Part shown: positions 1-64,000 of the stretch, piece by piece
Layout of the letters: each line of letters opens with the position of its first letter
Position numbering within the stretch: position 1 is the stretch's first letter
Source: Notolepis coatsorum
Taxonomy: Eukaryota; Chordata; Actinopteri; Aulopiformes; Paralepididae
Length of the DNA: 64,000 nucleotides
Direction: 5' to 3'
NCBI GenBank assembly: GCA_963971535.1
Contig: OZ020599.1
Location: forward strand, 94,673,897-94,737,896
The notes under the pieces: generated by a model
Database searches by the model: none
Seen by the model: only the letters and a program-made list of their open reading frames with translations
Told to the model about the DNA's origin: nothing
Program-made: the position numbers and the translations under genes

Positions 1-783
<783 letters not shown>

Positions 784-1733
784 TTAACACTTTGAGTGCC
801 ACGTACGAGATATCTCATTATTTCAATCCAACCGTTGAGTGCCAGGAACAAGATATGCCGTTTTTTAATCGTTATTTCTTTTATTAGTGATTTCCATTCA
901 TATTTCATCAATCTAGCCTCACGTTACCACTGCAAACTCTCTCTGAGCTCCATAATCCATTGGGAAAATACCGCCCCCTATCGTCTCCTGGATGGTACTG
1001 CACCCCTTTGGAATGGATTGAATGAACCGCATGGGAAGAAAACAGTCCGGAATCCACATTTTACTTCTCAGGCAAGTAACCGGAGCCAATTGCAGTCTTT
1101 GTGGTCCCGCAGAACAGCGTGGAATAATGTGTTCGAGCACCCAGCGTTGGATCAATAAACACGATCGATATTTGGAATGGCGATCAGGAATTGGAATAAT
1201 CCTTTTGGAGAACATCTGATCTGAGGTAAGGAATCTATTTTACCAGTCTTAGAATAATCAGAGCTTTTTTCACAGAGATATCAACGTGGGCCCTATGTGT
1301 GTGTGTGTGTGCGATCGGGAAATAAGAGAATCGATTTTTCAGCCCGCTTCTATAGTGTGCATAAGTACACATATACTATCGATAATCTAGCGTTTATTTG
1401 AAAACGATTCATAAATAGGCCGAAAAATGACAACGTGTTTTGTGTATTACAGTAAAGGGCGTTTATCACAGAATCTTCTGAAATCTTCTGGAAGTTTCAA
1501 GAAACAAGCGTTTTTCAAAATGGTATAAAGTGGAAATGAACCGATTAAAAAACAATCTGTTTCGACAATGTTGACTGCAAACAAGTCATTGATAAGCGAC
1601 GGCCACATTAGACACATAGCCATAATTTAAGATGTAGTTTATGCGTTCGCAAATATGAGAGCTCTATCATTGAAGTGGGTGGCGGCATTCAAGGGGGTAA
1701 ATAGGAAAATACGGCCGGCACGGAAAGTGTTAA
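784..1733. mobile_element. TTAA-flanked MITE, piggyBac-like (copy 1)
   Basis: The element begins TTAACACTTTGAGTGCC and ends with the inverted counterpart GGCACGGAAAGTGTTAA, so it has terminal inverted repeats and a TTAA at each end, the target preference of piggyBac transposons. A diverged second copy of the same interior lies at 37245-38165 (shared phrases such as 'ggagaacatctgatct' and 'cacatatactatcgataatc'). No transposase is encoded. Superfamily assignment rests only on TTAA and the ends. Confidence 0.7.
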
Positions 1734-2387
1734 CCACCAAAACCTGCCTGGACTATAACGTAAGACCCTCACCTGCACCTTGTGTATACTGTTTATTTTT
1801 CTCATATTTTTATATTCAGATTTCAGATTTCAGTGATGTCATCAGGGTCATTGAATGCTTGTGTTGTGAAATGATGTAGATGAAGAAATAGCAACACCTT
1901 GTCTTATAGGGACTGCTACCTTATCATTTAATTGAGTTGTAATTAACACAATACAAGGATTCAATGTCCCTAATGACATCACTTGTGGCCATATTCAAAC
2001 TAATTTACTCTCAATTATTTTAAAACTGTTTAGAGTTTTTGGATGTGTGTGGGATTATGTGCAAAATAAATCAACATTGTTTTTTGGTGAAGTGCCCCTT
2101 TATTAAGAGTTCCCAAAGACTCAGATGATGAACATAATCAGAATATAAATGAATATATATACATGTTATTGTACAGTGCCCGTTTTAAGTCAGATCACAT
2201 CACTTATTCTAGTTTAAAAAAAATTATAAAAAAAAAATCAGAAATGGTCAAATCCAATGTGTACACTGTGTCCATTTCAACGCTGTAACGTGTGAAAAAA
2301 AAGGGGCACTCAGTTTTTCTTTGTTGCAAGTACACCCAACCCCCAATCTCTACACATCCAATCAGCTATGACAAAAATGAATAATTA
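1734..2387. other. AT-rich upstream region without recognised gene
   Basis: Nothing coding is recognised. The stretch has several A runs and no clear TATA box close to the gene start at 2610. It is the proximal upstream region of cables2. Confidence 0.4.
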
Positions 2388-2538
2388 GCATAATGCTACT
2401 ATTTGATCCAATCGGATGATCGTAGGCGTGGTGAATGGCCTCGTACCGGTAGCGGTATCGCCGGTCACATTGTGTACCGGTACGAGGCTATTCACCACGC
2501 CCACAATCATCCGATTGGATCAAATAGTATCATTATGC
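2388..2538. repeat. Near-perfect palindrome just upstream of the cables2 start codon
   Basis: The arm at 2388-2450 is repeated in reverse complement at 2476-2538 with few mismatches, leaving a loop of about 25 nt. The arms contain the phrases 'gatccaatcggatgatc' and 'gaggctattcaccacgcc'. The structure ends 71 bp before the cables2 ATG, so it lies in the core promoter or the 5' untranslated region and could form a cruciform in DNA or a long hairpin in RNA. It may be the remnant of a foldback element. Confidence 0.9.
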
Positions 2539-2609
2539 AAATTGCTTCCTTGTAGTCGTAGCTCCGCGCTGCCCTCCGCGTTCAACAGCCACACATTTCG
2601 AAGTAGAGA

Positions 2610-3148
2610 ATGGCGAATGCTGCCTGTGGTCTCCAGTCTACAGGCAACAATGCAACGAAAACACACAAAGAGCACCTGAAGAAATCCAAAGATTCCCGAC
2701 GGAGACAGGCAGCCCTGTTGTTCCTCAACAACATCTCCCTTGACGGACGCCCCTTGTACCGTCTTAGCGGCGTGAATGGCGACCACAAAGACACCGGCGC
2801 CGGGGACGAGCAGCGGACCGGGGACGTCGGAGCGGCACCGGTCGGACACGGATCCGTCCCCCAGGTGTCGACCGCCTTGGTCGGTGGCGTTTCTACCGCT
2901 GTCCCGGGGATGATCGGGGTGGTGAGCCCCGTCCGTCCTTCTTTGGTCATGTCTCCGGGCCCTTGTTGGGCAAGTGCTGTCGTTGTTAACGAGGTATTTC
3001 TGGAGGGCAGCGGTGGCGTGGACCCGATCACCCCCCTGGCAGAGACCCCCGTCTCACCCGTCCCTCAGTCCTGTTCAAGTGCCCGGTCACCGTCTGTCTT
3101 CAGCCCGGCTCCGTCTGCTAATGCCGTGCCATTGGATTCACGGCAAAG
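2610..3148 (+). CDS. cables2: cables2 exon 1 (start codon, N-terminal region)
   Basis: The ATG has A at -3 and G at +4, a strong vertebrate start context. The exon codes 179 residues plus two bases. It carries [21 protein letters not shown] at about residues 28-48, the block that opens CABLES proteins after a variable leader, then a low-complexity stretch rich in Gly, Pro, Ser and Val. It ends at a GTGAGC donor (3149). The exon is GC- and CpG-rich compared with its AT-rich surroundings, as expected of a CpG-island first exon. Confidence 0.92.
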
Positions 3149-6100
3149 GTGAGCACATCCATGTGGGAAATAGTACTGTAATAAATACAATGCTCAGTGT
3201 GTGCATGTCAATATGGGCCTTATTGACTTATCCACAGGTCACTTCTTCCGCATGCTAAAGTCAGCAGGTAGTTTCACTCTTTTGGTTTCACTATGTCGTT
3301 GTTGTTTTATTCCCCCCCCCTCTAATGAACCACTAGAGACCCACATAGACTAATGTTTGTCTGGGGCGCTGGTGATCTTTATGGCGAGATGGCAAGTCAA
3401 CAGTAGATGCCACATAAATATAGCTATTATCTGAAAGCTAGGAACCTGAAGATTAGTTTGAGATGAGCTCGGCACTGTGTGTCAAGTCATACATAATAAT
3501 AAACATTGTGTTTCGGTTAGGCGCCCATTAAAAGCTTTAGAGTGTGTGTGTGTGTGTGTATATAAGGGCTTAGAACATTACACTGAAGCATAATAATTGC
3601 CATTCCCATGCTCAGTTATGTCTTAAGTACATTTTTGGGTTGATACCAAATTCGAACAATTTCTAACCACTCGAGAATTGATGAACAAAAATCCACACAT
3701 CAAGACCATGACATTGGGAGATTTCTAAGAATTGCATCCAGATTCTCCGAATGCCCTCATCTCTAGTTTATGGGAATGTAAAGTTATCCTAGAGGTCACA
3801 ATAGGTCATTTTATACACTGAGGTCAAGTCTCATTCAAATTAAATGGCTACTATGGAGACTTAACATCATCACACATTAACCCTTTCACTGCTGCGCTAC
3901 CAAACGGTTAACCCTTTCATGGCGACAATACACAGAAGGTTAACCCTTTCACTGCCACACGACCGTCGGTTGTGTGATAGTAAAGGGTTAACCTTCTGTC
4001 GTGTGACAGTGAAAGGGTTAATACAGTTGGGCTCATTGGGTCCACAAAGAGGCTCAGCTTCCCAGTCACACCCAATCTTTGCAATTCCACAACTGTTTGG
4101 AGACCCCAGTATGCAGAAATGTTTAGAATAGGTGAAAATAACACATTTGTTATTTTGTTAAAACGTTTTGGTTTCTTGTCAAACTGCATGGGATTAGCAT
4201 AAAGAGGAGACTCGTGGGTCGTGGCTGGCTACCCATGGAACCCATTTCAGTCACATATCTTGAGGTGAGAGGTCAAGGGACCCCTTGGCCATGGCAGTTT
4301 TTCCCCTCGCCAAAATGTAGCCGAACTTTGGATTATTATTTCACCCCCTGCCCGACAAGCTAGCCGCTAGCATGTCATGGTTGGTACCTGCCAGACGAGC
4401 TAGCATGGCGTGGTTACTTGGTACCAATGGATTCCTCAGGTTGTCTAGTTTCACTACCTTCAAAAACACGTACGCTCATAGGTGTAGATTTAGGGGGGGG
4501 GGGGGGGTTGCAGGGGGACATGTCCCCCTCAATATTGAATGAGAAGAGGTAAATTGGTCCTCCTAAAAAAAAATATAGCTAATATGAAAGACAACCCCCC
4601 CCCCAAGAGGTAAAACAATAAATTAATAAGGGGGTCAAGACAATTGTAAATTGTATTTATTTCTTACCTGTAACTTCCAATGAAGTGTTTGACACTCAAA
4701 ATTAAAGTGTCTTAAAGTGCCCCCCCCCCCCCAATGTTGAAACCAAACTTACGCCTTGAGTACGCTACAATCTCTGAACGCCAAAGGCAGTAATGTCACC
4801 TGGTAGTGCTGGAGCTCCTGTGGGTCTCTAATACTGTTTGTTACATAACAAAACAAAATCCCTACTATATACAAAGCCACCCCATTCTTTCAATGGGCTT
4901 ATCTGCTAACATTAGTAGGGTTTCCGTTTGGTCCATGAAGCTAATATACTATATAACTAACCCTCAATGATATAGCTAAACCTAACCCTTTTTATCAGTT
5001 GATAAAATGAGCGAAACAATGTGACTGGGATCTAAATCACAAGCACCTGCATGTGCTATTGTCAGACTGCAAAAAAAGAGAGAAAAAGATTAGCTTATAA
5101 TTCTTCATCCCTCTTGCATAAGATCATTTGGTTGTAATTTGACTTAAGATTCCAAACCTGTGATGTAAAGGGATTTAGCTTCATTCAACTAGTGTCAGAC
5201 CCCGGTGGATGTAAAGCGCATGTCGAGACTCATGATTCTGTACTGCCTTTTCCCCCCAGGCAATATTAACGCCATATCCATTCTGTCAATTTTCTTTCCT
5301 TCTTTTTGTCTATTTTCTTTTATAATTTCCGCTTAGAACGAGGAATATCTCTGGTTCGCCGGGACCGAGGGCGCCTAAGAAAGTCCACTTCATCAAGAGC
5401 ATGAGGCAGTATGACACGAGAGGATGCAGGTGAGTGTCCGATGCACGGCGTGAGCTGATGTGAGTTGAGAGACAGACGTATTCTCAGGCGTTGGGTATTT
5501 TAAAGTCAATACCATCAAGGTATCGATTGAATCTAAATCTACTAAATCTAAAACTACCCTGGTGTTGAAAAATATTGAGACAAACCATACCAATTTTCAA
5601 TACTTTAATTGTCAAAAAGAATGCTGTTTTTGCATTCCACCGTGACTTGATTGACAAATCAACACAAAGCTCTTATATTCTCACTTATTTTAAAAAATTT
5701 TTTAATGTTTTTATTAAAGTACATCATGTGAGCCATAGCTCTGTCCTCAGGGAAATAATGTTCAGTCCTTCACTCCCAGGAGTCTGTATCTATGTATACC
5801 CTTCCCCATACATAACACGCATTTCCACATATACATCTATATTTGCCCGCAAACCCCACAAACCCCACCCTTACTTCCACATCCCTATGCATACCTCTAC
5901 TTCAATCCGACTTTCTGGGTTTAGTTTTCTAATAGTTTATAGTTTAAAATGTTCTCACACTCTATTAAAAGTGTAACTATATGTACACTTGAACCAAGGG
6001 AGCTTATATTACTACTACGATCAGAATAGTAGAATTCCCCCAAGGGGATCAATAAAGGAATATCTTATTCCCATCAGGAAGAGGGAAGGAGCATGAAACG

Positions 6101-9100
6101 TTAGTGGAGTTTATATAAAGCTATATAAAGTCTGCTCGGGGGTTATAAATTCAATGCTTTTACTCCAAATCTGGTAGAACTTGTCTTTTTGGACCCTTAA
6201 GGAGTAAGTCGTCTTTTCCATTTGAAATATTTCCAATATTATTCCAAATGTAGGTGGTATTGAATTTAGACACTTGATTGTTTTTTTCCCCTTTTCACCA
6301 AAAGAGCCTGCAGCAGCTTGTACATCCCTCCTCTGTTCCCAAGGGCATGCGTTGCCTTTGAGCTATTGCCTTGAAGCTGGAAGCATTTGTAGCACCCGTA
6401 CCATATACGAAATATTGAAAAATACTTATGGTTATTGGTATCGAATGCATATTATCGGTATTGGTATTGACATTTCTCAAACGATACCCAGCCAGTATAT
6501 TCAAATATTGATTATTTAGAGATTGTCTATCCGACACAAGTAAGTATAGTACTTGTTTGGTTATTCAGCTTAGATTATTTAGTAAAGCTAGTTACTTGGC
6601 TGTTAAGCTATTTCAAGCTGGGTATTGAAATTCAATACTTTTATGGTATTGATCGAATTGGTTCAACACTATTGACTATCAAGGAATGTTGTGGTATCAA
6701 CATTTTTACCAAATTTCAACACTCAAAGTCATTCAATACCAAATTGTGATACCTAAGTAGTTAATATCATCAGTGTCAGTCAGTGAGCCAATAAGCAGTT
6801 TGTTCCAAGACATAACATTTCTTCTGTTCAACCATAATTCCAAATCCTCCAAAATGTAACAAAGCCCCTGATTGGCTCACACACCGCATAACTCGGCAAA
6901 GTAAGGTATGGGGGGGGGGGGGGGATCCGTATCGAATCCCAGGGAATCAGTATTGGCACCGGTATCGAACATTTCCAAACGATGCCCGGCCCTAAAGCTG
7001 TTGTGATTTATGTCGTGAGCTAAAACTGTCAGAGGTGAGTTACCGTAATTCCTCTAATAGTAACCCCGGCTTGTATTTGTTTCAACTGTAGCGGATACCA
7101 GGCTTGTATTAGGAGGAGGCATGTATAAGAGAGAGGCCTATATTTCTAATTTTCAATCAGATCATAATGAATAAATCAACATTTTGTGTCAGTTTGAACC
7201 CAGTAAAATGTACTGGGTTCATTTATTGAAACCAAGTACTGTATGAAATACGGTAGTAAACAGTGCAATTACAGGTGGTCAAAAAAAGTAAAATAAAGTA
7301 AAATAGTGCAATCCCAATACTGGTATAATAATAATAACAACTTCGTTTTATACAATTCTGAGGTAGGCTTACTCTCTTGGTAAACATTAACACCATACCA
7401 TTATATGGTATTTACTGCACAGCCAGGCCAGCATATAACAACAATAACAAAATATACCCGGCTTGTATTAGGAGGCCGGCTTATAATTGCTTAGCTCAAC
7501 AGCGCACCCGGTCATTAATAGAGACCCGGTTTTTAATTGAATACCGGTTACTATTAGAGGAATTACGGTATTCTGCAGCCGTGTTGTTCCCAGGGACCAG
7601 CTTTTCCACCTTTGGGCTTCTTCTAAACACGCCTCTACCTGACGAGCAGTTAAACCTTTTGGGCTTCTTCTAAACACGCCTCTACCTGACGAGCAGTTAA
7701 ACCTTTTGGGCTTCTTCTAAACACGCCTCTAACTGACGAGCAGTTAAACCTTTTGGGCTTCTTCTTCTAAACACGCCTCTACCTGACGAGCAGTTAAACC
7801 TTTTGGGCTTCTTCTTCTAAACACGCCTCTACCTGACGAGCGGTTAAACCTTTTGGGCTTCTTCTAAACACGCCTCTATCTGACGAGCAGTTAAACCTTT
7901 GGGCTTCTTCTAAACACGCCTCTACCTGACGAGCAGTTAAACCTTTTGGGCTTCTTCTAAACACGCCTCTACCTGACGAGCAGTTAAACCTTTTGGGCTT
8001 CTTCTAAACACGGCTCTAACTGACGAGCGGTTAAACCTTTTGGGCTTCTTCTAAACACGCCTCTACCTGACGAGCAGTTAAACCTTTTGGGCTTCTTCTA
8101 AACACGTCTCTAACTGACGGAGCAGTTAAACCCTTTGGGCTTCTTCTAAACACGCCTCTACCTGACGAGCAGTTAAACCTTTTGGGCTTCTTCTAAACAC
8201 GCCTCTAACTGACGGAGCAGTTAAACCCTTTGGGCTTCTTCTAAACACGCCTCTACCTGACAAGCAGTTAAACCCTTTGGGCTTCTTCTAAACACGCCTC
8301 TAACTGACGAGCAGTTAAACCTTTGGGCTTCTTCCAAACACGCCTCTTTTAAACACCCGTCCCGCTAGCGTGTAATAAGTGGCTTAACTTGGACGCTGTT
8401 TGGACCCTAACTCACTTTAGCCTGCAAAGAAATAACACTCCAGCTGCTGGGGGGGGGGGGGGGATTGCAACAGTGAATTTTAATCACAGCTTGGAAACCA
8501 ATCAAGAGCTCAACAGAGATGGAAATATAACCCTGTCTGAACCACCGGCAGCAGGGCAGCAGCCCTTGTGCAACGTGGGACTGAAATATCACATACAGAT
8601 AAGATAGTCTTTCTGTTAATCTAGTTCTGTCCATGCGGGAAAACCTCTGTAAAGTCAACAGCAGCATGTGTGTGTGTGTGTATTGGACCCCGGGTCTAAC
8701 TTACACCAACATTACTCCATTCGAGACAAGATCACACCCACAGACGGTCACATGTGTGCTTGTGTCTAACCCCCCCCCCCCCCCTTACACCAACATTACT
8801 CCATCCGAGACAAGATCACACCCACAGACGGTCACATGTGTGCTTGTGTCTAACCCCCCCCCCCCCCCTTACACCAACATTACTCCATCCGAGACAAGAT
8901 CACACCCACAGAAGGTCACATGTGTGCTTGTGTGTCATGTGGTTTTCTGGGCTCTGTGCAAGTGGCATCTTTATTTTTTTTGCTGATGTGTGCAAGATGG
9001 TGATTTAGCTAATCCTAAACTAACTGTCACTGCGCTGTTCTAATTTTAACGCAGTCTCACACATTGTCTTCAGGAGTGAAATCAGGAAGTTGGTTACAAA

Positions 9101-12100
9101 GCGGTAGCTTTCTGCCACGTAATGCCGCTCATTCACAGAATCCATATACATTATTCACAGGGACCCCAGGACAGTTCAGTCAATATGTTTGGAAAATGCA
9201 CCACGTTCTCCTAAACCTAGACGTAAGAGAGAGGCTGTATCGTTTCATCCAGTTCCCACCACGCCGGACTACACAATTTTCACTCTGGGTGAAAGATATA
9301 TTGGTGTAGATTTAGGAACAAAAAGTTCTCCATTGACAAACTAGCCAGTTTTGCGCAATCATAATTTTAAAGTCGGGACTAGATCTTTCCTCGCGAACGG
9401 ATACATGGTCACCACAGAGTTTTATTTGACATAATTGGTGCGAGTTTGGTCACGTATCTTGCGCTCAACCAATAGCAGCTTTCTTTGTTGCCAAGTTACA
9501 GACCACAAGACATTGTGTAAACAGTAACGTGATGTTATGTCATCCACGGAGTACATCTTGACGAAAATGGAAAAAAAAAACATTCAAACGTTCGTGAAAT
9601 AGGCTTCTAAACAATGTTATATGCATATACGCTACTTGCTATAGGCAAGCGATTGAATACAGCTGTATAACGGGCCATAACGTACGTGTTATTAACCATA
9701 CTGTACATTTACATCATATCGCCTTCTATCTACACCAACAACACAGCATTGCACACACCGATGCATGACGTCCTGTCGGGGAAATTATTCGATAAACCTC
9801 CATAAACACACAATCCGTGATGCATGCAGCACATTTGTATCAAAAACACTTGTGATTCCCAACCTGCAATATTAAAGATGCTGGTAAAATGTTCTAAAGA
9901 TTGAGGTCGTACACAAAACAGTTTAGTAGATAGTATAATGACAAAAATAATAGACTCACGCACTTTTGATCAATATAGTTAATCAATCAATTTGGAATAA
10001 TGTCAAACTATTTACAAATCAATAAGTTACTCATTTTTTTTTTGATCCACTTTTTCTCCCATTTTTCTATATTTTCTCCCATCCCAATTTCGTATCATCC
10101 AATTCAACCCTCCCCTGTCACGAACGCTGTTTCTTGCCTCCCACAAGCCGGCTGCAATGTGGACTAAGTCATACATAGCACAAGTCCCCTCCGGTACTTG
10201 AGGTAACAGCAGTCGCATCTTTTCACCTGCGCAGCTCGATCTCTCAGTGTCGAGGAGTAACGCGTGGGAGGCTCACGCTGCCCCCGACACTTCCTGATTC
10301 TACTGCGCAGGCGCACCAACCGACTTGTAGGAGTCGCTTGTTCACAACGTTCGATCCCCACCCTTCAGTTTTCCCTCCCCGTAATACGGCCAATGTGTAT
10401 TACTGCGGACGACCAGCTAAACTGAAAACAATGTGGAGAGCTGGATTCGAACACGCGAATCCTAGCGTCTCCACACTGGTGGCGAGTGCCTTGCCCACTA
10501 CACCACCTAGCCGCCCTCAATAAGTTACTCATTAACCTTTTTATTTTCCATTTAAGTTGAGCTTATAGGACTAGATATTACAATCCCTTAGATAATCGGC
10601 ACTTTTTATTGAATGGGGTAGTGGTAAAAGCTTCACTGGGGTCTTCAGGTGGGCACCCTCCTTCATTGTTGTTTCGTTGACAGGCCCACGACACCTCCGA
10701 AGGGCTCAACGGCAACACATGGCATCCCAGGTGTGCCCCCCTCTGCTTTTACCCCTCGATGGTCATTTTGCAGCCCAGTTGGGGTCCTTTCTCTTAATCC
10801 ATAGCCATCTGCTGCTTCGTTCGGCAGCCTCTGACAGTGTTTTGAGTTGACAGCTTGTCGGAACGCCTGTCCTCGCACTCCCATCCCCTTAAGAAGCTTG
10901 GTTGTGGACATGGCAACAAATCCTCTAGATCAGGGGTCAGCAACCTTTTTGACATGGAGTGCCTGTTTGAAATATAGTTGTAACTAGTGTGCCTCAACAA
11001 TATTCCATGCATCGTAATTTTTTTCTTCTCATAATCAGGTCTTTTTAATGATAATTTTTACATTATTACATCATTATTGTTATTGTTGTTATTAACAATA
11101 TTATTATGATGGTTGTATCAACCCTAAATCTGAGTTGGGGGGGGGGGGGTGCAATGCAGACAAACAGCTGCATACAGTGCGACCATTTCACTCACATTTG
11201 CCCATTCATTTTTGGACACATCACACACCATTGGTGTGTGTACTGTACGTGTGCTGTCATAGCTCCACCTACAGGCCTAATGGAGAACACCAGGATGTGA
11301 ATCGAGGGTGAATGTGAGGTATATCGTGTAAATAAGTTTTGATTGATCGCAAGACTACACTGTAAAAAAATAATAATAATAAGTTACCAGAACTTAAAAA
11401 TATTGAGTTCAGTTACTGTGCATTAAGGTTTTCAGTTTTCAATCCATAATACGTTAACAGAAAAATAAGTACACAACCACATTATTTCAACCTAATAAAA
11501 CTATGTTTATTGTCATTGTTTTAAGAACACAAGTTGACTTGGTAATACTCACATTTTGAGTAAAAAAAATGGCTTTTAACATGTGCAATGTTCAATGAAA
11601 TAGAAAAATAAATAATACAATTTGTTGATTAATCCCACTGGTCACAATGGTGACCGTAATAATGTTTTTGTTATAAGGCTCTGCAAATGTTACTGAATGA
11701 TGTAGCAATGTATTTCCAGCTAAATTGATATAATAAACAAATAAAGGGTCTCAATTAAATATGTGGTAGTGAAAAGAACCTGTGGGAGGATTTCAACAAG
11801 ATAAATGCGACAACAGTGCAAAATATTTCACTATAATATTTCATAGCAAAAAAAGAAAAAATAAATTATATTCATTTTTTTTTTATTTTTTTTTATGCTG
11901 CCCCTGTGCCTATGCAAATGCCCCCGCGTGCCTATGCAGGCACGCGTGCTTAGGGTTGCCTACCCCTGCTCTAGATCCAACCTCAACCGGAAGCACCTGG
12001 GCACGCCAGCCGCGTTGTTCTGCCTCGGCTGCTATGTCGGAGTACTTCAGTCGTTTACGTTCATATGCTTCACCAACTGCAGCCTCCCATGGAACAGTTA

Positions 12101-15100
12101 GTTCCACAATGAATACAGACTTCTGGGAGGTTGACCACAAGACCAGGTCCGGCCTGAGGTTAGTTGTAATGATCTCAGGCGGAAAGATTCGTTTCTGGTC
12201 CAAGTCAACCTGCATTCTCCAGTCCCGGGCATTGTCCAGGAGGGTTGCCTCCACTCTTGCAGATGGCTTTTCTGGAAGCTGTCCTGCTCTTACAAAATAA
12301 GTGGTGTTTGAGTGTCTAGGCATTGGGGGAGGGAGGGCATTGTTGGTAGTTCTCCTTCCTTCCAGGGTGATTGCCAGTTGTCTTAGGACCTGGTTGTGTC
12401 TCCAGGTGTAGCGCCCTTGGGACAAACTGGTTTTGCATTTAAAGACAAAATAGAATGCAGGTACAAAAATAGATTCAAGAGGTTTATTCGTCACATACAT
12501 ACACAAGTTTCAAGTTTGTTTATTATTTATCACAATAAAATACAGGTACGGTAGTTTACGATGAAATGCTTGTTTCTGTATGAGCCCCTGAGAGTGTGCT
12601 TCATACAGTAAAAAAAAAAGTAAGTGAAAAAAAAGAGAGGAATATTCAATATACATATATACACTACAGAGTAAAATGAGGTGTGTGTGGAGAGATCAGT
12701 GTCAAACTGATCTCAACAAAGACAAACAAATCACACTACTAGTCTACTACTGTATAACCCTAATCCCCTCTCCCTATACATCCGAACCCCAGTCCACACG
12801 CTCATCCACCACCACACTTCCCAGGCAACACTGATGTTAATCATCCTCACCACTATCATCTGAGTCATCCTCCCATGTAGCCCTATCCTCTGTTTCCTTA
12901 GAAACATTTGCACAGTTTTGGCATTGACAAAGATCTGTACATGGCAGTTTTGCAGACACACATGAACATCTTCCTGTCTCACATTTTCCTTGTTTGCAAC
13001 CACTGTTAACTGTGTGTGTGTGGGGGGGGGAAGAGGTGGTTAACAAAAGCATTGGCTCTAAAAGCTAACATACTTTAAACATCACTATGAACTAGCAGGG
13101 CTACATAAACATTACTGTAAAACTACATGACATACAGTATCTGAAGAAAACTAGAATGCTAGTTATGTCAACTATAAAAACACAGCTAAACTGTATCTCA
13201 GCACAGCATCAAATAGTGTATTTTTCACATTAGTGTGGCTAGGCTTATTTTTCATACCTGCAGCCAAGGTTTCAGCCAATGATAGATGGTCCCTCTTGCA
13301 TTTGCCCTTCATATACATACTTGTCCCTTTTCTTGCAAATGATGCACAAGACTGGAAGTACAGGTCCGACAAAAGCTGGTAGGCCTGTTCTGGATAGAAG
13401 TTTCTTCAGAGGACTTTCACTTGTAGAACCATGTTCTGTAAGCTCAGACTCTCCTGCATCCACATCTTGAGCTGCAGAACACACAGCCCGTTTCGCAGCT
13501 ATATCCAAGCGTTTTTTGTCGATAAAACGCCTATAGCAAGTAGCGTGAAAACCAGCATCTCCAGGAACATTGGCAAACTCGATCTCTAAACAATGTTTGT
13601 ATGTATCTGCATTGCAATGATACGATTCTCGCCTGGCAATTTAAGCCACCGCTCGACGGAGTTTCTATATCTATCCCACCGTGTCTGTGTAAAATCTTGT
13701 ACACTTTCTTTCTGAACGGACGTGAGATGCATATAACATTGTTTATAAACCTTTTTGCAAACTTTACAAGGTGGGTTTTCTCCATTTTCGTCCTCTTCTG
13801 TACTCGTCGATGTGTACTGCCTTTCCGTTGCTTCCATTCCTACCGTTTACACAAATCTCTTGTTGTCTGTAACTAGGCAACAAAGAGAGCTGCTATTGGT
13901 CGAGCGCCAGATACGTGACTGAACTCGCACCAATTGCGTAAAATAAAACTCTGTGGTGACCACGTATCCATTCGCGAGGAAAGATCTAGTCCCGACTTTA
14001 AAATTATGATTGCGCAAAACGGGCTAGTTTGTCAATGGAGAACTTTTTGTTCCTAAATCTACACCAATATATCTTTCACCCAGAGTGAAAAGTGTGTAGT
14101 CCGCCGAGGTGGGAACGAGAATAGTTTTCTAGCCACTTCTCAGCCTTCACCATACGGCCTAAGAGAGAGAGAGCTCTTGGTGATGTCACCTGCCTGTCAA
14201 ATCTGGGACTGCGCCACAGGCGATGAAGTCACTGGACTTTAGTAAAGCCCATTAACCCTTTCACTACCACACCACTACCAAAAGGTTGACCCTTTCACCG
14301 CGACACTACAGAAGGATAACCCTTTCACTGCCACATGACAAATGGTTAACCCTTCACTACCACACTACATAAGGTAACCCTTTCACTACCACACTACAGA
14401 AGGTTAACCCTTTCACTACCACACTACAGACTGTTAACCGTCTGTGGTGTGGTAGTGAAAGGGTTAATAAATAAGACCTGTTAACCCGTTCCTGACCTGT
14501 TAGCAGGAATAGAATCTAACCTCATTTGGGTGTGAAAAAATGTCTCCGGTTTCCATTTAGTCAGTGCCATGGTTGTCATGGATATAGCCGCCCAGGGAAC
14601 GGCTTTGACATGCAGGTGACATAACAAAACTTGGGAGGTTTTCTCTCTAGGATTTCTAGCATTGGGAGAGAGAGAGAAATGGGGCGCGTGCCTCTTTAAA
14701 TGAGCAGAGCGTTCCAAGTGAGTTCCCCCCCCCAGTATGAGATCTGATATCTCATCCCCAAGGTCTGGACAGAGTGTTTACTGCGAGGCTGAGCTTCCAC
14801 AGGAGACTGCTGCTGACGCTGTGTTATTGATTGGTGTTGGGGAGGACTCAAGGACCAAAGCCTTATGTGTTTGTAGATTTCTGTTTGTGCTTCACACTTG
14901 TGTGTCACTACAAGTGTCGTTCACTGGCTGTTTGTGGGGGGCAAATAGAAGTTGGTGGACTTTAAAACGCCTTTCAAGTAACCCACGGACACTTAAAAAA
15001 AAAGGAAGAAAAAGGAAGAAAAAGGACAACAGGAGCCCTAACAAGCTACAGAAAAGCCTGATGGCTGAAGAGATGAGTCTTCATTCATGATTTAAAAACA

Positions 15101-18100
15101 GAGATGGACTGTGTTGTGGATCGAGGCAGGGAGAGTGTTCCAGAGGGCAGCAGCACTGAAGGCTCTGTCCCCAACTAGTATGCAGTCTGGTTAGGTATGA
15201 GGAATGATGAGTCCAGTGACGAGAGGAGCACGGAGGTCAGAGGAGCGTAGCCTACGAGAGGGTGTGGAGGTCAGAGGAGCGTAGCCTACGAGAGGGGGTG
15301 GAGGTCAGAGGAGCGTAGTCTACGAGAGGGGGTGGAGGTCAGAGGAGCGTAGCCTACGAGAGGGTGTGGAGGAGGTCAGAGGAGCGTAGCCTACGAGAGG
15401 GTGTGGAGGAGGTCAGAGGAGCGTAGCCTACGAGAGGCTGTGGAGGAGGTCAGAGGAGCGTAGCCTACGAGAGGCTGTGGAGGAGGTCAGAGGAGCGTAG
15501 CCTACGAGAGGCTGTGGAGGAGGTCAGAGGAGCCTACGAGAGGGTGTGGAGGAGGTCAGAGGAGCCTACGAGAGGGTGTGGAGGAGGTCAGAGGAGCCTA
15601 CGAGAGGGTGTGGAGGAGGTCAGAGGAGCCTACGAGAGGCTGTGGAGGAGGTCAGAGGAGCCTACGAGAGGCTGTGGAGGAGGTCAGAGGAGCCTACGAG
15701 AGGCTGTGGAGGAGGTCAGAGGAGCCTACGAGAGGCTGTGGAGGAGGTCAGAGGAGCCTACGAGAGGCTGTGGAGCAGGTCAGAGGAGCCTACGAGAGGC
15801 TGTGGAGGAGGTCAGAGGAGCGTAGCCTACGAGAGGGTGTGGAGGTCAGAGGAGCCTACGAGAGGCTGTGGAGGAGGTCAGAGGAGCCTACGAGAGGCTG
15901 TGGAGCAGGTCAGAGGAGCCTACGAGAGGCTGTGGAGGAGGTCAGAGGAGCCTACGAGAGGCTGTGGAGGAGGTCAGAGGAGCCTACGAGAGGCTGTGGA
16001 GGAGGTCGGAGGAGCCTACGAGAGGCTGTGGAGGAGGTCAGAGGAGCCTACGAGAGGCTGTGGAGGAGGTCAGAGGAGCCTACGAGAGGCTGTGGAGGAG
16101 GTCAGAGGAGCCTACGAGAGGCTGTGGAGGTCAGAGGAGCCTACGAGAGGCTGTGGAGGAGGTCAGAGGAGCGTAGCCTACGAGACGGGGTGGAGGAGGT
16201 CAGAGGAGCGTAGCCTACGAGACGGGGTGTAGGTGTGGAGGAGGTCAGAGGAGCCTACGAGAGGGGGTGGAGGAGGTCAGAGAGGCATTCAGGGGCAAAA
16301 GGTCACAGAGAGACTTGGAGCAGAATTTGAACTTGGCCCGGGAGCCTGTGGCAGCATAGTTCTGGACATACTGGAGTCTATAACATGACTTGTCCAGTCG
16401 ACTTGTCACGTGTCCCATGTTTATGTTAGCAGATGCAATACAATCCAGAGTCGTATTGTCTGTTAGTTTGTCTGTGGATCAATCAATCAATCAATCAAAT
16501 GTATTTATATAGCACATTTAGACATGACACTTGTCAACCAAAGTGCTTCACAGTAAGTCTCATAGCTAGAAACGAAGCAAAGTGCTAAAGTATAGAATAA
16601 ACAGAAAATATAAACAACCAAGGAAACAAAACAACACGTCAGCAAGCAAGGCCAGAGTTGGAGTGAGTCAGGGAAGGCCAGGCGGTATAGATGATAGATA
16701 GTTTTGAGTTTAGATTTAAAAGGGGGCAGATTTGATGGACATGGGGATGCTGTTCCAGAGGTCAGGGGCTGTGACAGCAAAAGCATGCCCCCCCTAGACT
16801 TGAAATAGGACCTATGGGTTGTTAGGAGACCCTTGTCAGCCGAGCACCGGGAGCCAGTGGAGGGAGGCAAGAACAGGGGTGATGAGCTCTCTTCTTCCGC
16901 TGCCCTGCCGCTTTGGCGTAGAGCTTTCAGTAGACTAGCTGCTTACCAACTGGTTTAACACCGCAGTAGCTCCCCCCCCATGCTGCTTCTACAGCCCCCC
17001 CCCTGGTTGATTGCCGATTAATGCTGTGTGTGGCTGGCTGGCTGCGAGTAGAGTCGCTGTAGTTTGTAGTTTGCTTGTAAAACTGACAACACCGTCTTTG
17101 TTTTTTGTCTGCCCGTACTTGCTGTGTCCTGCAGGATCATGCTGATCTGTGCCAAGCGGTCTCTATATGCCACTTTCTCAGTGCTGCCGTACGGAGAGCG
17201 CTTACACCACAGGTACAAAAAAAGAAAAGAAAAGCACCATCCCCAACCAGAGAGCACGTTGCACCAACCCAACCCCCCCACCCGCCCCCCCCCCCCCACA
17301 CCCCACCCGCCCCCACGCCGTCCCGTCTTCCCGTCTGCTCCGCATGGCTCTCTTGGGGAGGCACTTGTGAGTGGCAGGTGCTAACGTTTCACATGACCGT
17401 GTGACTCCTTTCCTGTCTAGTGACCCTAAACTGGAGACTCAGAGACAGAGGTTGTCGTCGGTGGTGACCGCTGACCTGCTCCCTGCGCTGGAGGGCGTGG
17501 AACTGGCCGGATATGGCAAGGTAAGTGTCGTCAGCGTTTCAGAGCCACAGATCGTATATATAAAGGTTTGGCGTGAGGCAAGCCAGCCGTGTTTTATGTT
17601 CGTACCGGACCCTCCATGCGAATACATTGGGAAAATCAAATAAGATATTCCTTTATTGATCCCCTTGGGGAAATTCAGGCATCATAGCAGCATGGGGGAA
17701 GGGGGGGGGGGTACAGGTACATGGTAATAGTAGAAGACATAATACAGGCAATACAATTATAGTAAAGTAGAAAAGTTAAAATAGGCAGTGGAAACAATAT
17801 AATTAGTATACGCATCTAAGCAAGTAGGCAGTGTAATCAAGGTGCAGATGAGGGTCTGTACGCCATATCAGTTATATTATGTTACAATTAGTGCTGTCAG
17901 GCGATTAAAAAAATTAATCTAATTAATTACAGGATTTGTAATTAATTAATCTAATTAATCACATTTTAATCGCATAACCATTTTATGCCTGATATTCTAT
18001 ATTCTATAATCATATTTCAAATTGCATGTGTCCGGATGGCAGAATTCAGTACTGTATCTACAAAACCTTCTGTTTAATCATCTTCCATCTATTAATTTGC

Positions 18101-21100
18101 TTAGATTTTTCAGGTCTGGTCAATTTGAGCATAGTGTTATTCACAGTCAAAGATAAAAAAAAATGTTTATTGATATTCTCATTTGGTTCATTACAATTTA
18201 CTCGAGCCTAGTAACAGACACAGTATTTCTGACACTGGGAATACATTCCCTGAGATCCATAGATGTCCCTAGAATCAGATACCAAGAACATGCAAATGGA
18301 CCATATAAAAAAAAGTCTGTAATGTGTATTCTACGTTCTTATGGAATGAATGAGATAAAAAAAAATGTTATTAAAAAAAAAAAAAAAAAAAAAATGTAAT
18401 TAATTTTGAGTTAATTTTCATAACGCGATAATTTGCTGTGTAATTAATTAATCTAATTAACGCGATAAACTGACAGCCCTAGTTACAATAAATATGGTTA
18501 CAGTAGACACTAGAATCTAAATATATACTATAAGTAAGTATACAGTATACACAGGTGCAGTGTGACATGACAAAGGATTGGCATAGAAATTAATTCAAAT
18601 CTCATTCATATCTAATTTTATTAAGGGTGTAACGATACACACATTTTCACATTCACTATTTTGAGATCCCAATTCGATTAAAAAAATATATAATGTATGC
18701 AATGATGTCATGCATTCATACCACAGAGCCCTGACTATGGGTTATATACCATAGTGACCGCGACCAGCGATTGTGACCACATTGTCATTGATGTACTACA
18801 CAACTTTGTTTGGCTCCAAAAATACACTTTTTATTTCAAAGTCCTAATCAATGAAAGTGAGCCTTAAATATAGCAGTAACCACACAATACCACCAGTTAA
18901 ACTAGAAAAAAGTTAAACGAGAGACCTAGTGAAGATAATGAGAGAAGGAGAATCATCGATACACTTCTAAAATTCCCCCAAACTTCCCAATTAAATTATT
19001 ATAATTTTTATTATTATTTTGGATTCTGTATTGAGATTGTTGCGCCCCTACATTTGATATAACAGAAGAATTACTGGTAACAACTGTACTCTCTCTAGAA
19101 TGGTTAGCCTTTGGTTCTGACATGATGTCGCATTACAGTGTATCTCTACCCTTGCAATATTGTTACTTGTTAAAGTTGTATCAATATGGCATTCATATTT
19201 CTAATAGCATGAAACATTATTATATATTTTTTTAATCTTTATTTATCTCGAACACAACAAACATACGTATAAATCGCATTAGAGACTAAATATAAATGCA
19301 AACAAATGATTCCGTCTTCATCTGTAGAAAATGATTGATGGGTTGGAGAAGGGGCAGAAGGAGACACAGCTTATCTAGTCCGACCCCTTTCTTACAAGAT
19401 AATAACATTTAAAATAAAACTCTTACTACCAAAGAGAAAAAAAAGTATAATAAGGTAAAAAAAAAAACAAGACAACCATTATGTTTTGTTTCTAAGAAAT
19501 CAAAACATTCTATATATCTATATATATCTATAGTTCCTCAGTTCTGTATTTGTCTATCAGTGCTTTTTGTATCTATTCTTTAACTGTGCAACGTTACTGT
19601 AAATGTGTAACTCTGCTTGGAATGATCCGTTTGTGTGTCTTAACACAATGGCGCCCGACCATGGAGATCTCCGTGTTTCGATTCCACCCGTTGTGGACAG
19701 AAGCACGGATATATCCGTGGCAAGTTGTTTTTGCTTTTATTCCATTTTAATAGCCTATTCAAGGTCGCCGAGCGGCACTGCAGATGTGCTCTACTCTTTG
19801 AATTCGAGAAAGTGCAATACCGGCCAGATCCTCTTAGGGGCGCTACCGCGATAATGCAGTGTGCCCTGTGGCTGAATGGAGCATTTATTTAATTTTTTTA
19901 CTTTCAATGGAGTTTTCAGTTAGCTCGATTCTGTATGTGCAGCATGTAGCTTGGATTACGTTTTGGATTGCGGATTTCACTATGCAATAAGGGGACATAT
20001 CGATCTACCAGATGGCGATCGTTAACGGGGAAATGCTCGGGGGGGATCCAACCGGCTCATGGTAAGATCTTTTTCACGTAAATTACAGCCCGATCGAGCC
20101 TTGTTACGATACGATCGGCCTATGTGGCTACTTAAACGAACACGGTTATTGGTAATCAATAATAAGAAACGACGTCCCCCGCCCCCCCCCCCCCCCCCCC
20201 CCTTTCATGCATGCTTGAGGATCGTGCCGATCATATGCAGTTTGAGTTTTAACTGTAGCATCTGTATAACGGAAATTCCATTGGATATAACGTTAGTAAC
20301 TATTAGCCCTTTATCTCAGCCTTCCAGGAAATATACTAGACCAAATGCCATATAACGCTTATATTCACGGCGCTATAAAATGAGAACGTATTGATGATTT
20401 TTCTTTTTCTTTAATCCATTTTGAAGGGACGGTTTATGGTCCCAATTGACAATGAGAATGGACAGATATCAATACTATAAAGTATAGATTTAGCTCTACA
20501 AACAGCCCCACGTCTGTTTACATTTGCCGGTCCTCTAGTGATTTATTAGACTCATCCCAATGGCCCCGAATGTGTTAATCCCTGGGTCTTTGTCAGCTGC
20601 GTTTGTTTATTAAGGAGAGTAATACCTAAGGACTACCTAAACCAGTGGTCATCAACCTTTTCCAACTCAAGATCACATATGATGTCAACGGAGAAAGGCT
20701 AGATCTACCCACTCAAATTCACTGAGATTTATTTTTTAAATTACTTTTCAATTGAATTTGACCCACATTTAAGCCAATAGATACAGCGTTCAGTGATCAA
20801 ATGGAAAGAATGATAGTAGGATTTCATTTTTAATTCTATGCTTTATTAAAGGTTTACATTTGTATGTTGATACAAACTTAAGAACTTTTGCAAGTATAAA
20901 ATGCATGCATTTGCATTTAGGCTTGGACAACTTGTAGCCAAAAATAAAACTCAAACTACCGTACTTTTCGCACTATAAGCCGCACCGGACTATAAGCCGC
21001 AGCAGCTAAATTGAATGATGTGTACATATATAAGCCGCACTGGACTATAAGCCGCAGGTGTTTTAATGTTTAATTACCATATGTAATTAGCATTGGGACA

Positions 21101-24100
21101 CAATACTGTTGGACAAATAACAAGAATTAACTCATTTACAAGTTATATTAAGTTTAGCAAATAAGGGAACAGATAAATAACATTTCAATGCAGTCAAAAA
21201 AGCAATATTTAGATTTTAACATTTTGGGGTTTGGTCACGTCGATTCACATATAAGCCGCACCGTTATATAAGCCGCAGGGTCGAAAAATGGGGGAAAAAG
21301 CTGCGGCTTATAGTCCGAAAAGTACGGTATATTTTTTTAAATCAAATCTTTGTATTTATTTTACATGAAACAAGACCGGTAACAATAATAACAATGACGA
21401 GAAGATGACAACAGAGTAAGACAATAAGACGAGACAATTACAGACATGAATTTTTCATTTCTCCATCACTGCAAATCTGCCCCTCAATTAATATCCCCAC
21501 GGGAGGGGGGGGGGGGGGGGGGGGGGGGGCATAATCGCGATATCGACCTAAACGGACAATGTATAACGTATGAAGTGTATCACGGCATACATACTAGCGA
21601 TGTCCGACATTATCGACCTACCGATATTATCGGCCGATATTGGCATTGAAATGTAATATCGGAAATTAACGACGATCAAGACAGGGGAGGGGGGAATTGG
21701 CACTACTAAAATTGGGATTGGAGAAAAACAGAAAAAGAAGGAGAAAAAGTGGATACATTTTTTTATTGTCAAAAGTATGCATAATGTTGTTAATTCCACG
21801 ACAAGAGATATAATGTTAATTACCTGAAATTATTCAGAAATAATTCAATTATTATTTGGGGGGGAAACCCTGCATACCGGTATATCGGTATCGGTTGATA
21901 TCTGTATCGGAAATTAAGAGTTGGACAATATCGGTATATCAGATATTTTTTTCCACAACTGAGGTAGGTAGATACATTTTTTAGAGACTAAAGTACAGAA
22001 AAAAGGTACCGTTGGGTACCGGTATCGATTCACAGGTACCGGTATCAGTTCAAATGTGAACGGTACCCATCCCTAATACTTACTCAATCAGAGCATATAT
22101 TTAGCATTTTTAGATTATATATATATTAGTGCTGTCAGGCGATTAAAAAAAATTAATCTAATTAATTACAGGATTTGTAATTAATTAATCGCATTTTAAT
22201 TGCATAACCATTTTATGCCTGATATTCTATATTCTATAATCATATTTCAAATTGCATGTGTCCAGATGGCAGAATTCAGTACTGTATCTACAAAACCTTC
22301 TGTTTAATCATCTTCCATATATTAATTTGCTTAGATTTTTCAGGTCTGGTCAATTTGAGCATGGTGTTATTCAGTCAAAAATAAAAAAATTATTGATATT
22401 CTCATTTGGTTAATTACAATTGACTCAAAATAAGATTTCCAATCAATCACAGCGCAGATTGATTGATTGAATGAAAATGTTATTAACAGATTGCAGAATG
22501 GGTACAATACAGTACGGCTCAATACACACAATTGTTAAGGGCATGCAGACCAGAGAAAGACTTTCGTCTGGTTTACATCAGGGTCCCCCATTTTCAATTC
22601 ATAATGAATTGTAAGTAAGGGTGCAACTTGCACCGTGCAATCCATTCTTTGTGGATCTAGCCCACAGTATTTCTGACACTGGGAATACATTCCCTGAGAT
22701 TCATAGATGTCCCTAGAATCAGATACCAAGAACATGCAAATGGACCATATTAAAAAAAAGTCTGTAAATGTGTATTCTACATTCTCATGGAATGAATGAG
22801 ATACAAAAAAAAATTATAAAAAAAAGATATAAAAAAAAACCTTTTTTGTAATTAATTTTGAGTTAATTTTCATAACGCGATAATTTGCTGTGTAATTAAT
22901 TAATCTAATTAACATGATAAACTGACAGCACTAATATATATATATATATATATATTAGATTAGATATATATTGTAAATATTTTTATTGTAAGGCAAATAT
23001 AACTCATCATACTCCCATCTGCACCTTGACCTTTTTACACTGCCTACTTGCCCATATGCGCATACTCGGAGTTAATTATATTGTTATATTGTGTAAACAC
23101 TGCCTATTTTTATAAAGATTTTATTTTTACTTCTCCACTGTACTATAATTGTATGACCTGTATCATGTCTTCTACTACATGTACCTCCCCTCCCCCATGC
23201 TGCTATGATGCCTGAATTTCCCCAAGGGGATCAATAAAGGAATATCTTATCTTATAAGGTTGTCCTCCAAATAACCATTTTCTTTGAAGCGTCGGCAGTA
23301 ATTAATTATCATCAAATAATTAACGTGTCGTTCTTCCAGTTTCAATGCGGTGGGTTAAACAAGAGACGCAGGGTAGAATGGCTTTTCTGAAAGTTCATAC
23401 TGTCTTGTCTTAGCTGATTTTCTATTGTTTATTCTTATTTATATATGTATTCTTATGTATGAAATTGCTTATAAACTGTCTTGTCTTGAAAGCTCGTCGT
23501 CGCTGTAAATGGGGCTAACCTTGGTGTATTACGAGTTGAAATATTAAACATAAAATACAACGTATACTGTTTATTTACCCTTCTGTGAAAGTCTAGGGAA
23601 AAAAACGTATCGCAATCTGGTGAAAAATGCCGGAGCTATGGACATTATACAAAAGTAACTGTACTTGCAGTAGATTTCATTCACAGTCTTTGCTGCCCTT
23701 TAATGGGTGCCTGGTGGTACTAAATCCATATTTAACTCTGCCATTGGAAAGAGGAGATTTGACCCAATCCATAGATGTATGACTTGGCCATAATAAGGTA
23801 ATTTATAGGCCTGATATTTTATATTCTATATTAATATTTCAAATAAGATGTGTCCGGATGGCAAAATTCAGGAAGGCCGGTTAGCCTTCGGGAGAGGTGT
23901 TAGTTGGACAATGCCTAGGCTAACCGGCCATGTCCGCTTCCATTCATTGTGCTAAGCTAGGCTAACGTGTAGCCAGATAGCTTTCTACTGAACGCACAGA
24001 GAGGAAACTGGTATCCATCTTCTTGTCTCTCTCTGGAGAAGACGATAAGCTAATTTCCCAAAATGTTGGCGTGTTCTTTTAAGAGGTCAAGGCCTTAAAA

Positions 24101-27100
24101 GGCAATACCAGCTTCTCAAAGTAAACAAAGGCCATCGCTATGGTGACGGGCTGAAGACAACACTCCTCGCTCACCGCCCGCATCTCCCTCTTTAGGCTGA
24201 TGACAAGACAGAGTGGACGGGGGAGATTACACAGTGAATAATGCTTTTGTACGTATAAGCATGTGTGACTGAACATGTAACGATCGAAACAAGAACAAGG
24301 GAGGTCGTTCCAGGGTATTAAAAAGTATCAATTTATGGCCTTAAACGGTATTAAAAAGTCTTACATTTCATTTGCACAGGTATAAAAGTTTTTTGGGGGG
24401 CAAGCCCGGCTGTCGGGAGATGAAATAATATGAAATGTTTTTTTTATCCACTTTTTGCCAATTTTTTTTTTTATATTTTTCTCCCATCCCAATTTCGTAT
24501 CATCCAATTCAACCCTCCCCTGTCACGAACGCTGTTTCTTGCCTCCCACAAGCCGGCTGCAATGTGGACTAAGTCATACATAGCACAAGTCTCCTCCGGT
24601 ACTTGAGGTAACAGCAGTCGCATCTTTTCACCTGCGCAGCTCGATCTCTCAGTGGCGAGGAGTAACGCGTGGGAGGTTCACGCTGCCCCCGACACTTCCT
24701 GATTCCACTGCGCAGGCGCACCAACCGACCTGTAGGAGTCGCTGTCCACAACGCCCGATCCCCACCCATCAGTTTTCCCACCCCCTAATACGGCCAATGT
24801 GTATTAGTACGGACGACCAGCTAAACTGAAAGCAAATGTGCAGCGCTGGGCTCGAACAGGCGAGCCCACTGTCTCCAGATTTCGTGGCGAGCGCCTTGCC
24901 CACTACGCCACGTAGCCGCCTAATATGAAATGTTTTTGTATGCAAGAGCTTGTATTTAAATTGGTGCGCAAGTGCAGCCACCAGTTTAGTGTCGCTATGT
25001 GTTTAATATTTTTTGCTAGTATGGTCGTGAAATTGGTATTCGTTTTTGCTCTTAAAAAGTTTAATTGAGTGCGGCTAAGTGGCGCAGTGGGCAAGGCGCT
25101 CGCCACTAATGCAGGAGATGCTGGGTTCAAGCCCAGCTCTCGGCATTGCTACCAGCTTGGCTAGTCGTTCATACTAACGCAATTGGCAGTATTAGGGGGT
25201 GGGAAGCTGGAGGGTGGGGATCGGACGTTGTGGACAGCGACTCCTACAGGTCGGTTGGTGCGCCTGCGCAGCAGAATCAGGAAGCAACGGGGGGGGCGTG
25301 ACCCTCCCACGCAGACCCTCGCCGCTGAGAGATCTCGCTGTGCAGGTGAAAAGATGCGACGGCTGCCTCCTCGTGTACCGGAGGGGACACGTGATGCAAG
25401 GCTTCATCCACATTGCAGCCGGCCTGTGGGAGGCATGGCCTAACAGCGTTCGAGACAGGGGAGGGTAGAATTGGACAATACGAAATTGGGATGGGAGAAA
25501 AATAGAAAATGGGAGAAAAACTAGATAAAAAAAAATAAAAAGGTGTTTAATTGAGACCCTGTTAAATGATCTGATCTCGCCTCCCCAGACTGTTTCTTAC
25601 GCCCAGTTCCTGTTCCCGACCCACGCCTTGGTGAGGCTGAAAGGGGGCGCCACGGAGAGCTCCACCCCTCTGCCCCGTTTCCGTAGCAACGGCCAGAGGA
25701 CCTTCACCCCGGCCCGTCTGAACAGCACCGTGGCACAGGACGCATGTACGCTTCACTCAAGCAACACACCCACATACACGCGCACACACACACACGCTTC
25801 CATTATCTCCTGATTAGATTCAAATGTAGTGTCACTCATCATACAGTACAACGAAAATAAGTTTGGCATCCGACCAGAGTGCAAATGTAACGGTAAAGTG
25901 CAACAGCAATATACAATGTAGGCTACAGGTGATTAAACTGGGTATAAAATATATAAATTAGTACTACTGTGTATAGTGCTAATCGGATGTATGTACAGAG
26001 TTGTAATATTCATATGTACAGTGATACAGGTACAAAGACAGTATGGTAGTAATAAAAAAAAAGTCATACTGGCCAGCAGCGTAACTAGTAAGAGCAGGTA
26101 AGGTATATGTATAGATATAGTATCTACAGATATGTAAAAAGGATTATATGCAGGTATGTACAGACGGATGTGGATAGATATATATATCTCATTGGATGTG
26201 CCCTGACAATTAATGCTTGTATATCTTATCGTGTGTTGTCATGTTTGTTTATATGTTTGTTTAAAAAATAATAAAAAAATAAAATACAAAAAAATATATA
26301 TATGATGAGAATAAATATATATACAGCATATACAGAGTAATATGGGTAATACACAGGTGAAGAGATAAGTGCATATATATATATATATATGCTGTAAATA
26401 TATATATACGGTATATACAGCACTATTGTACCGGTACATGTTATACAATCTTTTCCTCATGCATTCTGTCTTCGGACCTTAGAACATCACAGTTCATGTT
26501 CTGCTAAGTGCTGTGTATACAGCTTGGGAGCGTCTGAGCCAAAAGCTAAGCAGCATAAACGAGAGTAAAAAAAAAAAAAAGGAAAAAAATAGCAACAGTT
26601 AATCTGAGCAGGATGACACACGCAGTGTTGTCGGTGGGAAAGAGGATCCTCATGTTGAAACCGAGGAGACTGTTTTGTAAATGCAGATCACCAGTGGTTG
26701 TTGAAGGAACACGCCAACTTTTTGGGGAAATTAGCTTATTTGCCATCTATCCTGGAGTTAGACAAGCAGATACAAACCCTTTTCTTCTCTGTGCGTGCAT
26801 TAGGCTTAGGGAACATCCTAGAGTATGTATCTGCTTGTCTAACTCCAGGGTAGAAGGAAAATAAGCGAATTTCCCAAAATGTTGGTGTGTTCCTTTTTAA
26901 GACATATTATGTAAGAACAGATATAATCAAGTCTGGCTGAATTTGCTAAATCGTTCAAAAATATCTAGGATTTCACAACCTTTTTTTTAACTGTAGTGTT
27001 TCTCAAGGGGGGGGCGGCAGAGTTGTTGAAAGGGCGGGGGGGTGTTGATGCTCAAAAGGGGGCGCGATTTTATTTATTATCATTGTTTTTAATATCAGTC

Positions 27101-30100
27101 CTGTGTTTGTTGTGTGCAGGTCCAGAGGAGCTGGCAGAGTACGACCCCAACCTGCTCAGCGACCCCCAGTGGCCCTGTGGGCGACACAAGAGGGTTCTCA
27201 TCTTCGCCTCGTATGTGGTGAGTGTCTGCGCGCGGTGAGTGTCTGCGTGTGGTGAGTGTCTGCGTGTGGTGAGTGTCTGCGTGTGGTGAGTGTCTGCGTG
27301 TGGTGAGTGTCTGCTCGCGGTGAGTGTCTGCGTGTGGTGAGTGTCTGCGTGTGGTGAGTGTCTGCTCGCGGTGAGTGTCTGCGTGTGGTGAGTGTCTGCG
27401 TGTGGTGAGTGTCTGCGTTTGGTGAGTGTCTGCGTGTGGTGAGTGTCTGCGTGTGGTGAGTGTCTGCGTGTGGTGAGTGTCTGCGTGCGGTGAGTGTCTG
27501 CTCGCGGTGAGTGTCTGCGTGTGATGAGTGTCTGCTCGCGGTGAGTGTCTGCTCGCGGTGAGTGTCTGCGTGTGGTGAGTGTCTGCGTGTGGTGAGTGTC
27601 TGCTCGCTGTGAGTGTCTGCGTGTGGTGAGTGTCTGCGTGCGGTGAGTGTCTGCTCGCGGTGAGTGTCTGCGTGTGGTGAGTGTCTGCTCGCGGTGAGTG
27701 TCTGCTCGCGGTGAGTGTCTGCTCGCGGTGAGTGTCTGCGTGTGGTGAGTGTCTGCGTGTGGTGAGTGTCTGCGTGCGGTGAGTGTCTGCTCGCGGTGAG
27801 TGTCTGCTCGCGGTGAGTGTCTGCGTGTGGTGAGTGTCTGCGTGCGGTGAGTGTCTGCTCGCTGTGAGTGTCTGCGTGTGGTGAGTGTCTGCTCGCGGTG
27901 AGTGTCTGCTCGCGGTGAGTGTCTGCTCGCGGTGAGTGTCTGCGTGTGGTGAGTGTCTGCGTGTGGTGAGTGTCTGCGTGTGGCGAGTGTCTGCGTGTGG
28001 CGAGTGTCTGCTCGCGGTGAGTGTCTGCGCGTGGTGAGTGTCTGCATGTGGTGAGTGTCTGCGTGTGGTGAGTGTCTGCGTGTGGTGAGTGTCTGCGTGT
28101 GGTGAGTGTCTGCGTGTGGTGAGTGTCTGCTCGCGGTGAGTGTCTGCTCGCGGTGAGTGTCTGCGTGCGGTGAGTGTCTGCGTGCGGTGAGTGTCTGCGT
28201 GCGGTGAGTGTCTGCGTGTGGTGAGTGTCTGCGTGTGGTGAGTGTCTGCGTGCGGTGAGTGTCTGCTCGCGGTGAGTGTCTGCGCACGGTGAGCGTCTGC
28301 GTGTGATGAGTGTCTGCTCGCGGTGAGTGTCTGCGTGTGGTGAGTGTCTGCGTGTGGTGAGTGTCTGCGTGTGGTGAGTGTCTGCGTGTGGTGAGTGTCT
28401 GCGTGTGGTGAGTGTCTGCGTGTGGTGAGTGTCTGCGTGTGGTGAGTGTCTGCGTGTGGTGAGTGTCTGCGTGTGGTGAGTGTCTGCTCGCGGTGAGTGT
28501 CTGCTCGCGGTGAGTGTCTGCGCGCAGTGAGTGTCTGCGTGTGGTGAGTGTCTGCGTGTGGTGAGTGTCTGCGTGTGGTGAGTGTCTGCTCGCGGTGAGT
28601 GTCTGCGTGTGGTGAGTGTCTGCTCGCGGTGAGTGTCTGCGTGTGGTGAGTGTCTGCGTGTGGTGAGTGTCTGCGTGTGGTGAGTGTCTGCGCGCGGTGA
28701 GTGTCTGCGCACCGTGAGTGTCTGCGTGTGGTGAGTGTCTGCGTGTGGTGAGTGTCTGCGCGCGGTGAGTGTCTGCGTGTGGTGAGTGTCTGCGCGCGGT
28801 GAGTGTCTGCGCGTGGTGAGTGTCTGCGTGTGGTGAGTGTCTGCGCGCGGTGAGTGTCTGCGCGTGGTGAGTGTCTGCGTGTGGTGAGTGTCTGCGTGTG
28901 GTGAGTGTCTGCGTGTGGTGAGTGTCTGCTCGCGGTGAGTGTCTGCGCGCGGTGAGTGTCTGCGCGCGGTGAGTGTCTGCGTGTGGTGAGTGTCTGCTCG
29001 CGGTGAGTGTCTGCGTGTGGTGAGTGTCTGCGCGCGGTGTGTGTCTGCGCGCGGTGAGTGTCTGCGTGTGGTGAGTGTCTGCGTGTGATGAGTGTCTGCG
29101 TGTGGTGAGTGTCTGCGTGTGGTGAGTGTCTGCGCGCGGTGAGTGTCTGCTCGCGGTGAGTGTCTAACCCTGACGGCACCTTCTTCCCAGAAATCACAGT
29201 TGTCTGATTTTTCCTTTGCAGAGCGGAGGGACTGAGAGACCCATGTTACTGACCCCACAGCCCACAGTGACGGCAGTCGGAAGAGTTATTATTTGTGGAG
29301 CTATGTAAAATCTTAAACCTGTAAATCCACGAGGTAGAATTATTACATGACTTTTAATAATTAGAATTGTTATACTGTATCAGTGATGGCCGTCAGAATG
29401 TAGAACTACGTAACTACTTATTTTAACAAAACAATACCATTTACGGCTCCTTTTTAATTTGACTAAATTCATGTGAAATGTCGCAGCCCGGACGAAGTGG
29501 GGCAAAAAAAACAAACACGGTTGTTCTCTTCAGACAATGTTGTTATCTCCGAGTAGATCACAGCGCAAGACTCGCAGGGGGAACAGCAGTACACTGTGTG
29601 CCAAACTATTTACGAGGACAATCTTCTTGTAGCAACAAGTGAGGAATCTACTGACACTAAACAAGGCTTTGTCTTCATGTCCTTGGCAGACGACTATCAT
29701 CGAGTACGTGAAACCGTCGGACCTGAAGAAAGACATGAACGAGACCTTCAGGGAGAAGTTTCCCCACATCAAGCTGACATTCACCAAGATAAGAAGGTTC
29801 TGATCTTCTCTCTTCAAAACGTCCCTCTTGAGAATCTTAGACCTTTTTATTACCATTTTTATCTGTTCATAAAGGGCAAAGGTTGAACCCAGGGTATCTT
29901 CAGTTAGATTTAAGACCTTTTTAAGATGACTTAGAGCTAGATTTAATACCAATTTCACGACCATTCTAGCAAAAGAAGAAAAAAAACACACACACTGGTG
30001 GCTGCACTTCCAGACTCCCGGTAGTCCAGCAAAAAAACAACGACTTGAATACAAAAACATTTCATATATTTCATATTATTTCATCTCCTGACAGCCGGGC

Positions 30101-33100
30101 TGCCCCCCCAAAAAAAACGTTTATACCTGTGCAAATGAAATGTAAGACTTTTTTTTAAATACTTTTTAAGGCCTTAAATTGATAATTATGAATTTAAATA
30201 CTTTTTAATACCCTGCAGATACCCTGGAACCACCTTCCTTGTTTGGATCGTTACATACTCGTACGTAAACAAAAGCATTATTCACTGTGTAATCTCCCCC
30301 GTCCACTCTGTCTTGTCATCAGCCTAAAGAGGGAGATGCGGGCGGTGAGCGAGGAGTGTTGTCTTCAGCCCGTCACCACAGCGATGGCCTTTGTTTACTT
30401 CGAGAAGCTGGTGCTGCAGGGTCGCTTCAACAAGCAGAACAGGAAGCTGGTGGCGGCGGCCTGCGTGCTGCTGGCGGCCAAGATCAGCAGTGACCTGCGG
30501 AAACCAGAAGTGAGACAGCTGATAGACGTGAGTAAACCAGAAGTGAGACAAGCTGATAGACGTGAGTAAACCAGAAGTGAGACAAGCTGATAGACGTGAG
30601 TAAACCAGAAGTGAGACAAGCTGATAGACGTGAGTAAACCAGAAGTGAGACAAGCTGATAGACGTGAGTAAACCAGAAGTGAGACAAGCTGATAGATGTT
30701 AGTATAACAGAAGTGAGACAAGCTGATATATGTTAGTATAACAGAAGTGAGACAAGCTGATAGATGTTAGTATAACAGAAGTGAGACAAGCTGATAGATG
30801 TTAGTAAACCAGAAGTGAGACGGCTGATAGACGTGAGTAAACCAGAAGTGAGACAAGCTGATAGACGTGAGTAAACCAGAAGTGAGACAAGCTGATAGAC
30901 GTGAGTAAACCAGAAGTGAGACAAGCTGATAGACGTGAGTAAACCAGAAGTGAGACAAGCTGATAGACGTGAGTAAACCAGAAGTGAGACAAGCTGATAG
31001 ACGTGAGTAAACCAGAAGTGAGACGGCTGATAGACGTGAGTAAACCAGAAGTGAGACAAGCTGATAGACGTGAGTAAACCAGAAGTGAGACAAGCTGATA
31101 GACGTGAGTAAACCAGAAGTGAGACAAGCTGATAGACGTGAGTAAACCAGAAGTGAGACAAGCTGATAGATGTTAGTATAACAGAAGTGAGACGGCTGAT
31201 AGACGTGAGTAAACCAGAAGTGAGACAGCTGATAGACGTGAGTAAACCAGAAGTGAGACAAGCTGATAGATGTTAGTAAACCAGAAGTGAGACGGCTGAT
31301 AGACGTGAGTAAACCAGAAGTGAGACAAGCTGATAGACGTGAGTAAACCAGAAGTGAGACGGCTGATAGACGTGAGTAAACCAGAAGTGAGACGGCTGAT
31401 AGACGTGAGTAAACCAGAAGTAAGACAAGCTGATAGATGTGAGTAAACCAGAAGTGAGACGGCTGATAGACGTGAGTAAACCAGAAGTGAGACAAGCTGA
31501 TAGACGTGAGTAAACCAGAAGTGAGACGGCTGATAGACGTGAGTAAACCAGAAGTGAGACAAGCTGATAGATGTTAGTATAACAGAAGTGAGACGGCTGA
31601 TAGACGTGAGTAAACCAGAAGTGAGACAAGCTGATAGACGTGAGTAAACCAGAAGTGAGACAAGCTGATAGATGTTAGTATAACAGAAGTGAGACAAGCT
31701 GATAGACGTGAGTAAACCAGAAGTGAGACAAGCTGATAGATGTTAGTAAACCAGAAGTGAGACAAGCTGATAGACGTGAGTAAACCAGAAGTGAGACAAG
31801 CTGATAGACGTGAGTAAACCAGAAGTTAGACGGCTGATAGACGTGAGTAAACCAGAAGTGAGACGGCTGATAGACGTGAGTAAACCAGAAGTTAGACGGC
31901 TGATAGACGTGAGTAAACCAGAAGTGAGACAAGCTGATAGACGTGAGTAAACCAGAAGTTAGACAGCTGATAGACGTGAATGATTTCTCCGCTCAGAGCA
32001 ACACGCATCCTGCTGCTAGCTACATCTTGAATGAATGAATGAATGAAAGATTTGTATTTTTATTAGATTTTTTTATTAAGTATAAAAACAAAAATGTATC
32101 TGTTCATTTGACATATACAAAAGATAATAAAAAAACACAACAAAAAGAGAAACGGATAAACAAAAAAAAGGAGGAAGAAGTATACACTTTTTTAAACTCC
32201 TACCCCTTTTAAACTATCACACATTATATAGTTTTATTCTATTGTTAATTTTATGTATAAACGCTGTATCTCTACAATCCAATACATATTATATACATCA
32301 TTTCTTCTATTTTTTATTTACATCTTACTTCATCTTCACTTACTGTATATCATAGATTTGGGTTTTAAATTGTTTCAAAATAACATCGGGACTGTGGCTG
32401 TCGTAAACGAAAAGGTGCTTTTCTTCTAATATGACATTGACACCAACTTTTTTAAGATGTGGGGTGTGATGTTAACCCTTTCACTGCCATACTACCAAAT
32501 GGTTAACCCTTTCACTGCGACAATACAAAAGGTTAACCCTTTCACTGCCACACGACAAAGGGTTAATAGTAGAAAGACATAGATATAGGCAATAAAATGG
32601 CACAATGGAGGGGGTGCATAAATTCACATAAAGACTTCATCCACAATACATTTTGAGAACATAGATAATAAAGCCACAGATGTCTCTCTTAACACAATAC
32701 AAATCCAGCTACGTCTCTCTCATATTCACGATGCCTACTGTTTGTATGTAATACCTGAGCAGTGAAAATGACTTCATATCTATTTTGGATATTTCAGCAC
32801 CATGGACAGAGAGTGGGGGGTCTGATTATCAGTTACTCAAGTTTGCGTAACTTGTCAGAAAATAAAGAATTTCATTGAATTACATAATTTCGAGTAGGTA
32901 TTGGAACCGAGGGGTATTCCAACAAGTCTCTTCTCTCACACCGAGTAAGCCTGTTAATGACCTAATGACTAATTCTTAACGATTCACAGTCCAGTCCGCG
33001 TTCTTATAGTCCTCATAGGCACAGTAGTCTATACTTGTAGTCTAAAAGGTACGGACATCGCATCAGATGGTTGTTAATAGCTGCTACTGTTTTATCATAA

Positions 33101-34541
33101 CTGAACCAGCAGCAATATCAACAACTGATTGTGTGCACTCTTGTCATGTGTGTCTGACCACAACGTATGACGTACAGTATATCGTGCCAGTTAGGGTACC
33201 TTGTGTATACTGTTTACTTTTACTCATAGTATACATTCAGATTCAAATTCTTTATTGCCTATATTTATTGTAACATATAATATAACCGATAAGGCATACA
33301 GACCCTCATCTGCACCTTTTTATTTACAGTTTATTTTTCTAATATTTTCATATTCGGAATTAATTATATTGTTTACACTGTATATTTTTTCTCATTATTA
33401 TATGCTGATCTAATTTTATTGCCTATATTTACTTATTTCTACTATTACCCTGCCCATAGCTGTACCTCCTCTCCCCCCTCCTGCTATGCTGCCCAAATTC
33501 CCCTCAATAAAGGAATATCTTATCTTATCTCTAGGACACAGCGAAAGCACACAAGCTCCTGTTGCCTTTGTAGCCTGGCTGCCTTGAAACTTTGAAATAA
33601 ATGGGTGGAGAACAAAAACAAAGGGATGATATATAAAAAAAAATATTCCCTTACAATCAATGGCAGCTTTATTTAACGGTCAGAATCTTGGCAACACACT
33701 TCATACAAGTGGTCGTGGTTTTTATTGATTAAAAATAAATAAATAAATATATATATTACACACACACACACACACCATGAAGCCATGGTATCAGCTGCCA
33801 TACCCAATTGATACCCCTGGTTTCCTGGGTCTTATGGTCATCAAGGAACCTGTCACAATGTAGCCTTCATATCGTTATATTGTGCTGATTAGCCTGACCA
33901 TATCTCACGTGTAAACAGAGCCTGTTTTTGGCATAGGCAGTATAGGAAAATGCTAAGGGCGCCACCACCCAGAGGGGACACAACAAATAAAAAATAAAAA
34001 AAAAGGTTTCCCATTTAAAGATTTTTTACTAATACTACTAGTTAACACTGTTCTTTCTAAATATGAAATAACCCCACAACAACCAGCGTAACTCTATAGC
34101 ACATAGACAAATAATAAATAATAATAATTTCTTAGTTAATGTCACCCCACCCCTCTCCAGCCAGGCAAATAGACTTGACCTCCGCTCCCCCTCTCTGAGC
34201 AATGGTAAAGTGTGGCTATCTGACGTGACCCTCACATTATATGCTATGAAAACAAAAGTGTGAGTGCATGTTATTGGTAGTGAATAAACTGCTGCAAGGG
34301 GGAGCCAGATAAAATCCTGCCTAGGGCACCCAATTGGTCAGAGCCGGCCCTGCGTGTAAACGTGTGTTCTGTGTCTTTCTTTTCTTCCATGGTTGAGCAG
34401 AAACTGGAGGAGCGTTTTCGCATTAACCGGCGAGAGTTGATTCCCTTGGAGTTCCAAGTGCTGGTTGCCTTGGAGATGGGGCTCTACCTCCCGGACAGCA
34501 AGGTCATGCCACACTACCGCAGACTCGTGCAGCAGGGCTAA
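2610..34541 (+). CDS. cables2: cables2-like gene: CDK5 and ABL1 enzyme substrate, nine coding exons
   Basis: CABLES proteins are adaptors linking cyclin-dependent kinases to Abl/Src-type tyrosine kinases and carry a C-terminal cyclin-like fold. Coding exons: 2610-3148, 5337-5429, 17135-17212, 17421-17520, 25589-25745, 27120-27217, 29690-29796, 30323-30527 and 34401-34541. They sum to 1518 nt with matching phases (505 residues plus stop); CABLES2 is usually a little under 500 residues. Landmarks in order are [87 protein letters not shown] and [20 protein letters not shown], ending [11 protein letters not shown]. The cyclin-like region spans roughly residues 345-505. The choice of cables2 over cables1 rests on the convergent adrm1 neighbour and on length. 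Two donor sites (exons 6 and 8) are embedded in minisatellites. Confidence 0.93.
3149..5336 (+). other. cables2 intron 1
   Basis: The intron runs from a GTGAGC donor to an acceptor after 'tataatttccgcttag'. It includes a TTAA-flanked MITE at 3877-4021, G and C homopolymers near 4493-4507, 4597-4605 and 4720-4732, and a (GT)n tract near 3543. Nothing coding is recognised. Confidence 0.6.
3877..4021. mobile_element. Short TTAA MITE built of repeated 'ttaaccctttcactgcc' blocks (copy 1)
   Basis: TTAACCCTTTCACTG opens the element and CAGTGAAAGGGTTAA closes it; the block also recurs inside in both orientations. Related copies are at 14252-14467 and 32472-32566. The TTAA ends suggest a piggyBac-type target, but the block is so short and reiterated that the class is uncertain. 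Confidence 0.65.
5337..5429 (+). CDS. cables2: cables2 exon 2
   Basis: The exon has 93 nt and preserves phase 2. It encodes [18 protein letters not shown] followed by [12 protein letters not shown], matching the CABLES segment that precedes the CAKRSL block. The acceptor has a long pyrimidine tract and the donor is AG|GTGAGT. The exon is too short to appear as an isolated open frame, so it was found by translating between splice sites. Confidence 0.9.
5430..7040 (+). other. cables2 intron 2, proximal part: repeat debris
   Basis: A LINE-type 3' tail ends at 6073 with 'ggggatcaataaaggaata', a signature repeated at 17640-17675 (reverse), 23225-23256 and 33505-33530. The rest, including a G run at 6910-6924 and the 'accggtatcgaac' motifs, resembles remnants of hAT-type MITEs. 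No gene is recognised. Confidence 0.5.
7041..7570. mobile_element. MITE with TACCGTAATTCCTCTAATAG inverted ends
   Basis: The left end TACCGTAATTCCTCTAATAG is mirrored by the right end, which closes CTATTAGAGGAATTACGGTA. The interior repeats motifs such as 'ccggcttgtattaggagg'. No transposase is present. The superfamily is not decided from sequence alone. Confidence 0.75.
7611..8350. repeat. 47-bp minisatellite, about 16 units
   Basis: The unit contains 'ttgggcttcttctaaacac' followed by 'gcctctacctgacgagcag' and 'ttaaacc'. Variants have one or two extra 'ttc' or 'g' insertions and C/A differences (acctgac against aactgac). The array begins about 40 bp after the MITE at 7041-7570, within cables2 intron 2. 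Confidence 0.9.
8699..8935. repeat. Tandem repeat of about 80 bp, three units separated by poly-C
   Basis: Three units contain 'caccaacattactccat' and 'cagacggtcacatgtgtgct', joined by C runs of about 14 nt. The open frames across it are repeat artefacts. A separate G run lies at 8450-8463. Confidence 0.85.
9251..9600. mobile_element. Inverted, degraded copy of the 13770-14115 element end
   Basis: From 'gttcccaccacgccggact' onward this segment matches the reverse complement of 14115 downward, through 'tttcactctgggtgaaag', 'ttaggaacaaaaagttctcc' and 'caccacagagttttattt', reaching into the region of the open frame that starts at 13837. It could be the left terminal repeat of one element about 4.9 kb long, or the end of a second, deleted copy in the opposite orientation. 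Confidence 0.75.
10036..10516 (-). mobile_element. tRNA-derived SINE, copy 1 (minus)
   Basis: Read on the minus strand, the tRNA-like head is 'ggtggtgtagtgggcaaggc' with a B-box-like 'gttcgaatccagc', followed by a body shared with the copies at 24443, 25070 and 54283. The tail is A-rich ('gggagaaaaagtggatc'). The 17-bp target duplication TCAATAAGTTACTCATT lies at 10019-10035 and 10517-10533. Total length is about 480 bp, long for a SINE. Confidence 0.93.
10620..12490 (-). pseudogene. LINE fragment with a restriction-like endonuclease-type C-terminus, split by a hAT element
   Basis: Minus-strand frames from 12490 down to 11977 and from 10922 down to about 10640 belong together once the 10931-11968 insertion is removed. 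Visible motifs are [22 protein letters not shown] and [13 protein letters not shown], then [10 protein letters not shown] and PVEVGSR, continuing after the gap with [17 protein letters not shown]. This pattern is typical of the C-terminus of fish retrotransposons with a restriction-enzyme-like endonuclease, in which RPD and the later acidic residue are candidate catalytic positions. Only the C-terminal part is present; no reverse transcriptase motif is visible. The family name is not certain. Confidence 0.75.
10931..11968. mobile_element. hAT-type non-autonomous element with 8-bp target duplication
   Basis: The ends are CAGGGGTCAGCAACCTTTTT and, inverted, the terminal 'agggttgcctacccctg'. An exact 8-bp duplication, CTCTAGAT, flanks it at 10923-10930 and 11969-11976, which is diagnostic of hAT-like insertion. 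It interrupts a LINE coding frame. It has no recognisable transposase. G runs and AT-rich sequence fill the interior. Confidence 0.93.
12490..12720 (-). mobile_element. LINE 3' tail fragment
   Basis: The phrases 'caagtttgtttattatttat', 'atgaaatgcttgtttctgta' and 'ctgagagtgtgctt' recur, in the same orientation, at 61605-61700, where they follow a recognisable LINE C-terminal coding region. It is therefore the 3' end of the same LINE family. Confidence 0.7.
12840..14115 (-). pseudogene. Remnant of an element encoding a CXC (tesmin/TSO1-like) cysteine-rich tail
   Basis: On the minus strand an N-terminal part starts at 13837 ([20 protein letters not shown], then PPCKVCKK). It reads with frame changes through 'FHATCYRRF' and '[13 protein letters not shown]' to '[13 protein letters not shown]', where a GTATGA donor-like site lies near 13257. 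After about 240 bp an acceptor (gttaacag) near 12997 leads to [21 protein letters not shown], a Cys-rich block resembling the CXC tail of large transposon-like proteins of fish, with an acidic end ([10 protein letters not shown]) at 12840. The long middle of such proteins is missing and there are frame disruptions, so this looks like an internally deleted copy. The outer end is repeated inverted at 9251. Confidence 0.65.
14252..14467. mobile_element. Short TTAA MITE (copy 2)
   Basis: It contains six 'ttaaccctttcactacc'-type blocks and a closing inverted block ending GAAAGGGTTAA. The family is the same as at 3877-4021 and 32472-32566, here expanded by internal duplication. Confidence 0.65.
15090..16480 (-). 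mobile_element. LINE 3'-region fragment hosting a minisatellite
   Basis: The flanks 'gagagtgttccagagggcag' and 'agcatagttctggacatac' are typical of reverse-complemented C-terminal coding sequence of fish LINEs, and a related fragment lies at 46923-47399. The array at 15195-16285 expanded inside it. A similar fragment continues at 16480-16880 ('gatgctgttccagaggtcag'). Confidence 0.6.
15195..16285. repeat. Minisatellite of 32-36-bp units, about 33 copies
   Basis: The unit is 'gaggctgtggaggaggtcag' followed by 'aggagcctacga'. Longer units contain an extra 'gtag', and some lack one 'gag'. Because 32 is not a multiple of three, all three plus frames stay open and give repetitive Arg/Glu-rich frames of up to 228 residues that are not genes. 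Confidence 0.93.
17135..17212 (+). CDS. cables2: cables2 exon 3
   Basis: The exon has 78 nt and keeps phase 2. It encodes [20 protein letters not shown] then ERLHH, a strongly conserved CABLES block. The acceptor is 'ctgtgtcctgcag' and the donor AG|GTACAA. Confidence 0.93.
17421..17520 (+). CDS. cables2: cables2 exon 4
   Basis: The exon has 100 nt, entering in phase 2 and leaving in phase 0. It encodes [16 protein letters not shown] and then [12 protein letters not shown]; the family carries a similar 'ELEGVELGADGK' here. The donor is AAG|GTAAGT. The intron upstream is only 208 bp and contains a C-rich tract at 17271-17300. Confidence 0.92.
17640..18600. mobile_element. LINE 3' tail (minus) interrupted by a hAT element
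   Basis: The tail signature 'gatattcctttattgatccc' opens the segment and tail-like sequence resumes after 18489, so the hAT element at 17889-18481 inserted into it. Related tails are at 22980-23256 and 33240-33535. Confidence 0.7.
17889..18481. mobile_element. hAT MITE, family A (copy 1)
   Basis: It begins TAGTGCTGTCAGGCGATTAA and ends CTGACAGCCCTA. An exact 8-bp target duplication, GTTACAAT, lies at 17881-17888 and 18482-18489. The interior includes 'gtgtccggatggcagaattc' and an A run at 18375-18393. A second copy is at 22127-22933. Confidence 0.92.
18600..20956. other. cables2 intron 4, repeat-derived sequence without genes
   Basis: A LINE-like tail resembling 32040-32350 occurs near 19220-19400. 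A C run lies at 20179-20202. A hAT-like end 'cagtggtcatcaacctttt' begins at 20644 but I could not find its partner end. No coding exon is recognised. Confidence 0.5.
20957..21329. mobile_element. MITE with TACCGTACTTTTCG-type inverted ends
   Basis: It opens 'taccgtacttttcgcactat' and closes 'atagtccgaaaagtacggta'. 'Ataagccgca' is repeated internally in the same orientation. This is a common type of fish palindromic MITE. No coding sequence is present. Confidence 0.8.
21595..21960. mobile_element. Degraded MITE with a SINE-tail fragment inside
   Basis: 'Gatgtccgacattatcgacc' and 'atcggccgatattggcattg' recur at 45917-46252 in the opposite orientation. The segment 21681-21757 ('gacaggggagggggg' to 'gagaaaaagtggataca') matches the tail of the SINE family seen at 10036 and elsewhere. 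A G run of about 24 nt lies just outside at 21506-21529. Confidence 0.65.
22127..22933. mobile_element. hAT MITE, family A (copy 2) with an internal insertion
   Basis: It begins TAGTGCTGTCAGGCGATTAA and ends CTGACAGCACTA, flanked by ATATATAT on both sides, a less informative duplication because the site is AT-repetitive. Relative to copy 1 it has about 210 bp extra at roughly 22430-22665, beginning near 'gattgattgattgaatg'. Confidence 0.85.
22980..23256 (+). mobile_element. LINE 3' tail
   Basis: It ends with 'ccccaaggggatcaataaag' and 'gaatatcttatcttat', the terminal signature shared with 6040-6073 and 33505-33530. No coding remains. Confidence 0.7.
24443..24921 (-). mobile_element. tRNA-derived SINE, copy 2 (minus)
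   Basis: Same family as 10036-10516. The exact target duplication AATATGAAATGTTTTT is at 24427-24442 and 24922-24937. The site lies within the duplicated intron 7 sequence, so this insertion came after the duplication. Confidence 0.93.
25070..25544 (+). mobile_element. tRNA-derived SINE, copy 3 (plus)
   Basis: The head is 'gcggctaagtggcgcagtgg' (A box) with 'gggttcaagcccagc' (B box). The target duplication GTTTAATTGAG is at 25059-25069 and 25545-25555. It lies in inverted orientation to copy 2, only about 150 bp away. Confidence 0.93.
25589..25745 (+). CDS. cables2: cables2 exon 5
   Basis: The exon has 157 nt, entering in phase 0 and leaving in phase 1. It encodes [18 protein letters not shown] followed by a Ser/Thr/Pro/Arg-rich linker, as in the family (VVSYAKFLYPTNALV-like). 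The acceptor is 'gatctcgcctccccag'. The donor follows GACGCAT|GTACGC; it is not a strong consensus, but only this junction restores the frame into exon 6. Confidence 0.88.
25845..26200. repeat. Dispersed repeat, family R1
   Basis: Phrases such as 'ccagagtgcaaatgtaac', 'aagtgcaacagcaatataca' and 'gtatagtgctaatc' recur at 42255-42420 and 42575-42740, at 45235-45330, and reversed at 56720-56912 and 58914-59095. No coding is visible. AT-rich simple repeats follow to about 26420. Confidence 0.75.
26705..26900. mobile_element. MITE with 'ggaacacgccaac' inverted ends
   Basis: The left end 'aggaacacgccaactttttg' mirrors the right end 'caaaatgttggtgtgttcct'. Inside, 'ctggagttagacaagcagat' is mirrored by 'atctgcttgtctaactccag'. 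A partial copy of the end is at about 24045-24082, directly abutting the inverted exon 8 copy. Confidence 0.75.
27120..27217 (+). CDS. cables2: cables2 exon 6
   Basis: The exon has 98 nt, entering in phase 1 and leaving in phase 0. It encodes [20 protein letters not shown] followed by [12 protein letters not shown], the most conserved CABLES segment before the cyclin-like domain. The acceptor is 'tttgttgtgtgcag'. The donor GTG|GTGAGT at 27218 is the first of a long series of identical donor-like sites in the following minisatellite. Confidence 0.95.
27211..29165. repeat. 17-bp minisatellite, about 115 units, seeded on the exon 6 donor
   Basis: The unit is GTGAGTGTCTGCGTGTG with variants CTCGCG and CGCGCG in the second half. 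The first unit is the real exon 6 donor and its flanks, so each unit repeats the motif (G)TG|GTGAGT. Because 17 is not divisible by three, all three minus frames stay open and produce 405-, 686- and 700-residue '[14 protein letters not shown]' frames that are not proteins. Confidence 0.96.
29690..29796 (+). CDS. cables2: cables2 exon 7
   Basis: The exon has 107 nt, entering in phase 0 and leaving in phase 2. It encodes [20 protein letters not shown] then [15 protein letters not shown], matching the family closely. The acceptor is 'catgtccttggcag'. The donor AAG|GTTCTG is weak, but the junction to exon 8 (KIR-S-LKREM) fits the family exactly. Confidence 0.93.
30323..30527 (+). CDS. cables2: cables2 exon 8 (cyclin-like domain)
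   Basis: The exon has 205 nt, entering in phase 2 and leaving in phase 0. It encodes [40 protein letters not shown] and [18 protein letters not shown], then KPEVRQLID. It forms the helical core of the cyclin-like domain. The donor GAC|GTGAGT at 30528 and the preceding 27 exon bases are the repeat unit of the following minisatellite. A partial inverted copy of this exon lies at 24107-24196. Confidence 0.95.
30501..31978. repeat. 33/34-bp minisatellite, about 44 units, seeded on the exon 8 donor
   Basis: Each unit carries the last 27-28 exon bases (encoding KPEVRQLID in the true exon) followed by GTGAGT. Unit length alternates between 34 ('gagacaagctgatag') and 33 ('gagacggctgatag') with T/C variants ('gatagatgttagtata'). 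The first unit is real exon and donor. Minus frames reading '[11 protein letters not shown]' are artefacts. Confidence 0.96.
31979..34400 (+). other. cables2 intron 8 after the minisatellite
   Basis: It contains a LINE-like tail (32040-32350), a short TTAA MITE (32472-32566), a LINE 3' tail ending 'caataaaggaatatcttatc' (33240-33535), a (CA)n tract near 33758 and AT-rich sequence. No gene is recognised. It ends at the exon 9 acceptor 'catggttgagcag'. Confidence 0.6.
32472..32566. mobile_element. Short TTAA MITE (copy 3)
   Basis: Three direct 'ttaaccctttcactgc' blocks lie between TTAA ends. The right end GACAAAGGGTTAA is a shortened inverted block. Same family as 3877 and 14252. Confidence 0.6.
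34401..34541 (+). CDS. cables2: cables2 exon 9 (C-terminus, stop)
   Basis: The exon has 141 nt in phase 0 including TAA at 34539. It encodes [35 protein letters not shown] and [11 protein letters not shown], matching the CABLES C-terminus (MPHYRRLV) and completing the cyclin-like domain. Confidence 0.95.
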   Translation, partial: KLEERFRINRRELIPLEFQVLVALEMGLYLPDSKVMPHYRRLVQQG

Positions 34542-34648
34542 GGCTGGACGCTGTTGTTAAGGCTGACTGGGCGCCAGTTTCAATACTGCAATCAATACTG
34601 GTGTATTCTGGGTACTGTGCTGCGACATGGTCTCATCGGAAAACATTA

Positions 34649-34654
34649 AATAAA
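34649..34654 (+). terminator. cables2 poly(A) signal
   Basis: AATAAA lies 108 bases after the stop codon, the first canonical hexamer downstream of exon 9. It suggests a short 3' untranslated region. Confidence 0.75.
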
Positions 34655-34979
34655 GTACTAATCGACCACAGGACAAAAGGTAAATAATGTATGTTGTGTT
34701 ATAGCCATACGTAATATATTTACTTATTGTATACGTAATATATTTACATTTCGTATCAGCGAAAGTAAAAAGATTTAATAACGGTGCGACTGGGAGTTTA
34801 ATATAAATATACTAAATAATTGTGGTTGCAGGTGAGTGCTCTCACCCTAGACTAAGACACCCACCCACCCTGATACAAACACAGCAATACTATGATGATG
34901 ATGATTTGCTTTAACCTGTTAAGCTGTAAGCCGTATTTCGCCTAAAGGTACATGCCTAAGTAAATGGAAGATTGCTCCA

Positions 34980-35290
34980 CTTCTGCAAGGTCAATTTGCA
35001 TGTTCTTGGTATCTAGGGACCTGGGGGTATGTATTTCCAGTGTCAGAAATATTGTGTCTGTTACTAGGCAGAGTAAATTGTAATGAAGAAAAGGAGAATA
35101 TAATGATGATTTATGATTTTTGCATCTTTGATCATGTTAAATCTGCGTGGCACGAGAAAATGCTCACTGAGCTCATTCACCACCTTATTGAGACCATGTG
35201 TACAAAAAATGTAAGCAAATGAACCGCGGGAAGATGATTAAACAGAAGGATTTGTAGATACAGTAATTAATGATAATCTATTTTAATTAT
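34980..35290. mobile_element. hAT MITE family A, inverted diverged fragment
   Basis: 'Ttgcatgttcttggtatct', 'agtgtcagaaatattgtgtc' and 'gttactaggcagagtaaattg' match the reverse complement of 17889-18481. The terminal repeats are lost. Confidence 0.7.
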
Positions 35291-37244
35291 AAATTCATAT
35301 TTGACCTTGAACTTGACCTTGACCTTATTATGGCCAAATCATACATCTATGGATAGGGGAAATGCTCCTCTTTCCAATGGCAGGGTTGAATCTGGATTTA
35401 GTCATTTCCTTGCGGTTTTTACGATAATTAGCATTTTCCGATAAATCGTATAAAACATCGGTAAAAATGAAAATATACACTTTCACTACTGTTTTTGATA
35501 GGGTTATGGTCTTTACTCTTGGCTACAATTTTTTTTTTAAACATTAACCTCTTTAACAGCCAAGGGCCCACATGTGGACGATTGTTTGCCGACCTCGAGT
35601 GGCTCGGGTGTGCATTTCTTTTAATACAATATATAGATAGAATTAAAGCCCCATTTGTTGCCTGTCAATTGCCCTTTCAGGTGACAAAATCCGTTCAGCG
35701 GTTCTCGAGTTACATGCCGATATGTGAGGCGTGCCCCAAAGTATGCAAAAGTACACATTACCACTCCCGGGGCTCTAGCTCCGTCAATCATTTGGCGATC
35801 TCGAAAATCTTTGCACAGGGTTGTAGCCAATGAGTGTGGCTTTCCAATGATCTAATACGGTCTCTATTGATTGATTTATGATAAAGAAAGGGGGACCTTA
35901 AGGCTTAACAGGAGGTTATGGTTAGTTTAAGGTAACAGTGTGGTTAAGGTTAGAGTTTGGGTGAGGCTATCAAAGCGGTGTGTCTCAGTAGTCTTGAGGT
36001 AAAGGCACTTGCCTCCCATGCGACGCATCCCGGGTTTGTTTCCCAGCAGGGGAACTCAAACGTTTTCTGAAAACGTTAAAAGTTTAAAACTTTTGAATAT
36101 GTAATGTATGCACTTATTGGTAAATACGTAAATATATTACTCATTTGTAATATGTACACATTCTCCATTTTTTGTAAATAAGTCAATATATTACTTATGG
36201 CTAGAACATAACGTACAATATACCTTTGTCCTGTGGTTAAGTACCTTATTTACATATTTGAAGAGAGATGGGGCTGTGTACTGGGATGCTTGGTACGAAC
36301 CCGGCCGGTATAGGTCTCCGTCTGTCATCGATCGCCCCGGTTTACCCTATACTGTGTGGTGTACAACAAATTAATAATTTATAGATTTATGAATGTGATG
36401 ATACTATTTATTGTACTTTAATCATACATCTGGCCATTTGGCCAAAGATTGTGCAAAGATTTTTTTTATTTTTTTTGTGGCATGTGTTATTCTGAATGTA
36501 TTTTGTAAGGGTTTCTATGTGAGGTATTCTGGTGTAACTCCAGCCATGAGCTCTATGTTAGAGATGTTGTAACAAGGCACATTAATGGTGCTACTTGTGA
36601 TTTTGTTTCTCTGAATCCCTCCCTCCCTTCCTTATTTTAATCCATCCTTTTTTTGCGTGTAAATTTTTTTTACTTAAAACTATCTAAATTATTATTGTTC
36701 AACCAAGGTACGGACTACAAACTATATGTACGTTTGCTGTAATGTGGTACTGCTCTGTCATGACGTGATTGTGTACATGTCGGAAATAACCCAGACGCAC
36801 TTTTTTACATATACTATACAGTCTGTATGGTACAGATGAGGTCTTCTGAGAGTACAGGAAATACTCTACTGTGTTCGTATATATACTTCCTATTTCACTG
36901 TGAAAACAATGTGTTTTTAGCCGTTAGTCCCAAGCAGAGAACGGACTGTGTTGGGGGAGGGGGATTCATAGCTGGGTTTGTTCTGCAAACTCCAGAGAGG
37001 GAGAGAGAGAGAGAAAGTGGCCTTTTAGTTGTTTGAAGTTGAACTGAGGAATAGCTACAGCTACTACGGTCTTATCTGTAGTTTAGCCTCCTGTATACAT
37101 GGATTTCCAGATATTTTATTTGAGCTATATATACAATTCAATTCACTCCATTTTACTTTACGTAGTAGATCTGTTATAAAACACTGTGCTGATACACAGG
37201 GTTCTGTGATTTATTTGATCAGATCTTTAGTTGATGCTACGTGT
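35291..37244. other. Intergenic region between cables2 and adrm1, first part
   Basis: 35291-35400 matches, reversed, 23730-23800 ('atacatctatggatagg', 'tctttccaatggcaggg'), so it is more of a dispersed repeat. The rest is AT-rich. Short open frames here lack any recognisable family. No gene is supported. Confidence 0.5.
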
Positions 37245-38165
37245 TTAACCCTTTCAGTGCCACGGACGACATATCTCGTTTTATCAGCCCCCCCATTGAG
37301 TGCCCACGATGACAAATATCGTTTTATTTTTTTATTAGCGATCTGAATTCATATTTCATCAACCGAGTCTCCCGTTGGTACACCAGCCCCTACAGGAGCT
37401 CAGATTGGAAAAAAGCGCCCCCTATCGTCTATCCCTGTGTAACTGCAGGTCAGTCGCTTAGATCTGTAGATCTCTGGGGGTGGAGCCAACTGGCTCCTTG
37501 TGCTGGCGAGCAGTCTGCTCAAGAGGGATCTGATCGTGGGACGGAAATCGGCCTGGAATATATAGTTACAGCAGCCAATAATCAATCAATAAGCGTGATC
37601 GATATTTGGAATGGCAATCAGGAATTGGAATAATCTTTTTGGAGAACATCTGATCTAAGGTAAGGAGTCTATGTTACCAGTCTTGGGGTAATCGGAGCTG
37701 TTTTCGCTGATACAACAGCGTGTCCCCTATGTGTGATGTGGCTGTTTGGCTGTGATCGCTGATGAGGAAATAAGAGAATCGATTTTTCAGCTCGCGTCTA
37801 TAGCGTGCATACGTACACATATACTATCGATAATCTAGCATTTATTTGAAAACTATTAATAAATAGGCCGAAAAATTACAACGTTTTTGTGTATTCTAGA
37901 ATATTCCAGTAAATGTCTTTTATCATGGAATCTTTATATTTTCCTTGAAAACGAGAGCTTTTCAAAATGCTATCAAACGAAAATGAACAGATAAAAAAAC
38001 AATCCGTTTTGACAATATTGACTGCAAACGACTCATTGATAAGCGATGGGCAGATTAGACACATAGCCATAATTTTAAACATTAGGCGTTTTTAATGCTA
38101 ACATTGAAGTGGATGGTGGCATTCAACGGGGTAAATCAACGTTAATCAAAGGCACTGAAAGTTAC
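37245..38165. mobile_element. TTAA MITE, piggyBac-like (copy 2)
   Basis: It starts TTAACCCTTTCAGTGCC and ends near GGCACTGAAAGTTACCC, a degraded version of the inverted end. Its interior parallels 784-1733. It lies between the two convergent genes. Confidence 0.65.
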
Positions 38166-39602
38166 CCAGGGATGTTTTAACCATGAATATTTGTTTTGCC
38201 ATAGTGTACGATGCACTGCGGTGTATTACTCATCACTGCATTAGCTATAGTCCTTTACATTTTTTAAGTTCTCAGGAAATATTACCAAGTTCTTACTTTA
38301 CCAATGATTTAGAATGATGGTAAGATCCGACCAAAAGAGAAGTTTAAAGTTTGGGTTTCCCAGGAGAGTCTTGTCACAGACTTCCTGTATTCCAATGTAA
38401 CATAAATCAGATGACTGTGCTTGCAGCGTTGACGTTTTCTGGAAAAGAAACCCTGATATATTACTTTTAGGAGGTGAACGAATGTCTACGCAGATGTGTC
38501 GCTCCTATGCTTTACCAAAATACTATTATCCTGACTGCAGTATCTCTCTGGTGGAGCTATCCCTGCCGTAAGACATACTATTATGGACAAAGTGCCTAAA
38601 ACTACAGTTCTGACTGAAATGGTTAACCATTCGCAGAGTTTATTGCTTTACATTTGACCCGTCCTTGTCTGGTTGCTGTTGAGATGCATCCAAGTCTTGC
38701 CGTTGCTCATCAGGAGAAACTTGACTGAATTGTGTCCGGAAGAGATGGGATTGTTAACACAAGCTTAGACAGTATAGCACATCAAATGTACTGTGTTTAG
38801 TTATTTCAGATATTGTTAGATATCTTCGATAGTGTCGTCTTGTCTGCAGATGTGTTCATTGTATTATAAAAGAAACATCCAAATCGACCTCATCATGGAA
38901 GTAATCCTTCGAATTTGTATTTGTTAGAAAATGTTGTACGTGTATGGATGGTGTTTTTATTTTTTATTTTTTTTTATGTTAAGTTTTCATACTGTAAAAT
39001 TGGAAAGTTTTTTGGAAATATATTTTGACTCATAAAAACCACAGAGGCGTTAAGTGTCTTGTTTTAAAAAGTAATGACACGGCAATTCATACCAGACATT
39101 ATCATATCTGCAGCTATTCTCTCCTCTTCAGGGGCCAAGGCCAATCCGCAGACTGTAACCATATAACGCAGTGTGCAGCAGGTAAAGTGCTCAAGCCAAG
39201 AACACTGAGCCAAGAACACTGGAGAATAAACTGACAACAGACGTTCCTGATCATGAGGCTTTTACTGTTCCCTCGTCTCGGGGTAGGAGTGGCAAACGGA
39301 TGACATGCAGGAAGGAATACACGTTGATTCAGTTAAATCTCAAGAGCTCCATGAGAATGGTTGCGTACATTACCATGTTGTTGGAATATGAACACATGGT
39401 TTTACTACGGAGAAGTGTCTTAAGTCACAACATTAATCATTAGTACATATCGGTTGTCAAATTGTGTGTGTAGACTGTAGAGTAGACTGTAATCTTTACA
39501 TCCTTAAAAATTACATGTTTAAAACTATAAAAAAACAGCAGCAGATAAATAAATACATCAAAAGCAATTAAGTTAATTTCCTAGGAACAGGTCCTATAGT
39601 TC
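38166..39602. other. Intergenic region and presumed adrm1 3' untranslated region
   Basis: Nothing is recognised to 39500. The adrm1 3' untranslated region should lie just below 39603 on the minus strand, but I see no clear AATAAA on that strand in the nearest 150 bases. Confidence 0.45.
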
Positions 39603-39706
39603 CTAGTCCAAGCTCATGTCTTCATCGTCATCTTTCTTGTCTTTGGAGTCGCCGTCCTGGTCGGACTTGTTCTCCGTCTCCATGGCTTTGGCGAAGGCCT
39701 CCACAT
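39603..39706 (-). CDS. adrm1: adrm1 last coding exon
   Basis: The exon encodes [17 protein letters not shown] (its first codon is split with the preceding exon), an acidic and Lys-rich tail, and DDDEDMSLD with stop TAG at 39603-39605. The acceptor on the minus strand is 'ttctattttcacag'. The acidic tail ending in MSLD is typical of ADRM1. Confidence 0.94.
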
Positions 39707-42700
39707 CTGTGAAAATAGAATGTTGTCGAAATAAAGATCAATCTTCCTTTTCCTCGCTACCAAACAATTACCATACAGTCTTGGCTCAACTAAAGCCTAG
39801 GATTTTACATTTCAAAACAATTCCACTAAGCCTGCATCATCATCCTGCCTTCAAGGACCATGCCAGTCTAATTATAACTTCTCGCCATTAGATTAGATTA
39901 AAATGTATTGTCATTAAGTCTGTGGAATGCTCTCCCTGATCATCCGAGCACCACAGACCGTGGATGCTTTTAAAAAAGGCCTCAAAACACATATTTTGTA
40001 TAGATCCTTTTTAGTCTTACTAGTTTTAGCCCTTCTTGCTTTAGGTTCTTTTACTCTTACTAGTTTTAGCCCTACTTATTTTACTCTTACTAGTTTTAGC
40101 CCTACTTATTTTATTATTTTACTCTTACTAGTTTTAGCCCTACTTATTTGATGTTCTTTTTACTCTTACTAGTTTTAGCTATACTTATTTGATGTTCTTT
40201 ACTCTTACTAGTTTTAGCCCTTCACGTTTCATGTTGTTTTTACTCCTACTAGTTTTAGCCCTTCTTATTTGATGTTCTTTTACTCTGTTCTTCTACACCA
40301 GGGGTCAGCAACCTTTTTGATACCAAGTTACATTTAAAATTCACATTAACATTCAGTTTAATTATGACACCACATCAAAATGTAAATCTCCAACTATGAT
40401 AAGATGATAATATGTGCATATAAATAGTTAACCATGTTCCTCTCATAATTGGAGCGCTATACACGAATGCTGCCGTCTTTATGAGATGCTTGCTTGCCAT
40501 ACCTGGACACATTCAGCCATGTCTGCCTCATCCTTGAAAGTTTTCTCATCAAGCGCCTTGGGTATGTGAAAGGAGCTATATAAATTCAAGCCGATATTAT
40601 TATTTATTATTGTTGTGAAGGGCCAGATTAAAGCTGAGAATCTACATTTATTGTTTATATACATTGTATATTATTTATATATACACGGTATATCCCTTTA
40701 AGCCTGCGTTCGAATCATAGTAATATTCGCTTTCCTTATTGGATAACGCCATCGGCGTCAGACCGCAAGCCCCCAAAGTCAGGTTCAAAGGCGAGCCCGG
40801 GCATGTCGTAACATGCCCGGAGACAGCGTATTGATTCGAGACGAGAACTGAGGTTTGGCACTAGATAGCCATTTAAGTATATATACGGCGCAGGTGCGAA
40901 CAGCAGCAGTTCGTCTAAGTAGCTGTTCATCAAGTTCAGTAACAGTGAAGTGAGCAGCAGTGCGTCTAACAGAGCGTTGAGAACCATAGTAAAGTGTCAG
41001 ATTTAATGCAGTAACGTCAAGTTCGACTTAGTTTAATGTGAAGTAAATAGTCGTTAATTTATTGTGTATCGTGCCAACCACAGTTCGTTCGTGTGTAGCA
41101 TTACCCAGTGGTTCGTTCGTTTAGCTAGTGGACCTTAGCCAGTGCGCGTGGACTAAATACATTGGTACCAGCACACGAGGAGGCCTAGTCGGAGAACCTA
41201 CTGGACATGTGCACAGGAGAACCGACGGCGGCGATTGCAGAACCAGTATTGGTTGGATTATATTAATTGTGGAACGTATTACCCGGAGAAGAGCATCGTT
41301 AATCTCCACTGTCGTTTGGATTTAACCTCGTGAGGATCTACATTCGGGCTGGCCTCATGGACCGAGGCTAGCTGGCTATCATCGTTGCTATCGTGCAATT
41401 GGATTACAGTTATTGCTTTGATGCTGAGCTTTGGATTACAAGGACTGGCTTCTGTACGTGAATCCCCTTCTTCTTCAATTGATCAGACTGAGTATCCGAA
41501 CATTCCTCTCTCCTCCAGACCTTACAACTCTGGGAGGAACCCATTGTCTCCAAGCGGTACCAGCGTTGCCCTCTATAATTGCCATTATACGCCAGGCGGC
41601 GTTAGCCTAGTACCCCATCGTAGGATGTACTTTATTCCCATTGACTTATGCTACTGACTGACTTCATGCCTATTCTTCGCCATACAAGCGCGACCCTAAT
41701 TCTCATATCTGTAACCAATTATTGCATAATAATAAATACCCTCCAATGATATTTCTTTGTCAGTGCCGTGTTATTATGAGTGTCCACCATATATTCGATG
41801 TACTGTCTGGCCAGTAATTAAAGTACATACCTAGCAGTGGTTTAATCTATCACAATCTTTAATACAGTCAGGGTTTTGTAACCCCTCAGTTACAATTATG
41901 TTTGGTCTCAAAATGGCGTTTAACACTCAATGTTCGGCAAACAACAGACTAACCCTTCTGATTGGCTCTGACCCTGAAATATCCCTGGTATCAGTCAAAC
42001 TACCATAAATAACAGACTGTGCAACTGCCAATGGCTGTGAAAGGGATAACTGCATGGGGATGAGAGGACGCTTCAACATTTCCAAAAAGGTTCCTCTCTT
42101 ACACACTTGCTAGTGTGCCATTGGTTAAGTGTGCCATTGGTGGCACTCGTGCCTAAGGTTGCTGATCCCTGTTCTACACTAGCGCCTTGAGATTTGTTCC
42201 ACAAATTTGTAGCGCCCCTACAAATTTTATATATTAGTATTATTATTATTATGTACAACTACAGTACAATGAAGAGGTTTGGCATCCAACCAGAGTGCAA
42301 ATGTAACAGTAAAGTGCAACAGCAATATACAGTGTACTGGTGATTAAACTGGGTATAACATATATAAATTAGTACTACTGAGTATAGTGCTAATCAGATG
42401 TACAGAGTTGTAGTATTAATATCTAATGTCTACTATGCACTCAAGACTGTAGCATCCAAGTTCCAACACCGTTTGACTAACATTGTTACTCAGCTGAAAG
42501 AGTTGTACCCTTCCTGCTGACCTCTTGTACAGAACTTCTAAGTCGCTTTGGATAAAAGCGTCGGCTAAATGACTAAATGATATATGTACAGTGATACAGG
42601 TATAAAGACACTATGGTAGTAGTCATACTGCATACTGGCCAGCAGCATAACTAGTAGGAGTAGGGATATGTATAGATATAGTATCTACAGACATGTAAAA

Positions 42701-45700
42701 GGGATTATATGCAGGTATGTACAGCCATGTGGATATATATAATTTATATATACGGTAAGAATAAACCATTCTTTATTCATTACCAGAGATTGACTCCGTC
42801 TTTAACTAGCTTTGTGTTTGTAGGTGTATACGGTGTGTGTGTTTTCCCTTACTAAAAGCCATTTACACTACCATTGATGTTTTAAAAAAAAAAGGGGGGG
42901 GGGGTGTTACTCAGTGAGAGAGTTGTTTGTCGGTCGCTAGGCTAGGCGTAGGTAATGCACTCTTGTGAAAGCCACTGGGGTCGTCTATTTTTGGCAAGCG
43001 CGAACATTACTGTATTCTCCACTACAAGCCCTTCTTAATCCCCACGGCAAACTTTCGGTGTCAGTTTATCGGGGTGCGCTGTTCTTAATCCCTGATGCTC
43101 CAGATTGTTGCATGGATTTGAATGACTTGTAGTAGTGTAATATAGTAAGAAAAAAAACACCAGTCACATATTAAACTGGTATGGTCCTTAAAAATGTTGT
43201 TTTCTCCCTATATAAAGCTGCCAGTCGCCAGATGTGAAAGAGGGGAGTGTATCTTCTAACAATGCAACATAACACGGTCCCTGTGTGAATGTCTGCGTGG
43301 GCGAGCAACACTGACCTCCTTTGTTAGCGGCGTCCACAGCCTCTGCAGGCAAGCCAAACTGGTTCATTAGAGGCCCCAGCTGACCTGAGGCCAGGGCACT
43401 GCTGAACATGCTCATAGCCTGCAAGGAGACAAACGGGTGCATTAGAGGCCCCAGCTGACCTGAGGCCAGGGCACTGCTGAACATGCTCATAGCACTTTCT
43501 TTGAGCTCCATTAGTGAAACGATGCGGCTTTATAGCATAACGGTCCCATATTGCAACGTGGTTGTAGATCTAATAATAACGCATTATCAAAACATAGGTC
43601 ATAAAAAAAATAAACATTCTGACTTGGCATCCTCGCTATGCCACATTTCCCCACCTGGACATTCACTATTATGTTTATCTGTGTGTAGCAACCTAAAACT
43701 AAGAGGTAATGACTTTCTGGGACTTGGATCGTCTTCAACATGGTTTATATCGGTTTGTTTTGTCGTAAAGTAGTAGATTGTGAATAAACGTCTCCTAAAC
43801 CGCTGTTTATTCTCTAAGGTGTTTTCCCCTAAACAGGAGACATGAGTGGATGACGTGCTGCTACACTGGGTCTTGTTTTGTTGGTTTGTTGTTGCTGTAA
43901 ACAAGGGTAACGTCAGTGTCTCAGGAGTTGAAATAAAGGTTTGAAAGTAGAGGATGAACACAGATCATAGAACATATATATATATATATTAGGGCTGGCC
44001 CGAAATTTGCCGATAGTCGACTGGTAATTATACTTTTTTTAATCATTCCATTTGGGCTGTGGGGGGTGCTTAATGTCTGAAGGAATCGACTGAAGGCTTC
44101 TTGTCCTCTGAGAAAGCATGCAATTGATCCACTGATGGATACATCTTGATATTTGTCTAGTCTAGTGTGTTCATTAGACGGGTGAAATCCTCTTTCAGTG
44201 CCTCTGTGCCCATTTTCTTAGGCAGTTAGCCTCACTGGTATGCGCACCATTAGCGTCAGCCACGCGTCTAGGCCTCTTTGCTTTTGGAAAGAATGATAAA
44301 AAATAAAAATATAATAAAAAATGTTTGCATTCGACTAAGAGGTTGGCAGTCAACTACGGCTCCTTTCGATCAATTAGTCGACTAATCGGGGTCAGCCCTA
44401 ATACATATATATATATATACAGTATGGGGTTTACCTGCTGAAACTGTGGGGAGCTGAGCGTGTTGTGGAGCTCCTCAGGGCTCTGAGGCAGGGACTCTCC
44501 GGAGGGCAGGAAGGGCACCAGCCTCTGCTGCACCTCAGCGTTGGCCAGGATGGGAGCCATGATCTCCGGTGTCAGAACGCCGGCCAGGTCCACTGCAGCA
44601 GACGGAGACAAAGAGTTGGCACAGCCGCCAGACGTGCTCGAGCAGCACAAAGATGGTATTCGGTTTCAACACCGCTCGGCCCGCTTGTTGTTTAAAACCT
44701 GCTCCACTGCCAAAGAAGGAAGATCAAAGCATACTAGTATAATAATAACCCACACAGTCGGGACCTCGGATGAACCCTAGTTCCTTTGTGCACTGGTTAG
44801 AGGTGGTCCGCCACACAGAGGGCTTTGTTCTCCTGGTTTAGTTGCAGGACCTTCAGATTCACAACATGGGGCTACGACGCTACGTCCCATTGTCTGCCGT
44901 CAACTAAAAACTAAGGCTGAGACCACTTATCCATTTATCGATAACTGTGTGAAATCGATAAGTGGCGTCACTTATCGATTTTTTTGCATGTGTACACAGT
45001 TTAAAAATACCTTTTAAAAGAAAAAAAACCTATTTAACGTCTGTGTGTGATAATAATATTTTCTATTTTATTTAAATATATACTGTATATATATATATAT
45101 ATTTATCGATAATTTTGTCCCGATTTATCGATTCTTCCAAATGGCATATCGTCTCAGCCTTACTAAAAACACACTTCTTCAATCTGAAATGAAAAATTAA
45201 ATAAAAATATTAACCGTCGTACTGTCTTTTACTATTAAAGTGCTAATCAGATGTATGTACAGAGTTGTAGTATTAATATGTACACTGTACAGTGAGTGTA
45301 TATATATAGACTGTAGCACTCAAGTAAATGTATGTCTTGTGTTGGAAGTTTGTGGTTGTAGTTTGTTTTTGTGATGGATGTTTATCCTCTTCTTGCCCCG
45401 TCGTGAACAAGTCATGTTTCTATTTGGACCGGACCTTTAAAATAAAGAATGCTACAGTCCCTGCATATCTGGTCAGTTCTTTTAGTCGGGTGAGTGAGAC
45501 TCGCACAGACTCCACGAGAGGCAGCCAGACGGATATAATTCCACACATGTTCAAGAGTTCTATGGGGCAAAACTCATTTTTGTATACGGCAGGAGTTCTA
45601 TGGAACCAATGACCCACCTCTTGCAAAGCACTGGCTACGGAGAGAGGCTTTAAGACGGCTTTGAAACAGTGTCTGCCTCTATGGGATTCTCATAGAAGCA

Positions 45701-48700
45701 AGTGATAGGATGAGTGGTTAAAACTGATGTGTAATGTGTGTTTTCAGATGGATCTTTGATTTGAATTCGATTGTGTATTTGGCTTTTACTAATGTAGTGA
45801 AATTGTGTAGTTTGTTTTTGTATTTGGGCTTCAAAGTAGCTATACCGTTTCTGCCAGCCAACTGCCCACCATCCCCACCCCCCACTCCCAGAGGTCCACA
45901 ATGGAAATAACTTATTGGCTTTTTTACCGATACCGATATACCGATATTGTCCAACTTTTAATTTCCGATACAGATTTCAACCGATATCAACCGATACCGA
46001 TATATGCATGGAATAATTTCAGGTAATTAACATTACATATCTCTTGTTGTGGAATTAACACAACATTATGCATACTTTTTACAATAAATAAAATCAGAAT
46101 TTGTTCTTACTTGCTTGCCTGGGTAAATAATGGTTATAGAAATGTGAAAAAAAAAAAATTGAAAACCGATACAGATATTTTCCGATATCACATTTTAATG
46201 CCGATATCGGCAGATAATATCGGTAGGCCGATAATATCGGACATCCCTAGAAATAAGCCTTTTGGCTTTATTGTGTTTTTAACCTCGATAGTTTTTTAAA
46301 TGTATGTATGTATTCCTGCTGGGCAGTTTTATATGCATCTTTTATGAATGATCAAATAAATTCAATCAATCAATCACCCCGAGGAGAAAAAGCTGCTGGT
46401 TTTGCTGGAGATAAATGTAATAAATAAGACATTACAGTTACACAGTAAAGACACAGGAAGCCTGGCTGAGTACTGCCACCTCCTGCATCAGCCAGCGTTG
46501 TGTGTGTACCGAGTTAGAAATGAATATGATATTTGAGATGGATATTTAAATTGAGTCATTTAGCTGAACGCTTTTATCCAAAGCAACTTACGAGTTCTGT
46601 ACAACAAGTCAGCAGGAAGGGTACAACTCTGGCAGATAAGGGTCAGTAACATTGTTCGTCAAACAGTGTCGAACTTGAGTGCTACACTTTGAATGCATAA
46701 TAGTATAGACATATTAGCATGATAGGTAGTAATATAAGTAATAATAATAAATTGTATTTGTATTGCACTTTTCGTTCACTAGGATCCCAAAGTGCTACAT
46801 AGTTAATTTTTTTTTATAATTATTAATGATAATAAAATAAAATAAAAATAGAACATAGTTAAAAACATAGTATAAATAGAAAATTAAAGAAAACAGCACA
46901 AAAATCTTAATTAAAATAAAAGCTAGCAATCAAAGCCCTTTTGAAACAGATAGGTTTTCAGGCCTGCTTTAAAAGAGTCCAGGCTCTGTGGTGCCCTCAG
47001 CTGGATGGAGAGGCTGTTCCACAGGCGTGGTGCAGCCGAGCAGAAGGCTCGGTCACCCATGGTGCAGAGCCAGGTATTGGGGACCCGAAGGAGCAGGCTA
47101 CCTGCGGATCTGAGGGTACGGGTGGAAGATTGTGGAGTGATGAGTTCCTGAAGGTAGAGGGGTGCGTGTCCGTTTATGCAGTTATGGGTGAGCAGCAGGA
47201 TTTTGTAGTTGATCGGGGATGATGAGACAGGGAGCCAGTGTAGTGAGTGGAGGATGGGGGTTATGTGATCGTGTTTACGGACTCTCATCAGGATCCTGGC
47301 AGCGCTGTTTTGGATGTATTGCAGCTTTTGGATGCTCTTGCCAGGATAGTAGCAAGGTACATAATAGTACAGTAAGAAGGCAGGTAGTACTATAGGCAAG
47401 GTAGATCCTTAATAGCAAAGTGCATGCTAGTAAAAGACAGTATGAAGGTTAGTAGGTTTTTTCATTTCAGATATTGATTGTTTTTAGTCGACTGTGGTGG
47501 GAAGTTTGTTCCACCATTGTGGAGCGAGGACCGAGAATAGCCTGCTTCTCTTTGATGACCCCCCAGAGCTCGGATAGGAGTGGGTCTGAGGCGGCCAGAA
47601 GATGTAGAGCGTAGGGGTCTTGAGGTCTTGAGGGTGTGTATTAAGAGACCATTGACCGGAGGTACAGTAGGAAGGAGCTGTTCCCCTCGCTGCACGGTAT
47701 GGCAGGTCAAGGGTTTGTGCGGCGATGGGACGCCAGGACGCCTGATTGCTTTTACCAACGCATTCGTGTTTCCGCGTCTCTGATTGGCCAGGTCATGTGA
47801 CATGTACGCCCAATCGTGGGACCGCAAGTTTCTACACTGGTTAAGCTTAGGCGCTCTTTCGAAGTTGGTTAAGGTTATAGTTTGTCTTGGAGCATGGCGA
47901 TAGAACGCCTGCCCTGATTCCAAACTCTAACCTTAACCAACTGCAAAAGACCAGTGATAAACTAGGCGTTAGGTAGTTTGCAGGCTGTTCGACCCGGAAA
48001 TAGGCACAGAACTTGCCGTCCCACGATTGGCGCACATGTCACATGACCTGGCCAATCAGAGCGCAAAACGGGAACCCGGAAACACGAACGCGTTGGTAAA
48101 AGCATAGACGCAGCCAGGACAGCAGCACTGCTTATGCGGGACACGTGAGGGGGGGGAGATATATGATTTATTTTTAATTTTATAAAAACAAATTTTAATT
48201 ATCATTTAAATGCCTTTATTTCATATTCGACGCTGACAGTAGGCTATATATAGCACATTTAGTTATTAATCTTATACTGTAGATGCTTCACCTTCTCAGC
48301 CACCACTATGTCACCAACATCTTTATTTAATCACACTTTCATCATTAAGCAGGTAATCATCAATCTTGGTATCCAAGCTGATAAAATCACTGCATTAATA
48401 GAAAGAGCAGGAGCTAAGTCTTTTCAGCCATCTTTTCCTGAGCATTATTAGCAGTGGAGTGTTAATAATTCAATAATCCATAGGATTAGTAGATGAATAG
48501 CCAGTTCTTTATTTGTTTATTTGTTATTTATTTGTTTATCTTTATTTATTTGTACTTGTGTGGTGTACGCGTTTTGGTTACTCACCCAATATGTGTGTGT
48601 CTGGTGAACCCACAACATTATTGGGATTTTAAAACAATAAAGCCATAACCATTTATGTAAAAATACTTAACATATGTTCTGTATCATAGTCGGTTCCGCT

Positions 48701-51700
48701 CGGCGTCACTCATGCACTGTCCTCGCACACGTGCACGCGCACTGAATAAAGACCACAATGTACCTTTATATCCCAATATTTGTCTGACCACACCCCTATC
48801 AGCTCACCTACATAAGCAGGTGTGTGGTCACCTGCTCTCCTCCTTTCTCGCTTTCACCACAAGGAAGTGCCTCGGTAGATCCCCACTTGACGTGATGTGA
48901 TGGTAGGAGAAGAGTTGGAAAACAAGCGATACGTTGACATCATATCTTTATTTTCTCTCTCACTATATTCGAGAAAATACGGCGATATTGTCTTCGTACT
49001 GGAGTGTCTGGAAGATGATGATCATTCTAAAAATCCTCCACCGGTTTTCGTATTGGGAGTTCGCGCCGCTACATGCCTTCCAACTGCAGTCCTTGCTGTG
49101 TGCTGGTTGCGGTAAAGGCACAGCTGGACTGTAGGACGCGCCGCTGTTGTGAGAAGCGGTGGGTTCCAGGTTTGGTGAGTAATGTTTTGCTTGCAAGCTC
49201 CGCTTGTCTGTTAGTGCTATGGGGGCTAGCTGACAATGTTTATGAAAACCGGCCCCAGACTAGGGTCCTTTGTTCAGCCTCTTAGGCGACAACGGAAGAC
49301 CTTGGTCTGAAGCCCATTATAGTTAACTAGTGGGCCATGACCAATAAACACTGGTGATCCCTGTGTTTTCCTGGACGAGTGGATGTTTCTCTGTCACCGT
49401 GAGGCCCCTTCTTTCATATACAAATGAGAGTATTCCCTCACAAGGAAATATGGGCATGGATGTTCGTTAGTGGAAGATCTGTGTTCAAGTCAGCTACAGC
49501 CCATGGGAATTGTGCTGGCCCCGCCGGGTGTTGGTAAAATCACCGTTGTAAAACTGTGTTAACATTTCGTTTCTCTTCTCTCTTAAACAGTGAGGAGGGT
49601 TTCAGAACGGCGGCCTGTCTGAGTGATTGTTATATCATTGTGTACAAGTTCAGGTGATAGCTGCTTAGCTTACGTGCTAGTGGTGGCCTACTGTTAGCCA
49701 GTCAGCTGTTAGCTGCGGCGCTAGCCTGTTGTTATCACTAGGCTAGGAAACGTTAGCTTGCGTGCTAGTTGTGGCCTACCTAGGCTAGGCTAGGAAACGT
49801 TAGCTTGCTGCTATCGGCCGAGGGCGGCCGTTAGCTTAATGCTACACTGTTGAACGTGCTTTGATTATAACATGTTTTAAACACTCTTGACTACGACGTC
49901 ATCTTTGACAGAGGATGTTCGTCGAACCTGCCCTGAGCCAGGACGGCAAGGACTGCGTCAACAAGGGGGACCGTAGCGGCGGGATGGAGCGGCGACGCTG
50001 CCCAGGTTGACAACACAGAATGGCTGTTTACTACGGTGCCTTGTTAGAGACTGCAGTTTCGCTTGATCTGCGCTCAAGGTAGGCAAGGTCTGACCAGACC
50101 TTGAGCACTTCTTCTTGCTTTCCCTTCTAAATGTTTTGTAAATAACGATGTTTTCCAAAACGAGTGTTGCTGTACTACATTTAGGATACGATGCGAGTTA
50201 TGTGTGAATTGTCTTGTCACTGGTATTTAGCTTCTCCATGCAAATCGGGTTGTTTGTTACAGATGTGAAAATGATCTGGTTTGTTGTGTTGAGAAACATC
50301 ATGTGTGTTTATGTACTGTGTACTCACAACTAAGGGGGTTAAACTAACCTATAAAGCTATGGTTAGTGACATGTGAGTAAAGAATGATTCTTTTCTCAGC
50401 CTGTAATGACAATAAACAGTGTGTTCACATATTAACAGGTTTACCTGTTCAACTGGCCGTATTAAGGGTAAAGTAGGAGGGTTGTGTTCCCCCCCGGTTC
50501 CCTGGGGACTTCTTCATCCTCCTCTCAGACATGTTGTTACACTATATTGTGTCACTGTGTGGTAGAGATATGATGTAACCCTTAGCTTGATTGCTGAGGT
50601 TGTGCTAAAACTGCTTGAGGAACTTTATTTTCCTAAAGGAAAAGATTGTTTGGTCGCTTTTCGTGTGTGCTTAGCAAGGCCTGTGGCCAATACTAATAGA
50701 GAATTATGTATTCTCTCATTATGAAAAACGGCGTTCCTCTGTAGAGTGTTTTTGCCATTTTTTGTAGGTGATGATGGGTTGTGTGTGTCATGTGACCTAC
50801 AACTGGGTTGGGCTGGCCACAGAAGCACATGTGTAAGTTTGGTACCGGGGCTCTTGGAGAGCCCTCTCTATTCTGTGTTTTTTCCTTAGTAAAAATCAGA
50901 TAGCAGGTTAGCACATGCGCTGTGTGAAGCTGTTAGACGCTTCATGGAGCTGACTATGACTGTGTCATACTCTCTTTTTGTCATTACATCGTATCATGGG
51001 TGTGGGGTCGTAAAGGGGTGAACTGGTAACCTTTCCTCCCCCTTTTTTCTGTTGGTCAGGGGTAAACCCACCTGTCCTTCAAGGTTCCTGTCACGTTGCG
51101 GTTCGGCACGTTACAGGGTGAGGGGGGGGGGGAGTTTCCTGGTCCCACGCCCTGGAATATTGGGCGTGTGCACCGCAGAAATGCCTCCGCCATAGAGTAC
51201 GTCACTGTGCGCGTCTCTGTTGGTAGGACTTCCGTGTGCTGTTCAGGTCCATATGATGGATCTGTTTCGGGGGGTGGTCAGGGCTCCTCCTCACGAAGCT
51301 CCTATTCGTGAGTTGGGACTCTCCTTCCATGTGAGGGAGCCTCCTCAGAGTACAGAGCCTCCTCCTCAGATTGATAAGGTGAGTGGAACCTCAAGAAGGA
51401 GTCCTACTCTATTGTGTGTGTATTCGATTCAATTCGATTATTGAGTGTGTATGGGTTCAGTGCCTCCTCCCCGGAGAGCCCTAAAACCAAACTTTTACAT
51501 GGCTCAAGGTGCAATATATTCTTTTCAATCTGTACAGCTCGCGTGGGAAGTCTCTCTGGGGATTTCCGTCTCCTCTCTATGGGAGGGTGGTGGAATGTAA
51601 AAATGTAAAAAAAATGTACCCCGGCTGTGTAGACTGGGATACATACTGTTGGTGCTTCCTTCTTTTCTTTTAAAAAGAGTTGGAGTTAGGAAGTATCACA

Positions 51701-54700
51701 CCCCTCTTGTCGTTCCCCTGGGCGCCTTGGGGATTCAATGACCGGTCTAAATAGCCTGTTCATTGATGTGGTTGTGTCCCGACGCACGCATAGTGCTAGC
51801 TCGGGGTGTTCTGTAATCAGGCGACTGACTGGCACGCCTTGGTTGCTTGGGGTTAAAACGGCGTTTTTATAAAGCAACTGGGATGGAGGTTTTTCCTCTT
51901 CCGACGACCTGTTTTGGTTGTCGACGGATTCTCGTTCATATCTGGGGGATGATGACGGAATGGATCTGAACATATGTAGAGGGGTCTCACGCCCTGGGGG
52001 TGGGCCACCGGGCGCGGTTCGCCCCGAACGTCTGGGTGGCGCCTTCTTTTCATGTTTAAGATCAACACGCATATCTGCCCCTTCTCCTGGAGTAGGCACG
52101 TCGGCGTGGTTAGGGCACGGGACTGGTTCTGGTCACGCTGGTCCGGATCAGTTGAACCCGTTGTCCGCCGGGGATGCAGATCTGCTGTTCTGGTACCCTG
52201 AGGGACTTGGGCTTTTTTCAGGGGAAAAATGCCAGGTCGGTCCGGGTGTCACAGGGTTAAGCGCTATGGAGACCCTGGTTGGGTACATTTTTTACTCAGC
52301 ACTGTCGTAATGGCTTACGGCCTTGCCAACCTGTACACGCTCGATCTCGTCAGATCTCGGCCGCTACGCAGGTTGGTCCTGGTTAGTACTTGGTTGGGAG
52401 ACCGCCTGGGAATACCAAGTACGGTGTGCTTGGGGCTGGTTCTCCATTCTTTTCGCTCCTACGCATGGCGAAGAGGGGCCTGTTGGGGTGGTCTTTGACC
52501 TCCTCTGGTGACCCTGTGCTTCCCGTATCGCCGGGCCCGGTCCGAAGTAATGTTTCGTCGACCCGTAGGCCTGGGATAACCCTTTTTTGAAAACTGAAAC
52601 ACTTGTACTGCGGTATAGCCAGTGTGTATCCGCAGGTGTGTTTTGGAGTTTTTTCTTGAGGGGTTATAGGAACAACCACCGCATTGGGTAACGACAAGGT
52701 GGTTGATTCCCTGGTGTGTTGGAGCAGTGTCAACTCCCGGGTTACCCGGTTGAGGGTGCCCCTGCACATTCATGACGTCTGCCAATCGTGTCAGCCTTCT
52801 CTGTCTCAACCCCTCTGGGTGGTTTTTTTTTTTTAAATGGAGGCTTGGTAATGCAACAACGCCAGCATACGCCCCTTCCGCCGGGGGGCTGTTCTCAGCT
52901 GACTCCTTTGGCGCCTGTCTCGTCCGCAGTGCTCCAGGCTCAGGTTACAGCCTGTTGCCTGGTTTTCCCCGGTGCGCTGCCTGCTTCCGTTGGTTAACCT
53001 TTTTTGTGTGCTTACGGCCATGCTGACTGCCTGTTCTGCAGGGTCAGTGTGCCAGGCGGTGTGCTATTGGGGGAAAAGGGCCCGCTCTTGGAGAAGAGGG
53101 GCCTTATCCGAATACGCTGGCGATGTGGGGGGCGGTGTCACTAAGTGACCGCCTGGTGGGGTCTTGATGCCTGGCGTCATTGACCTCTCCGGGCCCCCGT
53201 TTTCCAGGGGATCCAGTCCCTTCAGTGGGTCTGGGTCTTCCTTCGCGCTCCGCTGCTACGGCCTTGCCACGGGGTTTGGTTTGCCCTTGACCCCGTGATT
53301 CTGGGGGCAGTAACGAGGTTGTTCCCTCCGTTCGTTCCCGGGTGGCATGCGGGTTGTGCGTGTGTGTAGTCGTGGGGTCAGGCCACGGTCTGCTCACCCT
53401 GGGCGTTGAGTTGCTTGAGTGCCTCTTCGCACGGTCGGGTCCGTCGCCCTCCCGGGAAACCTCCAATAGGGGGGGTGCCCTCCATTAGGGGGGGTCGGGG
53501 GGGCTCGGCCCTCCCTGTTCTGATGGTTGTGGGGGGCCTTCAGTGGGGTGTATTTGTCGGCCGGTGGCTCCGCTCGGCCTCCCTATGTGCATGAGTGACG
53601 CCGAGCGGAACCGACTATGATACAGAACGTTAGGTTATGACTATAACCAAGTTCTGTTAATAGTGGTGACGCTCGGCTTTCCGACGCCGCTGCAGCCCTT
53701 GATCTCACCTTGTGGTGAAAGCTTGGGAAGGAGGAGAGCAGGTGACCACACACCTGCTTATGTAGGTGAGCTGATAGGGGTGTGGTCAGACAAATATTGG
53801 GATATAAAGGTACATTGTGGTCTTTATTCAGTGCGCGTGCACGTGTGCGAGGACAGTGCATGAGTGACGCCGAGCGTCACCACTATTAACAGAACTTGGT
53901 TATAGTCATAACCTAACGTTAACTGTTATCTCAATTACAACCAATATAGACAGCATAAACAGTATGGTTAATATTAGCCATTTATCTCTGCTAGATCACA
54001 TTTATAAATACAAGTGCTATTTGTTTTGTGTGATAAAAAAAAGCAAAGTATTTTTTTCTTAGGAGTTGCCTCCATTTTCTCGTTTTGTTTAGCTAAACTT
54101 TTATCGTTTTCGGCTGTCTTTCTTCTCCACTTCACTGATAGCCACTGTCTACATAAAACATGCGTCATCACGCACCTGCACGCCACACTGACAGCTCGGG
54201 CTGCTCGGCTCGGCTGCGCATTGGTTTTTGACACAGACGTCGCCCGATTTTTTTTAATTTAAATATAAGAGGGTATTAACATCGGGCGGCTGATTGGCGC
54301 AGTGGGCAAGGCGCTCGCCACTAACGCAGGAGACGCTGGGTTCGAGCCCAGCTCTCGGTGTTGCTACCGGCTGGCCGGTCGTTCATACTAACACAATTGG
54401 CAAGTGTTACGAGGGTGGGAAAGCCGGTGGGTGGGGATCGGACGTTGTGGACAGCAACTCCTATGGGTCGGTTTGGTGACGCCGGTGCGACGGAAGCAGG
54501 AAGTGACGGGGGCAGCGTGAGCCTCCCACGCGTTACTCCTCGCCACTGAGAGTTCGAGCTGCTGCGGTGAAAAGACGCGACAGGCTGCCTCCTCGTGTAC
54601 CGGAGGGGACATGTGATGCAAGGCTTCTGTCCTCACTGCAGCCGACCAGTGGGAGGCATGGTCTAGCAACGTTCAAGACAAGGGAGGGAAGAATTGGATA

Positions 54701-56541
54701 ATACGAAATTGGGATGGGAGAAAAATAGAAAAATCGGATAAAAAAAAAGGAGGGTATTAACATTTAAAACATAATTATTATTGTTTTTACCATGATCTTT
54801 GAAATGCGGAACATTGTTTTGTTGCAGCGAGACGCGAGACAAACGTCCGGATTATCGGGTGTGGTCACCCTACACATCGGTGTATTTAAAGTGCCAGTTA
54901 CACCTTTATTTTAGCATTTGAATAATTAGGCATCATGGTAAATGCTACCTAGCAAGTTGTGTGGAAAACAATAACCCATAATGCTGTGCGGTGGTGATAG
55001 TAACCCATCATGGAAGACAAGATCGATGAGACGCTAGAAGAGATTCTGTATTTGTGTTTCGGCGTGGATCAAATATTTGGACCAAACACTTTTCACACTG
55101 TAGATACTGCTGAATTTGGAATGCTAACTGACCTATCTCAAGCCGGCCCACTTTTATACCAAGATTTATGTTGTGTCGTGATTGTTTTTGTTATGGTTTG
55201 ACACCGACCCCAAACGCAACGACACAAGAGAGTAGATTCAGAGTTGCCAAAAACAAGGGCTTGTTTATTTACACTAAATAAACAGCATAGACTTGGTAGA
55301 GAACAGACAAAAACTGGGATACAAGCATAGATGAATGTTGCTGCTCTGCAGCTTCTCCCGGGATGGTTAGTCTGGGGAAGCAGACGATGACGTCAGAGCC
55401 GCTCTGCAGACTTCTCTCGGCAGATCTCCGAGGTGGTAACGGGACCGAGAGGGAGAGAGGGAGCGGGTTAGCTCAGAGTACAGTTGGGAACAGAGCAGGT
55501 GACAGGGGAAGTGACTTGTACCAAAAAACAGAGTAATCCAAGTGACTGAATCTTCGGTGTATATACACACTGTGAGTAACGTCCCAAACACAAATCCACG
55601 TGATAGAAATCTTCGGTGCAAATAAACACTGTGAGCGAAGTCCCAAATACAAATCCAAGTGATTATATCTTCGGTGTGTGAACACACAGTGAGCGATGTT
55701 AAGGCCAAATATTATCCCAATGAACAATCCAAAAAAGCTGAACGCTGGGTGAGTGACTGTCTGACAAAAAGCAGGATATCTTCAGTGTCATTTAAACACA
55801 CGAAAACGAATAGGATCAAAGACAGTCATAAAAACTCACCCAGGCGCCGTGGGTAAAGAGAGTAGGATCAAAACGGGGCGAGCGCGTCGCCACGGGAAAC
55901 GGGTGTCCAAGCGGAATACTTCTTGAATATCCTGGAGGCAAAGCACAGGGAAAAACAGCAGGCAAGGCAGGAACGGCGAATGCTACTGAAATATCAAAAC
56001 GATCCAACAAAACTTGAATGGGGAAACGGGGTATAAATAATAAGGGAATGCTTAATTGACAAGCTGTGACAGCTGAGGGATGTGATTGACAAGCGTGTGG
56101 TTGGGGGAGCACCAATCAACGGCGTCTATGGGAAGAAGCGTGTGAATAGGGGAATGCAATTGATTAACAGAAAACAAAAGGAACAGAGCGAGTAGGCTTA
56201 AAGGAACAGAGCGAGTAAGTGAGCAATGGACAAAAACCTCACAGTTTTAATGTGTTGTAGCTTTTTGATTTTGTGTATACTATATTTTGTATTTTTTGTA
56301 TTTCTGTTTTTATATTGTAAAGCACTTTGGTGCAACTTCGGTTGGTTTTAAATGTGCTATATAAATAAAGTTGACCTTGACCTTTATACCTACCTACTGC
56401 TTTCATTGTCTACAACTGCCCTACACTGTAATCATAGTAATCATAACTACCTACCAGTACCTCATACTATATTCTACCCATATAACTCTGTATGATAGCA
56501 TGTACAATAGTGCTGTATATATTTATATATTATCGCATATA

Positions 56542-56601
<60 letters not shown>

Positions 56602-59600
56602 CTGTCTGAATATACCTGCATATAATTCCTCTATATACCTACTTATACACCTGCATATAATTCTGCATGATAGCATGTACAATAATGCTGTATATTTATT
56701 CTCACCGTGTATATATATATCCCCATCTGTCTGTACAGACCTGCATATAATCCTTTTTACATATCTGTAGATACTATATCTATATCTGTACATATCCCTG
56801 ACCTACTCTTACCAGTTACACTGCTGGCCAGTATGACTTACTACCATAGTGTCTTTATACCTGCATCACTGTACATATCAATACTACAAGTCTTTATACC
56901 TGTATCACTGTATGTTATGGTTTGTAACCGACCCCAATCGCACAACACAAGACAGGTATGAGAGTAAGCCAAGAACTGGGCATTTATTGAAAACACAGAA
57001 AAGCGGCACTGTCCCTTTAAGGGAGAACACAAAATACTGGAAAAACAGAACTTGGGAAAATAGGCAGCACTGTGCCTTTAAGGGGGAACACAAAACACTG
57101 GAAAACAAGAACTAGGGAAAAAGGGCAATGTGCCTTTAAGAGGCGAGCTGGCTAAGGGGAAGGCTAAGGGAAAGGCTAAAGGACAGGGCCAGGGCTAGGG
57201 AAAAACAGGGCAGGAACAGGGAGGACTAGGAGGACTGGACAGGGATGACTAGGAGGACTAGGAGGACTGGACAGGGAGGACTAGGAGGACTAGAGAGGAC
57301 TGGACAGGGAGGACTAGGAGGACTGGACAGGGAGGACTAGGAGGACTGGACAGGGAGGACTAGGATGACTAGGAGGACTGGACAGGGAGGACTAGGAGGA
57401 CTAGACAGGGAGGACTAGGAGGACTAGAGAGGGGAAAACAGGGACAGAGGCCCGCGGAGGCGGGCTGGGGACAGGGACAGAGAAAACAGGGTTCGGGCCT
57501 TGGAACAGGGCGAGGGTCAGAGCTGCTTACAGGGATGGAGTAGGAGCGCGCAGGCTAGACGTCTGGAGGAGAGCGCGCCGGCTCGGAGAGCGCATCTGGC
57601 GCGGAGGTCTGAGTGGTGCGCGTCTGCTTGGAGAACGCGCCGGTTCGAAGAGCGCATCTGGCGCGGAGGTCTGAGTGGTGCGCGTCTGCTTGGAGAACGC
57701 GCCGGTTCGAAGAGCGCATCTGGCGCGGAGGTCTGAGTGGTGCGCGTCTGCTTGGAGAACGCGCCGGTTCGAAGAGCGCATCTGGCGCGGAGGTCTGAGT
57801 GGTGCGCGTCTGCTTGGAGAACGCGCCGGTTCGAAGAGCGCATCTGGCGCGGAGGTCTGAGTGGTGCGCGTCTGCTTGGAGAACGCGCCGGTTCGAAGAG
57901 CGCATCTGGTGCGGAGGTCTGGAGTGCGTCTGGATGCGCGTCTGGATGCGCGTCTGGAGTGAAGAGCGCGTCTGGCGCGGAGTCTGGAGTGCGTCTGGAT
58001 GCGCATCTGGATGCGCGTCTGGAGTGAAGAGCGCGTCTGGCGCGGAGTCTGGAGTGCGTCTGGATGCGCGTCTGGAGTGAAGAGCGCGTCTGGCGCGGAG
58101 TCTGGAGTGCGTCTGGATGCGCGTCTGGATGCGCGTCTGGAGTGAAGAGCGCGTCTGGCGCGGAGTCTGGAGTGAAGAGCGCGTCTGGCGCGGAGTCTGG
58201 AGTGAAGAGCGCGTCTGGCGCGGAGTCTGGAGTGAAGAGCGCGTCTGGCGCAGAGTCTGGAGTGAAGAGCGCGTCTGGCGCGGAGTCTGGAGTGAAGAGC
58301 GCGTCTGGCGCGGAGTCTGGAGTGCGTCTGGATGCGCGTCTGGATGCGCGTCTGGAGTGAAGAGCGCGTCTGGCGCGGAGTCTGGAGTGAAGAGCGCGTC
58401 TGGCGCGGAGTCTGGAGTGAAGAGCGCGTCTGGCGCGGAGTCTGGAGTGAAGAGCGCGTCTGGCGCGGAGTCTGGAGTGGAACACTGGAATACCTCCCGT
58501 AGAGTATTAGAGAGCGCAGTACTGTGTCCCACTCCAGGCAAACGGCGACAGGTGGCGAAGGCTTGCACCTCGTCTAACGCCGGAGATGGAACAGCATTCA
58601 GACAGATAGGGAACCTCCCGTAGGAGCTTACAGATTGAGATATGATACGGAACGACCCGACCCGGACTGAGGGGGAGATCGAGCTATTTAAAGCCCACTG
58701 GGGCGCTAATTAGAACACACCTCAGGTGCGTGAAGGTAATTGATACTTGAACTAGAAGTGTGTGTTCGGCACGGACCAATCAAACACATAATGACAGGTA
58801 GTCCAAGGGTGTGGGCTGCTGAAGAGCAGATGAGACTAAAAGAACGCGAGGGTGGGGGCTGGAGAGGTGAGGAGACAGGGAATTAAAGGTCCAGGGAAAA
58901 GGCGAACCTCACACTGTACATATTAATACTACAACTCTGTACATACATATGATTAGCACTATACTCAGTAATACTCATTTATATATTTTATACCCAGTTT
59001 AATCTTCTGTACATTGTATACTATTGCACTTTACTGTTACATTTGCATTCTGGTTGGATGCCAACCGTTGTACTGTACTTCTGCCAATAGATTTGAATCA
59101 GTAATATAATCTCTATTCTTGATCCTCTTGATAAACTTTGTTTATCTGAGAGAAGCAACAGTCGTGATTGGAGGATCGAGAAAACAGGGCGGGTTTGAGA
59201 CTTTTCAGAGACAAACTGGGAGTTCATCTCTCGAGTGTGGTGGTTCCTTCCTCACCTCCCTGCCCGCTAGCCGGCACGTTCATGGTCGCCAGGATGCTCT
59301 GCAGGTCGCTCAGCTGGATGGGCTGTGTGGGGCTGGCTGCACCCGCTCCCAGGGAGGGCACGGCAGGGGTTGTCGGGGTGGTGGCGGTCGGCGAGGTCAC
59401 TGAGGTGGCAGACGGGGTGATGGGCGTGGTCGGCACCTGGGAGGAGCCGAGCCGAGTGGAGGTGGAGGTAGAGGTGGGGGTGACCGCCGTCGATGGACTG
59501 GAGAGAGAGAGACAGATATATATATATATAGAGAGAGGGAGACGGATACAGAGAGAGACAGAGGCAGACAGATAGAGGTATATATATATATTAGAGAGAG

Positions 59601-59950
59601 AGAGAGACGGATAGATACAAAGAGAGAGAGACAGACAGACAGATAGATGTGTCCTCAGGAGGAAAGTATTTTCCACAGTAGATACAGAAGAAGTAAGACG
59701 TACATAATTATACTAGATACAGGATTTAGATACAGGGGGAGGTAGAGATGGTGGAGTCCTACAAGTTCCTTGTAGTTCACCTGAACAACAAACTGGACTG
59801 GTCGGACAACACTGAGGCCCTCTACAGGAAGGGACAGAGCAGGCTGTTCTTCCTGAGGAGACTCGGGTCGTTCGACGTGTGCAACCGACTGCTGCTATCT
59901 TTCTACCAGTCGGTTGTAGCCAGCATCCTCTTTTTTGCTGTGGTGTGCTG

Positions 59951-59981
<31 letters not shown>

Positions 59982-62900
59982 ACATCAGCTTGAGGGACTC
60001 CAGCAAGCTGAACAAGCTGGTGAAGAAGGCTAGCTCCGTAGTGGGTGGTGAGCTGGATAATCTAGAGGTGGTGGCTGAGAGGATGAGGAAAAAGCTAGAA
60101 GCCATCCTGGAGAAGCCCTCTCACACCCTCTTATGAGGAGCTAGCCAGAATGAAGAGCACGTTCAGCCAAAGACTCATCCCCCCCGACACACCACAAACC
60201 GCCTGGGCCGGTCCTTTATACCGGCAGTCATCAGGCTCTACAAACAAGGGCTCGGACGGCCGGCTCTGCTGCCAGAACTATGTCAGAACTCAGGACTTGA
60301 GAACTAGAGACTCATATCACTGGACTATCTTGTATTTGTACTTTTTTATATTATATTGTATTTGTATTTTATATTTTATATTGTATCTATAGTGTATATA
60401 GATACTGGACTGTATATGAATGTGAAGCTCTGTATCCCTCTCCCCATGCTGCTTTGACACCCGAATTATCTTATTTACAGGAACACAGACTGGAATTTAG
60501 GTAACTTAAAAGGTTACTTATTTATAAATGGTCAATGGACTATATTATTTATCCAAAGCGCTTTACAACTTGTCTTGCCCAAGGGCACTTCAACACGCTG
60601 CCAGGAGGAGCTGGAATCGAACCCTGGGAACCTTCCGATTACCAGACGAGCCACTGTTATACTGTGGGAACAAAGCTCTTACTGAAACAAGCCTTGGGGA
60701 ACAGATTCACTAGAGATGGTAATCACAACAACTCATGGTTATATTTCGTAGTGGCTCCCACTCTGCTCACTATTGGAACATTCCCTGTCACATTCTAATA
60801 GTGAGCAGAGTGGGAGCCACTACTCATATAACTAGGGTTATAGGATAACCTTCGTTATATTTCATAGTGGCTCCCACTCTGCTCACTATTGGAACCTTTC
60901 CCTGTCACATTCTAATAGTGAGCAGAGTGGGAGCCACTACTCATATAACTAGGGTTATAGGATAACCTTCGTTATGTAAGGTACTGATAGGAGGAGGAGG
61001 GGGAGTCGTCTCTGGAGGAGGAGGAGGAGGTACCTGGTGGAGGAGCTGCTGGCTGCAGAAGCACTGCTTCCCAGGAGGCTGGCAAGGCCCGGCCCGGCCA
61101 GAGCACCGAGACCACCTGCAGAGAGAGGGGTGACAGGTTATTCTCCTGGTTCTGAGAGACCACCTGCAGAGGGGGGACATCATGTTATTCTCCTGGTTCT
61201 GAGCGACCCGTGACCCACCCGCGATGGCCCGCCTCGCCTGCCCATTTCAAACCTTTACTTCAACACTGAGGTTACCCAGAACAAGCTACCGGTAGTTAGG
61301 ATAGTCCTGCAGCTCCCCACTCGTACACATTTAGACCAGCCCCACTTCAACAGCCTAGAGTGGCTCAGGGTGGACAAAAGAGTATCAATGATGAAATTAT
61401 GCCTAGTCTATATGATTTATAAAGGGGAGGTGCCAAGTTACCTATACAATTACTTCCAATATGTCAAAAATAATCACAGCCATGAAACCAGAGGTAGAGA
61501 CACAAACATAGTCCCTTTTAGATTTAAACTTATTTCGTACGGCCAGCAGACCTTCCTTTATTCAGCTGCAGTACTGTGGAATAGCCTGCCCAGCAGCATT
61601 AAGTTCAAGTTTCAATTTTCTTTATTAGTTGTCATACAGAAATACAGAATACTTTTATATGAAATGCTTCTTTCTGTTATGCTCCTGAGAGTGTGCTAGA
61701 TAAAAATAGATAAGTATAAAATAAGTATAAAATAGAAAGTCAAGTACGTAAACAAGTGTAAACAAAACAAAAGTGTTCAATATACATATATACAATACAG
61801 AGTAGATAAAAAGTAACTGAGTTACAATACAATATACAGTACAATGCAGAAATGGGATGAGGTACAACTTAGGGTAAGGTGCAATGAGCTATGAGTTGTA
61901 GTGCAAATCTCTTTACCAATAAATATAAAGTGTGTTAAAGTGTCTAAAGTGGGTAAAGTGGGTGCTACAGTGAGTTGTTTATTTAAAGTGAGTGTGTACG
62001 TGTGGATGTGTGTGCTGTGAGTGTATTTGATGGTTTGTCACATAGTGTTATTGTCATTGAGCATCCTTATGGCCTGGGGATAGAAGCTCCTTCTGAGTCT
62101 CTCTGTGCTTGCCATGAGACTCCGGTATCGCTTGCCTGACCGCAGCAGTTCAAAGAGGCAGTTGTTTGGGTGGCTAGAGTCTTTTATTATTCTATTAAAT
62201 AGGCCCCTAGGTTAACTGGCTTCAAAAAGTCTGTACGAACATGGCTATCGGTATAGGAAAGAGGGTAGCATATTTATTATTCTTCTATACTGTAGTGTAG
62301 ATGCATATTGTCTCTTAATGTTTTATGATGATGTCGCTCTCTAAGTCAAGCTCTCTAAGTCTCTCTCTCTAAGTCTCGCTCTCTAAGTCACGCTCTCTAA
62401 GTCACGCTCTCTAAGTCACGCTCTCTAAGTCTCGCTCTCTAAATCTCTCTCTCTAAGTCTCGCTCTCTAAGTCTCGCTCTCTAAGTCACGCTCTCCAAGT
62501 CTCGCTCTCTAAGTCACGCTCTCTAAGTCTCGCTCTCTAAGTCACGCTCTCTAAGTCTCTCTCTAAGTCTCTCTCTCTAAGTCTCGCTCTCTAAGTCTCG
62601 CTCTCTAAGTCACGCTCTCTAAGTCATGCTCTCTAAGTCTCTCTCTCTAAGTCTCGCTCTCTAAGTCTCGCTCTCTAAGTCACGCTCTCTAAGTCACGCT
62701 CTCTAAGTCACGCTCTCCAAGTCACGCTCTCTAAGTCTCGCTCTCTAAAGGCGTGTTTGAGATTGGTGAAGCAGGCGCAGATCTGCACAGTTTTTACTAC
62801 CGCCTTGCCAAGCGCGTTGCATGACGGTTAGAATGTTGTCCGACTTGCTCTGGAAATCTGACTAGGCGAGCCGCGGAAATCTCACTGGAGCGAGCCACGC

Positions 62901-63767
62901 GCAGCCTTCAGAGCTAGGCGCCACAGTACCTCGCCAGCATCTGCTTGCCGCAAATGCATGATGGGAAACTACTTGCTATCGTCTGCGCAAAGCGCCCATT
63001 GGCTCAGAAAAGTTGTCACCACCCACAAGGAAGTTATGAGACATCTATCTTATCCATCATTATTCCAAGATAAACTTCATGAACTGTCAGACAGACACCA
63101 AATTATTTTTATGAGAGTACTGACATTCACAATTGAATGCTTTACACATCTGTCCATCTCTACAATGGAGTTTATATCAAAATAACAATATATCAACCCC
63201 CCTGAACAAATAATAAGTCTCTCTCTCTAAGTGTCTCTCTCTAAGTCTCGCTCTCTAGTGTTTCTATGACAGGAGCAGAGTCGTCTGGTAATCCGGAGGT
63301 TCCCGGTTCGATTCCCGCTCCTCCCGGGTAGCGTGTCGAAGTTTAACCCCCTAATTGCTCCTGATGAGCAGGTTGGCACCTTGCATGGTTGCCCCCGCCA
63401 TCGGTGTGTGTGAATGTGTGAGTGAATGGGTAAAAAACATGAGGAACAAATTGTAAAGCGCTTTGGATAAAAGCGCTATATAAATGCAGCCATTTGCCAT
63501 TTCTATAATAACTCACATTCTGAGCTAAATCCAAACAGAAAGAGAGCACTCTTATCAATACATTCGTCTCACGGGGACACATGTGTAAGATAAGCATGTT
63601 CTCGAGCTGTCAGCTGTGCAAGAAATGACTGCCATGTGAGCTACATTAGTCCACTTACTGTACGCTAAGCAGACACTTACCAAGGCCCCCCAGTCCCGTT
63701 GGGCCAATGAGCTGCATGAGCTGGTTGTGGCTCATATTACCCAGCAGGCTCTGCAGACCGCCCTCTC
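39603..63767 (-). CDS. adrm1: adrm1 (Rpn13) gene, last six coding exons; N-terminus beyond the window
   Basis: Rpn13/ADRM1 is a ubiquitin receptor of the 19S proteasome particle: its N-terminal Pru domain binds ubiquitin and Rpn2, and its C-terminal DEUBAD domain recruits and activates the deubiquitinase UCHL5. Exons in transcription order: 63767-63681, 61115-61034, 59497-59256, 44592-44435, 43418-43316 and 39706-39603, with matching phases (776 nt). Landmarks are [32 protein letters not shown], a Thr/Ser/Pro-rich linker, [20 protein letters not shown], then DEUBAD residues [26 protein letters not shown] and [14 protein letters not shown], ending DDDEDMSLD. The Pru domain exons are absent because the gene continues past 64000. 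It is convergent with cables2. Confidence 0.95.
39900..42260 (+). mobile_element. LINE 3' end interrupted by a hAT element
   Basis: '[13 protein letters not shown]'-like and 'FKKGLKTHI' coding traces (about 39927-39995) are the end of a LINE reverse transcriptase ORF. Then a 'ttactcttactagttttagc' tandem repeat of 30-41-bp units runs from 40010 to 40285. The tail continues after the insertion at 42180 ('agcgccttgagattt'). Confidence 0.7.
40299..42171. mobile_element. hAT element, 1.87 kb, with 8-bp target duplication
   Basis: The ends are CAGGGGTCAGCAACCTTTTT and, at the right, 'aaggttgctgatccctg'. The exact duplication TTCTACAC is at 40291-40298 and 42172-42179. The ends match those of 10931-11968, but the interior differs: 40690-41830 is a more GC-balanced segment with a TATA-like stretch (40879-40888) that I do not recognise. 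No transposase is recognised. Confidence 0.9.
42255..42740. repeat. Dispersed repeat R1 with internal insertion
   Basis: It matches 25845-26200 and is interrupted at about 42420-42575 by a segment ending 'taaaagcgtcggctaaatg', a common fish repeat tail seen reversed at 46545-46690. Confidence 0.7.
43316..43418 (-). CDS. adrm1: adrm1 DEUBAD-domain exon with partial upstream duplicate
   Basis: The exon has 103 nt and starts in phase 0. It encodes [20 protein letters not shown] then [14 protein letters not shown]. The acceptor is 'gtttgtctccttgcag' and the donor GAG|GTCAGT. The first 54 or so bases of the exon are repeated exactly 75 bp upstream at about 43440-43493, without a credible acceptor of their own. 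Confidence 0.95.
43440..43493 (-). repeat. Tandem duplicate of the start of the adrm1 DEUBAD exon
   Basis: The segment encoding [18 protein letters not shown] is repeated without visible change 75 bp upstream of the true exon start. It is preceded by 'gctcaaagaaagt', which lacks a pyrimidine tract, so it is probably skipped. Confidence 0.9.
43990..44400. mobile_element. hAT-like MITE, TAGGGCTGGCCC ends
   Basis: It opens TAGGGCTGGCCCGA and closes GGGGTCAGCCCTA, inside an AT dinucleotide run that supplies near-identical flanks. 'Tagtcgac' motifs lie near both ends. It is in the intron beside the adrm1 exon at 44435. Confidence 0.75.
44435..44592 (-). CDS. adrm1: adrm1 exon, start of DEUBAD domain
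   Basis: The exon has 158 nt, entering in phase 1 and leaving in phase 0. It encodes [40 protein letters not shown] and [12 protein letters not shown]. The acceptor is 'cgtctgctgcag' and the donor CAG|GTAAAC. It is a near-exact match to the ADRM1 family. Confidence 0.96.
44912..45162. mobile_element. hAT-like MITE with 8-bp target duplication
   Basis: It opens TAAGGCTGAGACCAC and closes GTCTCAGCCTTA. The exact duplication CTAAAAAC is at 44904-44911 and 45163-45170. 'Tttatcgat' motifs recur inside. Confidence 0.9.
45410..45720 (+). pseudogene. LINE reverse transcriptase C-terminal fragment
   Basis: Plus-strand coding traces such as [20 protein letters not shown] and '[10 protein letters not shown]' match the C-terminal end of fish LINE ORFs ([13 protein letters not shown]-type). 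It is truncated at the 5' side and ends with a broken frame. Confidence 0.7.
45917..46252. mobile_element. MITE related to 21595-21960
   Basis: It contains 'accgatatcaaccgatacc' and closes 'ataatatcggacatcccta'. Reversed copy of the family seen at 21595. An A run lies at 46147-46158. Confidence 0.65.
46740..47400 (-). pseudogene. LINE reverse transcriptase C-terminal fragment
   Basis: Minus-strand frame from 47399 to 46923 (158 codons) reads [32 protein letters not shown] and [20 protein letters not shown], then [18 protein letters not shown]. This is the standard C-terminal region of L2/CR1/Rex-type LINE ORF2 proteins. The reverse transcriptase core is absent; 46740-46922 is the 3' untranslated tail. 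Confidence 0.85.
47690..48115. mobile_element. Foldback element with arms of about 150 bp
   Basis: 'Gcttttaccaacgcattcgt', 'attggccaggtcatgtgaca' and 'ccaatcgtgggac' in the left half are mirrored in the right half ('gtcccacgattggcg', 'tgtcacatgacctggccaat', 'acgcgttggtaaaagc'). The centre is near 47895. No coding is present. Confidence 0.85.
48675..53921 (+). mobile_element. DIRS-like element (inverted terminal repeats plus internal complementary region)
   Basis: The left end (48675-48880) contains 'tcggttccgctcggcgtcac' followed by a body ending 'cgctttcaccacaagg'. The body returns inverted at 53705-53865. Between them, 53586-53678 joins the complement of the left terminus (53586-53628) to the complement of the right terminus at 53870-53921 ('ggttatagtcataacctaac'). 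This terminal-repeat plus internal-complementary-region layout is the hallmark of DIRS tyrosine-recombinase retroelements. No reverse transcriptase or recombinase is recognisable, so the copy is deleted or non-autonomous; a Cys-containing stretch '[13 protein letters not shown]' at about 49097-49133 is a possible gag trace. Confidence 0.75.
52313..52433 (+). pseudogene. 5S rRNA-like sequence inside the DIRS-like element
   Basis: About 119 bp align along their full length with vertebrate 5S rRNA from memory. Retained blocks include 'gctcgatctcgtcagatctc', 'cctggttagtacttgg' and 'gggagaccgcctgggaatac'. I estimate about 15% difference. The terminal stem is disturbed, and no T run follows directly (the first TTTT is about 20 bases downstream). 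A stem is preserved by paired changes (52326-52333 with 52369-52376). It could be a 5S pseudogene, the head of a 5S-derived SINE, or captured cargo. Confidence 0.88.
54283..54749 (+). mobile_element. tRNA-derived SINE, copy 4 (plus)
   Basis: The head is 'gcggctgattggcgcagtgg' with the B box 'gggttcgagcccagc'. The exact target duplication GAGGGTATTAACAT is at 54269-54282 and 54750-54763. The poly(A)-like tail is 'ggataaaaaaaagg'. Confidence 0.93.
54764..55183. other. adrm1 intron segment without recognised feature
   Basis: Nothing coding is recognised. A 63-codon plus frame (55010-55201) has no family resemblance and runs into the LTR at 55189. Confidence 0.45.
55189..56243 (-). mobile_element. 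Solo LTR-like insertion, copy 1 (1.06 kb)
   Basis: It opens TGTTATGGTTTGACACCGAC and closes AACCTCACA, giving TG...CA ends. The 5-bp target duplication GTTTT is at 55184-55188 and 56244-56248. On the minus strand AATAAA occurs near the expected 3' end ('gtaaataaacaagccc'), supporting minus orientation. No internal retroviral or retrotransposon coding region accompanies it. Confidence 0.8.
56249..56907. repeat. AT-rich repeats with (TA)n and R1 family sequence
   Basis: A LINE-like tail occurs at 56300-56385 ('gtgctatataaataaagttg'), a TA run of about 50 bp at 56547-56595, and reversed R1 repeat from about 56720. Tyr-Ile frames are artefacts. Confidence 0.7.
57215..57432. repeat. Minisatellite 'ggaggactaggaggactgga' type inside the LTR
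   Basis: Units of about 16-29 bp are built from 'ggactaggaggactggacag', with about ten imperfect copies. Confidence 0.85.
57570..58480. repeat. Compound minisatellite (62-bp units, then 30-bp units) inside the LTR
   Basis: At about 57570-57915 there are five to six units of 62 bp containing 'gaacgcgccggttcgaagag' and 'tgagtggtgcgcgtctgctt'. From 57915 to 58480 come units of about 30 bp containing 'gagtgaagagcgcgtctggc' mixed with 'gcgtctggatgcgcgtctgg' blocks. Frames of up to 337 codons over this array are artefacts of the repeats. Confidence 0.93.
59256..59497 (-). CDS. adrm1: adrm1 exon encoding the linker and pre-DEUBAD segment
   Basis: The exon has 242 nt, entering in phase 2 and leaving in phase 1. 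It encodes a Thr/Ser/Pro/Ala-rich linker, then [20 protein letters not shown] and NVPASGQG. The acceptor is 'tctctctctctccag' and the donor GGAG|GTGAGG. The [21 protein letters not shown] block is diagnostic of ADRM1. A GA-rich simple repeat precedes the acceptor (59500-59640). Confidence 0.95.
59739..60480 (+). pseudogene. LINE reverse transcriptase C-terminal fragment with a poly-G expansion
   Basis: The frame reads [20 protein letters not shown], then [20 protein letters not shown] and [18 protein letters not shown] run of about 29 nt at 59951-59979 follows and shifts the frame. After it come [20 protein letters not shown] and '[17 protein letters not shown]'. This is the C-terminal part of a common fish LINE. 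The 3' tail ends near 60475 with 'gaattatcttatttac'. Confidence 0.85.
60735..60983. repeat. Tandem duplication (two units of about 126 bp), each a palindrome
   Basis: Each unit has 'tagtggctcccactctgctc' and its inverse 'gagcagagtgggagccacta' around a short loop, then 'actagggttataggataacc'. The latter resembles the terminal motif of the DIRS-like element ('ggttatagtcataacc'), so this may be a related terminal fragment. Confidence 0.8.
61034..61115 (-). CDS. adrm1: adrm1 exon with a duplicated acceptor region
   Basis: The exon has 82 nt, entering in phase 1 and leaving in phase 2. It encodes [20 protein letters not shown] then ASSST. The acceptor is 'cccctctctctgcag' and the donor AG|GTACCT. 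About 48 bp containing the first exon bases, the acceptor and the adjoining intron are repeated directly upstream at 61156-61203, giving a second potential acceptor. Confidence 0.93.
61300..61610 (+). pseudogene. LINE reverse transcriptase C-terminal fragment
   Basis: It reads [20 protein letters not shown], '[11 protein letters not shown]', then [20 protein letters not shown]. It is a truncated C-terminus, cut by the next LINE fragment at about 61605. Confidence 0.8.
61605..62215 (-). pseudogene. LINE C-terminal fragment and 3' tail
   Basis: The minus strand encodes [20 protein letters not shown] then [18 protein letters not shown] with a stop near 62040, followed by a tail to about 61605 like that at 12490-12720. 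Confidence 0.8.
62337..62748. repeat. 14-bp minisatellite, about 29 units
   Basis: Units are CTCTCTAAGTCTCG or CTCTCTAAGTCACG. The array resumes briefly at 63215-63256 after an unrelated segment of about 465 bp. Confidence 0.93.
62749..63214. mobile_element. Insertion splitting the 14-bp array
   Basis: Unique-looking sequence with 'gttgcatgacggttagaat' and 'catgatgggaaactac' sits between two parts of the same array. A 75-codon plus frame (62958-63185) has no recognised family. It is probably a truncated dispersed repeat. Confidence 0.6.
63265..63505 (+). mobile_element. tRNA-derived SINE of a second family
   Basis: The B-box-like 'cccggttcgattcccgctcc' lies near the left end. The tail reads 'gtaaagcgctttggataaaa' and 'gcgctatataaatgcagcca', a typical fish SINE/LINE 3' end. 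The precise left boundary is unclear. Confidence 0.75.
63681..63767 (-). CDS. adrm1: adrm1 exon, first one present in the window
   Basis: The exon has 87 nt and encodes [20 protein letters not shown] then GPTGLGGL. The donor is CTTG|GTAAGT. The upstream boundary (AG at 63768-63769, 'ttttaattgaaag') has a poor pyrimidine tract and could shift by a few bases. Exons for the Pru domain lie to the right of the window. Confidence 0.9.
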
Positions 63768-64000
63768 CTTTCAATTAAAAACACAGTCGACTCGTGATTA
63801 CAATGTTGTCGTCCTTTACACAACCACCACGTGTGAGGGAAAGTGTTTAAAATGAAGTTTCACACGTATTTCACAATATATTTGAACTAGTCAAAAGGAC
63901 TGTAGTTATTAAGACGCAATTGTAACTGTTAAAGGGTTTACATACATGAAGAAGAGATAAAAAAAAAGGTGCTGTAAGTGGTATTTTTCTGTTTGTTAAA
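63768..64000 (-). other. adrm1 intron to the window edge
   Basis: No exon or repeat is recognised. Confidence 0.5.

Follow-up and report, generated by a model that had tools for sequence, protein, structure and literature searches.

Tandem arrays of 5′ splice sites at the ends of cables2 exons 6 and 8 in a bony fish

The cables2 gene described here carries two tandem arrays, each of which begins inside a coding exon and repeats the junction between that exon and the following intron. Array 1 starts at the end of exon 6 and array 2 at the end of exon 8. We suggest, with a probability of about 0.75, that both are exon/intron-boundary minisatellites, i.e. neutral duplications of the junctions, in which the first donor is mostly used under exon definition. 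The analysis covered a stretch of 64,000 nt (the window, G000:C44:94673897-94737896) from a 3.42-Gb assembly of 4787 contigs.

Results

Gene model of cables2

Nine exons, located with tblastn of orthologues, join into an uninterrupted spliced reading frame of 505 aa, and its C-terminal 182 aa match Pfam Cyclin_N. Among the best 120 of 330 homologues, the top scores belong to the CDK5 and ABL1 enzyme substrate 2 proteins from Centroberyx and Polymixia (66-67% identity), which makes an acanthomorph fish the probable source. The exons of the window's cables2 copy occupy one place among 14 matches.

Exon 6 (27120..27217, plus strand, 98 nt) ends with TCGTATGTG and is flanked by intron 5 of 1374 nt and intron 6 of 2472 nt. 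Its donor had been placed at 27217|27218 by an earlier, sequence-only reading of this DNA, and the placement is borne out by the intact nine-exon model and by the homologues, since 79 of the 84 alignments that span the exon 6/7 joint are gapless (among the best 120 of 330). The acceptor of intron 6 belongs to exon 7 (29690..29796, plus strand). Exon 8 (30323..30527, plus strand), the final 27 nt of which (30501-30527) are the exonic portion of the array 2 unit, finds its acceptor partner in exon 9 (34401..34541, plus strand). Exons 7, 8 and 9 all rest on tblastn and the spliced frame. Most of the read-through insertions that homologues show at exon 8/9 begin at the same residue (best 120 of 330).

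Two further features of the gene were observed. The exon 7 donor (29796/29797) reads AAG|GTTCTG and has a very low weight-matrix score of -0.11; at this position the paralog carries AAG|GTAAGT. A partial copy of exon 8 with its flanks lies inverted in intron 4 (24082-24327, minus strand).

The array at exon 6

Array 1 spans 27214..29165 on the plus strand (TRF period 17, 114.8 copies, 91% matches, 0% indels). Counted in register from 27218, the assembled array holds 114 full units and one partial unit, hence 115 donor positions, in agreement with the roughly 115 tandem copies reported earlier. Unit 1 covers the final 4 nt of exon 6. The earlier description of the unit as the junction itself holds in that the unit spans the junction; however, only these 4 exonic nt (TGTG) are shared with the exon, and the other 13 nt are intronic. 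Likewise, the statement that GTGAGTGTCTGC recurs in every later unit goes slightly too far: the donor core GTGAGT is intact in 107 of the 114 full units and differs in seven. With the partial unit included, GTGAGT is intact at 108 of 115 donor positions, and 110 of them start with GT. The segment GTCTGC is invariant (114/114). The units fall into 17 variants in irregular order.

A search of the whole 3.42-Gb assembly with a pattern of two neighbouring 17-mers returned 101 matches on the forward strand, and the window alone accounts for 101, from 27218 to 29122. The exact two-unit pattern is thus restricted to array 1. On the reverse strand the pattern had no match in the whole assembly, and neither had the reversed-pattern control. 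An array of this kind cannot be chance. The contig that carries it is 112.9 Mb long.

Just 3′ of array 1, at 29166..29190 (plus strand), a stretch read by eye resembles a branch point, a pyrimidine tract and an AG (AACCCTGACGGCACCTTCTTCCCAG), a likeness that may be due to chance. On the minus strand all three frames are open over the array (27070-29285; 697, 716 and 695 aa) because the 17-bp unit has no stops on that strand.

The array at exon 8

Array 2 (30501..31979, plus strand; TRF 43.9 copies) was not mentioned in the sequence-only reading and is a stronger case of a junction repeat than array 1. As the unit table shows, its 33/34-bp unit consists of the final 27 nt of exon 8 followed by the 7 intronic nt GTGAGTA. 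With 27 coding bases in the unit, its origin from the exon is evident. The 44 donor positions have the context GACGTGAGT in 33 cases, GATGTTAGT in eight and others in three. Both arrays therefore have the composition of a boundary minisatellite, a tandem unit that takes in sequence from both sides of a real exon/intron boundary, array 1 on 4 exonic nt only. The copies of both also carry splice signals, with GTGAGT at 34 of 44 positions in array 2 in addition to those counted above for array 1.

Strength and conservation of the donors

The sequence-only reading had described near-equal donor-like sites that begin at the exon junction, and the unit table and the donor scores agree with it. With the same weight matrix, the scores of 103 of the 115 sites of array 1 equal or exceed that of donor 1, and the predicted pairing energy with U1 is about -11 kcal/mol at 104 of 115. 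Over the first 35 donors no predicted structure favours donor 1: its unpaired value is 0.39, and the 34 that follow average 0.39. As predicted strength and predicted structure are near-equal, position is left as the difference in favour of donor 1.

The donor half of the array 1 unit has 7 mismatches in 684 cells and the other half 0 in 684 (Fisher P = 0.015), a small comparison of units that are not independent. With more mismatches in the donor half there is no sign that later donors are being kept. In this sequence comparison we found no evidence for a function of the array, the donor bases being kept no better than the rest, and the arrays are probably without function. Long blocks are not duplicated within array 1 beyond what shuffles give (longest repeated run 8, P = 0.18). 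Identical units lie side by side slightly more often than shuffling predicts (41 versus 33.7, P = 0.03).

Reading frames from later donors

Read on from exon 6, intron 6 gives GTG AGT GTC TGC GCG CGG TGA, which places an in-frame TGA at nt 19-21 beyond the exon, where unit 2 begins. With donor 2 the frame shifts and runs into a stop 36 nt beyond the end of exon 6, and use of donors 3 onward includes the TGA. The earlier expectation that the frame would be kept at multiples of three units is thus not upheld, because this early TGA leaves no open frames under that rule. In the spliced-frame test one of the 110 GT-bearing positions of array 1 is productive, namely the first. The same is true of array 2 (1/44, the first), where the frame from donor 2 ends at nt 57 in a stop codon and use of donors 3 onward brings in the TAA of nt 39.

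The sequence consequently excludes a ladder of complete proteins at both exons, and the arrays lack the complete frames from alternative sites that characterize productive tandem alternative donors. Under the usual rule of nonsense-mediated decay (NMD), most mRNAs with such premature termination are NMD targets. Transcripts from later donors are accordingly predicted to be mostly NMD targets; those from donors 2 and 3 of array 2 may escape, because their stop falls within the last exon or too close to it. A ladder of nonproductive RNAs is a possible outcome, judged from these frames.

Junction repeats elsewhere in the window and the genome

The cables2 paralog (C44:28.76 Mb) has seven copies of its exon 6 end with the donor, spaced 59 to 108 bp apart (TRF period 82). 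Each copy includes about 29 exonic bases; the first four retain GTAAGAA, and the far three are without it. This unit differs from the array 1 unit, which suggests that the two arrays arose independently at the same junction. The end of exon 7 in the paralog has one degenerate second copy. The paralog also shows an extra intron within the exon that matches exon 8 (L026 reverse complement, about 4430-5251), with AACAG on each side and a 56-bp x4.2 repeat near its end, possibly a case of intron gain. In a third gene, on C30, which we read as cables1-like from its matches, no copies were present at the three donors tested.

Two acceptors are duplicated in adrm1, a gene identified by an RPN13_C match and by solved ADRM1 structures, and the sequence-only reading had neither. 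Both were found with TRF on the minus strand: an exon start with its acceptor at 43355..43493 (75-bp unit x1.9) and the acceptor ..CTCTCTGCAG|GTGGTCTC at 61108..61208 (47-bp unit x2.1). Among the myosin loci, one gene has eight GTGAGTACAG donors from an exon end, spaced by 32 and then six times by 37, and in another the exon end and donor lie in a twofold 61-bp copy. A myosin head in a long open frame without introns (L028, C8:142268398-142270422) looks like a retrocopy.

Junctions are not enriched in repeats. Repeats make up 9360 of the 64000 bases of the window and 9190 of 95814 in 29 myosin loci, some of them overlapping. From a set of 16 cables2 and 8 adrm1 junctions, not counting the parts of adrm1 around 63.7 kb and 39.7 kb, 4 of 24 lie in repeats, and rotated maps reach at least four in 47% of 20000 trials (P = 0.47). 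An ungapped test for downstream copies of donors, from which 6 of 116 myosin and 1 of 4 cables2b donors were dropped for low complexity or proximity to an end, gave 0/110 for myosin, 1/8 for cables2a, 0/4 for adrm1, 1/3 for cables2b and 0/3 for the cables1-like gene. Random positions in the same test gave 52/424 and 25/523. The test undercounts, as it misses array 1 with its 4 shared exonic nt and the cases at loci L038 and L047; even with these added, donors show no enrichment over random positions. Such junction arrays would be expected of a repeat-rich genome at places where duplication is nearly harmless. TRF also lists more large minisatellites in the window that are tied to no known exon (7611-8347, 15249-16209, 57568-58480 and 62334-62748).

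Discussion

Comparison with known systems

The cables2 arrays look like a large vertebrate case of the junction repeats known from lancelets and one human gene. The human minisatellite, in IFI6 (6-16), has a 12-bp unit in about 26 copies. It provides multiple splice donors at one exon, and two downstream units are reported to be used, giving three mRNA species (PMC4526556). The cables2 arrays resemble it as minisatellites that multiply donors at one exon; however, usage in IFI6 is known from RNA, and for cables2 it is a prediction from sequence.

In amphioxus, exon/intron-boundary minisatellites called mirages are described in Adh3, the globins BflGb6 and BflGb9, TnC and PGBD5, and regular splicing is reportedly undisturbed, with no aberrant mRNA (PMC3087553, PMC3902484). 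Their reported units measure 10-160 bp, with 3 or 6 copies in two BflGb6 haplotypes, whereas the fish has about 115 and about 44 copies in two arrays of one gene. The mirage literature examined yielded no natural case with more than 100 donors, and to argue from a few copies to 115 is thus an extrapolation. Among the titles and abstract openings listed in a literature search, no fish array of such size appeared either, which does not show that none exists. Intron gain by tandem duplication is described as beginning with duplication around AG/GT sites (PMC3087553). The cables2 arrays share this kind of duplication, but no new intron is seen at either of them; the origin of an intron within a former exon was rejected here, since exons 6 and 8 have the same ends in the paralog and in the cables1-like gene, and since the read-through insertions of homologues at exon 8/9 mostly begin at one residue.

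Proposed origin and donor choice

We suggest that array 1 grew by tandem duplication of a short stretch across the exon 6 junction (4 exonic nt, 13 intronic nt) and by repeat turnover, and that the stretch of 27 exonic and 7 intronic nt at exon 8 would have undergone a separate expansion. Every copy except the first would then be intronic. A short exon 6 between two much longer introns is a layout that favours exon definition. Recognition across the exon would favour donor 1, and this preference may be the reason why the arrays are tolerated. Donor 1 is probably used in most transcripts, since at equal strength the donor nearest to the exon's own acceptor should win. Hence, of the two alternatives offered earlier, choice of the first site by position or a ladder of isoforms, we consider the former likelier. 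Our best reading is that donor 1 is mostly used, with some leakage possible. Any transcripts spliced from a later donor would carry a frameshift or a premature stop, and NMD is the predicted fate of most of them.

Alternative explanations

A first alternative is a ladder of RNAs. On such an account many donors are used, the mRNAs differ by 17 nt, all but the first are nonproductive, and array length tunes the loss to decay. The near-equal donor scores, the stops reached from later donors and the two downstream units used in IFI6 (PMC4526556) are in line with it. So is the upstream preference of just 60% reported for near-equal natural donor pairs (PMC9225289), and together with the IFI6 case it suggests that leakage may be substantial. 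However, in the minigenes of Carranza and colleagues, with two identical 5′ splice sites and flanking introns of 365 nt, only the upstream site was used under exon definition (PMC9225289), and the amphioxus mirages reportedly produce no aberrant mRNA (PMC3087553, PMC3902484). We therefore regard the ladder as unlikely. Still less probable is that the arrays act as length-tunable rheostats, in which each added donor slightly raises the decaying share, so that array length in introns 6 and 8 would set cables2 output and vary between individuals.

A selected array, with donor cores kept so that many U1 sites in intron 6 prevent early polyadenylation or hold the intron, would fit the retention of GTGAGT at most positions. 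We consider it very improbable, since the non-donor half is conserved at least as well, the copies in the cables2 paralog decay with distance, and neither junctions in repeats nor donors in nearby copies are enriched. A short array inflated or misplaced during assembly is another alternative; collapse or inflation could also give rise to the slight excess of neighbouring identical units. Against such an artefact stand the 17 variants in irregular order, a longest repeated run that does not exceed those of shuffles, the length of the contig and the presence in this genome of several more junction arrays built from different units, and we give it hardly any weight.

Implications

With neutral junction duplication as the preferred reading, array 1 is a natural experiment on how one 5′ splice site is picked among many equals. 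Its more than 100 sites, 17 nt apart, are near-identical in predicted strength and structure and differ mainly in position, so that the fall of use with distance could be read from them. The arrays extend mirages to a bony fish and to high copy numbers, two cables2 paralogs each having an array of its own at the same junction, and they bear on intron growth and exon survival in repeat-rich genomes.
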